Source: Microbacterium murale
GTDB taxonomy: Bacteria; Actinomycetota; Actinomycetes; Actinomycetales; Microbacteriaceae
Assembly (NCBI RefSeq): GCF_014635185.1
Contig: NZ_BMCM01000002.1
Coordinates: 558,001 to 622,000 of the forward strand
DNA length: 64,000 nucleotides
Direction: 5' to 3'
Positions 1-64,000 of this stretch are shown piece by piece (positions within the stretch are counted from its first letter, which is position 1; every line of letters begins with the position of its first letter). The translations under genes and the position numbers were made by a program. The notes beneath the pieces were generated by a model that saw nothing but the letters and a program-made list of their open reading frames with translations, did not search any database and was not told where the DNA came from.

Positions 1-1165
1 CGCGTTCCTTAGTCAAGTTCGCGTTGTAGAAATCCCGAGCGCGTTCGCGGAACGCTTCTCTCTCGTCGGATGTCGTCGCATAAGCCAGACGGAAGGCGTC
101 CGCGAGTGAGTCGACATTCTCCGGCTCAGCGACGATGCCGAGCCGATTCTCGACGACCAGGTGCGACACATCTCCCGCTACGGTCGTGATGACCGGAAGC
201 TGATGGGCAAGCCCGGCCTGGAATTTCGACGGGATCGTACCGGCGAAGATGTCCAGCTTCTTGAGCGAGACGATCTGGAAATCGGCTTGCGCATAGACAC
301 CCATGATGTCGTCAGGATGCACCTTCCCGAGGAACTCCACCCTCTCTTGCAACCCAAGTTCGTTGGTGAGTTCCTTCAAACGAGCCTCCAGCACGCCAGC
401 CCCCGCGATGAGAAGTCGGAAGTCCTTGAGATCGCCCAGACGAGCTGCTGCTTTGAGCACGGTCTCCAGATCCTGCAGCGCACCGAGGTTGCCCGCGTAC
501 AGCAGCGCGAGTCCCGGCCTGTTCCTCTGGGGCGCTGAAGTGGCGCGCTTGGAGTCTCGCGCCCAGTTGTAGACAAGGTGCACGCGATCGGCGGATGCGC
601 CCCGATCCACGAAAAGCTTCTGTGCACTTGGCGCGATCGCGACCACTGCTGCAGCCGACGCGTAGACCTTACGAAGCCAACGAGTTATGGCACGGTCCGC
701 GAATTTTCTGACGGGCCCTGGAAGGAAGCCCGACCCGGTCACTGACTCCGGCCAGATGTCCTGCACGTGATAGAGGTACGGGATACCGAACTTCTTAAAC
801 CAGAGATATGCGACGTGAGCGGCGGTGGCCGGAGTGCCATGAACATAGATGACGTCAGCATCCTTCACGAACGACGCGGCAAACCGAGCGGACGATGGGA
901 AGCTCAAGTAGTTCGCTATCCTGCCGATGGCGTTGCTGGAGTGACTTGCGAAGATCGGCACTCGCCGCACGCGCACGGCACCGCGCGACTCGACATGCCT
1001 CAATTGCTGACGGTATTCAGGAGGAACTTTACCGGTGTCGTAGTGCGGAAACGCTGTGAGTACTCGAACGGAGTGCCCTCGGCGCGCAAGTTCTTGCGAA
1101 AGTTCGTCTGCGATTCGCCCTGGTTTGTCCGGCGGGAAGTACTGCGAGACGATGGCGATCTTCAT
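1..1165 (-). CDS. GT4-family glycosyltransferase, WbuB-like (C-terminus cut by window edge)
   Basis: The gene reads from an ATG at 1165 and stays open to the left edge, so about 388 residues are visible and the last few are missing. It starts [16 protein letters not shown], carries YHVQDIWPESV in the acceptor half, LLYAGNLGALQD at the start of the donor half and a PSKFQAGLAHQLPVITT segment, the GT-B layout of family 4 enzymes of the WbuB/WcaI kind. It should work on the cytoplasmic face and add the second sugar to the lipid-linked sugar made by the phosphoglycosyl transferase just upstream. Its ATG overlaps the stop of that gene (ATGA), so the two are translationally coupled. Sugar specificity cannot be read from sequence. 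The family call is firm. Confidence 0.88.
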   Translation of the reverse strand, partial: MKIAIVSQYFPPDKPGRIADELSQELARRGHSVRVLTAFPHYDTGKVPPEYRQQLRHVESRGAVRVRRVPIFASHSSNAIGRIANYLSFPSSARFAASFVKDADVIYVHGTPATAAHVAYLWFKKFGIPYLYHVQDIWPESVTGSGFLPGPVRKFADRAITRWLRKVYASAAAVVAIAPSAQKLFVDRGASADRVHLVYNWARDSKRATSAPQRNRPGLALLYAGNLGALQDLETVLKAAARLGDLKDFRLLIAGAGVLEARLKELTNELGLQERVEFLGKVHPDDIMGVYAQADFQIVSLKKLDIFAGTIPSKFQAGLAHQLPVITTVAGDVSHLVVENRLGIVAEPENVDSLADAFRLAYATTSDEREAFRERARDFYNANLTKER

Positions 1166-1845
1166 TCGCCGTCCTTCTTCTCGCCGATGTGCCGCCGAAG
1201 GTCACCGTTATGCGCGCTCAACTTATCGTGCTTCTCGAAACGAAGACCGGCCCCGGATACGACAACATTGAAGGTCTTGGCCATGATCTTCACGTCGAGA
1301 CCGAGACTCACATTACGAACATACGCCAGGTCCATCGCGATCTTCTGATCCCAAGTCAGGGAATTACGGCCCTTCACCTGCGCAAGCCCGGTCATGCCCG
1401 GCCGCACATCCATCCGCTTTCGCTGTCCCTCGTCGTAGCGCTCAACCTGGTACTGCAATGCCGGCCTGGGGCCGACGAGCGACATATGTCCGAGGAAGAC
1501 GTTGAAGAGTTGCGGCAGTTCGTCGATGCTCGTGCGCCGCAGAATTGCGCCGATGCGCGTCACGCGCTGATCGTTGGTTAGCTCGTTGCCCTCTGCGTCG
1601 TAGCTGTCCTCGAACGTGAGCATGCTGCGGAACTTGATGATGCGAAATGTCCGCCCGTGGAGGCCGGGGCGATCCTGGAAGAAGAACGCCGGACCTCGCG
1701 ACGTCACCTTTACCAGAACTGCGCTGACCAGCACCAGAGGTGACAGCAGGATTATGGCGATCGCGCTTCCGAAGAGGTCGAGAAGCCTCTTGCCGAAACG
1801 AGCGTAGAAACGCGATTCGGCCATCCGAGATGAAGACGTACCCAT
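1162..1845 (-). CDS. PglC-type monotopic phosphoglycosyl transferase (bacterial sugar transferase)
   Basis: This 227-residue enzyme transfers a sugar-1-phosphate from a nucleotide sugar to undecaprenyl phosphate, starting a glycan repeat unit on the inner face of the membrane. One N-terminal hydrophobic re-entrant helix ([20 protein letters not shown]) is followed by the catalytic core with [18 protein letters not shown], the Asp-Glu dyad in [11 protein letters not shown], and SLVGPRPA. There are no N-terminal transmembrane helices or CoA-binding-like domain, so it is the short form, unlike the long form at 22121. I placed the start at the ATG at 1845, directly after the upstream stop (1847) and behind a GGGAGAC ribosome-binding site. 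An upstream ATG at 1929 would add 28 residues lying inside the previous gene. The aminosugar genes in the operon suggest a bacillosamine-like substrate, which is inference. Confidence 0.9.
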
Positions 1846-1846
1846 A

Positions 1847-3058
1847 TCAGCTGTCTCCCTTGAGATATGTCTCGCGGGCAGCGCGCAACTTCGCGCCCGT
1901 ACGAGGGAATGCGGCGGAATGATTGTCACGCTGACGTCGCGTGATCCCCTCGAAGTCGTCGACGACGGCGTTCAGCCCTTCGACATAGTCCATGAAGAAG
2001 TAGTCCCGCAGATCGTGCCGCTGTCCCTCCAGGACGCCCTCGAGCGCGCCCACGTTCTTGCCGTAGTAGTACTGCTTGTCTCCCAGGACATCCTTGAGCA
2101 CACTAACGAACGGCGTCCCCACGGAGAGCGCGAGGATCACAGCGTGGTACCGGCTGGAAATGACCAGTTCCGCGTTACGAACGAGCCCGACGGCGTCTTC
2201 GATCGGCAGGTAGCCGCGATCGGTGATGTCGAACATCTCGACGCCGTCAAGACGCTCCGCGAGGAGTTGCCCCTGATCAACGCCGCCGTGGCCAAGATTG
2301 AACGGGACGAAGACGATCCGAAGCCCATGATCATCCGCCATCCGCTGCGCGAACCGCTCAAAATGTGAGAAGTTGTCCGCGATGAAATCGGTCGGGAGGT
2401 AAGTCTCGATCAAGACATATCTGTCTGCCTGCAGCTCCCGCTTCGGCGCGAGCCGTTCGTCGATGAAGAGCAGATCATCCGGCAGAGTATGGATTCGATC
2501 TGGGTGGACGCCTGCCTGGTTCAACCAGTGCGGCGAAAGAATCGTGTCTCTCGCACCGAAGCTAGCATTTGGCAGCGACCCGAAGAAACTCGCAAAGAAC
2601 TCCGTGTCGCCGCGAAAGGGCCCGTAACCGTTCGCGGTGAAGACGACCGGAATGTTCATCGTCGCGGCGACGAGTGCCGGTGCGATGATCTGAACCAATC
2701 GCTCGATACGGTGGGGCTGGGTCCACAGCGAGTTGAAGTAGCCGCCGCCATTGACGTACAGCGTGTCCATGTCTGCCACCGCCGCAGTCACTTCGTCGAT
2801 GTTCTCGATCTCACGAAGGATCTCCATCGGAGTCAGATACCGAGTATCCCGCCCCTCTGAGAACGCGCCGACCCGCAATCTGACCTCAACGAGCCGCACC
2901 TGGCGATTCTCGAAATAGTCGTCGCAGATCTTCTCGACGAACGCCTTGTCGTAGACGAAGATCGTGGTGTCGTGCGCGTCGAGGGTGTAAACGTTGTTGA
3001 CGAGCATCGCGTAGTCGCCGAAATTGACATCCGAGTACGGGCCTGTGAATCCGATCAC
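1847..3058 (-). CDS. Polysaccharide pyruvyl transferase family protein
   Basis: The 403-residue protein belongs to the family that moves pyruvate from phosphoenolpyruvate to a sugar as a ketal. Visible family marks are the N-terminal GFTGPYSDVNFGDYAML segment, YVNGGGYFNSLW, FTANGYGPF, and the C-terminal SSRYHAVILALSVGTPFV, in the right order for a GT-B-like fold. I chose GTG at 3058, which overlaps the stop of the HAD gene (GTGA) and has AAAGGAAG about nine bases upstream. The open frame runs on to 3202, but that part overlaps the HAD gene and looks non-coding. Pyruvylation would add a negative charge to the repeat unit. Some family members act as other sugar-modifying transferases, so the donor is not certain. 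Confidence 0.85.
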   Translation of the reverse strand: MIGFTGPYSDVNFGDYAMLVNNVYTLDAHDTTIFVYDKAFVEKICDDYFENRQVRLVEVRLRVGAFSEGRDTRYLTPMEILREIENIDEVTAAVADMDTLYVNGGGYFNSLWTQPHRIERLVQIIAPALVAATMNIPVVFTANGYGPFRGDTEFFASFFGSLPNASFGARDTILSPHWLNQAGVHPDRIHTLPDDLLFIDERLAPKRELQADRYVLIETYLPTDFIADNFSHFERFAQRMADDHGLRIVFVPFNLGHGGVDQGQLLAERLDGVEMFDITDRGYLPIEDAVGLVRNAELVISSRYHAVILALSVGTPFVSVLKDVLGDKQYYYGKNVGALEGVLEGQRHDLRDYFFMDYVEGLNAVVDDFEGITRRQRDNHSAAFPRTGAKLRAARETYLKGDS

Positions 3059-3750
3059 TGCGGCAATCTTCCTTTCACACGACGGGCCTGATCGCCCACC
3101 GCATCTTTCATGGGGAACGTCGAGATCGTCTCGTCGACGACGACCGTGTCGTCGACGGCGAAATGCAATCCGAGCGGCCGACGAACGCGGACAGTTCGCC
3201 AACCCAACTGATGAGGCGCGTTGAAGTCTTTCGTCGGGTTGTCGCCGAAATAGACGAATTCAATCTCTCGTCCGGCGAATTTCGATTCGATGAGACGGAA
3301 CGCGTTCTCGCTGGGTTTCGTCCATCCCGGGCCATGTTCGCCGGTCACGACGATGTTGTCGAGGACATCGTCGAGGTTCAGAGCCCGAAGTTTCCGCCGT
3401 TGTCCCTCTGCAAATCCATCTGTGACCACACCGGTTCCGACGGCGTCATCAGGGAGATTCCGCAAGTAGTACAGGGCATCGGGCTGGAGCGCGATCGCGG
3501 GGTCATGGTTGCGGTACTCCTCGATGAAAACTCGAGTCGCTTCTGGAGGGAGCGAGAAGTGCGCCGCCACGAGGTCGAAGGTGTTGCCGCGAGTGCCGTG
3601 CTCGAACAGTGACCATGCATGTTCGCCGACGCCATCAACCCCAAAGTGGGATCGAGAAACGTCTCCGATGTGCATGAACCCGCTGCGTACGTAGTCTCGC
3701 TCGAGGTAGAGCGTGTCATCGAGATCGAAGACATAGACCCGATCAACCAT
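3055..3750 (-). CDS. HAD-superfamily hydrolase in an aminosugar operon
   Basis: This 231-residue protein begins VDRVYVFDLDDTLYLERDY, in which DLDDT is the HAD motif I with the nucleophile and acid/base aspartates. Later VTDGF and the KPSENAFRLIE / VYFGDNPTKDF segments match motifs II, III and IV. HAD proteins of this size usually dephosphorylate small molecules. The ATG at 3750 overlaps the end of the ATP-grasp gene by eight bases, and its stop overlaps the GTG of the pyruvyltransferase, so it is co-translated with sugar-modifying enzymes. The likely job is removal of phosphate from an intermediate of the ATP-grasp reaction or of the sugar pathway, which is inference. Its substrate is unknown. 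Confidence 0.82.
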   Translation of the reverse strand: MVDRVYVFDLDDTLYLERDYVRSGFMHIGDVSRSHFGVDGVGEHAWSLFEHGTRGNTFDLVAAHFSLPPEATRVFIEEYRNHDPAIALQPDALYYLRNLPDDAVGTGVVTDGFAEGQRRKLRALNLDDVLDNIVVTGEHGPGWTKPSENAFRLIESKFAGREIEFVYFGDNPTKDFNAPHQLGWRTVRVRRPLGLHFAVDDTVVVDETISTFPMKDAVGDQARRVKGRLPQ

Positions 3751-4741
3751 CGATGCTCCGCACGTCGAATCCCGACACGATGACCTCGGTGTCGTAGCGC
3801 AGAAGCAGCGTGCCCGCGTCCCAGTCCAACTCCTCGACTTGCTCACCTCGTCCATCTCTGAGGAGTGCGTCGAAGAAGTTGGCGCCCGCCAGATGGGCGA
3901 GAGGGTAGCCGCCACCGAATCGTGGATTGATCTCGATGATGTTGATCTCACCAGTCTTCGGTTCGTAAAACACCTGCACGTTGAGTGCGCCGTACGCACC
4001 AGGCAACTGACTCGCGACGCTACGCGCCACATCGATCACAGCGGGATAATCGACGGTGACTCCCTTGGAAACCTCGCCTCCGCGTACCTCAATGCGCCGG
4101 CGCGGAACGATGGCGAGCACACGCCCATCTCGCCCGACCGCGAAGTCGACGGTCACTTCGAATCCCGGGGCCTTTGACTGCACGATGTAGCTCTCATCGA
4201 GGCCGTCGATGTCCAGCATGTCGACCGAGTCCGCGATCACCACGCCGATGCCGGAAGAGCCCGAGCGCGGTTTGGCGACCACAGGCCCTTGAAGGCTCCC
4301 CTCCGGCAGGTCGGTCACCTCGAAGGTGTCGACGGTGGGGAGGCCCCGTTCCCTCAGCCATCTGTACAGGGACCATTTGTCCCAGCCCAATCGGGTCACC
4401 TCGGGAGTCGACACCCAGACGTCAATCCCGTGCTCTGTAAAGGTGTCCCGATGATTCGCGTATACCTCGATCTCGGGGTCGATCGTCGGAATGATCACGC
4501 CGACATCGTGCCTGACGGCGATCTCCAAAGTCCGCGAGATGAATTCGGGATCTCTGACAGGCGGAACCTGCTCGAACTCATCTGCCAATCGTCCTGCCGC
4601 TGAAAGCAGCGACACGTCTGTCGCGACCACTCGGGAATGCTCATCGCGCAACGGCTGCTGCTGCAGGAGCTTTACCAACGATCCCCGACGCCCAGCACTC
4701 GACAGCAGCCAGGCTGACCTATCGTTGTCCACTCTCGTCAC
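3743..4741 (-). CDS. ATP-grasp ligase (carbamoyl-phosphate-synthase-like) in an aminosugar operon
   Basis: This 332-residue protein begins with a Rossmann-like pre-ATP-grasp domain (WLLSSAGRRGSLVKLL). An ATP-grasp domain follows, with the glycine-rich loop VVAKPRSGSSGIGV and the metal-binding IIEINPRFGGGYPLAHLAG. ATP-grasp enzymes activate a carboxylate as acyl phosphate and join it to an amine or thiol. The gene overlaps both neighbours: its ATG at 4741 lies in the aminotransferase stop and its end lies in the HAD start. It follows a 4,6-dehydratase and an aminotransferase, and no N-acetyltransferase is present in this operon. I infer that it acylates the newly made amino group of the sugar, perhaps with an amino acid. 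The family is certain from motifs; the substrate is not. Confidence 0.85.
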   Translation of the reverse strand: MTRVDNDRSAWLLSSAGRRGSLVKLLQQQPLRDEHSRVVATDVSLLSAAGRLADEFEQVPPVRDPEFISRTLEIAVRHDVGVIIPTIDPEIEVYANHRDTFTEHGIDVWVSTPEVTRLGWDKWSLYRWLRERGLPTVDTFEVTDLPEGSLQGPVVAKPRSGSSGIGVVIADSVDMLDIDGLDESYIVQSKAPGFEVTVDFAVGRDGRVLAIVPRRRIEVRGGEVSKGVTVDYPAVIDVARSVASQLPGAYGALNVQVFYEPKTGEINIIEINPRFGGGYPLAHLAGANFFDALLRDGRGEQVEELDWDAGTLLLRYDTEVIVSGFDVRSIDG

Positions 4742-5871
4742 CGCGCCGTCAGGAAGCCGCGAATTGTCGTGAGCACACGCGCCCGGTGTTCACCGCTCAA
4801 CGCCGAACCGCTCGGTAACGTCAGCCCACGCTCGAAAAGCGACTCCGACGTGCCGTCGATCTCCCCCCGGAATGACTCGAACACAGGCTGTTTGTGCATC
4901 GGCTTCCACAAGGGTCGGCTCTCGATGTTCGACTCAGAGAGAACCGCGGTCAGGTCGCGCGGCGCCCAGCCCGCGGTCGACTCGTCGATGATGATCGACG
5001 TCAGCCACACGTTATCGGCCTCGTCGCCCTCGGCGCCGAACACCTCGACTCCGTCGATGTCGGCGAAGAGCTGCTTATAGAACTCACGCATTTCCCGACG
5101 CTTCGCGATCATCTCGTCGAGACGCGACAATTGCGCTCGCCCGAGCGCTGCCAGCAGATTGCTCATGCGGTAGTTGTACCCGACGTCGGTGTGCTCGTAG
5201 TGAACGACAGGTTGCCGGGCCTGAGTAGCCAAATAACGCACGTGCTTCGCAAACAATTCGTCGTCCGTGAGCAGCATGCCCCCGCCAGACGTCGTCATGA
5301 TCTTGTTGCCGTTGAACGAGACGACCGATGCGCGGCCGAAACTGCCCGCGGCCCTGCCTGAGTGCGTGGCTCCCAGAGATTCCGCGGCATCAGAAAGCAC
5401 CGGCACGTCGAACTCGTCGGCGATCGCGAGAATCGACGTGTAGTCGACGGCTTTACCGAGCAGGTCGACGGGGACGATTGCGGCAACGGTCTCGTTCGCC
5501 GCACGCAACGAGACAAGCGCGTCGCGCAGGAGTTCGGGATTCATGTTGCCGGTCGCAGAATCGGCATCAATAAAATACGGCTCGGCGCCGGTATACACGA
5601 TCGCGTTCGCTGTCGCAGCGAAAGTCATGGTCGACGTGACCACGATATCGCCAGGCTTGACGCCCAACGTCAACAAGCCGAGGTGCAGTGCTGCCGTACC
5701 AGAGCTCAATGCGACGCCGTATGCCACACCGACGCGGTCGGCGAGTTCACGCTCGAACGCGTCAACGTCCGGTCCGAGCGGAGCGATCCACCCCGAGCGC
5801 ATCGCCCCGACCACGGCATCCTCCTCGAGCTGCCCCACATCGGGGGAAGACATGTAGATGCGTTCACTCAT
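4738..5871 (-). CDS. DegT/DnrJ/EryC1/StrS sugar aminotransferase (PglE-like)
   Basis: A 377-residue fold-I PLP aminotransferase of nucleotide sugars. It has SSGTAALHL near residue 56, TMTFAATANAI, DAAESLGATH for the cofactor ring aspartate near residue 161, and the Schiff-base lysine K190 in SFNGNKIMTTSGGGML. Its length is normal for the family. It follows a membrane 4,6-dehydratase by a four-base ATGA overlap. The pair therefore fits the first two steps of bacillosamine-type synthesis: UDP-GlcNAc to the 4-keto-6-deoxy sugar, then glutamate-dependent 4-amination. This is one of three DegT enzymes in the window. The exact keto-sugar is inferred from context. Confidence 0.9.
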   Translation of the reverse strand: MSERIYMSSPDVGQLEEDAVVGAMRSGWIAPLGPDVDAFERELADRVGVAYGVALSSGTAALHLGLLTLGVKPGDIVVTSTMTFAATANAIVYTGAEPYFIDADSATGNMNPELLRDALVSLRAANETVAAIVPVDLLGKAVDYTSILAIADEFDVPVLSDAAESLGATHSGRAAGSFGRASVVSFNGNKIMTTSGGGMLLTDDELFAKHVRYLATQARQPVVHYEHTDVGYNYRMSNLLAALGRAQLSRLDEMIAKRREMREFYKQLFADIDGVEVFGAEGDEADNVWLTSIIIDESTAGWAPRDLTAVLSESNIESRPLWKPMHKQPVFESFRGEIDGTSESLFERGLTLPSGSALSGEHRARVLTTIRGFLTAR

Positions 5872-7739
5872 TTTGGGCTCTCCGTGTTGCTCAGACGCAA
5901 AGGCTGGATGATGGCCGTGTCGTTGTTTCGGGGTTCCGACACCATTCGTGCCTCCCAGCCCGCCTTATCAAGGCGCTCCGGCGAGATCGGATCGGCGGTC
6001 GTGTGGGAAACCTTAGGGTGGAACGGACGCTCGAGATCTTCGCGGTTACCGACGAGTACCTCGTGCAGCTTTTCCCCGTGCCGCAGCCCGGTGAACACGA
6101 TCTCGATGTTCTTGCCCGACATCGCGATCATGCGTTTGGCCACCTCAAGGATCGATACCGGCTCACCCATGTCGAGAATCAGCACCTCCCCGGTTCGCCC
6201 AATACCGCCGGCCTGGATCACGAGTTGGCATGCCTCAGGAATCGTCATGAAATAGCGAGTGACGTCAGGGTGCGTGACAGTCAGCGGTCCGCCGGCCTCG
6301 ATCAGCGCCTTGAACGTCGGAAGCATTGAACCGCGGCTGCCGATCACGTTACCGAAGCGTACCGAGAGGTAGCGCATACCGGTCTGCTCCCCCGCCCAGG
6401 CCGTGAGCTTCTCAGCAACACGCTTCGAGTGCCCCAGCACGCTCGTCGGGTTCGCAGCCTTGTCGGTCGAGATGTTCACGAATGTGTCCACCCCAACAGA
6501 CCGCGCAGCCTGCAGCACGTTGAGTGTGCCGAGCACGTTGGTCTTCCACGCTTCGTCTGGGTACTGCTCGAGCATGGGCAGGTGCTTCAGCGCTGCGGCG
6601 TGAAACACGACCTCCGGGCGGCGAGAAGCGAAGATCTCGTTGAGTGTCTCGCCCTCGCGGATGTCGGCGAGCACAACGTCTTTGGTGTCGAGAAGACCGT
6701 GACCAGAGGTGCCCAACTGTGCGAGCTGGAGGCCCGTCTCATCACGGTCGAGCATGATCAGTTCACTAGGGCCGTACTTCGCGAGTTGCCGGCACAACTC
6801 GGAGCCGATCGAGCCACCGGCACCGGTGATGAGCACTCGACGGCCGGTAACGTAGCCGGCGATGAGTTCGACGTTCGTGTCGACGGGGTGGCGACCGATC
6901 AGGTCTTCGATGCTGATGTCGCGCACGTCAGCTGCCGATTCCTCGCCGCTCACCAGGTTGGAAAGAGTGGGAGTCACCGAGACAGTCAGGCCAGCAGATG
7001 CGGCGGCGTCGGTGAGGCGGCGAAGAAGGGAGCTGTCGGCACGGCCGATCGCGATGACAGCTGTAGTCGCACCGGTGCGCTCGGCCGCTGCGGCGATCTG
7101 GCTGGTGCGGCCGATCACCGGCACACCGCGCAGTCTCAAGTTTTTCTTCGCCGGGTCGTCGTCGAGAATGCCGACGGCGCGGATCGGCGACGTGGGGTCT
7201 GTGGTGATGTTGTGCAGCAGCGTGTCGCCCAGGTAACCGGCACCGATTATCAGTGCGGGCTCCGCGGCATCGCCGGGCTTACGGTTACGTTCGATCAAGA
7301 GGCGGGCAAGATAACGCACGCCGAACATCAGCAGCAGCACGAAGGGGAAAGCGAGTATGACAGTACCGCGCGGGATGTTGACGATCGGCCCGACTGTCAT
7401 GACGATGATGGCCAAGACGAAAGCCTGCGCGGTGACAGCAAGCCCAAGAGTACGCACTTCTTCGAACGAGCCGTATGTGAACCGGCCCCGGTAGAACGCG
7501 AGGAAGTAACCGACGACAACCTGCAGTCCGGCGGCGATGAGCGCAAGCACCAACGTCGCGATCCAGCCGCGCACCGACGGTTCGAACTCGAACCGCAAGA
7601 CAACCGCGGCCAAGATGCCGACGATCCACGCCAGACTGTCGACGATGGCTGCGGCCATACGTCGCCGACGTTGCGCGACAGACACGATCGTGATCGATCC
7701 GGTATCTGTTCGCACGCCGCCGCTGTCTGCTGAATTCAC
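5868..7739 (-). CDS. Membrane NDP-sugar 4,6-dehydratase (PglF/CapD/FlaA1 family)
   Basis: The product is about 623 residues. The N-terminal third has about four hydrophobic helices (IVGILAAVVLRF, TLVLALIAAGLQVVVGYFL and others), then a CoA-binding-like Rossmann segment (PALIIGAGYLGDTLL), then the catalytic short-chain dehydrogenase domain with RVLITGAGGSIGSEL and the typical VFHAAALKHLPMLE. Family members dehydrate UDP-GlcNAc to its 4-keto-6-deoxy form at the membrane. I took GTG at 7739 as start because GGTGGGGGG lies about eight bases upstream. An in-frame ATG at 7802 would add a 21-residue Cys/Trp-containing stretch with no clear ribosome-binding site. It is the first gene of the operon that runs to the left edge. 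Confidence 0.88.
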   Translation of the reverse strand: MNSADSGGVRTDTGSITIVSVAQRRRRMAAAIVDSLAWIVGILAAVVLRFEFEPSVRGWIATLVLALIAAGLQVVVGYFLAFYRGRFTYGSFEEVRTLGLAVTAQAFVLAIIVMTVGPIVNIPRGTVILAFPFVLLLMFGVRYLARLLIERNRKPGDAAEPALIIGAGYLGDTLLHNITTDPTSPIRAVGILDDDPAKKNLRLRGVPVIGRTSQIAAAAERTGATTAVIAIGRADSSLLRRLTDAAASAGLTVSVTPTLSNLVSGEESAADVRDISIEDLIGRHPVDTNVELIAGYVTGRRVLITGAGGSIGSELCRQLAKYGPSELIMLDRDETGLQLAQLGTSGHGLLDTKDVVLADIREGETLNEIFASRRPEVVFHAAALKHLPMLEQYPDEAWKTNVLGTLNVLQAARSVGVDTFVNISTDKAANPTSVLGHSKRVAEKLTAWAGEQTGMRYLSVRFGNVIGSRGSMLPTFKALIEAGGPLTVTHPDVTRYFMTIPEACQLVIQAGGIGRTGEVLILDMGEPVSILEVAKRMIAMSGKNIEIVFTGLRHGEKLHEVLVGNREDLERPFHPKVSHTTADPISPERLDKAGWEARMVSEPRNNDTAIIQPLRLSNTESPK

Positions 7740-7899
7740 CCTTATTGCCCCCCACCAAATACAGCACCCCTGCTGCGCGTCAGCCGGGCTCCTCGAGTCC
7801 ATTCAGCTGATTGCTAATTCCTTTACATCGTGACACACAACTGTGCATCGACCGTGCACTGCTTCTCTGCATTACCCACATCAGATTTGTACGCGCCGA
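7740..7899 (-). promoter_or_regulatory. Leader and promoter region of the dehydratase operon
   Basis: These 160 bases separate the dehydratase start from the upstream membrane-protein gene. They are clearly richer in A and T than the coding DNA around them, especially 7800-7880, which suggests a promoter for the operon running leftward. I see no pair of hexamers good enough to name. No terminator-like hairpin is visible after the upstream gene, so read-through is also possible. Confidence 0.35.
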
Positions 7900-9069
7900 T
7901 CAGCCTTCGAACAGGCCGCCGCCGTCATTCGGTTCCGTACCAGGGTCAGTTCCTGGGTCAACTCCCGGGTCGGTTCCGGGGTCCGTCCCAGGATCTGTCG
8001 TGCCGGGATCGGTTTCCCCTGGATCCGGCGTCGGCGTCACCGGTTGCTGATTGTTCTGCGACTGTTCACGCTCTTGTTCCTCAATCACTCGCACGCGCAG
8101 GTCTTCTTCGCGGAGAGCGAGCACGGCGTCGCGGAAGGTCTTGAGCACCGACGTGGCTGAAGTGCCCGTCAGAGGAGTCGCCGCTACCGCGGCGGCGGCA
8201 GTGGTGACGGCATCCCTGAACTCCTGACCCGCGACCGGAAACGCGTCGTTCTGAGTCGTCGCATACGCGGTGAGGCTGCCGGCGAAAGCCGCGAGCTGAC
8301 CCGTGTACGCGGTGTTCAGCGCTTCGATCGCGGTACGAGCCGTGCGCAGTTCGTCGGAAGCTTCATCCACGATGGTCGATGCTTCTTGCACCTTGTTGAT
8401 CGCATCCGCCACACTCGTGAGCGAATCTTCATCAACGGCGCCGCGTTCGTACGACGCGGGCACGGGCGGAACAGTCGCCTGATCGAGCGCTGTTCGATAG
8501 GCGTCGACCGCCTGAACCGCCGCAGCGAGAGCAGCGGGATCAGCCGTCTCTACGTGATCGGCGGTCGCAGCCAGTTCCGCGAGTGCGGCGCGGACGAGCT
8601 CAGAATCCTTGAGTCCCGTCGCAATGCTCTCTTCGAGTCGCGCCGTCGACGCGGCGAGAGAATTCTCCGCACCCGCCAGCGACGCTTCGTCTGCGGCCAG
8701 CACCTCGACCGCGTCGGATGCCGGATCAGCACTCGCGACCTGCACTCCGGTGAACACGGCCGTCGCTGCGACCACGACGACGGCTACTGCCCCGACGATC
8801 GTGTTGACCCAGTCGATGCGTCGGTGACCGCGGTGCTTCTTGGGCTTCTTGTTCTTCTGAGAAGAGACGAAGATGACCGACGGCGAGCTGTTCACGACGG
8901 CCGAGTCGACCAGATTGACGAGCCTGACGGCGTCCGCTCCTTCGGCATGCGGACGAGATTCTTCGCGGGGGCGCCCCACGAGCGCCTCGAGCAGCGGGTC
9001 TGTCCGCGGCGAATCGCCCACGGCGCGCGCGGGCAGATCGAGATCGGGCATCTCGTTGCTCGAAGACAT
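7900..9069 (-). CDS. Single-pass membrane protein with alanine-rich helical ectodomain and Asp-Pro-Gly-Thr tail
   Basis: I do not recognise a named family. The 389-residue protein has a polar N-terminus of about 80 residues, a basic stretch (KNKKPKKHRGHRR), one hydrophobic helix (TIVGAVAVVVVAATAVFTGV, about 88-107) and an Ala/Glu/Asp-rich extracellular part that looks helical. It ends in a tail of repeated DPGTDPGT units. The orientation implied by the basic patch puts the helical part and tail outside. I took the ATG at 9069, where GTGGG lies just upstream; GTG at 9078 is possible. It is divergent from the first Wzz-kinase gene across a 102-base spacer, which hints at a shared job in envelope assembly. 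Confidence 0.75.
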   Translation of the reverse strand: MSSSNEMPDLDLPARAVGDSPRTDPLLEALVGRPREESRPHAEGADAVRLVNLVDSAVVNSSPSVIFVSSQKNKKPKKHRGHRRIDWVNTIVGAVAVVVVAATAVFTGVQVASADPASDAVEVLAADEASLAGAENSLAASTARLEESIATGLKDSELVRAALAELAATADHVETADPAALAAAVQAVDAYRTALDQATVPPVPASYERGAVDEDSLTSVADAINKVQEASTIVDEASDELRTARTAIEALNTAYTGQLAAFAGSLTAYATTQNDAFPVAGQEFRDAVTTAAAAVAATPLTGTSATSVLKTFRDAVLALREEDLRVRVIEEQEREQSQNNQQPVTPTPDPGETDPGTTDPGTDPGTDPGVDPGTDPGTEPNDGGGLFEG

Positions 9070-9171
9070 AGAACCCACCGTTCTGGAGGCGCGCCAAGGG
9101 CGGCCGTGTATTGGACTACTCTCTGTAAGGATACCCGGCGGCCGCCGACGACATTCGAAGACTGGAGAGCG

Positions 9172-10527
9172 ATGACCGCGCAGGACTATGTGCGTCTTCT
9201 GCGACGCAACCTCGTCCTGATCATCTCGCTGACCCTGATCGGCCTCAGCATCGGCGTGCTGATCGCACTCACGACGCCCGCCCGGTACACGACGTCGACA
9301 CGCCTGCTCGTGTCGGCACAGGCCGGCGACACGGCGACACCCGCCGAACTCAACCTCGCGCGCGGATACGCCCAGCAGGCCGTCACCAGTTATGTCGACA
9401 TCATCCCGAGTTCACTCGTGCTGCAGCCCGTCATCGACGACCTCGGCCTCGATTCCACCGTCGCACAGTTGTCATCCAAGGTCAGCGCAACGGCATCCAC
9501 GACGAGCACCGCGATCACCCTCACCGTCGCCGACCACAATCCGGCTCAGGCCGCACGCCTCGCGAACGCGATCGGCGACAGCTTCACCACCGTCGTCGCA
9601 GAGCAGCTCGAACGCCCGGTCGACGCGCGGCCCAGCCTTGTGCGCATCGACACGCTCGAAGCCGCCTCAGTGCCGATCTCGCCCGCCGCGCCGAACATTC
9701 CGCTCACGGTGTCACTCGGCGCGTTGCTCGGGCTCGCCGCCGGCATCGGCATCGGCGTGCTGCGCTCGGTGCTCGACAACCGGGTTCGCACGATCGAGGA
9801 TGTCGAACGTGCGGTATCCGCACCGATGCTGGGTGGCATCGCTCTCGACCCTGAAGCGAAGAAGCGGCCTCTGGTGGTGGCCGCCGATGCGCGCGATCCC
9901 CGCGCAGAGGCTTTCCGCTCGCTGCGCACGAACGTGAAGTTCCTCGACCTCGGCGAAGGGTCGATGGCGTTGACCGTCACCAGCGCCGGCCCTGGCGAGG
10001 GAAAGTCGACCACGACCGCCAACCTGGCCATCACCTTCGCCGAGTCGGGCGCTCGCGTCGCGCTCATCGACGCCGACCTGCGGCTGCCGCGCATCGCCGA
10101 CTACTTCTCGATCGAGGGAGGCGTCGGATTGACCGAGGTGCTCATCGGGCGCGCTACAGCAAGCGAAACCCTGCAGCACTGGGGGCGCGGTGCGCTGTTC
10201 ATCCTGCCGGCCGGCACCATTCCACCGAACCCAGCAGAGCTGCTCGGCTCGAGCGCGATGACCGCGCTGCTCAACGACCTGAAGGCGGCCTTCGACATCA
10301 TCCTCATCGACTCGCCCCCGGTGGGCCTGGTGACGGATGCTGCGGTGCTGGCCCGTCAGACCCAGGGAGCGATCCTCGTCACGGCATCCGGAAAGACCCG
10401 CGCAGGTCGACTCTCTGACGCTGAGTCGACCATCGAGAAGGTCGGAGCGAAGGTTCTCGGAACCGTCGTGACGATGCTGCCGACCAGGGGTGCCGACCGA
10501 ACGGCCTACGGCGTGTACGGCGGCTGA
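9172..10527 (+). CDS. Wzz-BY-kinase fusion (polysaccharide co-polymerase and tyrosine autokinase), copy 1
   Basis: A 451-residue protein. A Wzz-like N-terminal domain lies between two membrane helices (about 14-33 and 175-197), with the Pro-rich PISPAAPNIP before the second. A cytoplasmic P-loop kinase follows: Walker A GPGEGKST at 273-280, Walker A' VALIDADLRLP near 297, and Walker B IILIDSPPVGLVTD. The C-terminus has a short tyrosine-bearing tail (AYGVYGG), the usual autophosphorylation site. Such proteins control chain length and export in Wzy systems by cycles of phosphorylation. The start is the ATG at 9172 behind GGAGAGCG; the open frame reaches far upstream but overlaps the divergent gene. 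It is a clear paralogue of the next gene. Confidence 0.92.
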   Translation: MTAQDYVRLLRRNLVLIISLTLIGLSIGVLIALTTPARYTTSTRLLVSAQAGDTATPAELNLARGYAQQAVTSYVDIIPSSLVLQPVIDDLGLDSTVAQLSSKVSATASTTSTAITLTVADHNPAQAARLANAIGDSFTTVVAEQLERPVDARPSLVRIDTLEAASVPISPAAPNIPLTVSLGALLGLAAGIGIGVLRSVLDNRVRTIEDVERAVSAPMLGGIALDPEAKKRPLVVAADARDPRAEAFRSLRTNVKFLDLGEGSMALTVTSAGPGEGKSTTTANLAITFAESGARVALIDADLRLPRIADYFSIEGGVGLTEVLIGRATASETLQHWGRGALFILPAGTIPPNPAELLGSSAMTALLNDLKAAFDIILIDSPPVGLVTDAAVLARQTQGAILVTASGKTRAGRLSDAESTIEKVGAKVLGTVVTMLPTRGADRTAYGVYGG

Positions 10528-10643
10528 CGCGCGCGTGACATGACGCGTTGGCCATGTGGGCCGCCGTTGCGCGGCAAATGCCTGTGGAACAATGACTGAA
10601 GCTTTCGTAAGACACTGACAACCAACCCAAGGGGACCAGACGC
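10528..10643 (+). promoter_or_regulatory. Spacer between the two kinase genes with a possible promoter
   Basis: The 116-base spacer contains TTGCGC, then 17 bases, then CAATGA (about 10573-10601), a weak sigma-70-like arrangement. The ribosome-binding site AAGGGGACC precedes the GTG of the second kinase. Two small inverted repeats (GGCCATGTGGGCC and GCCGTTGCGCGGC) lie just after the first gene and may act as attenuator or processing site. Separate expression of the second kinase is possible but not shown. Confidence 0.3.
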
Positions 10644-12089
10644 GTGGATCTTCGCGACTACATACGCATCCTGCACAAGAACTGGATCATCATTCTGGTG
10701 CTGCTGCTCGTCGGCCTTGCCGGTGGTGCCGCGTATGCCTTCACTCAGGCCCCGAAGTACGTGGCCTCCACGCAGCTCTACGTGTCGGTGCGCACCGAAG
10801 GCGCCGCGACCGGCGACCTCGTGCAGGGCACGACCTTCGCGCGTCAGATGGTCACCAGTTACGTCGACGTGATCGGCACGGCCCTCGTGCTCGACCCGGT
10901 GATCGAAGAACTCGACCTCGACACATCGGCATCCGCGCTCGCGGCACGCATCACGGCGACCACCGCGCTCAACACGGTGCTGATCGACATCACCGTCACC
11001 GACACCGACCCCGCGCTCGCCGCCAAGATCGCCGATGCGACCGCGACGAGCTTCGCGTCAGTGGTGCAGAACGACCTCGAGCGTCCTGACACCGAGGGCG
11101 GGGCCAGCCCCGTGCAGATCACCATCACCGACCCGGCGGCCGAGCCGACCACGCCGACGAGCCCAAACATACCGCTGCTCATCGTGCTGGGCGGGCTGCT
11201 CGGCCTCGCCGCGGGCATTGCCGTCGCGGTGCTGCGCAGCGTGCTCGACACGCGCATCCACGCACTGCATGATCTCGAACTCATCACCGACAAGCCGATG
11301 CTCGGCGGCATCGCCTACGATCCCGACGCGCAGAAGCGCCCGCTGATCGTGCACGCCGACCCGCGCAGCCCCCGCGCCGAGTCGTTCCGTTCGCTGCGCA
11401 CGAACCTGCAGTTCCTCGACATCGATTCCGGCTCACGCACCTTCGTCATCTCGAGCGCCGGACCGGGCGAGGGCAAGTCGACCACGACCGCGAACCTCGC
11501 CATCGCCCTGGCCGAGACCGGTGCACGCGTCGCGCTGATCGACGGTGACCTTCGGCTCCCCCGCGTCGCGGATTACATGGGCATCGAGGGCGGCGTCGGT
11601 CTCACCAGTGTGCTCATCGGCCAGGTCGGCGTCTCGGATGCGCTGCAGAAGTGGGGCGCGAACGAACTCTATGTGCTTCCCAGTGGCCCGGTGCCGCCGA
11701 ACCCGAGCGAGATGCTGGGATCCGCAGCCATGGATCGCCTGCTCACGCCGCTGGAGGAGTACTTCGACTACATCCTCATCGACGCTCCCCCGCTGCTGCT
11801 CGTCACCGACGCCGCAGTCATCGGCAAGAAGACGCGTGGTGTCATCCTCACCGCGGCATCCGGCAAGACTCGCAAGCCCGAGCTCTCCGGCGCGATCCGC
11901 ACACTCGAGACCGCAGGCGTCAACCTGCTCGGCATCGTCGTGACGATGCTGCCGACCAAGGGTCCAGACAGCTACGGCTACGGCTCGTACACCTACGGGT
12001 CGACGAGCGAGCACGATCAGGATCCGGTGCAGCTCACGCAGGCCGAGGCTAAGCCGCGGGTGCGCGCGCGGGTGAAGACCAAGGGGTAG
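10644..12089 (+). CDS. Wzz-BY-kinase fusion, copy 2
   Basis: A 481-residue paralogue of the preceding gene. The two align without large gaps over the Wzz and kinase parts: Walker A GPGEGKST falls at 273-280 in both, and VALIDGDLRLP is the Walker A' (Gly where copy 1 has Ala). The copy differs at its C-terminus, where DSYGYGSYTYGS packs four tyrosines followed by a basic tail (RVRARVKTKG). Copy 1 has only two tyrosines. The tail should be the main autophosphorylation cluster. It starts with GTG behind AAGGGGACC. A tandem duplication with diverged tails suggests either two regulated polymers or a pair that phosphorylate each other. Confidence 0.92.
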   Translation: MDLRDYIRILHKNWIIILVLLLVGLAGGAAYAFTQAPKYVASTQLYVSVRTEGAATGDLVQGTTFARQMVTSYVDVIGTALVLDPVIEELDLDTSASALAARITATTALNTVLIDITVTDTDPALAAKIADATATSFASVVQNDLERPDTEGGASPVQITITDPAAEPTTPTSPNIPLLIVLGGLLGLAAGIAVAVLRSVLDTRIHALHDLELITDKPMLGGIAYDPDAQKRPLIVHADPRSPRAESFRSLRTNLQFLDIDSGSRTFVISSAGPGEGKSTTTANLAIALAETGARVALIDGDLRLPRVADYMGIEGGVGLTSVLIGQVGVSDALQKWGANELYVLPSGPVPPNPSEMLGSAAMDRLLTPLEEYFDYILIDAPPLLLVTDAAVIGKKTRGVILTAASGKTRKPELSGAIRTLETAGVNLLGIVVTMLPTKGPDSYGYGSYTYGSTSEHDQDPVQLTQAEAKPRVRARVKTKG

Positions 12090-12188
12090 TTCGGCGTTTC
12101 GGGGCCGCCGGCATCCCGGCATCCGTTCGGCGCTCCGCAACCCGCTTCCCATATCGGTCGAGATGGACGTCGCGCAGTTCGGGGAGAT

Positions 12189-13475
12189 TCAGAGTTCCCG
12201 CACGCGTTCACGGTTCTGGCCCTCGAACGCATGAGCCATCGCGCCAAGGCCTTCAGAGGTGAGACCGTAGCCCGCCCCCACTTCACGCCAGCGTGACGTG
12301 GCGCGCTCGACCTCGCGAAGGAGTTCGATGCCCTGCGCGCGCGTGAGCCGGAATGCGTCGGCCGCATCGAAAAGGTTGCGGATGTCGCGGCGTGCAGGAT
12401 CATCCACGTCCGAGATCGGTGTGGATTCCACTGCTCCGTGCCGGTAGAACGGATTGATATCGAAGGCCGGGGAGAGCTGCCAGCCTGACTTGGACCGGAG
12501 CATCCCATGGTTTCGCATGTGGTCGTCGACGTTGTTGATCAACAGCGACACGGCGGCGCGGCGAAACAGTTCAGCGGTGTCCCCGGCGATGCTGCTCTCT
12601 CGGCCCACAGCCTCGGCGAGATCGACATAGGTGCGTAGCTCGCCGGGGCTCTTGTCCAGCAGACTGTCCGCACTGAGGTAGCCGATGCGCTGTCCGGCGC
12701 CGGATGTTTCGTGTATTCGATCGAACCTGTCCAGCACCAGCACCGAACGATCTCCGACGCGGATCAACTCGAAGGTGGGCACCGTGATGCCGGCGTCCCT
12801 TGACAGGTGCAGCGCCGTGGCTTCCCAGGCCATCGCGTCCCCGAAGTCCGCGTCTCGCGGAAGCTTTGCCAACGCGATTGATCCATCCTCCCTGAGCACG
12901 TTCGTCTTCGGCCTCGCGCCTCCCGCCGAGGTGCCGGCAGCCAGCAGTTCTGCGGTGTCGTCCGAAATCTCCTCTCCGTGTTCGAACGCCTGTGCGGCGG
13001 CGATGAGCGTGTCCAGCTCCATCAGCGTGGGCGTACGACTGAGAGGTGCCGCGGCAACATGTCCAGCATCAGCGTCTTCGATCAGGCGGTAGCGCAGAGC
13101 GCCTTGCCGAGTGGCATCGGGCACTGCGGCGAGGATCTCGACCTCACTCGCACGGGAGGGGACCGCACCCGCCCGCTGTGCACGCCGCCGTCGGGAGGCA
13201 TCGATCAATCGGCGCCCCCACAGATCCGGCTGGCTGTCGGCGAGGCCTGCGAGCATCGCTCTGCTGCCCGAAGGAGAGAAGGTCCCCGGTGTGAGCGGAA
13301 GCGACGGTGCGAGCGGATAAGCGCTGGGCGAGACGAGGTAGTTGGGTGCGTATGAGAACGAAACGGTGCCCGCCCGGCCCCCGCCACGACCGCGGCCGCG
13401 CCCGCCGATGTCTTCGATCGTGCCGGCCGGCACGACGCTTCCGCTCGGCAGCTGCACATCGACCCAGAGCTTCAT
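12189..13475 (-). CDS. hipA: HipA-family serine/threonine kinase toxin
   Basis: A 428-residue HipA-like protein. In E. coli, HipA phosphorylates glutamyl-tRNA synthetase and causes growth arrest and persistence. Visible kinase features are GGARPKTNV near 185-193 (nucleotide-binding region), ALAKLPRD with the likely lysine at 204, VLVLDRFDR, the catalytic loop NNVDDHMRNHG at 314-324 and the metal-binding SPAFDINP at 335-342. The N-terminal part has a Gly/Arg-rich stretch (residues 24-34). It overlaps its antitoxin gene by four bases (ATGA), the classic HipBA order. Key residues look intact, so it is probably active. The identity of its target here is not known. Confidence 0.92.
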   Translation of the reverse strand: MKLWVDVQLPSGSVVPAGTIEDIGGRGRGRGGGRAGTVSFSYAPNYLVSPSAYPLAPSLPLTPGTFSPSGSRAMLAGLADSQPDLWGRRLIDASRRRRAQRAGAVPSRASEVEILAAVPDATRQGALRYRLIEDADAGHVAAAPLSRTPTLMELDTLIAAAQAFEHGEEISDDTAELLAAGTSAGGARPKTNVLREDGSIALAKLPRDADFGDAMAWEATALHLSRDAGITVPTFELIRVGDRSVLVLDRFDRIHETSGAGQRIGYLSADSLLDKSPGELRTYVDLAEAVGRESSIAGDTAELFRRAAVSLLINNVDDHMRNHGMLRSKSGWQLSPAFDINPFYRHGAVESTPISDVDDPARRDIRNLFDAADAFRLTRAQGIELLREVERATSRWREVGAGYGLTSEGLGAMAHAFEGQNRERVREL

Positions 13476-13768
13476 AGCCTCACCCGCTCGGGAAGTCCGT
13501 CCTCGAGCAGAGCACGGCCGCGTACGGATGTGGAGGGGTCGGTGGCATCAAGCACCCCACGCTCCAGGCCCAGCACTTCGAGCACGGCGAAGAGGTTCTC
13601 GAAGCGGACACTGCCTTCACCGTTCTCGATATTGCGCAGTGTGCCGCGAGTGATGCCGGCGCGCTGCGCAACGATCTCGGTGGTCAGACGTTGTGCTTTG
13701 CGCCACACGCGGAGGTTCTCTCCGAGTTCCCGCATGCGCCGCGCGCGCTCCGGTCCTGATTGAGCCAT
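13472..13768 (-). CDS. hipB: HipB-like Xre-family antitoxin
   Basis: A 98-residue protein with a Cro/Xre helix-turn-helix (RLTTEIVAQRAGITRGTLRNIE) directly before hipA. HipB neutralises HipA by binding it and represses the operon. I chose ATG at 13768, with GGGGAGTG upstream; an ATG at 13813 would add 15 residues without a ribosome-binding site. Its stop overlaps the HipA start. The two AGCT-centred repeats just upstream are likely operators. Confidence 0.9.
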   Translation of the reverse strand: MAQSGPERARRMRELGENLRVWRKAQRLTTEIVAQRAGITRGTLRNIENGEGSVRFENLFAVLEVLGLERGVLDATDPSTSVRGRALLEDGLPERVRL

Positions 13769-14102
13769 GAAAACACTCCCCTCAACACTTAGTGGTTGCT
13801 GCAGTGACCGCAATAGCTGTTAGTGAGCAGTATAGCTGTCGTTACCGCGTACTTGCCACGATCCACGAGAGCGTGCCCAGCATCGCTCGATCACGGCCCG
13901 CAGGCTCTCAAACCCAGGAGGCCGGCACGAGCGAAGCGCGATTGCTCGAAGCTTCGTGCTGCGCCGCCGATTAGGCACCTCCGCGCGTCTTACGCCAATC
14001 TGAGATCATCGCGTCGATGTCGCTGGGCCAGTACGCGCAATTCGTCTAGTTTGCACCGGAACCGCCGCAGTCGGTACCGGCCTGTTTCCCCGAGGAGATC
14101 GA
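13769..14102. promoter_or_regulatory. Divergent intergenic region of hipBA and the lipoprotein gene, with a repeated candidate operator
   Basis: This 334-base gap holds two exact copies of ATAGCTGT at 13813-13820 and 13832-13839, 19 bases (about two helical turns) apart. Each is part of an imperfect palindrome centred on AGCT; for the first, AATAGCTGTT matches its own reverse complement at 8 of 10 positions. On the minus strand the second copy runs into TATACT, a good -10 box, with TGGCAA 18 bases upstream as a weak -35. This fits HipB autoregulation. Towards 14102 a GAGGAGATCG ribosome-binding site precedes the lipoprotein. No gene is evident between. Confidence 0.5.
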
Positions 14103-15566
14103 ATGTCACGCAGGTCCCGTTTGCGCGCGATGAGCATCGTCAGCTTCTCCGTCGTCGTGCTGACGATCACCGGATGCACTCCCGAGACACCACCGCTTGA
14201 CCTCTCGGAGAAGGTCGAGCCAGCGTGGTCGGTGAATCTCGACGCGGTCTCAAGTTCTCCTACCGTCGTCGACAACACAGTGCTCGTGTACGAGATGCGC
14301 GGTAACAACGTGTTCACACTCGCCAGCTACTCGGCCAAGGACGGATCAGAGCTCTGGTCACACGAGGCCAGCACCGGCAACGTCACTCAGAGCGCGTACC
14401 TCGCGCCAACTGTCGTCGAGACGGCAGACGGCACACCACTCATCGGAATGATCACTCCGCCCGTGGAGAACGATGATCGCTGGGAACACACACTTCAGCT
14501 GCTGGACCCTGGCACCGGAGACCTGGTCGCTGAATCACCCAAGCTCTGGGCCTCAGGTCGGCTGTACTCCTGTGACGGTGCGCTCTGCGTTGGCTCATGG
14601 GACTACGAGACCGAGTCGAGCATCACCGCGCGGCTCGCACTCGACGACGGGTTCGAGAGCAGCAAGGACCTGGACGCGAGGTTCTTCGACGACATCCCCT
14701 CACGCTCGCTGGACGACGACTTGCACATTTCTATCGCAGCAGACGGTAAGCCGCTCGAGTTCATCGTGACCGATGGCGACGAGATCCTGTCCAGGACACC
14801 GGCAGAGGAGATCCTCCCCGACTACGAAGGTGCCGCTATGGACCTTCTCGGAAGCGGCAGGCTCACGGCGGATGGTGATGTCATCGTCGCGAACGTGTCA
14901 CCGCAGTCTCGTCAGGACACCGAGGAGGCATTCGCCAGCGTGGATGACATCGTCACTGTCGGCTTCGAGCGCGCCACCGGTGAGATGCTGTGGAAGCGCG
15001 ACGGCTATATCTTCTGCGCGATCGCTGGCAGCGTGTTCTGCACCGGGGAAGACGCCGGGTACCGGGTTGAGGAGGGTGCGGGAAACGATGCGTGGGCTTT
15101 CGAGACCGGCGGCGCTGGCGAACTCGTCCGGCTTGATCCCCTGACCGGCGACGAAGAGTGGAGTTATAAGTCCGATGATCTGGCCCTGGACAGCTCGGCC
15201 AGCGGCATTCACCCGAAGGGCACTTTTGTGTTCAACGACGCGGGTGTTTCGACGATGATCTCTCTGGATACGGGCGAGACTGAGCCGCTGAAGAATGGTG
15301 ATTTCCTGGCGTGCTCAGAGGAAAAGACGTTCCTCGCCCCGGAACGCTCGATCCCTGAGCGCGGACTGGTGCTCTATGACAACGCAGGCGTGACTATCGG
15401 CTGCGGTCCCAGCGGTGAGATCACGGACCCGGCCGAGTTCACCACCGGAGTCGTGACGAGCGGAGCACAGGCATGGCTGCCACGCGGCACCGCCCGCGAG
15501 GACTCCGACCAGTTCTACGCTCTTCAGACGAAGGATCAGCTCGTGGGTTACGACCTCTCGAAGTAA
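14103..15566 (+). CDS. Secreted lipoprotein with PQQ-type beta-propeller repeats
   Basis: A 487-residue protein with a lipoprotein signal peptide: basic N-terminus, hydrophobic core SIVSFSVVVLTI, and lipobox TITGC with the lipidated cysteine at residue 22. The mature part has repeated strands such as VNLDAVSSSPTVVDNTVLVY and DGSELWSHEA, LVAESPKLWASGRLYSC, GEMLWKRDGY and TGDEEWSYKS. These are typical of PQQ_2/quinoprotein-like propeller blades, which in most such actinobacterial proteins do not bind PQQ. It should sit on the outer face of the membrane. It is a single gene between hipBA and the DUF1643 gene. Function unknown; binding of a ligand or protein is likely. Confidence 0.82.
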   Translation: MSRRSRLRAMSIVSFSVVVLTITGCTPETPPLDLSEKVEPAWSVNLDAVSSSPTVVDNTVLVYEMRGNNVFTLASYSAKDGSELWSHEASTGNVTQSAYLAPTVVETADGTPLIGMITPPVENDDRWEHTLQLLDPGTGDLVAESPKLWASGRLYSCDGALCVGSWDYETESSITARLALDDGFESSKDLDARFFDDIPSRSLDDDLHISIAADGKPLEFIVTDGDEILSRTPAEEILPDYEGAAMDLLGSGRLTADGDVIVANVSPQSRQDTEEAFASVDDIVTVGFERATGEMLWKRDGYIFCAIAGSVFCTGEDAGYRVEEGAGNDAWAFETGGAGELVRLDPLTGDEEWSYKSDDLALDSSASGIHPKGTFVFNDAGVSTMISLDTGETEPLKNGDFLACSEEKTFLAPERSIPERGLVLYDNAGVTIGCGPSGEITDPAEFTTGVVTSGAQAWLPRGTAREDSDQFYALQTKDQLVGYDLSK

Positions 15567-15631
15567 CACTGTCCGAGCCGGCCGGTAGCCTGACGCGAGG
15601 AGCGATCACGCTGGTCGCGGGACGGCACACG

Positions 15632-16198
15632 GTGGCACCGGTGGAGATCCAAGAGTCCGTAGACGGCATCGTCGAGAGCGAGCGCGAGTGGCTCTACGAG
15701 CACGCGGCCGACGGCTCAGCGCGTTTCGTGCTGGGAGAAGCCGGGCAGAACCCGCTCGTGTGCGTCGGGATCAACCCGAGCACAGCTGTCCCCAACGCGC
15801 CGGACCCGACGATCAAGCGGGTGCGCAGGTTCGCCGCCGACAACGGCTATGACGGCTGGACGATGCTCAACGTCTACCCGCAGATCGCGACGGACCCGAA
15901 GGACATCGATCGCGAGCACCGCGCGCACCTGAAAGCCGAGAACGAGCAGCACATCACCAGACTCGTCAGCGACCGGCCCGTCACGCTGCTGGCGGCATGG
16001 GGCGGACTCGTCACGTCACGGCCGTACTTGCCGGCCTTGCTGCGGGACATCCTCGAGATCACGACAGCAGCCGGCTGCGACTGGGTGTCGCTCGGAGCGC
16101 CGACCAAGTACGGCCATCCGCGGCATCCACTGTACGTGCGCGGGGACACTCTGTTGCAGTCGTTTGACACAGGCGAGTACCTTCGCGCGTCGTTCTGA
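15632..16198 (+). CDS. DUF1643 domain protein
   Basis: A protein of about 188 residues that matches the DUF1643 family: RFVLGEAGQNPLVCVGINPSTA, TIKRVRRFAADNGYDGW, MLNVYPQIATDP, LLAAWGG, GAPTKYGHPRHPLYV. The family has no firmly known activity; its conserved Asn, Asp and His residues suggest an enzyme. The start is uncertain: GTG at 15632 with GGGACGG upstream is my choice, GTG at 15641 is close, and the frame stays open back to 15473 inside the lipoprotein gene. It is probably not part of the polysaccharide pathway. Confidence 0.78.
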   Translation: MAPVEIQESVDGIVESEREWLYEHAADGSARFVLGEAGQNPLVCVGINPSTAVPNAPDPTIKRVRRFAADNGYDGWTMLNVYPQIATDPKDIDREHRAHLKAENEQHITRLVSDRPVTLLAAWGGLVTSRPYLPALLRDILEITTAAGCDWVSLGAPTKYGHPRHPLYVRGDTLLQSFDTGEYLRASF

Positions 16199-16395
16199 GC
16201 TTCGGCCAGAAAGACCTTGACGATCTCGGCGACCTGGCTGCACAGCGCATGGCGCTGACTCTGCTGCTTTCGTTGCGGGACGGCAACGTCGTGAGTGAGC
16301 CTCTGAGCGAGCGTGCGGAACAGCTGATCTCTCCGACTGCATGAAGGTGTACTTCGAGCCGGTCGGAGGACAGAAGCCGCGCGTTGTCCGCCCGC
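16199..16395. other. Intergenic stretch with a short unassigned reading frame
   Basis: After the DUF1643 stop, a frame on the plus strand runs from 16201 to a TGA at 16343, giving LDDLGDLAAQRMALTLLL and SEPLSERAEQLISPTA. It has no start codon with a ribosome-binding site, and I do not recognise it. It could be the tail of a decayed gene. The rest holds no clear signal. Confidence 0.25.
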
Positions 16396-16839
16396 TCAGC
16401 TGGTGGGAGCGCCCCGGAAGACCACCTTGTGGTACAGCACGAAGCGGATCAGCACCACGATCACGATGCTGATGAGGTTCACGATGTTGAGTGCCAGCGC
16501 GCCCGTCGCGTGCCCGACGATGGCCTCCAGCGCCACGACGCCCAGCCACACGAGGACTGCCCCCAACAAGGTGCAGACACCGTTCGTGACGAGGAAGAGC
16601 ACCAGCTCTGAGACGCGGCCGCGGCGGGCGCGGTGCCGGAACGTCCACTCGCGGTTGCCGATGTAGGCGTTGATCAACGCGACGAGCGAGGCGACGACTT
16701 TGGAGAGTACCGGGTCCCAGCCCCAGACGAACACGAGCAGGTTGAACACCGCGATCTCGATGATCGTGCTGAGTGCACCGACGACGAGGAAGCGACTTCC
16801 CACGCCGGCGAGGCGGCGCAGTCGGGCAGGGATCTTCAC
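16396..16839 (-). CDS. GtrA family membrane protein
   Basis: A 147-residue protein with four predicted membrane helices (FLVVGALSTIIEIAVFNLLV, VVASLVALINAYIGN, LVTNGVCTLLGAVLVWLG, LNIVNLISIVIVVLIRFVLY) and the family motif IGNREWTFRHR. GtrA proteins are thought to move or flip polyprenyl-phosphate-linked sugars across the membrane. It starts with GTG at 16839. TAGCCT, a good actinobacterial -10 box, lies only six bases before the GTG, so the transcript may be leaderless. It is divergent from a polyprenyl-phosphate-sugar-synthase-like GT2 and a membrane glycosyltransferase, the usual three-part set for periplasmic sugar addition. Confidence 0.9.
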   Translation of the reverse strand: MKIPARLRRLAGVGSRFLVVGALSTIIEIAVFNLLVFVWGWDPVLSKVVASLVALINAYIGNREWTFRHRARRGRVSELVLFLVTNGVCTLLGAVLVWLGVVALEAIVGHATGALALNIVNLISIVIVVLIRFVLYHKVVFRGAPTS

Positions 16840-16896
16840 TCGACTAGGCTACTTCGTGCGCGTACTCTCGCCGCACACGCCCGCCGAGGAACCTCT

Positions 16897-17679
16897 TTGA
16901 CCTTCTCTCATCTCGCCATCGTCATGCCGGCCTACAACGAAGCCGAAGGCATCCGAGGCTTCATCGACGAGATCCGCGACCACGTCTCTCCGCTCGCCGC
17001 ACGCGTCACGTTCGTCATCGCCGACGACCGCTCGACAGACGACACCGCCCACGTCTTCGACGACGTGGCAGACGTCGACGTGCAGACACAGCCCGCCAAC
17101 CGCGGCCACGGCCCCACGGCGCTGGCCGCATATCGCGCGGGCCTCGCATCCGACCCCGATCTGCTCGTGCACGTCGACGGGGACGGACAGTTCCTCGGCG
17201 CCGACTTCGTGCGCCTCATCACCGCGGCAGAGTCCACCGGCGCCGATGTCGTACACGGCGTGCGCGACGGACGCACCGACCCCTGGTACCGCAAGGTGCT
17301 CACCGGGGCTGTCGGGCTACTGATCGCCGCAGCATCCGGCCGTCGCATTCCCGACGTCAACACTCCCCTGCGCGCCTACCGTCCGTCTGCTCTGCAGGCT
17401 CAGGTGGATGCCGTGCCCGCCGACGCGAGCGTGCCGCACGTGCACTTCTCGCTCGCCGAGGCACGCGGCGGCTTCACCGTTCGCTATGTGCGCGTGGCCA
17501 GCATCCCGCGCCGCGGCGAATCGACGAGTGGCACCATGTGGGGCCGCGCCGCTAACCTGCGCCTGCCGCCCAAGCGTCTGCGCCAGTTCGCGATCGCCGC
17601 GCTGCAGGAGGTGTGGACGCTGTCGCTGCGTCCGTCGGCACCGCTGCGCAGCATCCGCCGACCCGGGTCTTCCTCCTGA
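16897..17679 (+). CDS. GT2 glycosyltransferase, polyprenyl-phosphate sugar synthase-like
   Basis: A 260-residue cytoplasmic GT-A enzyme with AIVMPAYNEAEGIRGF at the start, IADDRSTDD, and LVHVDGDGQF as the DXD-like metal site, close to dolichol-phosphate mannose synthases. It should load a sugar onto a polyprenyl phosphate. The start is TTG at 16897 behind GAGGAACC. The frame stays open upstream to 16633 but that part overlaps the divergent GtrA gene. The next gene starts two bases after its stop, so it feeds a lipid-linked sugar to that membrane transferase, with GtrA as possible flippase. Confidence 0.87.
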   Translation: MTFSHLAIVMPAYNEAEGIRGFIDEIRDHVSPLAARVTFVIADDRSTDDTAHVFDDVADVDVQTQPANRGHGPTALAAYRAGLASDPDLLVHVDGDGQFLGADFVRLITAAESTGADVVHGVRDGRTDPWYRKVLTGAVGLLIAAASGRRIPDVNTPLRAYRPSALQAQVDAVPADASVPHVHFSLAEARGGFTVRYVRVASIPRRGESTSGTMWGRAANLRLPPKRLRQFAIAALQEVWTLSLRPSAPLRSIRRPGSSS

Positions 17680-17680
17680 G

Positions 17681-19123
17681 ATGATCAGGGCGCGTTCCAT
17701 CGTCTTCTGGGTGCTGGCCGCGGCGCTGCTGGTCGGGCACGTGCTCGTCGCGTGGCAGAGCCTGACGGTCTGGCGGTTCTGGGAAGACGAGGCGTTCAAC
17801 CTCACCGTGCCGCGCAACCTGCTCGCCGGTCTCGGCTACGCGAGCGACGGTGCGCTCTCGGGGTCGACGATCACCCTGTTCGATGCGCGTATCTCGACCG
17901 GTCCCGCCGTGCTGCTGCCCGTCGCCGCTGTGCTCGCGACCGGCATCGACCCGGTCATCGGCGCGCGGCTGGTGCCGCTCGCGTACTGGGTGCTGCTGCT
18001 TGCAGGCCTGTGGATGATCGGACGCCGTATCGGTGGACGCTGGGCCGCCCTCGTCGCCGTCGCCGTGCCGCTCGCGTTCACCACATCGGCCACGGTCTCG
18101 CCGATTCAGGGTCCGGCTGATCTGCTCGGCGAGATCCCCGCCGCGGCGCTGCTCGTGTGGGCGCTCGTCGTGCTGCCGAGGCGCGCATGGCTCGCGGGGC
18201 TGCTGGTCGGACTCGCCGTGCAGGCGAAACTCATCGCACTGCTCGCGCTGCCCGCGTTCGCCGTGGCACTGTTCCTGCTCGCTCCGGGGACGGGGCGCGC
18301 GCGCGTTCTCGCGTTCTTGCGACGGTCGTGGGTGCCGGTGGTGTTCCTGGCCCTGCCGACGTTCCTGTTCGAACTCGCGGCCCTGATCACGTTCGGCTTC
18401 AGCGGATTCGTCGACCACCTGCGTGCGCTGCTCGGATTCGTGCGCAGCGGCGGCCAGCCCGGCGAGCCGACGACCGTGGTGCAGAAGATCACGACACTCG
18501 CGGAGTCGTGGTCGGTGCCGGTGTGGGTCGCGCTCGTCGTCGCGGTGGTGTCGGTGGTGCTGATCGTCGGCGGGCTGTGGGTTTCGCGGGGGTCTGTTTC
18601 TTCTGACGTTCTCGTCTACCTTGGCGCCGCCGCGGTCGGCGCTCTCGCGTTCGTCGGCTGGTGGGCGACCGCGTCGCACCTGCCGCTGTGGGTGCGGCAT
18701 CCGGCCCCCGGCGTGTTCGCGTTCTTCCCGATCCTCGCCGCCGGTGCGGTGTGGGGTGCCCAGCGGATGCTGCGCCGGCCTGCGCTGCGTATCGTCTCGG
18801 TGGTCGCGGTGGGAGTCGTGATTTTGGGGCTCGGCGCGGGGGCTGTCGTGCACTCGGTCGCTGCGACACAGCCGCCGTGGCTCACGCTCGAGACGCAGCG
18901 CGCGGCCGTCGCACCGCTTCAGGAATGGGTCGAGGAGAACGACGTCGCATGGCTCGCGGCCGAGCCCTGGGGCGCCGCGGTCGCTCCGGTCGTGATGACC
19001 GGCGCGCACGTCGGACTGTTCGACGCCGCCGCAATGGCGGACGTGCCGCGCCTCACTGGGGCGGAATGCGCTACCGAGGTGCTCGCGGACGGTGGGCTGT
19101 TCCGGATCTGCGCTGCGCCCTAG
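17681..19123 (+). CDS. Polytopic membrane glycosyltransferase (GT39/GT83-like, GT-C fold)
   Basis: A 480-residue integral membrane protein with about ten hydrophobic helices. The first outer loop has WRFWEDEAFNLTV, where the Asp-Glu pair is the catalytic feature of PMT/ArnT-type enzymes that use polyprenyl-phosphate sugars. A C-terminal outer part of about 90 residues contains two cysteines (ECATEVL, FRICAAP). Starting at ATG 17681, two bases after the GT2 stop, it is coupled to that gene. It should transfer a sugar from its lipid carrier to a wall polymer or protein outside the membrane. The acceptor is unknown. Confidence 0.82.
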   Translation: MIRARSIVFWVLAAALLVGHVLVAWQSLTVWRFWEDEAFNLTVPRNLLAGLGYASDGALSGSTITLFDARISTGPAVLLPVAAVLATGIDPVIGARLVPLAYWVLLLAGLWMIGRRIGGRWAALVAVAVPLAFTTSATVSPIQGPADLLGEIPAAALLVWALVVLPRRAWLAGLLVGLAVQAKLIALLALPAFAVALFLLAPGTGRARVLAFLRRSWVPVVFLALPTFLFELAALITFGFSGFVDHLRALLGFVRSGGQPGEPTTVVQKITTLAESWSVPVWVALVVAVVSVVLIVGGLWVSRGSVSSDVLVYLGAAAVGALAFVGWWATASHLPLWVRHPAPGVFAFFPILAAGAVWGAQRMLRRPALRIVSVVAVGVVILGLGAGAVVHSVAATQPPWLTLETQRAAVAPLQEWVEENDVAWLAAEPWGAAVAPVVMTGAHVGLFDAAAMADVPRLTGAECATEVLADGGLFRICAAP

Positions 19124-19215
19124 GGAAACTCTGCGCTGTGCCGTAGGGGGCGTGGCATCGCAGCATCCGCTCGCTGAACGTCTGACGGGCTCGCTGAGCT
19201 CGTCGTCGAAGCTGT
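19124..19215. terminator. Possible bidirectional terminator between convergent genes
   Basis: Between the membrane glycosyltransferase and the convergent lipoprotein gene, GCTGAAC (19173-19179) is the exact reverse complement of GTTCAGC (19214-19220), with smaller complementary stretches in between. There is no T-run. The right arm covers the lipoprotein stop codon. It could end transcription in either direction, but the loop is long, so this is weak. Confidence 0.3.
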
Positions 19216-19731
19216 TCAGCCTCCCGTGAAGGCGTTCGTGATGACCGTGAACCCCGCCGCATCGCAGGCGTCGAAGAGCACGGCTGCGGCGACGTACCAC
19301 TCCTCGGAGCCGATGTCGGTGGGATTCAGATCCTGAACCGCGGGAAAGTCCTGTTTGAGCGTGGCGAGCGCTTCGGCCACCGGGCCCTCGTCAGCCAACG
19401 GGATGTTGCCGAGAAAACGGGAAGCGAGGCTGTACCAGGCGTTCCTCTCCTTCTGACCCATGCGGTCCTGGTGGAGGGCGGTATCCGCGTTGAGCAGGAT
19501 CGTCTGGATGTCGGCAAACCCTGAGCAAGTGGCCTCGTCGTCCGCGGCCGTCGTCTCGGCGGTCGGCGGGGTGGCTGTCGGGGTGGCGGTCTCCATCGCC
19601 TCGATGGTGTTCGACGCTTCATCGTCCGGCCCGGCGATCGCTGTGCACCCGGTGGCGCCCACGAGGAGCAGCGCCGCGCCGATCGCAATCGCAGCGTGTC
19701 GAGCGGTGGACCGAGTTCGGAGCGACGTCAT
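19216..19731 (-). CDS. Small secreted lipoprotein of unknown function
   Basis: A 171-residue protein. The ATG at 19731 gives a short basic N-terminus, a hydrophobic core (AAIAIGAALLLVGA) and lipobox VGATGC with the cysteine at about residue 29. An Ala/Thr/Pro-rich linker follows (METATPTATPPTAETTAADD), then a domain of about 110 residues with one cysteine near its start and one near its end (ATCSGFAD, FDACDAAGF) that may form a disulphide. I do not recognise the domain. The frame is open to 19827 but a signal peptide is only sensible from 19731. It is a single gene. Confidence 0.75.
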   Translation of the reverse strand: MTSLRTRSTARHAAIAIGAALLLVGATGCTAIAGPDDEASNTIEAMETATPTATPPTAETTAADDEATCSGFADIQTILLNADTALHQDRMGQKERNAWYSLASRFLGNIPLADEGPVAEALATLKQDFPAVQDLNPTDIGSEEWYVAAAVLFDACDAAGFTVITNAFTGG

Positions 19732-19877
19732 ATGCCGGAGCCTAGCGGGCCGCCCGGCTCTGGACAGGCTGAAGGACGTCGGTACGCAGCATCCGCTCGC
19801 CGAGTCTGTCGTAGGCGGGTTCTCCACAGATTTACGAAGCTATGTTCGAATGTCTGCAGTGTCTGTCACTATGAAGT

Positions 19878-21749
19878 ATGGCCATTTTCAGCGAGTTGCG
19901 CGACACCCTCGAGGGGTTGGAATCGCGCATGGGTGACGTCGATATCGACGTCTTGCTGACGGCCATGCGCGGGCTCGACGACGACGCGGTCGTCGCTGCG
20001 CTCGCCGGTGCGGCGGCGGTTGCGAACTGCGCCGAGCGGATGCTGACGGTGGGCGCCGGAGTGGTCGCAGAGCGGTCGCGGCGCGAGGCCGGGCATTCCG
20101 GGTTGGCGGCGACGCGCGGGCACCGCAATGCGGTTTCGCTGGTGCAGTCGATCGTCGGCGGCACGCGTACAGATGCGGCGCGCGCCGTGCGGTTGGGCGA
20201 GACGTTGATCGAGGGTGCGGATGCTGCGGGTGCGGCCTTCCGGGTTGGTTCAGGCGAAAGCGGCTCGGGCAATGACGACGGGGCGGGCGGAGATGGCGCC
20301 GAGTCCGGCTGGGGTGGCGACAGCGGTGGCTGGGGCGACGGAGCGGGCCGCAGGGCGTCGGATGCCGAGGGGCCGAGCACCTCGTCGGATGCCGATGGCA
20401 CGGGAGCCTGGGACGGCAACACCGGTGCGGGACCGACCTCATGGGATGCCGATGGACCGCACGCTGGGACATCCGGGGCTGATGGCGGTGTCGGTGCAGG
20501 TACGGAGGCCGGCGCCGCGGCCGGCGCGGGTACGTCGCCGCACGATCACGACGTGCAGATGCCTTGGCACGAGCCGTTGCGACAGGCATTGTTCGAGGGC
20601 AAGATCACGCCGGCGCAGCACGATGCGATTTTCCGGGGAATGGGCCAGCCTCCCGCCCGCGACGGCGCCGACCACCCGACGGACGCGATGATCGAGGTAT
20701 GGTCGCTCGCCGCGGCGCAGCTCGTGGCAGAGGCCGCTGACATGGCCGTCGAAGAGCTCGCGCGTCGCGCGCGACAGGTGCGCGACACTCTCGACCCGCA
20801 AGGCGTGCAGGAACGCTTCGAGCGCTCGTACGCGGCGCGATCATGGCGCTCGTGGCGCAACGCCGAAGGACAGCACCACACGCACATCATCTCCGATGAC
20901 GAGACGGCCGCGTGGCTCGACTCGATCCGCGATGCGGCGATGCGCCCCCGCCGGGGCGGACCGAGGTTCATGACCGATGAGGAACGCGCAGCCGCGAGCG
21001 CGCTCGTGGACGATCCGCGCACGAACGACCAGATCGCCTACGACCTGTTCGCAGACATCCTGCGCGCCGGGGCACTCGCCAACGCGGCGGACGTGTACGG
21101 CGCCCGCCAGCCGGGGATCAGAATCGTCACTATCGACGGAGCCGTCGGCGTGCGAGACGCGTTCGGACGGATGCTCGCCAACGGACACCTCGAAGATCGC
21201 GGCGATGCGCTTCCCGGAAGCGTGGTCGACCGGAACCTGTGCACGGTCGGCAGCCGGAGCGTCATCGTGGACAGCTGCGGCAATCCGCTCGATGTCGGCC
21301 GCGAACAGCGACTCTTCACCGCGAAACAGCGCGTCGCGCTGGCCGTTCGCGACGGCGGATGCATGTTCCCGGAATGTCGCGTCCCGGCGTCCTATTGCGA
21401 GGCGCATCACTGCGACCATTGGCATGAAGATCTGGGGCTCACCGATATCGACCGCGGCATTCTGCTCTGCCGACATCACCACATGCTGCTGCACAACAAC
21501 GGGTGGAAGATCACGCGTGAAGGACTCGGCAGGTTCATGCTCCATCCGCCCGGTCGACGCGGCGGCGGGAGTAGTGGCAGGGGCGGTGCTGGCGGTGGCG
21601 GCGCTGGCGGCGACGGTGCCGCTCGGGAGCCGATCCCCCTCACCAGCCGATCGGCGATCCGGTGGGCATGGGATCCACCACCGGAGTGGCCGCATTGGAG
21701 AAGCATGCCCGTCGACGGCGTCGACGTGCGAACGGCTCGATCGGCGTAG
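19878..21749 (+). CDS. DUF222 / HNH endonuclease domain protein (13E12 type)
   Basis: A 623-residue protein of a class present in many copies in actinobacteria. The N-terminal DUF222 part (to about 450) is followed by an HNH nuclease site near 495-545: MFPECRVPASYCEAHHCDHW and ILLCRHHHMLLHNNGW. The DUF222 part is interrupted at about 120-220 by a Gly/Ala/Asp/Ser-rich low-complexity insert. The C-terminus is another Gly-rich run (GGGSSGRGGAGGGGAGG) before a basic end. DUF222-HNH proteins are presumed DNA-cutting enzymes, possibly selfish or tied to mobile DNA, but no role is proven. It marks the end of the accessory stretch. Confidence 0.88.
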   Translation: MAIFSELRDTLEGLESRMGDVDIDVLLTAMRGLDDDAVVAALAGAAAVANCAERMLTVGAGVVAERSRREAGHSGLAATRGHRNAVSLVQSIVGGTRTDAARAVRLGETLIEGADAAGAAFRVGSGESGSGNDDGAGGDGAESGWGGDSGGWGDGAGRRASDAEGPSTSSDADGTGAWDGNTGAGPTSWDADGPHAGTSGADGGVGAGTEAGAAAGAGTSPHDHDVQMPWHEPLRQALFEGKITPAQHDAIFRGMGQPPARDGADHPTDAMIEVWSLAAAQLVAEAADMAVEELARRARQVRDTLDPQGVQERFERSYAARSWRSWRNAEGQHHTHIISDDETAAWLDSIRDAAMRPRRGGPRFMTDEERAAASALVDDPRTNDQIAYDLFADILRAGALANAADVYGARQPGIRIVTIDGAVGVRDAFGRMLANGHLEDRGDALPGSVVDRNLCTVGSRSVIVDSCGNPLDVGREQRLFTAKQRVALAVRDGGCMFPECRVPASYCEAHHCDHWHEDLGLTDIDRGILLCRHHHMLLHNNGWKITREGLGRFMLHPPGRRGGGSSGRGGAGGGGAGGDGAAREPIPLTSRSAIRWAWDPPPEWPHWRSMPVDGVDVRTARSA

Positions 21750-22120
21750 ATGACGCGGCACCGCAGCGGCGTTACCAGCACGTGAGAAGTCGCGTTGGTG
21801 CGGCAAAGCTCGAGCGGAATCGTCCTCACTGCGGCCGGGCGCCGCTCCGCCGGCAAGCGATTTCGTGGGAACACCGCTTTATGGCTTTCCTTCGGGCGCG
21901 GGTTCCGCTAGTGTGACGAGCATCTGAACTGCAAGACCGTGAATGTCGCTGGGAATCGGCACTCACAACGTGATCTGGGGTCATGTCGTCATGCAGCATC
22001 GTGAACACCTGCGATGACAGATAACCCGTGCGTGTGGGACGTGCGGGCTGGGGATATAACTGGGGAAATAATGTCGCACTGGGGATTTTTGCGTACATTC
22101 ACGGCTGAGGGCCGCCGGAC
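21750..22120 (+). promoter_or_regulatory. Upstream region of the initiating transferase operon with three CTGGGGA repeats
   Basis: This 371-base gap has no gene. Close to the downstream gene are three copies of CTGGGGA at 22048-22054, 22060-22066 and 22079-22085, interleaved with A/T-rich hexamers TATAAC (22055-22060) and TAATGT (22069-22074) that could be -10 boxes. The same heptamer, also three times, lies at the start of the large DUF4082 gene (56515-56547) and once before the oxidoreductase gene near 50811. I take it as a candidate regulator site. The rest of the gap shows nothing recognisable. Confidence 0.4.
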
Positions 22121-23650
22121 ATGACGTCCGTCGACGACGCCCTGAGTCTGACACGCGAGGAATCAGTCGCTATAGCGACCACGATTCCGCGCGTCCGGGT
22201 CGAGAAGATCACGGCTTCGATGCCGCGTATCTCGGCGACGCTGGAGCACCGTCTGCAATGGGAACGGTCGCACCGCGTCCGCCTCGGCGTAACGGATGCA
22301 GCCGTGATCGCGATCGCCACGGGCGTCGCTGCGGTATTCCAGCTGCAACAGGGTGAACCGCCCGTGAATGTCGCGACGCGATGTGTGCTGCTGGCGGCGG
22401 TGTGGTTCGCCACGCTGCTCGCCATGCGCACGAGCGTCACGGCGCTCTTCGGTTCGAGTTTCGCCGAGTACCGAGGCATTGCGCATGCCTCCGGCCTCGC
22501 CATCGGAATGATGGCGTTCGCCGCAGTGGTGCTCGACTGGGACTCGATGCGGATCACCGTGCTCATCACCCTCCCCATGGGCCTGCTCGGCCTTCTGATG
22601 AGTCGGTGGTCGTGGCGGCGCTGGTTGAGCAACCAGCGCCGCCATGGCCGATTCACCTCACGAACCCTTGTCGTCGGCAATCGCGATGAGGTCGAGTACG
22701 TAGCGCGTGCGCTGCACGCGGCCGGAGCCGGTGGCTACCAGGTCGTCGGCGCCACTCTGCTCGACGGCAATGCGCGCGAACTGACACTCGACCAAGCCAC
22801 CGTGCCCGTGCTCGGAAATCTCCATTCGGTCGCTCAGGTCGCGGTCGAGCTCAGCGCCGACACGATCGTCGTCGCCGGCCGCCCAGAACGCGATCCCGAC
22901 TTCGTCAAGCGTCTCGGATGGGAGCTCGAGGGAACAGCCGCAGAGCTGGTGCTCTCCAACCGCCTCGCCGATGTCGCCGGGCCCCGGCTCTCTTTCATCC
23001 CGGTCGACGGCCTGCCGCTGATCAAGGTGCAGATCCCGACCTATGAAGGCGCCAAGCACCTGCTCAAGCGCGCACTCGACATCGTCGTGTCGGGCATCGC
23101 CCTGATCCCGATCATCGTGATGACTCCGGTGATGGCGTTGCTGATCAAGCTCGATTCTCCCGGCTCCGTGTTCTTCTTCCAAGAACGCGTGGGCCGGGAT
23201 GGGAAGCCGTTCCAGATCGTCAAGTTCCGCACGATGCACACGGATGCCGAGCAGAAGCTCGCCGCTCTCAAATCACAGCACGACGGCGCTGGGCTCCTGT
23301 TCAAGCTCAAGGACGATCCGCGTGTCACGCGCGTCGGCAAGGTACTGCGCAAACTCTCGTTCGACGAACTGCCGCAGTTCTGGAACGTGCTTCTGGGCGA
23401 CATGAGCGTCGTCGGCCCACGGCCGCCGCTGCCCAGCGAAGTCAGCGACTACGACGGCACAGTATCGCGCCGGCTGTACATCAAGCCGGGGATCACCGGT
23501 CTCTGGCAGGTGTCCGGCCGCAGCGACCTGAGCTGGGACGAGAGCATCCGTCTCGACCTTCGCTACGTCGAGAACTGGTCGGTGATGACCGACCTGCAGA
23601 TCATGTGGCGCACGGCCAAAGTGATGTTCGCCTCGAAAGGGGCCTACTGA
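22121..23650 (+). CDS. Long-form polyprenyl glycosylphosphotransferase (WbaP/WcaJ/CpsE type)
   Basis: A 509-residue initiating enzyme of exopolysaccharide synthesis. About four N-terminal membrane helices are followed by a Rossmann-like domain (RTLVVGNRDEVEYVARAL, VPVLGNLHSV). A fifth helix (RALDIVVSGIALIPIIVM) then leads into the catalytic domain with FFFQERVGRDGKPF, VKFRTMH, the Asp-Glu dyad in SFDELPQFWNV, VVGPRPPLPSE and GITGLWQVSGRSDLSW. It moves hexose- or N-acetylaminosugar-1-phosphate onto undecaprenyl phosphate. It is the first gene of a rightward operon. With the short enzyme at 1162 it is the second initiator in the window, suggesting a second glycan. Confidence 0.92.
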   Translation: MTSVDDALSLTREESVAIATTIPRVRVEKITASMPRISATLEHRLQWERSHRVRLGVTDAAVIAIATGVAAVFQLQQGEPPVNVATRCVLLAAVWFATLLAMRTSVTALFGSSFAEYRGIAHASGLAIGMMAFAAVVLDWDSMRITVLITLPMGLLGLLMSRWSWRRWLSNQRRHGRFTSRTLVVGNRDEVEYVARALHAAGAGGYQVVGATLLDGNARELTLDQATVPVLGNLHSVAQVAVELSADTIVVAGRPERDPDFVKRLGWELEGTAAELVLSNRLADVAGPRLSFIPVDGLPLIKVQIPTYEGAKHLLKRALDIVVSGIALIPIIVMTPVMALLIKLDSPGSVFFFQERVGRDGKPFQIVKFRTMHTDAEQKLAALKSQHDGAGLLFKLKDDPRVTRVGKVLRKLSFDELPQFWNVLLGDMSVVGPRPPLPSEVSDYDGTVSRRLYIKPGITGLWQVSGRSDLSWDESIRLDLRYVENWSVMTDLQIMWRTAKVMFASKGAY

Positions 23651-23728
23651 CAGTCGGCGCGCGATCCGGCGCGGCTCGTTCGCACCGGCGGTTAAGAACC
23701 GCATCAGTACCCAGGGGAGGTGGTATCG

Positions 23729-24346
23729 ATGTCAGGAAACACACAGGGCTCGGCACTCACGACGGCGATGAAGGTCACGATCGCGGTGGTGGGTGTGCTC
23801 GTCGTCGCGGGGGTCGTCATCATCGCGGCGTTGACGGGCGTCTGGCAACCGGAAGGAGAGGCGCAGCCGTCGCCGACAGCGAGCGCGCCGCCGACGGCCG
23901 GGCCGTTGCCAGGGGCGACGCCGACCGCCGGGTCGGAGGTGCTGCCGCCGCCGACCACGGATCCCGGCGCCGGCCTTCCGCCACTCAAGCGGTCGATGCC
24001 GCTCGTGACGGCGCCACTGCCCGAGGCCGGATCTCGAAGCGGCGGACTCATGCCCGACCTGCCGACCAGTATCGTCGAGCCGCTACCGGACTCGAGCATC
24101 ATCTCGAGTTCGATCGCCACCGAGGACACCGTCATGCAGCTCAGCCTGGTGGGATCCGTTGCCGCGACGCCGGATGAGATCCGCGCGCACTATCGCTCGC
24201 TGTGGGCCTCGCTCGGTCTGCGCGAGGAACCCGGCGACGACGCGACCATCGCATTCACCGGTCCCTTCGAAACACTGTCGTTGACGATCGACGTCACCGG
24301 CACGGGCAACCGGTACGCGATCTTCGGCGTGTTCAGGACGGAGTGA
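23729..24346 (+). CDS. Single-pass membrane protein with Pro/Thr-rich stalk
   Basis: A 205-residue protein with one N-terminal membrane helix (MKVTIAVVGVLVVAGVVIIAAL). A Pro/Ala/Thr stalk follows (about 45-100), then an extracellular domain of about 100 residues ending IDVTGTGNRYAIFGVFRTE. I do not recognise the domain. The ATG at 23729 has a strong AGGGGAGG site; GTG at 23720 in the same frame is less likely. Its stop overlaps the GTG of the MFS gene, so it belongs to the operon started at 22121. Confidence 0.75.
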   Translation: MSGNTQGSALTTAMKVTIAVVGVLVVAGVVIIAALTGVWQPEGEAQPSPTASAPPTAGPLPGATPTAGSEVLPPPTTDPGAGLPPLKRSMPLVTAPLPEAGSRSGGLMPDLPTSIVEPLPDSSIISSSIATEDTVMQLSLVGSVAATPDEIRAHYRSLWASLGLREEPGDDATIAFTGPFETLSLTIDVTGTGNRYAIFGVFRTE

Positions 24347-25674
24347 GCGTGTACATCTCCTTCTCGAACAAACCCAAACCGGATGCCGGGTCGGCCGCCG
24401 AGGCGACTGCGCGTCCGCCTGGTGCGCGTGCGGTGTCATCGACGGTGGTGACGCTCGGCGTCGTGTCGATGCTCACCGACATCTCCTCAGAATCGATCAC
24501 CGCCATCCTGCCCCTCTACGTGACCGGATTCCTCGGACTCTCGACCATCGCGTTCGGTTTCCTCGATGGTTTCTACCAGGGCATCAGTGCGCTCGTGCGT
24601 ATCGCAGGCGGCTACACCTCCGATCGCCTCGACCAGCCCAAGTGGGTCGCGTTCACCGGATATGCGCTGGCCGCCGTTGCGCGCGTCGGCCTGCTGTTCG
24701 CCTCCGGGTTCACCATGCTGACCGCTGTGATCTCGGCCGACCGCATCGGCAAGGGCATCCGCACGGCACCGAGAGACGCGGTGATCACGGCGTCGTCGCG
24801 ACCGGACAACCTCGGCGCGGCATTCGGCGTGCACCGCACTCTCGACAACATCGGCGCGGCGGTCGGTCCGCTGCTGGCGTTCTTCATCCTGCTGCTGATC
24901 CCGGACGGCTACGGAACGATCTTCGTCGCCTCCCTCGCGTTCGCCGTGATCGGTGTGACGATCCTCGGACTGTTCGTGCCGAACGTGCGCACCCGACCGG
25001 TCGAGGCGAAGACGCGCACCGTTCGCGCCCCGCGCCCCAAGTTCGACTGGAGCGTCATCACGTCCGGCCCGATGCGTCGAGTGCTCGCCGCGGCCGGCAT
25101 CCTCGGATTGCTGACCATCGGCGACGGGTTCATCTACCTGGTGCTGCAGGCGCGCAGCGATTTCGCTGCGCAGTGGTTCCCGCTGCTGTATGTCGGCACG
25201 AACGTCGCCTTCCTCGCTCTCGCCATTCCGCTGGGGCGCCTGGCAGACCGGGTGGGCCGCGCTCGCGTGTTCGTGTACGGGCATGTCGCCCTGCTCGGAA
25301 CGTATCTCGCCGCGGCCTTTCCGATCGCGGATGCCGCGGCCACAGTGGTCTGTCTCATCCTGCTCGGCGCGTTCTACGCGTCCACGGACGGCGTGCTCGC
25401 GGCTCTCGCCGCGCAGTTGACCACCCCCGAGACGCGCGGCACCGGGATCGCAGCGGCGCAGACGGTGGTCGCGCTCAGCCGGTTCATCTCTGCAGCAGGT
25501 TTCGGCATCCTCTGGTATCTCGTCGGCCGAGAGACATCGATGTTCATCGTGGCCGGGATGCTGGTCGTCGCCGTCCCGCTCATCGCCGTGCTGCTGCGAC
25601 CGCTGCTCGTCACGCCGCGTCCAGACGCGGCATCCGGTCAGCCGGCGCTCGACGACTCGGAGACGAGCAGATGA
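24343..25674 (+). CDS. MFS transporter
   Basis: A 443-residue polytopic protein with about twelve hydrophobic helices and family signatures: TDISSESITAILPLYVTGF in the first helices, RIAGGYTSDRLDQPKWV in loop 2-3, RIGKGIRTAPRDAVI, and GRLADRVGRARVFVYG in the second half. Related members are annotated as drug or metabolite exporters. The GTG at 24343 overlaps the preceding stop (GTGA), and its own TGA overlaps the next ATG. Placement inside an exopolysaccharide operon suggests export or uptake of a polymer building block, but this is inference. Confidence 0.87.
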   Translation: MSVYISFSNKPKPDAGSAAEATARPPGARAVSSTVVTLGVVSMLTDISSESITAILPLYVTGFLGLSTIAFGFLDGFYQGISALVRIAGGYTSDRLDQPKWVAFTGYALAAVARVGLLFASGFTMLTAVISADRIGKGIRTAPRDAVITASSRPDNLGAAFGVHRTLDNIGAAVGPLLAFFILLLIPDGYGTIFVASLAFAVIGVTILGLFVPNVRTRPVEAKTRTVRAPRPKFDWSVITSGPMRRVLAAAGILGLLTIGDGFIYLVLQARSDFAAQWFPLLYVGTNVAFLALAIPLGRLADRVGRARVFVYGHVALLGTYLAAAFPIADAAATVVCLILLGAFYASTDGVLAALAAQLTTPETRGTGIAAAQTVVALSRFISAAGFGILWYLVGRETSMFIVAGMLVVAVPLIAVLLRPLLVTPRPDAASGQPALDDSETSR

Positions 25675-26702
25675 CTCCTCGAGTGAAGTGGCTTGTGATC
25701 TCCCTCGTGTCCGTGATCGCCATCGGCGCCACCGTCGGGGTCGGCGCCTACGCCTGGGCGCAGTATCAGCAACGGCAGAACTCGCCGTCGGCGGTGGACA
25801 CATCCACCGGGGCGAGCATGCCCGACGGCGACCGCATCCTGTTCCGGAACATGGCATCGGGGCAGGGCTACGGTCATGTCGCCGGTGTGACGCTAACGGA
25901 GCCCGACGGCCCACGTACTGTGCTCGACATCGCCTGCGACCGCGTGGCGGCATCTCTCACCGCGATCTCATGTCTGCGCTCCGAGCGAGGCATCGCGCCG
26001 AGCTACAACGCCCGACTCTACGATGCGGCTGGACAGACCCAGGAGCTCGAGTGGCCCTTGCCAGGAGTGCCGAGTCGTACCCGGTTCTCGCCCGACGGTT
26101 CACTTGTCGCGACGACATCGTTCGTCACCGGGCACGCGTACGCGTCGATCGGATTCTCCACCGAAACGGTGATCCATCGCATCTCCGACGGCGAGAGTCT
26201 GGGGAGCCTCGAAGAATGGTCGCTGATCATCGACGGCGAGCCGAGTGCCCCCGTCGACCGCAATTACTGGGGCATCACGTTCGTCGATGACACGACGTTC
26301 TACGCCACCGTCGGCATGACTACGATCGGGCAGACCTACCTCGTCAAGGGCGACATCGCGACGCGCACGATGACGTCGGTGCTCGAGTCCGTCGAATGCC
26401 CGTCGCTCTCGCCGGACGGTGAGCGGATCGCATTCAAGCGTGTCACGAGTGGCGCCGGTCCCACCGTGCACTGGACTCCCGCGATCTACGACATCGCGTC
26501 GGGAACGGTGACGGTGCTGGACATCGAATCGCGCAACATCGATGACCAGATCGCGTGGCTCGATGACGACACGCTGCTGTACGGAGCACCGAACGACACC
26601 CCGGGCGACTCGGATATCTGGGCGCTGGCCGCCGACGGCGCCAGCGAGCCGCGGCTGCTGATCAGGCATGCCTGGTCACCCGCCGTGATCAAGGAGGGAT
26701 GA
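25671..26702 (+). CDS. Membrane-anchored TolB-like beta-propeller protein
   Basis: A 343-residue protein with an N-terminal anchor (WLVISLVSVIAIGATVGVGA) and then repeats of TolB/WD40-like form: TRFSPDGSLVATTSF, CPSLSPDGERIAFKR, and IAWLDDDTLLYGAPNDTPGDSDIWAL. TolB-like propellers bind proteins or sugars. It sits outside the membrane. The ATG overlaps the MFS stop (ATGA), and its stop overlaps the following GT2 start, so expression is tightly linked. The role in polysaccharide synthesis is not known; ligand sensing or a scaffold is possible. Confidence 0.78.
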   Translation: MTPRVKWLVISLVSVIAIGATVGVGAYAWAQYQQRQNSPSAVDTSTGASMPDGDRILFRNMASGQGYGHVAGVTLTEPDGPRTVLDIACDRVAASLTAISCLRSERGIAPSYNARLYDAAGQTQELEWPLPGVPSRTRFSPDGSLVATTSFVTGHAYASIGFSTETVIHRISDGESLGSLEEWSLIIDGEPSAPVDRNYWGITFVDDTTFYATVGMTTIGQTYLVKGDIATRTMTSVLESVECPSLSPDGERIAFKRVTSGAGPTVHWTPAIYDIASGTVTVLDIESRNIDDQIAWLDDDTLLYGAPNDTPGDSDIWALAADGASEPRLLIRHAWSPAVIKEG

Positions 26703-27565
26703 AGGACATGACCAGTGTGATCATCGCCGCGCACAATGAGGAATCCGTCATCGAACGATGCCTCGCCGCGGTCAGCCACGGCGGAATGCCGGTGCACGTG
26801 ATCGTGAGCGCGAACGGCTGCACGGATGCCACCGCCGAGCTCGCCCGAGCGCGGCACGCACTCGTCGTCGACAGGAGGACGGCCGGCAAGCCAGGGGCGC
26901 TCAACGCGGCGGAACGGCTCGCGGAGACGTTCCCGCGGGTGTACCTCGATGCCGACATCCTCACCCCGCCGGGCGGAATCGCCACGCTCGTCACGGCGCT
27001 GAACGAGCACGCGGGCGTTCTGGCTGCGGTGCCTCGCCGTCGCATCAACACCTCGGGGCGCCCTTGGGCTGTGCGGGCGTACTTCCAGATCAATCAGCGC
27101 CTGCCGGTGTTCCGCTCCGGGCTGTTCGGTCGCGGGCTGATCGTCGTGTCCGAGCTCGGACGGGCCCGCTTCGGGGAGTTCCCCGAGTTGGTCGCCGATG
27201 ACCTCTTCCTCGATGCGCAGTTCTCCGCCGCGGAGAAACTCGAGGTCGCCGACGTCGAGGTCGTCGTCGAAGCGCCGTGGACGACCGTCGATCTGATGAA
27301 CCGGCTCGTACGGGTGCGTCGAGGCAACGCCGAGATGCGCCGCGCCGCGGCCGATCAGGGCATCGACGCCGTCGTGCGGCCGTCTGATCGCTGGTCGTGG
27401 CTCCGCGATGTCGTGATGCAACAGCCTCGGCTCGCCCCGGACGCGCTCGCCTACGTGGCCATCACGATGCTGGCGGGCTATCGCGCCCGGCGCGCTCCGC
27501 ACGGTGGCTGGGGTCGGGACGAGAGCACCAGGATGCTGTCGGAGACGGGGAGCACTGCGCCATGA
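26699..27565 (+). CDS. GT2-family glycosyltransferase
   Basis: A 288-residue protein with the GT-A start SVIIAAHNEESVIERCLAAV, VSANGCTDAT, KPGALNAAER and the metal-binding YLDADIL. It lacks long membrane helices, so it should act in the cytoplasm on a lipid-linked acceptor. It starts with ATG at 26699 overlapping the preceding stop and closes the operon that began at 22121. Only 13 bases separate it from the convergent vanZ gene, with no room for a strong terminator. Sugar unknown. Confidence 0.87.
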   Translation: MKDMTSVIIAAHNEESVIERCLAAVSHGGMPVHVIVSANGCTDATAELARARHALVVDRRTAGKPGALNAAERLAETFPRVYLDADILTPPGGIATLVTALNEHAGVLAAVPRRRINTSGRPWAVRAYFQINQRLPVFRSGLFGRGLIVVSELGRARFGEFPELVADDLFLDAQFSAAEKLEVADVEVVVEAPWTTVDLMNRLVRVRRGNAEMRRAAADQGIDAVVRPSDRWSWLRDVVMQQPRLAPDALAYVAITMLAGYRARRAPHGGWGRDESTRMLSETGSTAP

Positions 27566-27578
27566 CGTTCCGCCGGCT

Positions 27579-28007
27579 TCAGGGGCGCCGCTTCCTGCGA
27601 CGCAGCACGATGAGCCATGCGAGAAATGCCCCGAGGGCGGCACCGAGAACGTTCGCCACGATGTCTCTCAGGCTGGGCTGGCGCGACGGGATGACGAACT
27701 GCGCAAGTTCTGCACACGCCGAGAACACGAAGGCGAGCACGACTCCTCGCCACGAATGCTGGAACAGCAGGGTCAGAAGAAATCCAAGCGGCGCGAACAT
27801 CAGGACGTTCGTGGCGAACTCGATCCAACCGGTGCCGAAACCGCCGATGCCGAGCTCATTGCGGAGCCAATCGCCGATCGCCGTCACTATGGCGGAGTAT
27901 GACACCGGTAGCACGAGGACCGCGACGACGATCAGGAGGTAGACCACCAGACCGATGATCACCCAGGTCCGGGTCCGCCGATGGCTGGCGTTCTCCATCC
28001 TCAGCAT
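27579..28007 (-). CDS. VanZ family membrane protein
   Basis: A 142-residue protein with four hydrophobic helices (VIIGLVVYLLIVVAVLVLPV, ATNVLMFAPLGFLLTLLF, GVVLAFVFSACAELAQF, VANVLGAALGAFLAWLIV) and the VanZ-like motifs NVLMFAPLGF, SACAELAQFVIPSRQPSLRDIVAN. VanZ confers low-level teicoplanin resistance in enterococci; most homologues have no known role and often lie near envelope genes. It starts at about 28007 (an internal ATG at 27998 is possible) and is divergent from the beta-helix protein gene. Confidence 0.88.
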   Translation of the reverse strand: MLRMENASHRRTRTWVIIGLVVYLLIVVAVLVLPVSYSAIVTAIGDWLRNELGIGGFGTGWIEFATNVLMFAPLGFLLTLLFQHSWRGVVLAFVFSACAELAQFVIPSRQPSLRDIVANVLGAALGAFLAWLIVLRRRKRRP

Positions 28008-28141
28008 CCCTCCGTTGATCGCCTCAGACGCGACGACGGGGTCTCGCTCTCGTGGGTGCCCAAGAGCCTAGTAGGAACATCCAGCAGATTCATGTACCCT
28101 CGACGGCGGGAGGGGAACCCCGATTAGACTGATACAGGATT
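28008..28141. promoter_or_regulatory. Divergent promoter region of vanZ and the DUF4082/beta-helix gene
   Basis: The 134-base spacer becomes A/T-richer toward the right gene, with GATTAGACTGATACAGGAT (about 28123-28141) holding a TAGACT -10-like hexamer. No convincing -35 partner is seen. GGAGGGGAACCCC just before it can form a tight hairpin or be a protein site. Confidence 0.35.
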
Positions 28142-28144
28142 GTG

Positions 28145-29749
28145 ATGTTCAGCAACGAAACTCATCCCTACATACGCAACCGATTCCTGCGCAACCGACT
28201 TCGCATCATTCTCACGGTCGCTCTCGTCGCCATTCTCGCCGTTGCGGGAATCGTGGTCGGAAACAGCGCCCAGGCAACGACCACAGGCATCTTCGCCGAT
28301 GATCTCAAACCCGGGGTGGCGTCTGACTCCGACCGGGTCGGAGTCGAGCTGGGAATCAGATTCACTCCGGAGAAGTCCGGCAGCGTCACAGACCTCCAGT
28401 ATTACCAGGGCCGCAACGCCGTCGGCGTCACTTCAGCCACCCTGTGGTCTTCGAGGGGCACGGTACTCGCAGAGGTGAGCTTCCCCGAGTCCCGAACTCC
28501 GGGATGGCGCACGATCGCTCTCGACTCGCCCGTCCAGCTGACGGCCGGTCGTACATACGTGGCGTCTTACTTCGCGCCGAAGGGCGGCTACCCCAGCATT
28601 TCGCGCGATCTGACCACGACTGAATCGACAAACGGCTTCACCCTGCGCCGCAATGCCGGGGTCTACAACTACGGACGCTCCACTGAGTTCCCGAGGTCGA
28701 CGTATCAGGGCAGCAACTACCTCGTCGACGTCGTCTTCGCCCCGTCGCGCTCCGTCGATGCGCCGAAGCCCCCGGCCACGGCACCTTCCAAGCCGACGAC
28801 CGCACCGAAGCCTCCAGTGACTTCGACGCCGACCACCGCACCGAAACCGCCGGTGACCTCGACGCCGACCGCCGCACCGAAGCCGCCAGTGACCTCGACG
28901 CCGACGCCGACCACCGCACCGAAGCCGCCGACGACACCCACGACACCGGTCTCGGGTGGCACCGTCGTCCTTGACCGGAGCTTCCCGAACGCCGCTACGA
29001 CCGGTGTCCCCGCGGGCACTGCGCTCAGCCCGTACACCGGGCCGTGCACGATCCAGACACCGAACGTCGTGATCGACGCGAAGCAGATCAACTGCCAGCT
29101 TCGCATCCTCGCCCAGAACGTCAAGATCACGAACTCCGAGATCAACGGCAGCATCTGGACGCACCCCACCGACGGCTCGGGCTCCTTCACCGTCTCGGAC
29201 AGCAACATCAATGTCGGCGCCGACTCGGAGGGCACCGGCATCGGCGACGCGAACTTCACCGCGCAGCGCGTGGAGGTGACCGGCGGTAACCGATCGATCA
29301 ACTGCTTCAGCAACTGCACGGTCGAAGGTTCATACGTGCATTCTCAGTACCGCGACCCCTCAGGTGACGCGCATGAGTCGGGAATCCGAATGGGCTCGAA
29401 CAGCGTGATCCGCGGCAACACGATCAGCTGCGCAGAGGCCGATGGGTCTGCGAGCGCGGGCTGCTCTGCCGCGCTGACTGGTTACGGCGACTTCGCGACT
29501 GTCGAGAAGAACACGATCGACGGCAACCTGTTCGTCGGCGGCTCCGGTGGATACTGCGTCTACGGCGGATCATCGACCGGTAAGCCGTACTCATCGGGCG
29601 TGAACAACATCAAGTTCACGAACAATGTGTGGCAGCGGGGCGAGTCCGGCGTCTGCGGCTACTACGGCGCGATCGTGTCCTTCGACGACAATGCGCCGGG
29701 AAACGTCTGGAGCAACAATGTCTTCGATGACGGCAAGCCCGTAGGCTGA
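28145..29749 (+). CDS. Secreted DUF4082 protein with right-handed beta-helix domain
   Basis: A protein of about 534 residues. A signal peptide (LRIILTVALVAILAVAGIVV, cleavage near AQATT) is followed by one DUF4082 domain (about 50-195; GVELGIRFTPEKSGSVTDLQ, SATLWSSRGTVLAEVSF, GWRTIAL, GGYPSIS) and a 70-residue linker of repeated APKPPVTSTPT units. The C-terminal domain of about 260 residues has short repeats such as NVKITNSEING, FTVSDSNINVG, NTISC and KNTIDGNLFVGG, typical of pectate-lyase-like parallel beta-helices. It should be secreted and bind or cut polysaccharide. The start is ATG 28145 or GTG 28142. The DUF4082 unit matches those of the giant protein at 50865. Confidence 0.85.
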   Translation: MFSNETHPYIRNRFLRNRLRIILTVALVAILAVAGIVVGNSAQATTTGIFADDLKPGVASDSDRVGVELGIRFTPEKSGSVTDLQYYQGRNAVGVTSATLWSSRGTVLAEVSFPESRTPGWRTIALDSPVQLTAGRTYVASYFAPKGGYPSISRDLTTTESTNGFTLRRNAGVYNYGRSTEFPRSTYQGSNYLVDVVFAPSRSVDAPKPPATAPSKPTTAPKPPVTSTPTTAPKPPVTSTPTAAPKPPVTSTPTPTTAPKPPTTPTTPVSGGTVVLDRSFPNAATTGVPAGTALSPYTGPCTIQTPNVVIDAKQINCQLRILAQNVKITNSEINGSIWTHPTDGSGSFTVSDSNINVGADSEGTGIGDANFTAQRVEVTGGNRSINCFSNCTVEGSYVHSQYRDPSGDAHESGIRMGSNSVIRGNTISCAEADGSASAGCSAALTGYGDFATVEKNTIDGNLFVGGSGGYCVYGGSSTGKPYSSGVNNIKFTNNVWQRGESGVCGYYGAIVSFDDNAPGNVWSNNVFDDGKPVG

Positions 29750-29769
29750 TCGAAACGCACGTCGAACAC

Positions 29770-29811
29770 GTGAGACGCACGAGGATTCAGACGAATCCCC
29801 GTGCGTCTCAC
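29770..29811 (+). terminator. Strong hairpin after the beta-helix gene
   Basis: Two 19-base arms, the left starting GTGAGACGCACGAGGATTC, pair at 18 of 19 positions around a four-base loop. No T-run follows. It lies 21 bases after the stop of the beta-helix gene and 42 bases before the next gene, so termination or mRNA stabilisation for the upstream gene is the likely role. Confidence 0.7.
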
Positions 29812-29852
29812 GGTTCGCACGTGCAATCCGACACGAGGGATCAGGTATCAGC

Positions 29853-30779
29853 ATGAGTCTCCCCCGCATCGCCCTGTGTGTTGTCACGTACCACAGCGCG
29901 CCTCTCATCGAAGATCTGGTCGCCTCGATCCCCCAGGGCGCTGAGGGCACCGAGTGGACGCTCGTCTTCGCCGACAATGCGTCCACGGACCACACGATCT
30001 CCGAGATAAATCGGTGCGCGCCGGACGCGATCCTCGTCGAGACGGGGGCCAATCTCGGATACTCCGCGGGCGTCAACGCGGCCGTGGCTGCGGCCGGAGA
30101 GCAGGACGCCTACCTCATACTCAATGCAGACGTCCGGCTCACCCCTGGCTGTGTGGCCACGCTGTACGACACCCTCGGGGGCGGAGTGGGGATCGCCGTG
30201 CCGAGGCTCATCGACGGCCACGGAGCCCTGATATGGTCGCTCCGACGCGAGCAGACCCTGCTGCGAGCCTGGTGCGATGCCCTCATCGGCGCCGAGCGCG
30301 CAGGTCGCATCGGCACCCTCGGCGAAGTCGTCACCGATACCGCACTCTACGATTCCCCTCAGATCGCTGAATGGGCGGAAGGCTCCACCCAGCTGGTGAG
30401 CGCCGAGTGCTGGACCGCGTGCGGCACCTGGGACGAGTCGTATTTCCTGTACTCCGAAGAGACGGAGTACGACCTCAGGGTGCGCAAGCACGGATTCGTG
30501 GTGCGCTACGAGCCCGCCGCGGTCGCACAGCACCTCAAGGGCGGATCGGCAGAGTCACCGCGGCAGTGGTCGCTTCTGGTGATGAACAAGGCCATGCTCT
30601 ACGCCCGCAGACACGGACCCTTCGCGTCGGTGTCGCTGTGGCTTGCGCTCGTCGTGCGCGAGGCGAGCCGCGCGGCCCTGGGCAAGCACACGAGCCGAGC
30701 CGCCCTCGGCGACCTGCTTCGCCCGCGCCGCTGGCGCGAACGCCGCGGACCCCAGTGGCTCGCCGGAGTGAGACTCTGA
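29853..30779 (+). CDS. GT2-family glycosyltransferase (rhamnosyltransferase-like)
   Basis: A 308-residue protein beginning PRIALCVVTYHSAPLIEDLV, with ADNASTDHT, ANLGYSAGVNAAV, YLILNADVRL as metal site, and ESYFLYSEETEYDLRVRKHG. This is the pattern of WbbL-like GT2 enzymes, often rhamnosyltransferases. The C-terminal 80 residues are Arg-rich with an amphipathic helix that may bind membrane. No dTDP-rhamnose synthesis genes are in the window, so the donor is open. It converges on the polymerase gene with an 11-base gap. Confidence 0.87.
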   Translation: MSLPRIALCVVTYHSAPLIEDLVASIPQGAEGTEWTLVFADNASTDHTISEINRCAPDAILVETGANLGYSAGVNAAVAAAGEQDAYLILNADVRLTPGCVATLYDTLGGGVGIAVPRLIDGHGALIWSLRREQTLLRAWCDALIGAERAGRIGTLGEVVTDTALYDSPQIAEWAEGSTQLVSAECWTACGTWDESYFLYSEETEYDLRVRKHGFVVRYEPAAVAQHLKGGSAESPRQWSLLVMNKAMLYARRHGPFASVSLWLALVVREASRAALGKHTSRAALGDLLRPRRWRERRGPQWLAGVRL

Positions 30780-30790
30780 TCGGTTCGCTC

Positions 30791-32122
30791 TCACCAGAGC
30801 GGATGATAATCCCGGCTGAGACGAGCGACCGCGCCGGCCATTCCCAATAGGAGGAACAGCGTTCCCATCGTCATCGGGAACGCGAACGCGTCGAAGAACG
30901 CCATCGATACGAACCCTGCCACGAGGGCGCCACTCATCGCAGCCGTCAGATCGCGCGTGCGCATCGTCTCGCCTCCGAGCGTCGTCTTCGCAACTCTGTT
31001 CATCTCAGAGAGGGCAACCCATCCGAGTGCGACGAGAGCTATGGTTCCGAGGACGCCGACGCTGACCAGCTGCACGAGGTACTGGTTGTCGAAGATGCGG
31101 TACTTCGGAAGGAAGGTGCCGAACCCGCGCCCGAAAAGTGGATGCTCAGCCACGAACGCCCATGCGAAGTCGAAGCTGTCGGTTCGTGACGTGATGCTGG
31201 GATCGTTCTCGGGATTGTCGAAAAGCGCCACGATGAAGCGCAGCAGCCGGGGGTACACGAGCGAGACGATCACGAGCCCCGCGAGCGCCAGGCCCAGCAT
31301 CCAGCGCCGCAGAACCGGACTCCATGCGAAGACGCATACGAGGACTCCGACGATCGCGCACAGATACGCGGACCTTGAACCCGAGATGCCGATGACAGCC
31401 GCGATGGCAAGCGCGGGCCACCATCTCAGCACCGCTGAGCGAGCCGTGTGGTACAGCCCCACGTGCAGGGCGAGAGGGAGAATCATCGCCACGATCGCGC
31501 CGTACTCGATCGGATGCGTGGCAGTGCCGTTCGGTCGCACGAAACCGTTGCGATAGACGAGCTCCGAGCTGGAGACTTCGGTCAGCCCGGGGAAACTGAT
31601 GAGATTCGTGATCGACATGGACGTGACCACCTGCGCCAGCCCGAGGGCGGCCAGCAGTCCTCCCGCGACGACGACCCGCCAGACCAGATCGTCGAATCGC
31701 CGACGCGTGCGCACGCCGTCGATCGTCAGCAGCATGGTGCCGGCCCACGACAGGAGTGCCAGGATCGCCACGTCTGCCGGACTCACCTCGTCCGCGTTGA
31801 TCGGCCGGGACATCGCGAGCGCGTAGGAGATGCCGGACACGAATATCAGGGCACCCAGCGCCCAGCGCAGAGGGTAGAAGCGCAGTTCTGCGACGGAATG
31901 CCGCCGGATGATGAGCAGCGCCACCCAGAAGACCAGGCTGACCAGCCCCATCAGCATCGACGGCGCACCTGCGCTGCCGAGCGGCCCCACCACGAAACGC
32001 GACGGAACCGCGAGCAGAACGACGAGGTACAGCGTCAGCCACGTGACGACATCACCCGATCGCGCACGAGGCTGCGGTCCATCGCGGGTGGCGGACGCCC
32101 CCTGATAGACGATCGCGCTCAT
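30791..32122 (-). CDS. O-antigen ligase/polymerase-like membrane protein (Wzy candidate)
   Basis: A 443-residue polytopic protein with about twelve hydrophobic helices and a large outer loop containing RPNGTATHPIEYGAIVAM. Then come IGISGSRSAYLCAIVGV and the Wzy_C-type HPLFGRGFGTFLPKYRIFDNQ. This is the only such polymerase in the window, so it is the main candidate to join repeat units outside the membrane. It starts with ATG at 32122 overlapping the stop of the Wzz-like gene upstream. Ligase versus polymerase cannot be told from sequence; in Gram-positives both occur. Confidence 0.87.
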   Translation of the reverse strand: MSAIVYQGASATRDGPQPRARSGDVVTWLTLYLVVLLAVPSRFVVGPLGSAGAPSMLMGLVSLVFWVALLIIRRHSVAELRFYPLRWALGALIFVSGISYALAMSRPINADEVSPADVAILALLSWAGTMLLTIDGVRTRRRFDDLVWRVVVAGGLLAALGLAQVVTSMSITNLISFPGLTEVSSSELVYRNGFVRPNGTATHPIEYGAIVAMILPLALHVGLYHTARSAVLRWWPALAIAAVIGISGSRSAYLCAIVGVLVCVFAWSPVLRRWMLGLALAGLVIVSLVYPRLLRFIVALFDNPENDPSITSRTDSFDFAWAFVAEHPLFGRGFGTFLPKYRIFDNQYLVQLVSVGVLGTIALVALGWVALSEMNRVAKTTLGGETMRTRDLTAAMSGALVAGFVSMAFFDAFAFPMTMGTLFLLLGMAGAVARLSRDYHPLW

Positions 32123-32985
32123 GACCTGGCGTTGTTGTGGCCTGCGGCAGAGCGGGGACCAGAGGGCGCGGAAGCAGGCTTGCGAACACTCGTCGCAGGA
32201 GCGCCCTTCCTGGGAGCACGAAGGGCATCGACCGGCTCGTCGTCGAGATCCGGGAGCGGCGCAGATCCTGGCTGCTCCGTCGCGGCACCGGCGGCGGCGG
32301 ACGACGCAGCAGAACTCGCACTCCCCTTCGGGTGCCCGCTCTTGCCGCTGGGTTCGAACATGCCCCGTCGGCGTCGCCGCCGGACGAGAATCACGTCGAG
32401 CGTGAGTGTGATCGCGATCGTGAGCCCGAGGCCCACGCCGATGACGATGACGATGATCCTTATGAGGGATTGGAAGTCCGGCTTCGCCTCGGTGTCGCTG
32501 GCCAGCAGCATGGAGCGGACGGCATCACCCTCCTGCACTCCGACGTCCGTCTGCAGGCTGGTGAGCCGCTCCGAGACGCTGGTCGTGACGTAGGTGAGTG
32601 TGCGCAACGCCTGCTCGGCGCTGCGGTCCTTGACGTCGACGGCGATGATTCCGCCCCTCGTGGAGTCGTCGATGTTCACCTCGACCTCAGCGAACTCCGA
32701 GACCGATTCCAGTTCCTCCTCGAATGCCGTGCTCGAGTACGTCGCGACGACGACGCGTGCCGTCAGATCGAGTCCGGCCAGCTCCAGGAACGGGTTGGCC
32801 CCGCCCTCCTCTTCCGTCGCGGTCGGGTCGTGCACCGGGGGAAGCAACAGCACCAGGCCTCGTGCGGTGTATTCCGGTGGAGTCGCCTGATAGACCTGCC
32901 ACCCCGCCCCCAGCGTCACCAGAACACCGATGACGACGACCAGCCAACGCCTCCCGAGCGCTCCGAATATCTCCCGGATCCCCAC
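32119..32985 (-). CDS. Wzz-like chain-length protein with long cytoplasmic tail
   Basis: About 288 residues. The first helix is WLVVVIGVLVTLGAGWQVYQ. An outer domain follows (YTARGLVLLLPPVHDP to SVSERLTSLQTDVG), then a second helix (LIRIIVIVIGVGLGLTIAITL), a basic patch (RRRRRRGMF) and an 80-residue Ala/Ser/Pro-rich cytoplasmic tail. No kinase domain is present. I chose GTG at 32985, which has AGGGGGATGG just upstream; ATG at 33009 is also open. It overlaps the polymerase gene (ATGA), so the pair should work together in chain-length control. Confidence 0.82.
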   Translation of the reverse strand: MGIREIFGALGRRWLVVVIGVLVTLGAGWQVYQATPPEYTARGLVLLLPPVHDPTATEEEGGANPFLELAGLDLTARVVVATYSSTAFEEELESVSEFAEVEVNIDDSTRGGIIAVDVKDRSAEQALRTLTYVTTSVSERLTSLQTDVGVQEGDAVRSMLLASDTEAKPDFQSLIRIIVIVIGVGLGLTIAITLTLDVILVRRRRRRGMFEPSGKSGHPKGSASSAASSAAAGAATEQPGSAPLPDLDDEPVDALRAPRKGAPATSVRKPASAPSGPRSAAGHNNARS

Positions 32986-33122
32986 TATCCATCCCCCTGC
33001 CGGGCCCATCCGCCTGATTCGGCGGGCACGAGCACCGTTCGGTGAGTGCAGGGCCCCACACGATACTATTCTTTTGGCGGTCACAACGGTATAACACAGC
33101 CCTACGAGCGGTGGACGAAGAG
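32986..33122. promoter_or_regulatory. Divergent promoter region of the two Wzz-like genes
   Basis: The spacer has an A/T-rich core. On the plus strand TATAAC at 33090-33095 is a good -10 box, but 17 bases upstream only TATTCT is found. On the minus strand TAGTAT overlaps the same core (about 33064-33069). Both units are probably expressed from here. No repeated operator is seen. Confidence 0.4.
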
Positions 33123-33809
33123 ATGACACTGGCGGATCTGATGCGTGCGCTCTTGCGCCGCTGGTACGTGGTGCTCCTCGTCATGGGGATCTCATTCGGC
33201 CTCGCGTACACGGCCACCCGCACGGAGCCCGTCTATCACGCACGTACCGAGGTGGTGCTGCTCGCTCCCGCGAGCGCACGTTATCCGAACGAGCTGGTCA
33301 CGACTTCCGAGTCGCTCATCCTGACTGCCGGTATTCTCGCCGAGCAGATCAACGGCACCGAGCAGCGACTGAAGTTCGGCAGCGCGCTGGTCAACCCGGT
33401 CGGCTCTCCCGGAATCGGGGAGGACACCTGGATCCAACTGCTCGACACGGGCAACCAATGGGTGCCGGCATTCGAACAGCAGGTGCTCGTCGTCGACGCG
33501 ACCGGCGCGACGCCCGAACGGGTGTCGGAGCGCATCGTCTCGGCGACGGACCTCATCAGAACAGAGCTCGCCGCACTGGAACGGGATCAGGGCGTCGAGG
33601 GGCTGAACAGCATCGGCATCCGCTCGTCTCCTGAAACTCCGCGGATCGATGAGATCGATGGCAGCGGTATGCGAGCCGCGGGCATGACCCTGATCCTGGG
33701 CATGCTGGCAACGATCGGCGTGGTGACGATACTCGAAGTACGTCGCTCTACTCGAGCCGAGGCTTCCTCCCGATCATCGAATGGAATCGCTCATGAACTT
33801 CGCTCGTAA
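33123..33809 (+). CDS. Second Wzz-like membrane protein
   Basis: A 228-residue protein with helix one (WYVVLLVMGISFGLAYTA), the Wzz-type ARTEVVLLAPASARYPNEL, an outer domain of about 150 residues and helix two (MTLILGMLATIGVVTIL) near the C-terminus. No kinase domain is present. ATG at 33123 follows GGACGAAGAG; the frame is open to 33042. It differs from typical Wzz in having the C-terminal helix followed by only about 25 residues. The next gene begins before this one ends. Confidence 0.8.
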   Translation: MTLADLMRALLRRWYVVLLVMGISFGLAYTATRTEPVYHARTEVVLLAPASARYPNELVTTSESLILTAGILAEQINGTEQRLKFGSALVNPVGSPGIGEDTWIQLLDTGNQWVPAFEQQVLVVDATGATPERVSERIVSATDLIRTELAALERDQGVEGLNSIGIRSSPETPRIDEIDGSGMRAAGMTLILGMLATIGVVTILEVRRSTRAEASSRSSNGIAHELRS

Positions 33810-34329
33810 GCTCGGCGTCATTCTGCGTCGCCACCTGTTCAACATGTGGATCAACGGGTTCGTCTCCTCCGTCCTCGTTCCCGATCGGGCGCGCTGGATG
33901 CTCCTGCGTGCGTCGGGGATCCCCGTGGAGCGCTCCGTGATCGACGCGCGGGGCTTCATCGGCAGCCGAACAGTCACGATCGGGAAGGGAAGCTCCCTCA
34001 ACTACGGTGTCTTCCTTGACGGCTCCGCTCAGGTCAGCATCGGCCGGGGCGTCTCGATCGGAATGAATGCGCTCGTGCTCACCGGCTCCCACGAGCTCGG
34101 CAGCCCCGACAAGCGCGCCGGTGAACTCAACAGCGCGCCGGTCACGATCGAAGACGGCGCGTGGATCGGTGCCAACGCCGTCATCCTCCCCGGAGTGACC
34201 GTCGGACGCGGTGCGGTCGTGGGCACGGGTGCGATCGTCATGAAGGACGTCGCGGAGGGCAGCGTCGTGATGGGCAATCCCGCCAGGGTCGTGCGCCGCA
34301 TCGACGAACCCGACGCGGCGCGCGCCTAG
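33781..34329 (+). CDS. Hexapeptide-repeat acyltransferase (WcaF/maltose O-acetyltransferase-like)
   Basis: A 182-residue left-handed beta-helix enzyme with hexad repeats (SVIDARGFIGSRTVTIGKGS, VSIGRGVSIGMNALVLTG) and the catalytic histidine in GSHELGSPDKRAG, then IEDGAWIGANAVILPGVTV and VVMGNPARVVRR. It should O-acetylate a sugar of the repeat unit using acetyl-CoA in the cytoplasm. ATG 33781 overlaps the Wzz-like gene by 29 bases; ATG 33793 is an alternative. The next gene converges with a six-base gap. Confidence 0.87.
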   Translation: MESLMNFARKLGVILRRHLFNMWINGFVSSVLVPDRARWMLLRASGIPVERSVIDARGFIGSRTVTIGKGSSLNYGVFLDGSAQVSIGRGVSIGMNALVLTGSHELGSPDKRAGELNSAPVTIEDGAWIGANAVILPGVTVGRGAVVGTGAIVMKDVAEGSVVMGNPARVVRRIDEPDAARA

Positions 34330-34335
34330 CGGACC

Positions 34336-36096
34336 TCACACGAGCGGCACCGACGCCACGATGACGTTCGCGAGGAATCCGACCGTGCTCGGCCGAGGCT
34401 GGACGGCGCCGCGCACGACACCGTCGAGCCATTCCTGGTCGACGTAGCCCGTCGCCGCCAACGGCTCGAGGATCTCGGGGTGCCGGCGCCAGTGCTCCAC
34501 GATCTTCCCGGCGAGCACCACGACGCCGGCAGGAGCCCGGTTCGCACCGCGCACGCGCTGGAGCGCCTTGCTCGCCAACTTGCGCGCAAGCAGCCCCTTG
34601 TTGGCAACGCCTTGCCAGCGCGTCGGATGCGCGTACGCGGATGGCGCGAGTCGCCCTTCCAGGGGAATCGCGGCGAGCTGCGGATCCAACTCCAGCAGCA
34701 GCGACGACAGGTACCTGTGAGCCCCTTTGTCCTGCGGGCTGAGCCGCTGCGCAAGGGTGATGAACTGCTCGTCGAGCATCGGATTGATCACCACACGCTG
34801 ATAGGCGACCGCCGTGTCGGTCGCCCCCGCCCAGCGCTGCATCCGATGCCGAAGATAGAGGGAATCGGTGGCGTGAAGCCATTCCGATCCGCCCGACTGC
34901 AACGCCGCGAGCACTTCCGCATCGGCGGCATCCCGCGCCCAGGCGGAGAAGTCGTCGACCAGCACGCCCGGCTCGATCGACTCGTTGGCGAACAACCGCC
35001 ATGCGGCCAGGCGCGACGCCTCCCGCGCGGTCACCGGTCGTTCCTGGTCGCTGCCCATGTAGTAGAACCCGCGGGCGACTTCGCCGCCGAGTCCGGAAAT
35101 GCGCACGCCCTGCTCGAAGCTGCGCTCGTCCCAGCCGAGCACGGCGAGGGTCACCGGATCCGCCATGCCGTCAAGGCGTATCGCCGCCGCGCGGCACGCT
35201 TCCCACGCCTCAGTAGGCGGCACATCGCCCAGGTCTGCCGCCTCGTAGACCTCGTGCCTGATGCCGAAGCGGGCGGCAAGCTTCGAGGCGATCTGCACGT
35301 CGCCGCTCTCAGCGCTCCCCAACGTCATCGCCCGCAGGCCGCGACGACGCGCCGGCGGGATCGCGGCGAGAAGCAACCGCGAATCCAAGCCGCCCGTCAG
35401 CTGCAGCACCGCATCTGGCTCATCGTCAAGGACTCCGGCCAACGAGCGGCGCAGCAGCGCCGCCGCATCGGAGACCGCGTCGACGAGGGTGACCGCTGAG
35501 GCATCAGCGGGCGATGCAGGCGCCACACTCACGCCACCGGCATCCAGACGTGCGCTCGCACCCGGTGTCAGCTTGTGGACGCCGTCATGCAGGGTGCGCT
35601 GACCGAGCTGCCAGCCCACCAGCGACTGCACGGCCAGCGCGGTCTCATCCAGTGCCGCATGCTGCGCCCAGCCGACAAGCAGCGCCGACGTCGCCAGCAC
35701 TCCGTCTGCACCAGCACGTTCATCGGTGTGGAACAGCTGCCGGAACCCCATCGAGTCGGCGACCATCGTGACGCCGTCGTCATCACCCGTCACTGCGGCG
35801 AACGGCGGCAACAGCGACGTGAGCGCGCGCGGATCGACGCGCATGCCTTCCGCAACATGTTCCGGCGTCACACGCCCCACCGTGTCCCGCGCGACACGCG
35901 AGAGCACCATGGTGTGAGGATGTCCCTGCGCCGCGCCCAGCCCCCACGACGTCAGCGTCGACGCACCATGGCGCGACTCCGTGACGCCCGACGGAGCCTC
36001 GGGCGCCGCCGCGGGCGCTGCGTCGGGCGCTGCTGCGGGCGCTGCGAAGCCGCCTCTCCCGGCGATGAAGCCAGGAAGTGCGGCATCGTCATACAT
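34336..36096 (-). CDS. Asparagine-synthetase-like amidoligase lacking the N-terminal cysteine
   Basis: A 586-residue protein whose synthetase domain has the PP-loop LQLTGGLDSRLLLAA (TGGLDS at 234-239, for the usual SGGxDS). It adenylates a carboxylate and couples it to an amine. Residues 90-190 still resemble the end of the Ntn glutaminase domain (FAAVTGDDDGVTMVADSMGFRQL). But the protein begins with a 45-residue Ala/Pro-rich stretch and has no Met-Cys start, so it cannot hydrolyse glutamine. That points to an amine other than glutamine-derived ammonia, as in beta-lactam synthetase and lasso cyclase. It starts five bases after the acyl-carrier-protein stop and ends the 14-gene operon. Amide formation on a uronic acid, or with the carrier-bound amine, is inference. 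Confidence 0.85.
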   Translation of the reverse strand: MYDDAALPGFIAGRGGFAAPAAAPDAAPAAAPEAPSGVTESRHGASTLTSWGLGAAQGHPHTMVLSRVARDTVGRVTPEHVAEGMRVDPRALTSLLPPFAAVTGDDDGVTMVADSMGFRQLFHTDERAGADGVLATSALLVGWAQHAALDETALAVQSLVGWQLGQRTLHDGVHKLTPGASARLDAGGVSVAPASPADASAVTLVDAVSDAAALLRRSLAGVLDDEPDAVLQLTGGLDSRLLLAAIPPARRRGLRAMTLGSAESGDVQIASKLAARFGIRHEVYEAADLGDVPPTEAWEACRAAAIRLDGMADPVTLAVLGWDERSFEQGVRISGLGGEVARGFYYMGSDQERPVTAREASRLAAWRLFANESIEPGVLVDDFSAWARDAADAEVLAALQSGGSEWLHATDSLYLRHRMQRWAGATDTAVAYQRVVINPMLDEQFITLAQRLSPQDKGAHRYLSSLLLELDPQLAAIPLEGRLAPSAYAHPTRWQGVANKGLLARKLASKALQRVRGANRAPAGVVVLAGKIVEHWRRHPEILEPLAATGYVDQEWLDGVVRGAVQPRPSTVGFLANVIVASVPLV

Positions 36097-36101
36097 CTGG
36101 A

Positions 36102-36359
36102 TCAGACCGCCGAGATCTTCGAGTCGACGAACTCGGTCAGCGATCCGACGGTCTCGAACAGTTCGGCGCCGAACTCGTCGTCATCGATCGTGATGTCGAA
36201 TCGATCTTCCAGCGCACCGACAAGCGACACGACACCGAAGGAGTCGAGTTCGGGAAGAGAGCCGAACAACGCTGTGGTGGCGTTGAGTTCGTCGGGGCTC
36301 TGTGAGAGTTCGAGGGCGTCGATCAGAACGGAACGGACCGCGTCGATGGTGTCAGACAT
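36102..36359 (-). CDS. Acyl carrier protein
   Basis: An 85-residue acidic four-helix carrier protein. The phosphopantetheine site is S40 in LPELDSFGVVSLVGALEDRF (usual core DSL, here DSF), followed by the typical acidic DITIDDDEFG. The ATG at 36359 has AAGGAG upstream; the frame opens at 36446 but that part overlaps the decarboxylase. It lies between an AMP-ligase/PLP-decarboxylase pair and an amidoligase. It therefore most likely carries an aminoacyl group rather than fatty acid. No ketosynthase or phosphopantetheinyl transferase gene is in the window. Confidence 0.9.
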   Translation of the reverse strand: MSDTIDAVRSVLIDALELSQSPDELNATTALFGSLPELDSFGVVSLVGALEDRFDITIDDDEFGAELFETVGSLTEFVDSKISAV

Positions 36360-36381
36360 GTGTAGTGCTCCTTGCGTTGGA

Positions 36382-37608
36382 TCAGACGAGCACTTCGGCA
36401 GGTGCCGGGTGCCCGAGGAATGCGGTGGGGCTTGCAGTGAGGCCATAAGCCCCCTGCTGGAAGATCACGATCAGATCGTCGATGACGGCTGGAGGCAGCG
36501 TGATGTCGTCGCCGAGAAGATCCAGAGGGGTGCAGAGGCAGCCGACGACACTCACGCCATCGTCAGCGGTCTCCGCGACACGGTTTCCGACCGCGAGCGG
36601 GTAGTTGCGTCGAATCGCCTGGCCGAAGTTGCCCGAGGCGGCGAGCTGGTGATGCATCCCGCCGTCCACCACGAGAAACGTCTTTCCGCGTGAGGTCTTC
36701 CGATCGACGACCTGCGTGACGTAGACACCGCATTCGCCGACGAGGTAGCGCCCGAGCTCGATCACCGGACTCGCGTGCGGGAATCGCGGAGCGATCACAT
36801 CGTCGACGAGGGCATGCAGATTCTCTGCGACAGCGTCCAGGTCGAGGGGCTGATCCTTCTCGGTGTACGGGATGCCGAACCCCCCGCCCAAGTTGAGATA
36901 CCGCAGCTCGCCGGGCAGATGCTCCGCAAGCTCGCTCGTCAGGTCGACGGTGCGCCGCTGCGCCTCAGCGATGATCTCCGCGTTGAGGTTCTGGGATCCG
37001 GCGAAGACATGAAACCCCAGAACGTCGACGCCCATCTTCGATGCGGCCTGGAGAACCTGTGGCACTTGCTCCGCATCGATTCCGAACTGCTGCGGGCCAC
37101 CGCCCATCCGCATGCCGGAGCCCTTCACCGCGAAATCGGGGTTCACCCGTATCGCGATCGTCGGGGTCAGCCCGAGGCTCCTGCCTGCTGCCTCGACACG
37201 GGCGAGCTCGGTCGTCGATTCGATCTCCACGATGATGCCGGCCGCGACGGCCTGCCTGATCTCTGCCGCGATCTTCCCCGGGCCCGCGAAACTCACTCGA
37301 TCAGGGCGGATGCCGGTGTCGAGGGCCGTGTGCATCTCCATCGCGGATGCCACGTCGATCCGATCGACTTTGCCGGCCAGATGCTGAACGATCGCCGGCA
37401 TCGGGTTCGCCTTCATCGCGAAGCTCAACTCGACCTTCGACGGCAGAGCAGCACGAAGCTGCGCCACCCGCGCGTCGAGAAGAACTCGGTCGTAAGCGAA
37501 GAAAGGCGTCGATCCGATCCTCGCGGCGAGGCGGCTCAGCGGCATCCCCCCGACACGGAGTTCGCCGTCGATGGTCCCGAATCGGGCGACGTGTTCATGC
37601 GGTCTCAT
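36382..37608 (-). CDS. Fold-III PLP-dependent amino-acid decarboxylase
   Basis: A 408-residue enzyme of the alanine-racemase-fold decarboxylase family (DAP/ornithine type). The PLP lysine is K66 in FAMKANPMPAIV. HVFAGSQNLNAE, the phosphate-binding LNLGGGFGIPY, ELGRYLVGECGVY and the C-terminal CLCTPLDLL (cysteine contributed to the partner's active site) and QQGAYG all match. It overlaps the AMP-ligase gene by four bases and is followed 22 bases later by the carrier protein. Close parallels by context are BtrK of butirosin synthesis, which decarboxylates carrier-bound glutamate, and the decarboxylase of exosortase-A polysaccharide loci. Its substrate, free or carrier-bound, is inferred. Confidence 0.9.
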   Translation of the reverse strand: MRPHEHVARFGTIDGELRVGGMPLSRLAARIGSTPFFAYDRVLLDARVAQLRAALPSKVELSFAMKANPMPAIVQHLAGKVDRIDVASAMEMHTALDTGIRPDRVSFAGPGKIAAEIRQAVAAGIIVEIESTTELARVEAAGRSLGLTPTIAIRVNPDFAVKGSGMRMGGGPQQFGIDAEQVPQVLQAASKMGVDVLGFHVFAGSQNLNAEIIAEAQRRTVDLTSELAEHLPGELRYLNLGGGFGIPYTEKDQPLDLDAVAENLHALVDDVIAPRFPHASPVIELGRYLVGECGVYVTQVVDRKTSRGKTFLVVDGGMHHQLAASGNFGQAIRRNYPLAVGNRVAETADDGVSVVGCLCTPLDLLGDDITLPPAVIDDLIVIFQQGAYGLTASPTAFLGHPAPAEVLV

Positions 37609-39167
37609 GCGTTCACCTCATGCGTGATCAGATTGCGGTCGAATTTACCGTTCGGCGAGCGCGGCAGGTCGCTTCTGATCTGAATCAGAGCGGGCACCAT
37701 GTACATCGGCAACCGCTGACGCAGCGCGGTCATGAGCGCACCCGGCTCGAGCGGGTCAGCGCTCGGCGTCACCACGAGGACGATGCGCTGCCCGAGATCG
37801 GCGTCCTCGACGCCGATCGCCACGGCATCACGGGCGAGGCCGGTGCTGTACGCCGCCTCCTCGATCTCCGTAGGGCTCACCCGATAGCCGGAGGTCTTGA
37901 TCATGTCGTCCTTGCGTCCGACGAAGTAGAGAAACCCTTCCTCATCGGCGACGACGGTGTCACCCGACCACACGGCCATCTCGGGGGTGCGCCACTGCTG
38001 ACCTGGCCGAGTGATCGGGCGGTACCGCTCGGCTGTGCGCTCCGGATCGTTCCAGTAGCCCAGCGCCACGAGTGCGCCCCGGTGGACGAGTTCGCCCTCC
38101 TCCCCCGGCTCGCACTCGCTCCCGTCCGGGCGCAGCACCAGGATCTCGGCGTTCGGGATCGCTCTGCCGATCGAGTCCGGTCGGCGGTCCACCTCCGCGG
38201 GATCGAGATAGGTCGAACGGAACGCCTCGGTCAGTCCGTACATCAAGTAGGGCGCGGCATCCGGGAAGATCTCGCGCAGACGATCGAGCGCCGGTCGCGG
38301 CATCCGCCCGCCGGTGTTGGCGAAGTACCTGAGAGCATGAGCAGCCTCTTCTGGCCAGGGCACGGCCAGAAGCTGAAGCCACAGCGGAGGGACGCAGGTG
38401 AGCCCGGTGACGCGATGGCGCGCACACAGCTTGACGACCTCCTTCGGAAGCAGATAGTTCATCAGCACGCAGTGCGCCCCGACCGCGAACGCGGTGGTGA
38501 CCTGGCTGAGGCCCGCATCGAAGCTCAGCGGCAGCACGCTGAGGATCACGTCCTCGGCCGTGTTGTGCAGATACGTGCTGACGCTCTCGGCACCGACGAG
38601 GAGGTTCCGGTGGCTGAGCACGACGCCCTTCGGCCTGCCGGTGCTGCCGGACGTGTACAGGATCGCAGCCGGATCGACGTCGATCACCTCGGTCGTCAAC
38701 GGCTGGCCGCCCGCGCGCTGCCCGTCGTCCCACTGATGCAGGCGGATGCCCTCGGGGGTGATCGCGGGCGGCGAGCCCACGATGACGACGTCGGCGACCG
38801 CCGTTGCCGACAGGGTCTCGAGCAGCTGGCTCAGCCGATCAGCAGAGGTCACGAGCACACGTGCACCGCTGTCGGCGAGGATGTGCCCCACCTGAGTGGG
38901 CTTGAGCGCATGATTGATCGGGACGAAGAGTCCCCCGGCTGCCGATGTCGCGAAGATGGCGAAGACGGTTTCCAGACGCTTCTCGAGGTAGATGGCGACT
39001 CGATCGCCGCCGTCGAGCCCCAACCCGTTCAACTGGGCCGCCGCCGACTGGGTCGCTGTCCACACCGCGTCGTACGAGACGGTCTCGTCCTTGTACGTCA
39101 GCGCTGGGGCGTCCGGAGTCGTCGATGCCGCCTCGGAGAGCAGATGATGAAACGCCGTGCGGATCAT
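37605..39167 (-). CDS. AMP-forming acyl/aminoacyl ligase (ANL superfamily)
   Basis: A 520-residue adenylate-forming enzyme. It carries the P-loop-like ILYTSGSTGRPKGVV, YLMYGLTEAFRSTYL (A5-type motif), SGDTVVADEEGFLYFVGRKD with the hinge, DMIKTSGYRVSPTEIEEA, and the catalytic lysine in SPNGKFDRNL. It should activate a carboxylic or amino acid and load it on the neighbouring carrier protein or CoA. ATG at 39167 overlaps the preceding glycosyltransferase stop (ATGA); the open frame to 39344 lies inside that gene. The order ligase, decarboxylase, ACP matches exosortase-A-associated sets. Confidence 0.9.
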   Translation of the reverse strand: MIRTAFHHLLSEAASTTPDAPALTYKDETVSYDAVWTATQSAAAQLNGLGLDGGDRVAIYLEKRLETVFAIFATSAAGGLFVPINHALKPTQVGHILADSGARVLVTSADRLSQLLETLSATAVADVVIVGSPPAITPEGIRLHQWDDGQRAGGQPLTTEVIDVDPAAILYTSGSTGRPKGVVLSHRNLLVGAESVSTYLHNTAEDVILSVLPLSFDAGLSQVTTAFAVGAHCVLMNYLLPKEVVKLCARHRVTGLTCVPPLWLQLLAVPWPEEAAHALRYFANTGGRMPRPALDRLREIFPDAAPYLMYGLTEAFRSTYLDPAEVDRRPDSIGRAIPNAEILVLRPDGSECEPGEEGELVHRGALVALGYWNDPERTAERYRPITRPGQQWRTPEMAVWSGDTVVADEEGFLYFVGRKDDMIKTSGYRVSPTEIEEAAYSTGLARDAVAIGVEDADLGQRIVLVVTPSADPLEPGALMTALRQRLPMYMVPALIQIRSDLPRSPNGKFDRNLITHEVNA

Positions 39168-40483
39168 GGCGCCCGCCGCTCGGCCAGGAAGCGTGCGAAC
39201 TCGGCCGGATCGTCGAGTGGCACGTAGCGGCGGTCCTGCGCGTCGTGATCGCTCGGAGTTGACGGCGGCACCGCCGGCCCTTCCTGCGAGAACCCGGTGA
39301 CATCGTCGAAGACCGAGACGTAGGCCTCTGCTTGCGGCCGCCAATCCAGCTCGGTCGAGACGCGCTCACGCGCCCGGATGCCCAGCTCTGTGCGCCGTGC
39401 GGGGTCATCGATGAGCGCTTCCACCTCATCGGCGAATGCCGCGATGTCGCCGGACGGCACGTACTGCACGGCGTCCGCACCCGAGATCCGGGTCTCGGCG
39501 AGGTCGAATGAGACCGCGGGCAGTCCGTACGACATGTACTCCATGGTCTTGTTCATCGTGGACAGGTCGTTGAGGGGCGTCTTGAGGTCGGGCGACAATC
39601 CGATGTCGGCTCGACTCAGGTGCTCGGCGATCTCCACACGATCGACACGTCCGGTGAATGTGACGTGATCGTCGAGTCCGAGACTCGTCGACTGTCGCTT
39701 GAGATCCTCGAGGCAGTCGCCGAAGCCCAGTAGCGTCGCTGTGACGTTGCTGCGCCCGCGCTTGTGCACCAGTTCGTCCATGACCAGGAGCGCCTGGTCG
39801 ACCCCGTCCTGCGGCCCCATGATGCCGAGGTAGACGAGAGCGATCTCGTCAGGGCGTCGTGGATTCGACGGGTAGATCGGCCTCATCTGCTGCGTGTCGG
39901 GCCCGCTGCGCACGACCGTGACGTGTCCGGGACGGCGATCACCGCGGCGGACCGCCACTGCCTTGTACGACTCATTCGTCGACATGATGCGATCCGCGCT
40001 GCGGAACGTGCGGCGCTCCAACCACCGCAGCCCGCCGTACTCCAGCCGCTTGAGGATTCCGCTCGGCTTCCCGAACCGGGAGATGAAGAGCTCCGGATTG
40101 AGATCGTGGTGGTCGAAGATGAAGCGCACCCCGCGGATGCGCCACAACTTCGCGAGGAGCCAGTAGGTGTCCGGCGGATTGCACGCCTGGATGACCTCGA
40201 AGGGCCGACGCCGCCACACCTTCAACGAGAGCCACGCCGTGCGCACCCAGCTGTAGGCGAACTCCCACACGAACCCGAGAAGACCCTCCGCCTCCGGCGC
40301 CGGCGTGTATTTGAAGATCTCGACGCCGTCGATCGTCTGCCGTGCAGGGTCGCCGGGCCCCTTCGGACAGATGACGCTGACGCGGTATCCACGCTGGATG
40401 AGCGCCTGGCACTCGAGCCACACCCGTCGATCCAGCGGAACCGGGAGGTTCTGGACGATGATCAGTACATGCGGGGATCTCAT
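39164..40483 (-). CDS. GT4-family glycosyltransferase
   Basis: A 439-residue GT-B enzyme beginning HVLIIVQNLPVPLDRRVW, with FIFDHHDLNPELFISRF, the donor-site start LVYLGIMGPQDGVDQAL, GFGDCLEDLK and MNKTMEYMSYGLPAVSFDL. The form is that of a WcaI/WsbD-like hexosyltransferase. The last 30 residues are a variable polar tail. It overlaps both neighbours by four bases. Donor and acceptor unknown; it adds one sugar of the repeat unit in the cytoplasm. Confidence 0.88.
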   Translation of the reverse strand: MRSPHVLIIVQNLPVPLDRRVWLECQALIQRGYRVSVICPKGPGDPARQTIDGVEIFKYTPAPEAEGLLGFVWEFAYSWVRTAWLSLKVWRRRPFEVIQACNPPDTYWLLAKLWRIRGVRFIFDHHDLNPELFISRFGKPSGILKRLEYGGLRWLERRTFRSADRIMSTNESYKAVAVRRGDRRPGHVTVVRSGPDTQQMRPIYPSNPRRPDEIALVYLGIMGPQDGVDQALLVMDELVHKRGRSNVTATLLGFGDCLEDLKRQSTSLGLDDHVTFTGRVDRVEIAEHLSRADIGLSPDLKTPLNDLSTMNKTMEYMSYGLPAVSFDLAETRISGADAVQYVPSGDIAAFADEVEALIDDPARRTELGIRARERVSTELDWRPQAEAYVSVFDDVTGFSQEGPAVPPSTPSDHDAQDRRYVPLDDPAEFARFLAERRAP

Positions 40484-41691
40484 GAGCCGTAGACCTCTTC
40501 CTCGATGATGCGTAAGACGGCGTCTTTCGTCGGTTCCCAGGAGCGTCCCACGACTGATGAAGCCGCCGCGTGCGCGCGTTCGTCAAGATCAGGCGCAGAC
40601 ACTGCCTGGCTGAGAGCCTCGGCGAGCGCCGCGGCCGTCGGATCGGCCCAGCGGACCGATGGGCTCGGCAGTACGCGGCGCGCGAGGTCGATGTCGTTGA
40701 TGATGGGGATGTTCCCCGCGACGAGCATCTCCTCCGCGACGAGCGTGATGTTCGTGAACGACATCGCCAGGCCCGCGATCGTGCGTCCGTAGAGGTCGTT
40801 CAGCTCAGTCGCGGTGAGACGTCCGTGGAACGTGATCGGGAAGTCCAGATCGCGCGGCGCATCGCCGTACACATGGATCTCCTGCTCGGGGTGACGCTCA
40901 TGGAACAGCCGGAGAGCGATGATGGCCAGTGGATAGCCACGGCGCGGGTGACCTGGGTGACAGTAGAAGACGATTCCGCTGCGCACGGTGCCAGCCGGCG
41001 GCAGGGCATAGGCGACCGAATCGCACCCGAACGGCACGACATCGTTCGTCAGCCCGGTCTCCTCCTGGATCATGCCGTCAAGCATCTCGCCGAGGACCAC
41101 CCGACGAAACGGCAGCCGGTACGTCATCGCGGCGAACTCGTGCTCAGCGCCGTGACCGTAGAAGAACGGCTCGTAGTCCTGGATGAAGTAGAGGCGTCGC
41201 ACCGCCTGCGTGCAGTAGCGGACGATCAGATGAGCAGACTCCCATCCGGATGCCACGATCGCGTCGATGCCATCCGCACCCTTGGTGATGTCACGGACCT
41301 CGGCACGGATGTGCGGCCAATGACGACGGATGACGGCGGTCGTGGCGGCGACGTCGAGCCCGTGCTTGTCATAGAGGAACAGCACGCATCTGTGCCCTCG
41401 GCTCTCCAGGGCCTGCACCATGCGAAACAGCGTGGTGTGACCACCGGAACCGGGCGCGGGTGGCGTCGACACCCAGCCGACGGTGATCGGCACTTCCCGC
41501 GCGGGCCTCGAGCTCGGCACCGGCAGCGCGGAGGGGACGTCGACGAGAAGGTCCTCGAATGCCAGGTTGAAGAGGAGCTCCGCCGCGCCGGTCCTGAAGT
41601 ACGCGCGCTGGGCGATGCGCTGCGCGATGCCCGCGACACCGACATCGCGTGCGCGTCTCGCTTTCGCGAGGACCCCATTCATCCGACTCAT
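40480..41691 (-). CDS. WsaF-like glycosyltransferase (rhamnosyltransferase-like GT-B)
   Basis: A 403-residue protein. After an 80-residue N-terminal part with basic and helical character it has ITVGWVSTPPAPGSGGHTTL, RLYFIQDYEPFFYGHG, DVVPFGCDSVAY and IVFYCHPGHPRRGYPLAI. These resemble WsaF, an alpha-1,3-rhamnosyltransferase of S-layer glycan synthesis, and its many relatives. The YFIQDYEP.FY segment is the clearest mark. The gene lies in the middle of the coupled operon. Sugar specificity is not proven. Confidence 0.82.
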   Translation of the reverse strand: MSRMNGVLAKARRARDVGVAGIAQRIAQRAYFRTGAAELLFNLAFEDLLVDVPSALPVPSSRPAREVPITVGWVSTPPAPGSGGHTTLFRMVQALESRGHRCVLFLYDKHGLDVAATTAVIRRHWPHIRAEVRDITKGADGIDAIVASGWESAHLIVRYCTQAVRRLYFIQDYEPFFYGHGAEHEFAAMTYRLPFRRVVLGEMLDGMIQEETGLTNDVVPFGCDSVAYALPPAGTVRSGIVFYCHPGHPRRGYPLAIIALRLFHERHPEQEIHVYGDAPRDLDFPITFHGRLTATELNDLYGRTIAGLAMSFTNITLVAEEMLVAGNIPIINDIDLARRVLPSPSVRWADPTAAALAEALSQAVSAPDLDERAHAAASSVVGRSWEPTKDAVLRIIEEEVYGS

Positions 41692-43115
41692 GCTCGATCC
41701 CCCTCGACTCGATCAGCCCCGACAGCCGCGTGATCGCGTACCGACGCTGCCGCATGCCGAAGAATATCGGCGTGCCCTGCAATCATGGCGTCCATCAGCG
41801 CCCGCGTGGGCGCGGGTGACGGACGGATGCCGGCGCGCACCCGGTCGGCCACCTCGTCGATCGCCGCGCCGAGCTCGGCTGCGTTCGGCTGGCGCTGACT
41901 ACGCCGGCGCGCACTGGCTACTGCCGCATCCGATACGCCGCCCGCAGAACCACTCGGATTCGCGACCAGCACGGACCCCGCCTCTGCACCCACCAGCTCC
42001 CTCGCTCCGCCGAAATCGGCGAGGACGAGCGGAAGTCCCACGGCTGCGGCTTCCGTGGCCGCGACCGGCCAGCCTTCGAAGAACGAGTCGAGGACGAACG
42101 CGTCTGCGGCCGCCAGGAGCGTGCGCGCATCGGATGAGGACAACAGGGTGACCCGCGATGCGGATGCGCTGCTTCGACGGATGGCGTCCGCTCGACGAAC
42201 CTCGGACCAGTCCGATGGGTCACCGGCGACGACGAGACGAACCCGGGGGTCTTTCACATGCGAGAGGAACGACGATACGAGACCGGCCACGTTCTTCTGC
42301 GAATCGTAGCGGGCAAGACAGACGAAGACGATGTCGTCCTCGAGGTCTGCCCGGAGCACTTCGCCCAGTGCGTGTCGCGCCGCACGGCGTTCTTCCTGCG
42401 GCGGAGCCTCTTCTGGTGGCGCGGCATTGGCGACTACGTGGATACGTCCGGCCAATGCCGGCGATACGTGCCGCACGTGGAATTCTCGGACGAGCTCGCT
42501 GACGGAGACTGCGGCGGCGGCGGCGCTCAGGATCCGAGCGAATCGGTTCCATCGGGCGCGTGAATAGTGGATCTCGGTGTTGTGCAGGACCGGCACCAGG
42601 GGAATCCTCGAGGCCACCGCTGCACTCTCCAGATACTCGGGCGCGCCGTGCAACGCGACCACGTCGGGTGCGATCGTCTGCAGAGTCGGCGCCGCCGTGG
42701 ACATGTCGACCACGACGACCTCGATTCCGAGGGAACGAAGACGAGCGGCGCGGACACCGTCATCGGTGCACAGCACCACGACGCGGATGCCGGACGAAGG
42801 AAGCGCGCCGGCCAGCGTTTCGACGACGGATCCGATTCCGCCGATGTCCATCGCTCCGGTGAGCAGCGCGCACGTCAGTGCCTCACCGCCTGCCGGCATC
42901 GTCGAGGGCAGCGTCCCCACCGGTCGGCTCACCGCGGCCGGGAGCTTGGGCAGCGTCCGCTGGAACATCCTCCTGGTGAGCCGATGAACGTATCCGTAAC
43001 GGAAATGCGGGGGGATCAGATCGGTGAGCGTCACCACGAGCCCGAAGACGAGCGCTTCGCAGCGCGCCGATGTCCGCCCAGTGCCACCCGTGCGCCCCGG
43101 GACTCGCGGACTCAT
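41688..43115 (-). CDS. GT4-family glycosyltransferase
   Basis: A 475-residue enzyme. After about 90 residues of N-terminal extension comes ALLTGAMDIGGIGSVVETLAG, then LVPVLHNTEIHYSR, the donor half FVCLARYDSQKNVAGLVSSF, VVAGDPSDWSEV, DAFVLDSFFEGWPVAATEAA and VLADFGGARELVG, a normal GT4 layout. ATG at 43115 overlaps the flippase stop; the frame is open to 43643 but that part is antisense to no known gene and overlaps the flippase. Its end overlaps the next gene. Confidence 0.87.
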   Translation of the reverse strand: MSPRVPGRTGGTGRTSARCEALVFGLVVTLTDLIPPHFRYGYVHRLTRRMFQRTLPKLPAAVSRPVGTLPSTMPAGGEALTCALLTGAMDIGGIGSVVETLAGALPSSGIRVVVLCTDDGVRAARLRSLGIEVVVVDMSTAAPTLQTIAPDVVALHGAPEYLESAAVASRIPLVPVLHNTEIHYSRARWNRFARILSAAAAAVSVSELVREFHVRHVSPALAGRIHVVANAAPPEEAPPQEERRAARHALGEVLRADLEDDIVFVCLARYDSQKNVAGLVSSFLSHVKDPRVRLVVAGDPSDWSEVRRADAIRRSSASASRVTLLSSSDARTLLAAADAFVLDSFFEGWPVAATEAAAVGLPLVLADFGGARELVGAEAGSVLVANPSGSAGGVSDAAVASARRRSQRQPNAAELGAAIDEVADRVRAGIRPSPAPTRALMDAMIAGHADILRHAAASVRDHAAVGADRVEGDRA

Positions 43116-44638
43116 CGTGCAGCTCCGAGCCGTGCGAGCAGCGGTACTCGAGCGCCGAACCGCGTGCCGGCAAGCAGCGACGCGGCATCCGAGATGGCGC
43201 GACGCGCAAACAAGAAGCTGAGCCCGAGATGGACGACGCCGATGATCGTCGCCACGATGACGAGCGCCAGGATCCCGGGCAGCTGCGCCGTGAGGACCAT
43301 ACCGCCCCAGCCCGCGGCACCCGCCCCCACGACGATGATCACGAGCGACAGGAACGGACGTGTCACCGCGCTCACCCGCATCTTCAGTGCGCGTGCGACG
43401 AGGAACCACCGGACGACGGTCGCCACCACTGCGACGGCAAGGAACCCCCAGGCGATCGCGACGAGTCCGCCGCGCGCGACCAGCAGAGTCGTGCCGAATG
43501 TCACCGCGTCGGTGATGAAGGCATACACGAACCACGTCCCCGGTCTGCCCAGCCCGTAGAAGAGACCATGATCGAGCCACGCCGCGACAGACAGCGTGCC
43601 CGCGATCGCGAGCACCTGCGCGACGGGCACGCTTTTCCCCCACCCGTCACCGAAGACGATCGGCACCATCAGTGGAGCGGTGATCGCCACCACCGTCAAT
43701 GGCAACGACAGCAGCAGGTAGACGAGCCGCAGCGAACGCAGATAGGCGTTCTGCAGACGGGTCACCTCTTCGCGGATCCGCGCGAACGCCACGTTCGTGA
43801 CGGGAACGATCGCACTTCCGGTGAGGTCCTGAACGATCTGCACGAGTCGCTGGGCGATGTTCATGAATCCGAGTGCGGCCGCGCCGAGCATCGCTGATGT
43901 GACGGCGGCCTCGCCCCACGCCCGGAGCATCGCGATGAACTCGACGCCGAGCACCTGCCCGCCGAACTTCGACATGCGCGTGAAGTCCGCGCGTACGAAC
44001 GTCCACCGCGGCCTCCACCTGGCCGTGACCCAGATGAGGATCGCGGACACGACGGCCGCGGTCAGCGTCTGGGCGACGAGCGCCCAGACCCCGAAACCGG
44101 TGAAGGCCAGTACGAGGGCGGCGGCCTGTGCGATCACTGCCGCGGTAGCGCCCTGCGCCGCGATCGCGGCGAACCGCATCTCGCGTCGCATGATGGCGGT
44201 GGGGACCGATCCGATCGCGGTGACGATCACCCAGAGGGAGAGCGCCTGCAAGACCGGCACGACCGTATCGTTCCCGAAGATCGGCCCCATGATCGGCGCG
44301 ATCGCCCAGAGCAGCCCGCACAGCAGGATCCCCGCGCCCATCGAGAACCAGAACGCCGTGCTCAGCATCCGCTCGGTCGTCTTTTCCACCTGCACGATGT
44401 ACGCCGCGAATCCGAGGTCAGCGAGCAGATAGAAGAAGGGCAGCACTGTGGATGCCGCGGCGAGTGTGCCGAAGTCCTCCGGCGAAAGCAGCCGCGTCAG
44501 AATCGCGATCGTCACGAAGCTGAAGATGCGGATGACCCACTTCTGCGCGGTGAGCCAGATCACGCCCCCTGCGGCGCGACGCCCGACCTCGGCCGTGGGC
44601 TCGACGGTGTTCGGATTCGGATCCACGGATGCGCTCAC
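43112..44638 (-). CDS. Wzx-type oligosaccharide flippase
   Basis: A 508-residue membrane protein of the MOP superfamily with about fourteen hydrophobic helices. Marks include GVIWLTAQKWVIRIFSFVTI, LARLLSPEDFG-like sequence near the start (LTRLLSPEDFGTLAAASTVL), and ALGFMNIAQRLVQIVQDLTG. It should turn the undecaprenyl-linked repeat unit to the outer face. It is the only flippase of this class in the window. It overlaps genes on both sides by four bases. A split role for both glycans is possible. Confidence 0.9.
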   Translation of the reverse strand: MSASVDPNPNTVEPTAEVGRRAAGGVIWLTAQKWVIRIFSFVTIAILTRLLSPEDFGTLAAASTVLPFFYLLADLGFAAYIVQVEKTTERMLSTAFWFSMGAGILLCGLLWAIAPIMGPIFGNDTVVPVLQALSLWVIVTAIGSVPTAIMRREMRFAAIAAQGATAAVIAQAAALVLAFTGFGVWALVAQTLTAAVVSAILIWVTARWRPRWTFVRADFTRMSKFGGQVLGVEFIAMLRAWGEAAVTSAMLGAAALGFMNIAQRLVQIVQDLTGSAIVPVTNVAFARIREEVTRLQNAYLRSLRLVYLLLSLPLTVVAITAPLMVPIVFGDGWGKSVPVAQVLAIAGTLSVAAWLDHGLFYGLGRPGTWFVYAFITDAVTFGTTLLVARGGLVAIAWGFLAVAVVATVVRWFLVARALKMRVSAVTRPFLSLVIIVVGAGAAGWGGMVLTAQLPGILALVIVATIIGVVHLGLSFLFARRAISDAASLLAGTRFGARVPLLARLGAAR

Positions 44639-45864
44639 GGGGATACCTCATCTGCGGCACGAGCACCCACGCCGACCTTGCGGGCGATCTTCTGGGACAG
44701 CATGGAGACTTCCGACGGGAGGTCTCCGATCCACCCGCGGAGCCCGTACGAGATGGCGGCCTCACGATAGAAGTCGGCCAGCTCGCTCGCCATCTTCGCC
44801 AGCCCGAAGCGCTCGATCGCGAATCTGCGGCCGAACTCGCCCAGCTCCTCGCGCCTGCGCTGATCGCTGAGGAGGTCGTCGATGAAGCCGGACAGGAGTT
44901 CCACGGGATGCTCGACCTCGTCGTCACTCCAATAGCTGTACCGTGCCAGGGCTTCAGCCGTCGACTCGTCGAAGAGCTCTGCTCTGCCTCCCTCACCGTG
45001 AGCGATGAGCGGCGTACCGAAGGCGAGCGTTCGTGCTGCCGACCCTCCCATGCCGATCATGATGTCAGCGGCGGCGTAGGCCGGGCGCGGATTCGCCATC
45101 GGGCCGACGAATCGCACCGCCGCGCGCCCCACCGCATCGTTCACTCTTTCACCGGCGGCGTGAAGCTGGCGGGCGTTGTCGCCGGTGCCGACGATGACGA
45201 GAGTGGCCTTGGTGGCGAGCCCGCGCATCGCCTCGATCGCGATGCCGATGGGCACTGATTTCATGCTCAGGTCGAGCCGACTGACGATCACCAGGAGCGG
45301 ACCATCGAGTTCATGCTCCACGCGGAATGCCGCACCGGCTTCCGGATCCGGTCGGTCGAGCTCCGTGTCGACGGGCGGGCTGATCAATCGAGTCAGACCC
45401 GGCCGGTCATGCAGGTCATCCAGCTGATAGCCGGTGCCGACGATCATCGGCATACGACGCTTGATCTTCGGGGAGACCTCCATCTCCCACACCGTCTGCG
45501 CCCACGGGCGGCGGCCGAAGCGCGAGAAGTTCCAGTACGTCGGCCGTGCTCCCCCGCCCCAGGAGCCGTACACGTGAACGAGTTCGGCGTCGTGCGCCTT
45601 TGCCAGAGCGGCGAGTTGACGCCCTCGCGCGAGCATCGACGATGCCGGGTCGTAGACCACGACCTCGATTCCACGCTCCTCGGCGATGTCGAGAAGCGAC
45701 GGTCCCTTCGGAAGCGCATCCGCGGAGCCGACCAGGATCGAGTGGATGCCGTGCTGCTCGACCTCGACGGCGAGGTCGACGGCATTGATCTGCGTGCCGC
45801 CGAGCTCCAGGCTGTTCAGATGGACGAGGACCCGGGCCGCGTCTCGCCTGCGGTTCGTGCTCAT
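44635..45864 (-). CDS. GT4-family glycosyltransferase
   Basis: A 409-residue GT-B enzyme with VLVHLNSLELGGTQINAVDL near the start, the donor half LLVIVSRLDLSMKSVPIGIA, LVIVGTGDNARQL, AADIMIGMGGSAARTLAFG and the usual Glu after TPLIAHGEGGRAE. It overlaps the aminotransferase and the flippase genes (ATGA). Fourth of the operon's glycosyltransferases counted from the left. Sugar unknown. Confidence 0.87.
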   Translation of the reverse strand: MSTNRRRDAARVLVHLNSLELGGTQINAVDLAVEVEQHGIHSILVGSADALPKGPSLLDIAEERGIEVVVYDPASSMLARGRQLAALAKAHDAELVHVYGSWGGGARPTYWNFSRFGRRPWAQTVWEMEVSPKIKRRMPMIVGTGYQLDDLHDRPGLTRLISPPVDTELDRPDPEAGAAFRVEHELDGPLLVIVSRLDLSMKSVPIGIAIEAMRGLATKATLVIVGTGDNARQLHAAGERVNDAVGRAAVRFVGPMANPRPAYAAADIMIGMGGSAARTLAFGTPLIAHGEGGRAELFDESTAEALARYSYWSDDEVEHPVELLSGFIDDLLSDQRRREELGEFGRRFAIERFGLAKMASELADFYREAAISYGLRGWIGDLPSEVSMLSQKIARKVGVGARAADEVSP

Positions 45865-46970
45865 CTCGGTTCGACGCTTTCACGCAACGCACCGGACACG
45901 GCGGCCTGCTGGTCGGCGGTCAGGTGCGGGAACATCGGCAGCGACAGGATGCTGTCGGCCGCCGCCTCTGCCACCGGGAACTGACCCCGGCGGTATCCGA
46001 GGCCCTGGTAGGCCGCGGTCAGGTGCACCGGTGTCGGATAGTGGATGCCGACGCCGATGCCCGCTTCGCCGAGTTCCGCCATCACGCGGTCGCGCTCTTC
46101 GACACGGACGACGTACAGGTGCCACACGTCGTCGTTCCCCGGCCGAACAGCCGGGGTGCGGATGCCGTCGACGCCGTCGAACAGCTCTGCGTATCGTGCG
46201 GCGGCCGCGCGACGCGCGGCGTTCCAGGCGTCCAGCCGGCGCAGCTTCGCACGCAGCACGGTGGCCTGCACAGCATCCAGTCGTGCGTTCATGCCGATCC
46301 GGTCATGCACGTATTTGACGCTGCTGCCGTGCCCGCCGAGGTTCCTGACGATGTCGGCGATCGCCGGGTCATCCGTCATCACCGCGCCGGCGTCGCCGGC
46401 GGCACCCAGATTCTTGCCCGGGTAGAAGCTCGTCGCGGCGACGCGGCCCAGCGCGCCGGCACGCCCGGCCGGGCCGGAAGCGCCCTGCGACTGCGCGGCA
46501 TCCTCGATGATGACGAGGTCGTGCTTCTGCGCGATCGGCGTGATGTGCTCCATCGGCGCCATCTGACCGAACAGGTGAACGGGCGCGATCGCGCGGGTCC
46601 GCTCGGTGATGGCGGCCTCGATCGCGCTCGGGTCGATCAGGAGGTGATCGTCGTCCACGTCGACGAACACCGGCACCGCGCCGAGCCGCGATGCCGCCTC
46701 GGCGGTCGCGATGAATGTGTTGGCGGGCATGATGATCTCGTCGCCCGGCTGCACACCGACCGCGCGGTAGGCGAGCTCAAGGGCATCTGTGCCGTTGGAG
46801 ACTCCGATGACATGCTCGACGCCGATGTACGCGGCGTACTCGCGTTCGAATGCCGCGACCTCAGGGCCGCCCACGAACGCAGCCGCCTCCAGTTGCGACT
46901 TCCACCCCTGAAGGATCTCGTCGGCGACCTCCGCCTGCTGTGCCGCAAGGTCGAGGAATGGCACGTTCAT
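45861..46970 (-). CDS. DegT-family sugar aminotransferase (WbpE-like)
   Basis: A 369-residue PLP aminotransferase with VSNGTDALELAYRA, MPANTFIATAEA, PVHLFGQMAPM, IEDAAQSQGA and the lysine K186 in SFYPGKNLGAAGDAGAV. The FYPGKNLGA form is typical of enzymes aminating 3-keto sugars (WbpE/WlbC, FdtB) rather than PglE. In the same operon a Gfo/Idh oxidoreductase could supply a 3-keto sugar, and a WbpD-like acetyltransferase is encoded at 58090. I infer 3-amination. It overlaps the acetyltransferase gene upstream and the GT downstream. Confidence 0.88.
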   Translation of the reverse strand: MNVPFLDLAAQQAEVADEILQGWKSQLEAAAFVGGPEVAAFEREYAAYIGVEHVIGVSNGTDALELAYRAVGVQPGDEIIMPANTFIATAEAASRLGAVPVFVDVDDDHLLIDPSAIEAAITERTRAIAPVHLFGQMAPMEHITPIAQKHDLVIIEDAAQSQGASGPAGRAGALGRVAATSFYPGKNLGAAGDAGAVMTDDPAIADIVRNLGGHGSSVKYVHDRIGMNARLDAVQATVLRAKLRRLDAWNAARRAAAARYAELFDGVDGIRTPAVRPGNDDVWHLYVVRVEERDRVMAELGEAGIGVGIHYPTPVHLTAAYQGLGYRRGQFPVAEAAADSILSLPMFPHLTADQQAAVSGALRESVEPR

Positions 46971-47599
46971 GAATCCGCTCCCAGCTGTCGTGCCGGCACG
47001 CCGGCCCAGATCTCTTGATCAGGCACGTCCACCAGCACAACGCTGCCCATCCCGACCGTGGCGCCTGCGCCGACGGCCACGCCCTGCTTCACAGAGGCGT
47101 TCATTCCGACGTAGGCGGCTTCGCCGATCCGTGCGGAACCGCCGATGGCCGCTCCTGCCGCGAGAGTCGCGAAGTCGTCGATCACGTCGTCGTGCGTGAT
47201 CGTGCAGTTCGGCATGACGACGACATGACTGCCGAGCGTGGCGTCCGCCGTGATGACGGTGCCGTCCAGCACGATGCTTCCGGCGCCGATGTCGCTCGTC
47301 GAGCCGATCCGAGCGGTGCGCGCGGCGAAGATCGCGAACCGGTCTGCGCCGACACCGAGCCGGCGAAGCCGCTGGACCACCTGGCGACGAATCGTGCTCG
47401 GCCCGATGCAGACGAGCAGCTGCTCGTCGCGATCGACAGCCGAGTCGATGCTTCCGCGCACGGGCACTCCACTGATCTCCGTGCCGTGCAGCGCGGTGTC
47501 GTCGTCCAGAATGCCCGTGACCCCGACCATTCCCGCAGCCAGCACTTCCCTGGCCAGTCCACTCGCCCCGATCAGCAGAACCCCCTCCGCCTCGGTCAT
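46967..47599 (-). CDS. PglD/NeuD-family sugar O- or N-acyltransferase
   Basis: A 210-residue protein with a Rossmann-like N-terminal domain (GVLLIGASGLAREVLAAG, VTGILDDD) and a C-terminal left-handed beta-helix (IGSTSDIGAGSIVLDGTVIT, MPNCTITHDDVIDDFATLA, VYVGMN-like AYVGMNASVKQGVAVG). The likely catalytic base is the His of THDDVI. PglD acetylates the 4-amino group of UDP-sugars. It lies between two DegT genes, so it probably acylates the product of one of them. Overlaps on both sides are four bases. Confidence 0.88.
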   Translation of the reverse strand: MTEAEGVLLIGASGLAREVLAAGMVGVTGILDDDTALHGTEISGVPVRGSIDSAVDRDEQLLVCIGPSTIRRQVVQRLRRLGVGADRFAIFAARTARIGSTSDIGAGSIVLDGTVITADATLGSHVVVMPNCTITHDDVIDDFATLAAGAAIGGSARIGEAAYVGMNASVKQGVAVGAGATVGMGSVVLVDVPDQEIWAGVPARQLGADS

Positions 47600-48741
47600 G
47601 CGGATGCACCGCCTGGCTGTTTCAGCACCGCGATGACCCGTTCCTGGTCTTCCTCAGTCAGGCTGTGGAACACCGGCAGGATCAGTGTGCGATCGGTGAG
47701 CCGTTCAGTGACGGGCAACCCGGCCGTCGGAGCGATCTCCCGATAGGGCGCCTGCCGGTGCGCGGCCATGATGCCGCGCCGCGCAGAGATGTCGGAGTTC
47801 GCCAGAGCCACCAACAGCCCGTCGCGGTCGGTCGGATACTCCTCGAGCACCTCGACCCAGAACGACTGGAAGTTGCTCGTGCCGTACACCGGATCCGTGA
47901 CTGCACGCAGCCCGGGGATCCCCGTGATCGCCTCCTGGTATCGCGCCGCGATCTCGCGGCGACGCGCGACGATCGCCGGAAGCCGCGTGAGCTGGACGAG
48001 ACCGACGGCGGCCTGCAGGTCGGTCATGCGGTAGTTGAACCCGATCTCGCTGTACTCCTCGGCCGGGGGCAGCACCGACGCATGTCGATCTGCCGCGGAG
48101 ACGCTCATGGCGTGCTCGCGCAGATGCTTGGCGCGCACCGCCCAGTCCTCACGTGCCGTCGTGATCATGCCGCCCTCACCGGTGGTGAGGAGCTTGCGCG
48201 GATGGAATGACCACGTCGCGATGTCCGCCCCGGCGCCGACCGGACGGCCCTTGTAGGTCGAGCCGGCGCCGCATGCGGCATCCTCCACCACGATGATGCC
48301 GAGAGGATCGGTGACGAGGCGGATGTCGTCGATGTCGACCGGCACGCCGCCCTGATCGACCACGATCACGGCCTTGGTGGCGAGTGTCAACGCGGCGGCG
48401 ATGGTGTCGCCCGTGACGTTTCCGGTGACGGCATCCACTTCCGCGAAGTGGGGTGTCGCCCCGACGTACCGCACAGCATTGGTCGTCGCGATGAACGAGA
48501 ACGACGGGATCACGACGTCATCGCCCGGACCTATCCCCGCCACGACGAGGGCGAGGTGCAACGCCGTCGTGCAGCTCGTGGTGGCCACGCCGTACGGCGC
48601 TCCCATCGCGCTCGCGAACTCCTGCTCGAAGCGCGCGACGCGCGGCCCCTGCGCCACCCAGCCGCTCGCGATGGCTTCGGCGACAGCATCCGCTTCCTCC
48701 TGGCCCAGCCAGGGCACCATGACGTTGATGCGGTCGCTCAT
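47596..48741 (-). CDS. DegT-family sugar aminotransferase (perosamine-synthetase/PglE-like)
   Basis: A 381-residue PLP enzyme with TTSCTTALHLALVVAGIGPG, IPSFSFIATTNAV, VEDAACGAGS and K183 in SFHPRKLLTTGEGGMI. The HPRK.LTTGEGG form is found in 4-keto-sugar aminotransferases (Per, ArnB, PglE). Next to a PglD-like acyltransferase it suggests a 4-acylamino sugar. The 4,6-dehydratase needed for this would be the one at 5868, 40 kb away in the window, or a gene outside. It overlaps the epimerase upstream (ATGA). Confidence 0.9.
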   Translation of the reverse strand: MSDRINVMVPWLGQEEADAVAEAIASGWVAQGPRVARFEQEFASAMGAPYGVATTSCTTALHLALVVAGIGPGDDVVIPSFSFIATTNAVRYVGATPHFAEVDAVTGNVTGDTIAAALTLATKAVIVVDQGGVPVDIDDIRLVTDPLGIIVVEDAACGAGSTYKGRPVGAGADIATWSFHPRKLLTTGEGGMITTAREDWAVRAKHLREHAMSVSAADRHASVLPPAEEYSEIGFNYRMTDLQAAVGLVQLTRLPAIVARRREIAARYQEAITGIPGLRAVTDPVYGTSNFQSFWVEVLEEYPTDRDGLLVALANSDISARRGIMAAHRQAPYREIAPTAGLPVTERLTDRTLILPVFHSLTEEDQERVIAVLKQPGGASA

Positions 48742-49733
48742 CGCGCGTCCACTGCCCGACCCGCGGCGATCTCGTCACGCAGCGGCGTCCACCATTCGAC
48801 GAGCTGCGCGAGTCCGTCTTCCAGGTCGATCGTCGGCTCCCATCCGAGATCTCGCTTCGCTGCCGTGATGTCGGCCAGACGACGTGCCACGCCGTTCACG
48901 GCGCGCTCCGGGCCGTGCTCGACATCGAGGTCGGAGCCCATGACGCGCAGAAGCGATTCGGCGAGTTCGAGCAGGCTCGACTCCGCGCCGCTGGCGATGT
49001 TGTAGGTGCCTTCGACGATGTCGCTCTGCGCGGCGAGCACGTTGGCACGGGCGATATCGGGCACGCAGACGAAGTCCATGGTCTGCTGTCCGTCACCGAA
49101 GATCAGCGGCGGCTTGCCGTCGACGATGCGCTCCATCCAGCGCACCAGCACCTCGGTGTACGCGCCGTGTGCATCCATGCGCGGGCCGTACACGTTGAAG
49201 TAGCGAAGCAGCACGTAGTCCAGTCCCTGCATAGCGCGGAAGCTGCGGATGAGTCCCTCGTTGAAGGTCTTGGCGGCACCGTAGATCGTGTCGTTGTTCT
49301 CGTGGTGATGACGTTCGGTGGTCGGGAACTCCTCGGCCATGCCGTACACCGATGCGCTGGACGCCGCGACGAGCTTCTTCACCCGATGCTTCGCGGCTGC
49401 CTCGACGACATTGAACGTGCCGTCGACCAGCACCTCGAGTGCGAGGCGCGGCTCCTCGGCGCACTGCGTGATGCGGATCGCCGCCTGGTGGAACACGATG
49501 TCCTTGTCGGCGACGAGCTCGTCGACGAGCTTGGCATCGCGGATGTCGCCGTCGACGAGTTCGACGCGGCCGGTCGCGAGGGCATCGTCGAGGTTCGCAC
49601 GACGTCCGCGCACCAGGTTGTCGATCACGTCGACGTGTGCGGCGCCGGCGTCGAGGAGCTGGTCGACGATGGTCGAGCCGATCGTGCCTGCGCCCCCTGT
49701 GACGAGAATGCGGGAACCTTCGATCGCAGTCAT
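48738..49733 (-). CDS. NAD-dependent sugar-nucleotide epimerase/dehydratase (extended SDR)
   Basis: A 331-residue enzyme with RILVTGGAGTIGSTIVDQL (NAD site), the catalytic SSASVYG and YGAAK, LLRYFNVYGPRMDAHG and VCVPDIARANV. It is of the GalE/WbpP group that epimerises UDP-hexoses or UDP-HexNAc, or acts as a 4,6-dehydratase. The catalytic threonine or serine, Tyr and Lys are all in place. It should provide a sugar donor for the operon's transferases. Confidence 0.88.
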   Translation of the reverse strand: MTAIEGSRILVTGGAGTIGSTIVDQLLDAGAAHVDVIDNLVRGRRANLDDALATGRVELVDGDIRDAKLVDELVADKDIVFHQAAIRITQCAEEPRLALEVLVDGTFNVVEAAAKHRVKKLVAASSASVYGMAEEFPTTERHHHENNDTIYGAAKTFNEGLIRSFRAMQGLDYVLLRYFNVYGPRMDAHGAYTEVLVRWMERIVDGKPPLIFGDGQQTMDFVCVPDIARANVLAAQSDIVEGTYNIASGAESSLLELAESLLRVMGSDLDVEHGPERAVNGVARRLADITAAKRDLGWEPTIDLEDGLAQLVEWWTPLRDEIAAGRAVDAR

Positions 49734-50794
49734 GCTGCGCTCCTTACCGGGATGTCGAGAATCATGGGTGCCGGAGCGCCGCCGGCGGCAAGGCTGCGAC
49801 GAGCTGCGTCGAGCACGGAGAGCACCCGCAGGCCGGCCTCTCCGTCTGTGCGAGCCGGACGCTGCTCCCTGATCGCCGCAGCGAACTCGGAGACCACGTT
49901 GCCGAGAGCTTCGCGCTCCGGCAGGGCGGGAGACCAGGTGTCACCGAGGCGGTATGAGATGTTGGCGTCACGCGAGACGGTCGATGCCGACTTCGTGACG
50001 GAGGCGAGGTCGACTCCACGGTCGTAGACGCTGATCCGCTGCTGCGGGTTGAGGTCGTCCCAGACCAGGGTGCGCTTCGTGCCGCCGATCACCATCTGAC
50101 GGATCTTCGTCGGACTCAGCCAATTCACGTGGATGTGCGCCATCGCTCCACCGGCCAGCGGCATCGCGAGGTAACCCACGCAGGCCTTGCCCGTGCGCAG
50201 CGGGTCGGCGCCGTGCGCGGACACCGACGTCGTGTCGAGCCCGTCGGGCAGAACGAAGTCGATGATCGACAGGTCGTGCGGGGCCAGATCCCAGAACACA
50301 TCGACATCGGGCTGGATCAGGCCGAGGTTGATGCGCACGCTGTCGACGAAGAGGATGTCGCCGAGCGCCCCCTCGGCGATCAGTTCGCGGATCTTGAGCA
50401 CTGCCGGTGTGTAGCAGTACGTGTGATCTGCCATGAGGACGAGCCCCTGCTCGTCCGCACGCGCGACCATGTCCTCGCCGCGATGCCGCTCATCGGCGAG
50501 GGGCTTCTCGACCATCACGTGCTTGCCGGCCTCGAGCGCGGCGAGCGTGATCGGGTGGTGCGTGCGGGCCGGCGTGGCGATGGCGATGGCGTCGATCGAT
50601 GGATCGGCGAGAACCTCGTCGAGGCTCGACGTCACGGGCACACCCCCGACGCCGTCCGCGACCCCCTGTGCGCGCTCGATATCGAGATCGCAGATCGTGG
50701 CCAGATTCCACTCGGCGCTCGCGCGGAAGTTCCGTGCGAGATTGGGTCCCCAGTACCCTGCGCCGATCACGGCGACATTCAGTCGTTCCGTCAT
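49730..50794 (-). CDS. Gfo/Idh/MocA-family oxidoreductase (WbpB/WlbA-like)
   Basis: A 354-residue dehydrogenase: LNVAVIGAGYWGPNLARNFR for NAD binding, AIATPARTHHPITLAALEAG, VEKPLA with the conserved lysine (EKP), and LAPHDLSIIDFVL with the usual histidine. WbpB/WlbA oxidise the 3-hydroxyl of UDP-GlcNAcA. The ATG at 50794 has GAGGGG upstream. It is the first gene of the operon that runs to 34336. With the WbpE-like and WbpD-like genes it could make a 3-acetamido sugar. Its N-terminal leader contains one CTGGGGA copy. Confidence 0.87.
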   Translation of the reverse strand: MTERLNVAVIGAGYWGPNLARNFRASAEWNLATICDLDIERAQGVADGVGGVPVTSSLDEVLADPSIDAIAIATPARTHHPITLAALEAGKHVMVEKPLADERHRGEDMVARADEQGLVLMADHTYCYTPAVLKIRELIAEGALGDILFVDSVRINLGLIQPDVDVFWDLAPHDLSIIDFVLPDGLDTTSVSAHGADPLRTGKACVGYLAMPLAGGAMAHIHVNWLSPTKIRQMVIGGTKRTLVWDDLNPQQRISVYDRGVDLASVTKSASTVSRDANISYRLGDTWSPALPEREALGNVVSEFAAAIREQRPARTDGEAGLRVLSVLDAARRSLAAGGAPAPMILDIPVRSAA

Positions 50795-50840
50795 GATTCC
50801 CCTCACTTCTCCCCAGATACGTGACATCACGGTCAATGCG
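50795..50840 (-). promoter_or_regulatory. Short leader of the 14-gene operon
   Basis: Only 70 bases separate the operon start from the end of the giant DUF4082 gene. The leader holds CTGGGGA (TCCCCAG at about 50811-50817 on the plus strand) and a GAGGGGAATC ribosome-binding site. No -10/-35 pair is clear, so the operon may also be read through from the upstream gene. Confidence 0.3.
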
Positions 50841-50864
50841 TCATTCGGTCATTCGGTCATTCGG

Positions 50865-50872
<8 letters not shown>
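50841..50872. repeat. Four tandem copies of an 8-base unit over a stop codon
   Basis: TCATTCGG is repeated at 50841, 50849 and 50857, with a fourth copy (TCATTCGA) at 50865. Read on the minus strand the last copy supplies the TGA that ends the giant protein, and the other copies place TGA in the other two frames as well. Slippage here would not change the protein. Confidence 0.9.
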
Positions 50873-56531
<5,659 letters not shown>

Positions 56532-56652
56532 TCCCCAGTTTCCCCAGTCAGGACGCGTCGTCGACCCCTACCGACGAACGTGCCCAGCTTCAAGACCCAT
56601 ACTTCTCACCGAATGCGTGCACCGGCTGAACAGTCGAGTCTCCCCGCTCGGG

Positions 56653-56682
56653 AGTATAGCCCCGAAAGCATGCGCACGTCAC
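56653..56682 (-). promoter_or_regulatory. Candidate promoter of the giant DUF4082 gene
   Basis: On the minus strand GTGACG (56677-56682), 18 bases, then TATACT (56653-56658) forms a fair sigma-70-type promoter. Transcription would start near 56645, leaving a leader of about 115 bases that holds two CTGGGGA copies. Confidence 0.45.
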
Positions 56683-56782
56683 TACCTGATTTGTGCGGAC
56701 TTGCATCCGCACCCGCTGTTGATGCGCGCGCCACTCAGATGCGCCATGATGGGCCTATCTTCACTGGGGGAGGAACTAACCG

Positions 56783-58093
56783 ATGAGAATCTCTGTTATC
56801 GGCTGTGGGTATCTGGGTGCCGTCCACGCCGCCGCGATGGCATCGATCGGCCACGAGGTGGTCGGAATCGACGTCGATCCGCGAAAGATCGAAGCGCTGG
56901 GGCGGGGTGAGGCGCCGATCTACGAACCCGGATTGCCCGAGCTTCTGCGCAGCGGAGTGGAATCCGGCGCGCTGCGCTTCTCGACCGACATCGCCGAATC
57001 CGCCGGCAGCGCCGTGCACTTCGTCACCGTCGGCACCCCGCAGCTGCCTGGCTCGGATGCCGCAGACATGCGGTTCGTGCGCGCGGCGTTCACAGAGCTT
57101 GCGCCGCACCTGCGCGAAGGCGACGTCGTCGCCGGCAAATCGACCGTTCCCGTCGGCACCGCCACGGAGCTCGAGGAGATCGTGCAGACGGCGGGCGCGA
57201 CGCTCGCATGGAACCCGGAGTTCCTCCGAGAGGGATGGGCTGTGCAGGACACCCTCGACCCTGACCGCATCGTGGTCGGCGTGCGGAGCGGTCCTGAAGG
57301 CGAGCGGGCAGCGGGAGTGCTGCGCGAGGCGTACTGGAAGGCTCTCGAGAAGGACACGCCCTTCATCATCACCGACTTCGCCACGGCGGAACTCGTGAAG
57401 GTCTCCGCGAACGCCTTCCTCGCGACGAAGATCTCTTTCATCAACGCCATGGCCGAGATCGCCGAGGCGACCGGCGCCGACGTCACACAACTGGCCGATG
57501 CACTCGGCCACGATGTGCGCATCGGCCGACGGTTCCTCGGCGCCGGCATCGGGTTCGGTGGTGGCTGCCTGCCGAAGGACATCCGCGCGTTCGCCGCACG
57601 CGCCGAGGAACTCGGACTGCGGGACTCGGTCGGGTTCCTCCGCGAGGTCGACGCGATCAATCTCCGCAGGAGAGAGCGCGCGGTGCAACTCGTGCTCGAA
57701 GAGACACGCGGAGCGATTGTCGGCACGCGAGTGGCGGTGCTCGGAGCCGCCTTCAAACCGCACAGCGACGACGTCCGCGACTCGCCGGCACTCGATGTCG
57801 CTGTCCGACTGCACGGACTCGGTGCACGTGTCGTCGTCACAGACCCTCAGGCGGTCCCCAACGCGCGTGCGCTGCATCCGCAGCTCACCTACGCGACGTC
57901 GCGGGATGAGGCCCTCCGTGACGCCGACGTGATAGTGATCGTCACCGAATGGGATGAGTACCGCAGGCAGATGTCTCCCGACGATGTCGCCGCACTCACC
58001 GATGGCCGCATCATCGTCGACGGGCGCAATTGTCTCGACGCGGAGCTGTGGCGCGCCGCCGGATGGCGGTATCGCGGAATGGGAAGACCGTGA
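56783..58093 (+). CDS. ugd: UDP-glucose 6-dehydrogenase family protein
   Basis: A 436-residue dehydrogenase that oxidises a UDP-sugar at C6 to a uronate with two NAD+. The N-terminal NAD domain starts MRISVIGCGYLGAVHAAAMA. The centre has NPEFLREGWAVQDTLDPDRI and KVSANAFLATKISFINA, and the catalytic cysteine is C262 in GFGGGCLPKDIRAF. The C-terminal domain has VLGAAFKPHSDDVRDSPAL. The GGGCLPKD site is that of UDP-glucose dehydrogenases rather than of the WbpA/WbpO type (GGHCIPVDP), so UDP-glucuronate is the likely product. ATG at 56783 has GGGGGAGGAAC upstream. It overlaps the next gene (GTGA). Confidence 0.92.
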   Translation: MRISVIGCGYLGAVHAAAMASIGHEVVGIDVDPRKIEALGRGEAPIYEPGLPELLRSGVESGALRFSTDIAESAGSAVHFVTVGTPQLPGSDAADMRFVRAAFTELAPHLREGDVVAGKSTVPVGTATELEEIVQTAGATLAWNPEFLREGWAVQDTLDPDRIVVGVRSGPEGERAAGVLREAYWKALEKDTPFIITDFATAELVKVSANAFLATKISFINAMAEIAEATGADVTQLADALGHDVRIGRRFLGAGIGFGGGCLPKDIRAFAARAEELGLRDSVGFLREVDAINLRRRERAVQLVLEETRGAIVGTRVAVLGAAFKPHSDDVRDSPALDVAVRLHGLGARVVVTDPQAVPNARALHPQLTYATSRDEALRDADVIVIVTEWDEYRRQMSPDDVAALTDGRIIVDGRNCLDAELWRAAGWRYRGMGRP

Positions 58094-58686
58094 GCGCGGA
58101 CGTCTTCGTCGCCGCCACCGCTGACGTCGATGCGGGCGCCGTCATCGGCGATGACACCCGCGTCTGGCATCTCGCGCAGGTGCGGGAGGGCGCGCGGATC
58201 GGCACGGGATGCAACATCGGTCGTGGCGCATACATCGGGCCGGATGTCGTCCTCGGCGACAACTGCAAGATCCAGAACTACGCGCTCGTCTACGAGCCCG
58301 CACGCCTCGCCGATGGGGTGTTCATCGGGCCGGCGGCCGTGCTCACCAATGATGAGTTCCCGCGAGCGGTGAATCCGGACGGAACGGCGAAGTCGGCAGA
58401 TGACTGGCATGCGGTCGGGGTGACCATCGAAGAAGGGGCATCCATCGGCGGCCGCGCCGTGTGCATCGCGCCAGTGACGATCGGCGCATGGGCGCTCGTG
58501 GCTGCCGGGGCCGTCGTCACGAAGGACGTGCCAGCGCACGCCCTCGTCGTCGGCGTTCCGGCGCGCCGCGTCGGCTGGGTCGGCCGCGCCGGAAGACCGC
58601 TCGTTCGCGACGGCGAAGCGTGGGTGTGCCCCGAGACGGGCGAACGCTACCGCGAGGAGGACGGGGCGCTGCGCACGGTGGCCTGA
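58090..58686 (+). CDS. WbpD/WlbB-like hexapeptide N-acetyltransferase
   Basis: A 198-residue left-handed beta-helix enzyme: VIGDDTRVWHLAQVREGARI, CNIGRGAYIGPDVVLGDNCK, IQNYALVYEPARLADGVFIG, VLTNDEFPRA, then IGGRAVCIAPVTIGAWALVA and VVGVPARRVGWVGRAG. The VWHxxxVxxGAxIG and NYALVYE/LTND segments are characteristic of WbpD/WlbB, which acetylates the 3-amino group of UDP-GlcNAc3NA, with a C-terminal zinc-free tail (VCPETGERYREE). It starts with GTG at 58090 overlapping the dehydrogenase stop. It should partner the Gfo/Idh and WbpE-like genes at 49730 and 45861. Confidence 0.9.
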   Translation: MSADVFVAATADVDAGAVIGDDTRVWHLAQVREGARIGTGCNIGRGAYIGPDVVLGDNCKIQNYALVYEPARLADGVFIGPAAVLTNDEFPRAVNPDGTAKSADDWHAVGVTIEEGASIGGRAVCIAPVTIGAWALVAAGAVVTKDVPAHALVVGVPARRVGWVGRAGRPLVRDGEAWVCPETGERYREEDGALRTVA

Positions 58687-58838
58687 TGCCGCACTGAGAC
58701 GCGCCCATCGCAACGGGAGGTGGCCCGAACGGCCGCATCGACCGCGCTGAAGCGACACGACGCGACACCCGCGGGAGTGAGGCGCGACACCCGCGGCGCG
58801 ACGCGGGCGGCGACCGAAGCCGCCCCCATCGCCGGGCG
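58687..58838. repeat. Short intergenic region with GCGACAC repeats
   Basis: CGCGACACCCGCGG occurs at 58761-58774 and 58783-58796, a 22-base period, and GAAGCGACAC at 58749-58758. The last sequence also forms the right arm of the hairpins at 61381 and 61465. The region lies between convergent genes and may stop transcription. Confidence 0.45.
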
Positions 58839-60197
58839 TCAGAGCGCGAGGCGCTCCTTCACCACATCCGCAAGGCGCTGTGCGTAGGACTGTGCGGATT
58901 CAGCATCCGCCGCCTCGACCATCACGCGAACGAGCTGCTCCGTGCCGGACTTGCGCAGCAGCACGCGTCCGGTGTCACCGAGTTCCGCCTCGACAGCGGC
59001 GACAGCATCCTGCACGCCCTCGTCGTCGGCGCAGCGATCCTTGTCGACGTCGCGCACGTTGATGAGCACCTGCGGGAAGACCGTCATGACCGACGCGAGC
59101 TCCGCGAGCGTCTTCTTCTGGCGCGCCATCTCGGCGACCAGGTGCAGGCCCGACAGCACGCCGTCGCCGGTCGTCGCGAACTCACTCATGATCACGTGGC
59201 CGGACTGCTCGCCTCCCAGGGCGTAGCCGCCGGCGTTCATGTCTTCGAGCACGTAGCGGTCGCCGACAGCGGTCTGGCGCACGGTGATGCCGTTGTCCTT
59301 CATCGCCTTGTGCAGTCCGAGGTTGCTCATGACCGTCGCGACGAGCGTGTTGTCGGTGAGGTGTCCGCGGTCCTTCATCGCCACCGCGAGGATGGCCATG
59401 ATCTGGTCGCCATCGACGATGTTGCCGTCGGCGTCCACTGCGAGGCAGCGGTCCGCATCGCCGTCGTGGGCGATACCGACGTCGGCGCCGAGACGCACGA
59501 CGGCCTCAGCGAGCTTGTCGAGATGCGTCGAGCCCACGCCGTCGTTGATGTTGGTGCCGTCGGGCTCTGCCCCCATGACGGTCACGTTCGCGCCGGCGTC
59601 GTTGAACGTCTCGGGCGAGACACCGGATGCTGCGCCATGCGCGCAGTCGAGAACGACGTGGATGCCGTCGAGCCGGTGCGGCAGCGAACCCAGCAGGTGC
59701 AGTGCGTAGCGGTCCTCCGCATCGGAGAACCGCTCGATGCGTCCGACGGACCCGCCGGTGGGCAGAAGCTTCTCCCCCGCCATCGCGGCTTCGATGCGCT
59801 GCTCGACCTCATCGGGGAGCTTCACACCGCCGCGGGCGAAGATCTTGATCCCGTTGTCTGGTGCCGGGTTGTGCGACGCGGACACCATGACGCCGAAGTC
59901 GGCATCGTGGTCGGCGACGAGGAACGCCAGGGCCGGAGTGGGGATAACGCCGGCGTCGAGGACGTCGACACCGGATGCTGCGAGGCCGGCAGACACTGCG
60001 GCCACGAGGAATTCACCGGAGATGCGCGGGTCGCGGGCGACGACTGCTGACAGTCGCTTGCCCTCGGCCTTGCGCGCCTCAGCGGTGCGGCCCTGGCCCA
60101 GGACGACAGCTGTCGCCTGGGCCAGGGTGAGCGCGAGGTCGGCGGTGAGGATGCCGTTGGCAAGTCCTCGCACGCCGTCCGTGCCGAAAAGCGGCAT
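58839..60197 (-). CDS. glmM: Phosphoglucosamine mutase
   Basis: A 452-residue enzyme that converts glucosamine-6-phosphate to glucosamine-1-phosphate, the entry to UDP-GlcNAc for peptidoglycan and for the aminosugars of this locus. It starts [14 protein letters not shown]. The phosphoserine is S108 in [15 protein letters not shown], the metal site is [13 protein letters not shown], the sugar loop GGEQSGHVI, and the phosphate-binding [16 protein letters not shown] closes the protein. It lies 14 bases after rpsI, as in many actinobacteria. Confidence 0.97.
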
Positions 60198-60211
60198 CGG
60201 GGCTCTCGTGC

Positions 60212-60742
60212 TTAACGCTTCGAGTACTGAGGCGCCTTGCGGGCCTTCTTGAGACCAGCCTTCTTGCGCTCGATGACGCGAGCGTCACGACGGAGGAAGC
60301 CGGCCTTCTTGAGGATCGCGCGGTTGTTCTCCTCATCGATGCCGTTCAGCGAACGGGCGATGCCGAGACGCAGTGCGCCGGCCTGACCGGAGTCGCCGCC
60401 ACCGGAGATGCGCGCGATGACGTCGTACGCACCCGTGAGGTTCAGCACCGTGAACGGGTCGGTGATCAGCTGCTGGTGCAGCTTGTTCGGGAAGTAGTCC
60501 TCGAGCGTACGGCCGTTGACCGTGATGACACCCGAGCCGGGAACCAGACGCACGCGGGCGATGGCCTGCTTGCGACGGCCGACGGCTGCGCCGGGAACGT
60601 TGAGAACGGGGCGGGGAGCCGCAGCCTCGGTCTCGACGGTCTCCGGGCTGGAGGTCGAGTAGCTCTGAGGGGTTTCGGCGGTTTCGGTGGTGTCCTGAGT
60701 ATCAGCCACGAGATTGTCCTTAGTAGTCTTAGCGGCGCTCAC
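60212..60742 (-). CDS. rpsI: 30S ribosomal protein S9
   Basis: A 176-residue protein. The first 50 residues are an acidic Thr/Glu-rich extension common in actinobacteria, followed by the S9 core: [56 protein letters not shown] and the basic C-terminus [12 protein letters not shown] with the conserved last Lys-Arg. The GTG start overlaps the rplM stop (GTGA), so the two are coupled. Confidence 0.97.
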
Positions 60743-61185
60743 TGGGCGACCTGGTCGAGGGTGTACGTCGTGGGCTGCTGAGCGGCGTGCGGGTGCTCGG
60801 CACCGACGTACACCTTGAGCTTGGTCAGCTGCTGACGACCGAGGCTGTTCTTGGGGAGCATGCCGCGGACGGCCTTCTCGACAGCGCGGATCGGGTTCTT
60901 CGCCAGGAGCTCCTCGTAGGAGACCTTGGTGAGACCGCCCGGGTAGCCCGAGTGGCGGTAGGCCATCTTCTTCTGGAGCTTCTGACCCGTCATCGCGACC
61001 TTGTCGGCGTTGATGATGATGACGAAGTCACCCGAGTCGAGGTGGTTGGCGAAGGTGGCCTTGTGCTTGCCGCGCAGGAGCGCTGCGGCGTGCGAGGCGA
61101 GGCGACCGAGAACGACGTCGTTGGCGTCGATGACGACCCAGTCACGCTGGATCTGCCCGGCCTTCGGGGTGTATGTGCGCGTCAC
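60739..61185 (-). CDS. rplM: 50S ribosomal protein L13
   Basis: A 148-residue L13 protein: [65 protein letters not shown] and [19 protein letters not shown], full length. It starts with GTG at 61185, preceded by GAAAGC. It heads the rplM-rpsI-glmM operon. Confidence 0.97.
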
Positions 61186-61654
61186 AATAGTGCTGCTTTC
61201 TTGTTCGAACGGAGGAGTTCGTGAATCCCACTCCGGGGTGGTTCTTCGCTATTGCTCGGAACACGCCAGTGGAGGGCTCACGTTCGCGGCACTCTGCAGT
61301 CGAGTACCAAAGGGATAGCCTACGGCAATTTCCCCGGAAGTGGGAATCGGGGCGGGGTGGCGGGAGGGGCTGCAGCGGCAGGTGTCGCTTCGTGCCGCAC
61401 GGCCCCCGGCGAAGCGACACATACGACCACCTCCCCGTCGGATGCCGTTCCCACACCCCGCGCAGGTGTCGCTTCGTGCCGCACGGCACCCTGCGAAGCG
61501 ACACATGCGACCACCTCCCCCGCCGGCGAGACTCGGCTGGACGAGTCTCGTCGAACGCTGCTCTCGTCCTGCACATCCGCTGCGGCATCCGCCTTGTCCA
61601 CGAGACGTGGGTTTCAGCATCCGCGGTGTCGTCGCTCTGGGGCAACCTGTGCGC
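61186..61654. other. Gene-free 469-base region: rplM leader and two hairpin repeats
   Basis: The left 140 bases should hold the rplM promoter on the minus strand; GTAGGCTATCCC near 61314-61325 offers TAGGCT or TATCCC as -10 box without a clear -35. The middle holds the two hairpin repeats listed separately. The right end leads to the DUF559 gene. Frames open across the region look non-coding. Confidence 0.45.
61381..61520. repeat. Two direct copies of a 56-base hairpin element
   Basis: Copies at 61381-61436 and 61465-61520 (84-base period) differ at about five positions. Each has perfect 11-base arms GTGTCGCTTCG and CGAAGCGACAC around a GC-rich loop that begins TGCCGCACGGC, and ends with GACCACCTCCCC. 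A related third element is at 62671. They look like a dispersed REP-type element. Confidence 0.8.
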
Positions 61655-62653
61655 ATGCCTCCCACGCCGAACCCGCTTCCCGACTCGCTCGGCGGTCAGT
61701 TCTCGGTCCGCGACGCGGAGCGCCAGGGCGCGACCCGGCGTCGCATGCGGGCGAAAGACCTGACCATCCCGTTCCGGGGCACGCGCCGCACGGCGGAGTT
61801 CATCACGCAGCGTTCCATCGAGGCATCCCGCGACGATGCGGCGTACGCACACTTCCGGCGGGCACGGAAGGAACACGCGGACGACGCTCGCGTGTACAGC
61901 GAGATCATGCCACCAGGCAGCTTCTACTGCGCGGCCACTGCGGCGATCGTCGGGTATGCCCTTCCCTTGAAGACTCCCACTGCATTGGCTGTCGCGGTCT
62001 TCGCACCGCAGCGTGCTCCGCGCGCGAAAGGTGTCAAAGGTCGCAAGGTCGCTCCCCACCTCGTCACCATCACCGAAATCGACGGGCTTCGTATGACGAC
62101 GCCGACGAGCACCTGGGCGATGCTCGCACGCGACTTGACGTTGCGCGAACTCGTTGAGATCGGAGATGCCATCGTGCAGGTGCCTCGTGATGACTTCGGC
62201 CGACAGCATCCGGAGCTCTCCCACGGCACGATCGCGGATCTCGCCGCTGAGGTGTCCTGCGGACCGCGACCGCCGTCGACGGGCAAACTGCGCGAAGCGC
62301 TGGAACTGATCTGCGTCGGCAGCTCCTCCGTGCTTGAGACCGACTTCCGATTGGACGCCGCCTCGGCAGGGCTTCCCGAACCGGTGCTCGACATGGAGAT
62401 TCGCGACGACCGACGACGATTGCTGGGAATATCGGAACTCGTCTACCCGCAGTATCGGATCGTCGTCGAGATCGAGGGCGACCACCACCGAACTTCGCGT
62501 AAGCAATGGAACCGCGACCTCGACAAGTACAACGACTATGCCGAGGCCGGGTGGGAAGTCGTTCGACTGACGTCGCTGCACGTCAACGGAAGCCGCCGAG
62601 ATGGGGTCGGTCGAGTGGCCGCCGCACTCCGCCGCCGAGGCTGGAACGGTTGA
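61655..62653 (+). CDS. DUF559-type protein with Vsr-like nuclease fold (AbiEi-like layout)
   Basis: A protein of about 332 residues. The N-terminal two-thirds resemble actinobacterial proteins annotated as hypothetical or AbiEi-like (FYCAATAAIVGYALPL, LRMTTPTSTWAMLARDLTL). The C-terminal 90 residues match the DUF559/very-short-patch-repair-like PD-(D/E)XK fold: ISELVYPQYRIVVEIEGDHH, RKQWNRDLDKYNDYAEAGWE and VVRLTSLHV. The E.DG/EIEGDHH core and following Asp are the likely metal ligands. ATG at 61655 is my start; upstream frame to 61340 runs through the hairpin repeats. It stands alone between core genes. Function unproven; nuclease activity is inference. Confidence 0.78.
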   Translation: MPPTPNPLPDSLGGQFSVRDAERQGATRRRMRAKDLTIPFRGTRRTAEFITQRSIEASRDDAAYAHFRRARKEHADDARVYSEIMPPGSFYCAATAAIVGYALPLKTPTALAVAVFAPQRAPRAKGVKGRKVAPHLVTITEIDGLRMTTPTSTWAMLARDLTLRELVEIGDAIVQVPRDDFGRQHPELSHGTIADLAAEVSCGPRPPSTGKLREALELICVGSSSVLETDFRLDAASAGLPEPVLDMEIRDDRRRLLGISELVYPQYRIVVEIEGDHHRTSRKQWNRDLDKYNDYAEAGWEVVRLTSLHVNGSRRDGVGRVAAALRRRGWNG

Positions 62654-62670
62654 AACATGGCATGGTCGCA

Positions 62671-62727
62671 GCAGGTGGTCGCTTGTGCCGCGTCGCGCGT
62701 GCCAGAGCGGCATGTAGCGCCACCTGC
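62671..62727. terminator. Hairpin element between convergent genes, related to the repeats at 61381
   Basis: GCAGGTGGTCGCT (62671-62683) pairs with AGCGCCACCTGC (62716-62727) with one bulged T, and an inner TGCCGC/GCGGCA stem extends it. The left arm reads AGGTGGTCGCTTGTGCCGC, close to the AGGTGTCGCTTCGTGCCGC of the 61381 element. It can act as bidirectional terminator for the DUF559 and acyltransferase genes. Confidence 0.6.
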
Positions 62728-62752
62728 CGCGCCGGCTCGGACGGGTGCGGGC

Positions 62753-64000
62753 CTACTCGGGGAACGGCACCCGCGGGGCGCGGCCGGTTGGCGCGCGCTC
62801 GAAGTCCTTCTCGGCCCGGACGCGGTCCTTCTCCACGCGCTCCAGCGCGGTCTCCACAGAATCGGCGAACACGTCTCCCCCGGCCTCGCCCGGGTGGATG
62901 TCGTCGCCTGCGAGCAGCTCGGTGTGGGGCGCGATGGCGCCCGACCAGTCCGCGACCCACACCGAGCGGTGACTGTCGGCGAAGGCGTCGAGATCGGCAT
63001 TGACACCGGGGATCCAGTCGCGCGGTGCGTGCGCGTTGACGAGGATCAGGTTGCGGTCCTTCCCCGCCGCCTGCGACATCTGCTCGAGCACGCCCCAATC
63101 CACCGGACCGTTGGTGCCGAGCGCCACGACCACGTTCTCGCGCAGTTCGCCCTTCGAAGCCAGGTCGTTGAGGATGTCGGGCCCAGCCCAGATCGAGCGC
63201 GAGACCGCGGCATCGACCGTGATCCCGGGGAACTGCTCATACAGCGACGGCGCGGATGCGAGCATCACCGAGTCTCCGACGGCCGTGATCTCGGTGCCAG
63301 CAGGGATGTCGATCTGCTCCGGATCGTCATCGGATGCCTCGGGCGCCGCCTTCGCAGCATCCTTCATGGCCTGCTCCCCCGCTGCGACCGCCGCCTCGGC
63401 CGACGTCGCCTCTGGGGCGGTCACGATCGCCGCCGCCGTTCCGCCCACGGCGACGGCTCCGACCACCAGCGCAGTCACACCGGCCAGGCGCGCCGTCGGA
63501 CGACCCGCGACACGCGACCACAGTGCGCGTCCCGCGCGCCGGAACCCGTACCGACGCAGCGGCTGCTCCACGAACCTGTACGACAGCGCCGCAGCCCCGA
63601 CCGAGACGACGAGCGCCACCGCACCGATCGCCGCGGGAACCCCGGCCTCCGGCCCTGTCCCCTGCGTGCCGACCAGAGCCAGCACGAGCACCGGCCAATG
63701 CCACAGGTAGATGCCGTACGACCGCTCACCGATCCAGCGCAGCGGCGCGACATCGAGACCGCGTCCGAGCCACGAGCCGGGCCAGGTTCCGGCGAAGATC
63801 GTGAGCGCCGTCCCGAGAGACGCGAGCACGAGCACACCGGTGATGGAAGCATCCTCCGGCGACAGTGCGGCGACCAGTACAGCACCCAGTCCGACGAGTC
63901 CGGCGAGCAGCGATCCGACCTGCGCACCGCGCCGCAGCATCCATGCCCTTTCCGGCATGTTCACGGTGGCGAGCGCGAGAGCGATCCCGAGCAGCAGCCC
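62753..64000 (-). CDS. Acyltransferase-3 / SGNH fusion protein (N-terminus beyond window)
   Basis: The frame is open to the right edge, so the N-terminal part is missing; 415 residues are visible. The first 190 show membrane helices of the acyltransferase-3 family with RWIGERSYGIYLWHWPVLVL, typical of OafA/OafB. After another helix (GVTALVVGAVAVGGTAAAIV) and an Ala-rich linker comes an SGNH hydrolase-like domain with ITAVGDSVMLASAP (Ser of block I), VVALGTNG (block III) and AGDDIHPGEAGG (Asp-His of block V). Such fusions O-acetylate cell-surface glycans or peptidoglycan. It may modify the polymer made by this locus. Confidence 0.9.
   Translation of the reverse strand, partial: GLLLGIALALATVNMPERAWMLRRGAQVGSLLAGLVGLGAVLVAALSPEDASITGVLVLASLGTALTIFAGTWPGSWLGRGLDVAPLRWIGERSYGIYLWHWPVLVLALVGTQGTGPEAGVPAAIGAVALVVSVGAAALSYRFVEQPLRRYGFRRAGRALWSRVAGRPTARLAGVTALVVGAVAVGGTAAAIVTAPEATSAEAAVAAGEQAMKDAAKAAPEASDDDPEQIDIPAGTEITAVGDSVMLASAPSLYEQFPGITVDAAVSRSIWAGPDILNDLASKGELRENVVVALGTNGPVDWGVLEQMSQAAGKDRNLILVNAHAPRDWIPGVNADLDAFADSHRSVWVADWSGAIAPHTELLAGDDIHPGEAGGDVFADSVETALERVEKDRVRAEKDFERAPTGRAPRVPFPE

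Follow-up and report, generated by a model that had tools for sequence, protein, structure and literature searches.

Here we report a carrier-protein module at the end of a polysaccharide operon of Microbacterium murale, the core of which is a trio of genes for an AMP-forming ligase, a fold-III PLP decarboxylase and a stand-alone acyl carrier protein (ACP). Because the ligase keeps the Asp and Arg of VinN (with Thr for its Ser) and the best solved relative of the decarboxylase is BtrK, we consider beta-alanyl-ACP, formed from aspartate by decarboxylation on the carrier, to be the most likely product of the trio. We regard as evenly balanced the wider proposal that a widespread carrier-protein route puts a decarboxylated amino acid, probably beta-alanine, on actinobacterial and some rhizobial surface polysaccharides, that a new ACP-dependent tandem-GNAT family, here called X2, attaches it to sugar amines that the deacetylase X9 has exposed, and that the lineage of the source genome has swapped or lost this transferase. 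The module is described from observed gene identities, residue conservation, gene order, co-occurrence and predicted folds.

Gene content and order

The window, that is the whole 64,000-nucleotide stretch of DNA analysed, holds 14 consecutive same-strand genes forming a polysaccharide operon (34336-50836), with the ligase, decarboxylase, ACP and an asparagine-synthetase-like (AsnB-like) gene at its end. A previous sequence-only reading had described four adjacent genes closing this operon, with K66 in AMKANP of the decarboxylase and S40 in LDSFG of the ACP; the four open reading frames (ORFs) are indeed open, all on the minus strand, and their coordinates, gene order and both motifs proved correct. 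The genes discussed are as follows.

26699..27565, plus strand: GT2 glycosyltransferase (X12); X12 profile 450 bits
33781..34329, plus strand: hexapeptide-repeat (LbH) acyltransferase, convergent with AsnB; PF00132 46 bits
34336..36096, minus strand: asparagine-synthetase-superfamily amide synthetase (AsnB-like), optional partner; 586 aa; PF00733; beta-lactam/carbapenam synthetase-like
36102..36359, minus strand: stand-alone acyl carrier protein; 85 aa, ATG start; S40 in LDSFG; PF00550
36382..37608, minus strand: fold-III PLP decarboxylase, BtrK-like, TIGR03099, predicted aminoacyl-ACP substrate; 408 aa; PLP lysine K66
37605..39167, minus strand: AMP-forming amino acid:ACP ligase, VinN-like, TIGR03098; 520 aa; predicted substrate-recognition residues D217, T285, R317
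39164..40483, minus strand: GT4 glycosyltransferase, immediately upstream of the ligase; PF13692 69 bits
40480..41691, minus strand: WsaF-like glycosyltransferase; PF22772 31.8 bits
41688..43115, minus strand: GT4 glycosyltransferase; PF13692 63 bits (scored on the longer ORF 41688-43643)
43112..44638, minus strand: MOP-family flippase; NF007773 193 bits, under its cut-off of 273
44635..45864, minus strand: glycosyltransferase; PF13692 32.6 bits
45861..46970, minus strand: DegT-type nucleotide-sugar aminotransferase; PF01041 385 bits
46967..47599, minus strand: NeuD/PglB-type sugar acetyltransferase; TIGR03570 172 bits, cut-off 161
47596..48741, minus strand: DegT-type nucleotide-sugar aminotransferase; PF01041 347 bits
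48738..49733, minus strand: NAD-dependent sugar epimerase/dehydratase; PF01370 177 bits
49730..50836, minus strand: Gfo/Idh/MocA sugar dehydrogenase, first gene of the run; PF01408 99.7 bits; TTG start

Exact 4-nt overlaps occur at 11 of the 13 gene junctions, including that of the flippase stop with the GT4 gene 41688..43115, which has an ATG start at 43115; gaps separate the decarboxylase from the ACP (22 nt) and the ACP from the AsnB-like gene (5 nt). A longer reading of the ACP gene (36102-36446) overlaps the decarboxylase.

Ligase, decarboxylase and carrier protein

The ligase scores above the curated cut-off of TIGR03098 (736 bits, E 2e-221, cut-off 592), and 3wv4 and 3wvn rank first among solved structures for its adenylation core; 3wvn reaches 226 bits as a one-domain match, summed multi-domain NRPS chains scoring higher. 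In VinN, Asp230 recognises the alpha-amino group, and Ser299 and Arg331 the alpha-carboxyl (PMC7756342, partial text). These residues align with D217, T285 and R317 of the ligase (246, 315 and 347 of the 3wv4 chain, a constant, hand-counted offset of 16). In an alignment that includes the ligase of the window, all 68 rows with a letter at the position have D217 (2 rows have a gap), and all 70 rows have T285 and R317, Ser299 of VinN being replaced throughout by Thr, a conservative change. An Asp of the D217 type and an Arg of the R317 type occur in none of the eight ANL paralogues of the same genome. Among the sequences compared, the closest precedent for the ligase, as judged by alignment, is VinN, which accepts 3-methylaspartate and, at low efficiency, aspartate; FlvN accepts aspartate (PMC11284099, partial text).

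The decarboxylase passes the curated cut-off of TIGR03099 (569 bits, E 5e-171, cut-off 478). Its best solved relative is BtrK (7ru7, 263 bits; best chain named diaminopimelate decarboxylase, 150 bits), which decarboxylates glutamyl-BtrI (PMC7857480, partial text). The PLP lysine K66 is kept in 80 of 81 rows, the sole exception being a fragment of the split gene of locus L073, where the decarboxylase matches fall in two overlapping frames. The ACP matches PF00550 with 32.5 bits (cut-off 20.8), and each of 68 aligned rows has D39 and S40. A strict geometric criterion, which misses loci whose stop-to-stop ORFs reach upstream, finds the trio in 56 of 80 loci.

The earlier suggestion that an amino acid is loaded and decarboxylated on the ACP thus gains support, since the BtrK match and the VinN-type residues favour such a trio; its further idea of an omega-amino acyl group on a sugar amine is plausible, with beta-alanyl now the group that we favour. 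In the route that we propose, an acidic amino acid, L-aspartate being the likeliest, would be adenylated by the ligase at its distal (beta) carboxylate and loaded onto the Ser40 phosphopantetheine of the ACP, and the PLP decarboxylase would strip the alpha-carboxylate on the carrier to give beta-alanyl-S-ACP. In the family at large, the tandem-GNAT X2 would transfer beta-alanyl to an amino group on a polysaccharide building block, a group that in many loci the partner deacetylase X9 could expose, and the finished polymer would carry pendant primary amines. As the source genome yielded no X2 and the window no X9, either the last step here would have to be taken by another enzyme (the AsnB-like protein or LbH 33781-34329) or the module would be losing its function. 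Taken whole, from aspartate loading and on-carrier decarboxylation to X2 transfer in the family and a different last step here, this is a route towards which we lean slightly, and whose substrate, product, transfer and acceptor we infer from sequence.

The same chemistry might instead act on 3-methylaspartate or, as in butirosin, on glutamate to yield GABA-ACP, a reading that we find doubtful yet credible: among solved structures the glutamyl-ACP decarboxylase BtrK matches the present decarboxylase best, whereas the ligase matches VinN, which takes 3-methylaspartate and poorly aspartate, and FlvN takes aspartate (PMC11284099). The probabilities that we attach to this and the following alternatives overlap, and the alternatives are not mutually exclusive.

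X2, X9 and the missing transferase

X2 is a family of about 290 aa for which no Pfam or NCBIfam name was found and which is modelled as a tandem GNAT (pLDDT 93.0). Foldseek matched the model best to GNATs, some of them tandem, and to N-myristoyltransferases, with a moderate best TM of 0.61 by query length. X2 shows an unusual form of GNAT motif A (R-x-x-[GST]-x-[RK]), a Pfam scan gave weak PF00583 (GNAT) matches in 8 of 32 members (best E 0.0015), and the X2 profile had no match among PDB sequences.

X2 is the habitual partner of the trio, overlooked by the sequence-only reading. Of the 22 surveyed genomes that have a decarboxylase above cut-off, 20 also contain X2, the source genome being one of the two exceptions, and no other surveyed genome contains it. 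The Microbacteriaceae survey found it in 7 of the 8 decarboxylase genomes and in none of the remaining 291, and the class-level survey in 13 of 15 (the 13 positives coming from four genera) and 0 of 379, with at most six to eight first-look candidates scored per genome; the Fisher values of X2 against the decarboxylase (2e-13 and 1e-22) overstate the evidence, as the genomes are kin. Since the survey positives overlap the loci that yielded X2, at least five sharing their records with loci L004, L005, L015, L022 and L030, and the X2 profile was built from the same loci that revealed the family, what the surveys add is chiefly the absence of X2 elsewhere. The polysaccharide deacetylase family X9 occurs in 48 of 80 loci, each of which also has X2, and the GT2 gene X12 adjoins both in many relatives. 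From co-occurrence alone, we infer that the ACP would be the acyl donor of X2.

In the source genome X2 was not found among the at most six to eight first-look candidates scored, and neither X2 nor X9 matched any ORF of the window at E <= 0.01; nor was X2 found in genome G630 or those of loci L029, L034 and L073. G594 and G682, of the same genus as the source, do have X2. A close copy of the LbH gene occurs in one of 80 loci, L073 (62%), where it adjoins the ACP gene in a genome in which X2 was not found, and the next best match among 233 family genomes is at 43%. From these two related loci we speculate that the LbH acyltransferase may stand in for the missing X2.

The AsnB-like amide synthetase

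The AsnB-like protein is less firmly assigned than the trio: it matches PF00733 (23.3 bits, cut-off 21) and falls below the cut-off of TIGR01536, glutamine-hydrolysing asparagine synthetase (30 bits, cut-off 267). Across 17 aligned rows the motifs QLTGGxDSR and GLGGE are invariant, and no N-terminal glutaminase cysteine is conserved at the start. Its model (pLDDT 85.5) finds carbapenam and beta-lactam synthetases (CarA and BLS) in Foldseek, CarA being the best match by both profile and Foldseek E-value. CarA and BLS share the TGGxDSR motif at the PP-loop and the lack of a conserved N-terminal cysteine, but identity is 14-16% and TM by query length 0.44-0.50, TsnB9 scoring higher (0.62).

A search for a conserved neighbourhood bore out part of the earlier reading: the trio recurs, but the AsnB-like gene was found in 16 of 80 decarboxylase loci at >400 bits (21 at a looser threshold), and the habitual partner X2 is the one missing here. 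These counts rule out the AsnB-like gene as a constant fourth member; it is an optional partner. It is an unlikely but serious alternative that this protein, activating a uronic acid with ATP, joins the decarboxylated aminoacyl group or amine to a sugar carboxylate, and the joining to a carboxylate in the source genome, as proposed earlier, is doubtful to the same degree. Its carbapenam/beta-lactam synthetase fold without the cysteine, its position 5 nt past the ACP, its presence in 6 of 8 Microbacteriaceae decarboxylase genomes against 1 of 291 others, and the failure to find X2 in the source genome all favour this step. It is opposed by the low locus count, by family genomes with the trio and X2 but no AsnB-like gene (G191, G279), by one with the AsnB-like gene but no decarboxylase above cut-off (G200), and by the chemistry, in which the natural nucleophile would probably be a free amine, not a thioester.

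We consider it improbable that this lineage is shedding the module, with X2 and X9 already lost and the trio to follow. The source decarboxylase does sit, in a quick tree, inside a 31-row set of which 29 come from X2-bearing genomes, G594 and G682 keep X2, and L073, likewise without X2, has its decarboxylase split between frames; however, the active-site residues checked and the operon structure are intact in the source genome.

Other pathways considered

That the trio serves a small-molecule NRPS/PKS pathway seems very improbable. There is a 13-member BGC-type decarboxylase clade whose members mostly adjoin very large ORFs, the one neighbour tested (at L068) being a Condensation-domain protein, but this clade is separate from the source decarboxylase (SH-aLRT 100) and X2 was found in 0 of its 13 genomes (94 of 97 to 113 candidates scored in five). 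The source genome has just two PP-binding matches, the ACP being one, which gives no sign of a large NRPS/PKS line, and such service is judged unlikely there.

Membership of an exosortase/PEP-CTERM sorting system, as the names of TIGR03098 and TIGR03099 would have it, is next to negligible, given 0 matches to PF09721 in the source genome and exosortase in 3 of the 50 tested genomes with the decarboxylase at E <= 0.001 (2 of 50 above cut-off); within the sensitivity of this search, whose control matched in 1 of 14 genomes, the link is ruled out. The earlier observation of no exosortase in view therefore extends to the whole genome, and the rarity of exosortase across the clade means that the family name "exosortase A system-associated" misleads and that its lack here is no oddity. 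The claimed likeness to exosortase A loci holds for the ligase and decarboxylase, both above the curated cut-offs; the difference lies in exosortase itself, with no match here and few in the decarboxylase genomes tested. Haft et al. 2006 (PMC1569441) makes no mention of decarboxylase, ligase, acyl carrier, asparagine, amidotransferase or TIGR0309, the part of PMC9850573 (floc formation) available holds nothing on the module genes, and the phrase "exosortase A system-associated" was not found in the open-access library searched.

Significance

The sequence-only reading knew of no such decoration in actinobacterial polysaccharides, and our searches of an open-access library likewise found no description of the route. 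If the route is correct, two NCBIfam families (TIGR03098 and TIGR03099) are misleadingly named in Actinomycetota, X2 gains a testable function, and macrolactam and butirosin chemistry would be reused to place primary amines on surface polymers. It would also make a Gram-positive coat partly cationic by a route other than Dlt, and provide a genomic marker for polymers bearing amide-linked amines.

Comparison with known systems

The VinN/VinL/VinO system of vicenistatin makes a beta-aminoacyl-ACP with a ligase, a stand-alone ACP and a PLP decarboxylase, and equivalent logic has been proposed for BolO/BolC/BolN of bolagladin (partial texts of PMC11284099 and PMC7756342). The trio resembles the Vin proteins in its ANL ligase with the Asp/Arg recognition pair, its stand-alone ACP and its PLP decarboxylase. 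In vicenistatin, bolagladin and the FlvN system, however, the product enters a polyketide or lipopeptide, whereas the present genes end a polysaccharide operon; this operon also differs from the Vin system in having one AMP-binding ligase, no VinK-like acyltransferase match, and Thr for Ser299. BtrI and BtrK of butirosin offer a fold-III PLP decarboxylase acting on an ACP-tethered amino acid (PMC7857480, partial text). Unlike the product proposed here, that of butirosin is destined for an aminoglycoside, and the ligase there, BtrJ, is not known to belong to the AMP-forming ANL class.

In the Dlt system (DltA/DltC/DltB), a ligase and a small carrier protein supply D-alanyl to teichoic acids, and the transferase DltB is an MBOAT protein that forms esters. 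The Pfam scan found no MBOAT match among the operon genes that it covered, the flippase having been scanned with NCBIfam. Dlt is like the proposed route in that a ligase and a small carrier protein decorate a surface polymer with an aminoacyl group; unlike it, Dlt to our knowledge has no decarboxylase, and where its MBOAT transferase makes esters, the family at large would use a tandem GNAT.

Results

The four ORFs claimed in the sequence-only reading (ligase, PLP decarboxylase, ACP and an asparagine synthetase-like, or AsnB-like, protein) are present where it placed them, on the minus strand. They come at the end of a run of 14 genes on that strand, with a 4-nt overlap at 11 of its 13 junctions. 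In a profile search the ligase scored above the curated TIGR03098 cut-off and the decarboxylase above that of TIGR03099; the ACP, a stand-alone PP-binding protein, accounts for one of two PP-binding matches in the genome. Sugar genes upstream (two DegT aminotransferases, a NeuD-type acetyltransferase, a Gfo/Idh dehydrogenase and an epimerase) suggest amino-sugar synthesis, which makes amine acceptors likely. The polysaccharide genes are flanked by two proteins, relatives of both of which recur near decarboxylase loci:

28142-29749, plus strand, 535-aa DUF4082 protein
50865-56531, minus strand, 1888-aa protein that combines five DUF4082 stretches with a DMFA2_C domain and Ig-like domains

The reported lack of an exosortase agrees with zero PF09721 matches in this genome, although the control for this profile matched M. 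jannaschii alone among 14 genomes and its sensitivity to diverged exosortases is therefore unproven. Among 50 of the 80 genomes with decarboxylase relatives (below), three matched at E ≤ 0.001 and two above the cut-off. On these counts, and within the sensitivity of this search, the identity of the ligase-decarboxylase-ACP trio as an exosortase module was rejected.

A scan that took one genome from each species gave 168 decarboxylase relatives, of which the best 80 were kept; this capped set is led by close relatives. These loci gave 69 alignment rows for the ligase (>300 bits) and 67 for the ACP (>40 bits), which lies directly downstream of the decarboxylase in 66/80. One contig titled Stenotrophomonas maltophilia carries a trio that groups with Microbacterium in the tree, and is probably contamination. 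The AsnB-like gene (>400 bits) is carried by 16/80 loci. At the sequence level its match to the asparagine synthetase family is weak. A 17-row profile matched CarA (1.4e-5) and AsnB (1.3e-3), and no conserved N-terminal cysteine was seen in that alignment. The predicted structure (pLDDT 85.5) matches carbapenam synthetase, beta-lactam synthetase, the hydroxyamidotransferase TsnB9 and asparagine synthetases.

Neighbourhood clustering revealed a further family of ∼290 aa, X2, at 56/80 loci. Measured from stop-to-stop ORF ends, 36 loci have it no more than 150 nt from the trio. It is found on the same strand directly upstream of the ligase (several Nocardioides, Promicromonospora, Actinoplanes and the rhizobia) or convergent after the ACP (many Microbacteriaceae, Jiangella), and at other loci some kilobases off. 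Four rhizobial loci (L047, L051, L054 and L058) have the whole trio together with X2. X9, a PF01522 polysaccharide deacetylase in the member tested, occurs at 48/80 loci, every time with X2, and eight loci have X2 without X9. Genome searches for the 24 loci lacking a local X2, in which both positive controls were recovered, found it elsewhere for eight. It was not found in the genomes of L029, L034, L073 and 13 loci (0/13) forming a single decarboxylase clade with SH-aLRT 100 (L049, L052, L060, L066, L067, L068, L070, L071, L072, L075, L077, L079 and L080). We call this clade BGC-type because most members adjoin very large ORFs, which are probable NRPS/PKS clusters; the sole neighbour tested with Pfam, at L068, has a Condensation domain. 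Its hosts include Amycolatopsis, Herbidospora and Acrocarpospora, and its decarboxylases are TIGR03099-like.

The family survey, of Microbacteriaceae, found the decarboxylase above cut-off in 8/299 genomes; AsnB accompanied it in 6/8 (1/291 others), and X2, which was not among the four families named, in 7/8 (0/291 others). In the class survey the decarboxylase was above cut-off in 15/394 genomes, with X2 in 13/15 of these versus 0/379 others. Combined, 20 of 22 distinct decarboxylase genomes have X2 (the window's genome is common to both surveys), and it is the absences that carry the weight because at least five positives are the records that first revealed X2. The exceptions are the window's own genome and G630. 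Two genomes with decarboxylase matches between background and cut-off (G073, 344 bits; G654, 377 bits) yielded no X2 in genome searches. G281 has two equally scoring copies each of the decarboxylase, X2 and AsnB, on contigs C4 and C5, representing a duplicated locus or assembly redundancy.

Discussion

None of four X2 members tested had an NCBIfam match at E ≤ 0.01, and PF00583 matched 8/32 members weakly (best E 0.0015). The predicted structure (pLDDT 93.0, pTM 0.90), as we read its secondary structure, shows two GNAT-like halves; its best Foldseek matches, at TM ≤0.61, are N-myristoyltransferases and GNATs, the latter including Eis and the tandem MAB_4324. The GNAT acyl-donor loop, usually Q/R-x-x-G-x-G/A, is R-x-x-[GST]-x-[RK] in 32/32 members (columns of L023 residues 94-99), a difference that may point to an acyl donor distinct from CoA.

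Neither X2 nor X9 was found within the window, nor X2 in the whole genome. Loss of X2 in this lineage is the simplest reading, since the same-genus genomes G594 and G682 both carry it, as do 29 of 31 rows of the well-supported set holding the window's decarboxylase (in a quick tree with 34/77 inner branches open). The LbH acyltransferase next to AsnB has a close homologue (62%) at one of the 80 loci, L073 of Microbacterium sp. CH12i, whose genome likewise yielded no X2; these two related cases offer no more than a hint that an LbH acyltransferase may stand in for the missing X2. At L073 the decarboxylase matches (9704-11220) are split between two frames that overlap, perhaps because of a frameshift or an error in the assembly.

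PDB chains 3wv4/3wvn, which we take to be VinN, contain the three VinN recognition residues at one constant offset of 16 in the alignment, in agreement with that identity. These residues correspond to D217, T285 and R317 of the window's ligase, D217 being conserved in 68/68 rows with a letter and T285 and R317 in 70/70; eight other ANL enzymes of the genome are without the D and R. Among solved structures BtrK is closest to the decarboxylase. The substrate of BtrK is glutamyl-ACP (PMC7857480); that of VinO is 3-methylaspartyl-ACP, and aspartate is recognised by FlvN (PMC11284099). Given the VinN-type ligase residues, the BtrK-like decarboxylase and the VinO and FlvN precedents, the leading reading is that the trio would convert aspartate to beta-alanyl-ACP.

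Consistent with the sequence-only reading, the literature searches gave no description of such a module in actinobacterial polysaccharides, nor of its deployment alongside a tandem-GNAT partner at polysaccharide loci. The logic of the trio's parts is already known from VinN/VinL/VinO and BtrI/BtrK. Dlt is a further known system with like logic. What appears new here, against the literature searched, is the pairing of this known carrier-protein logic with a tandem-GNAT protein at polysaccharide loci.
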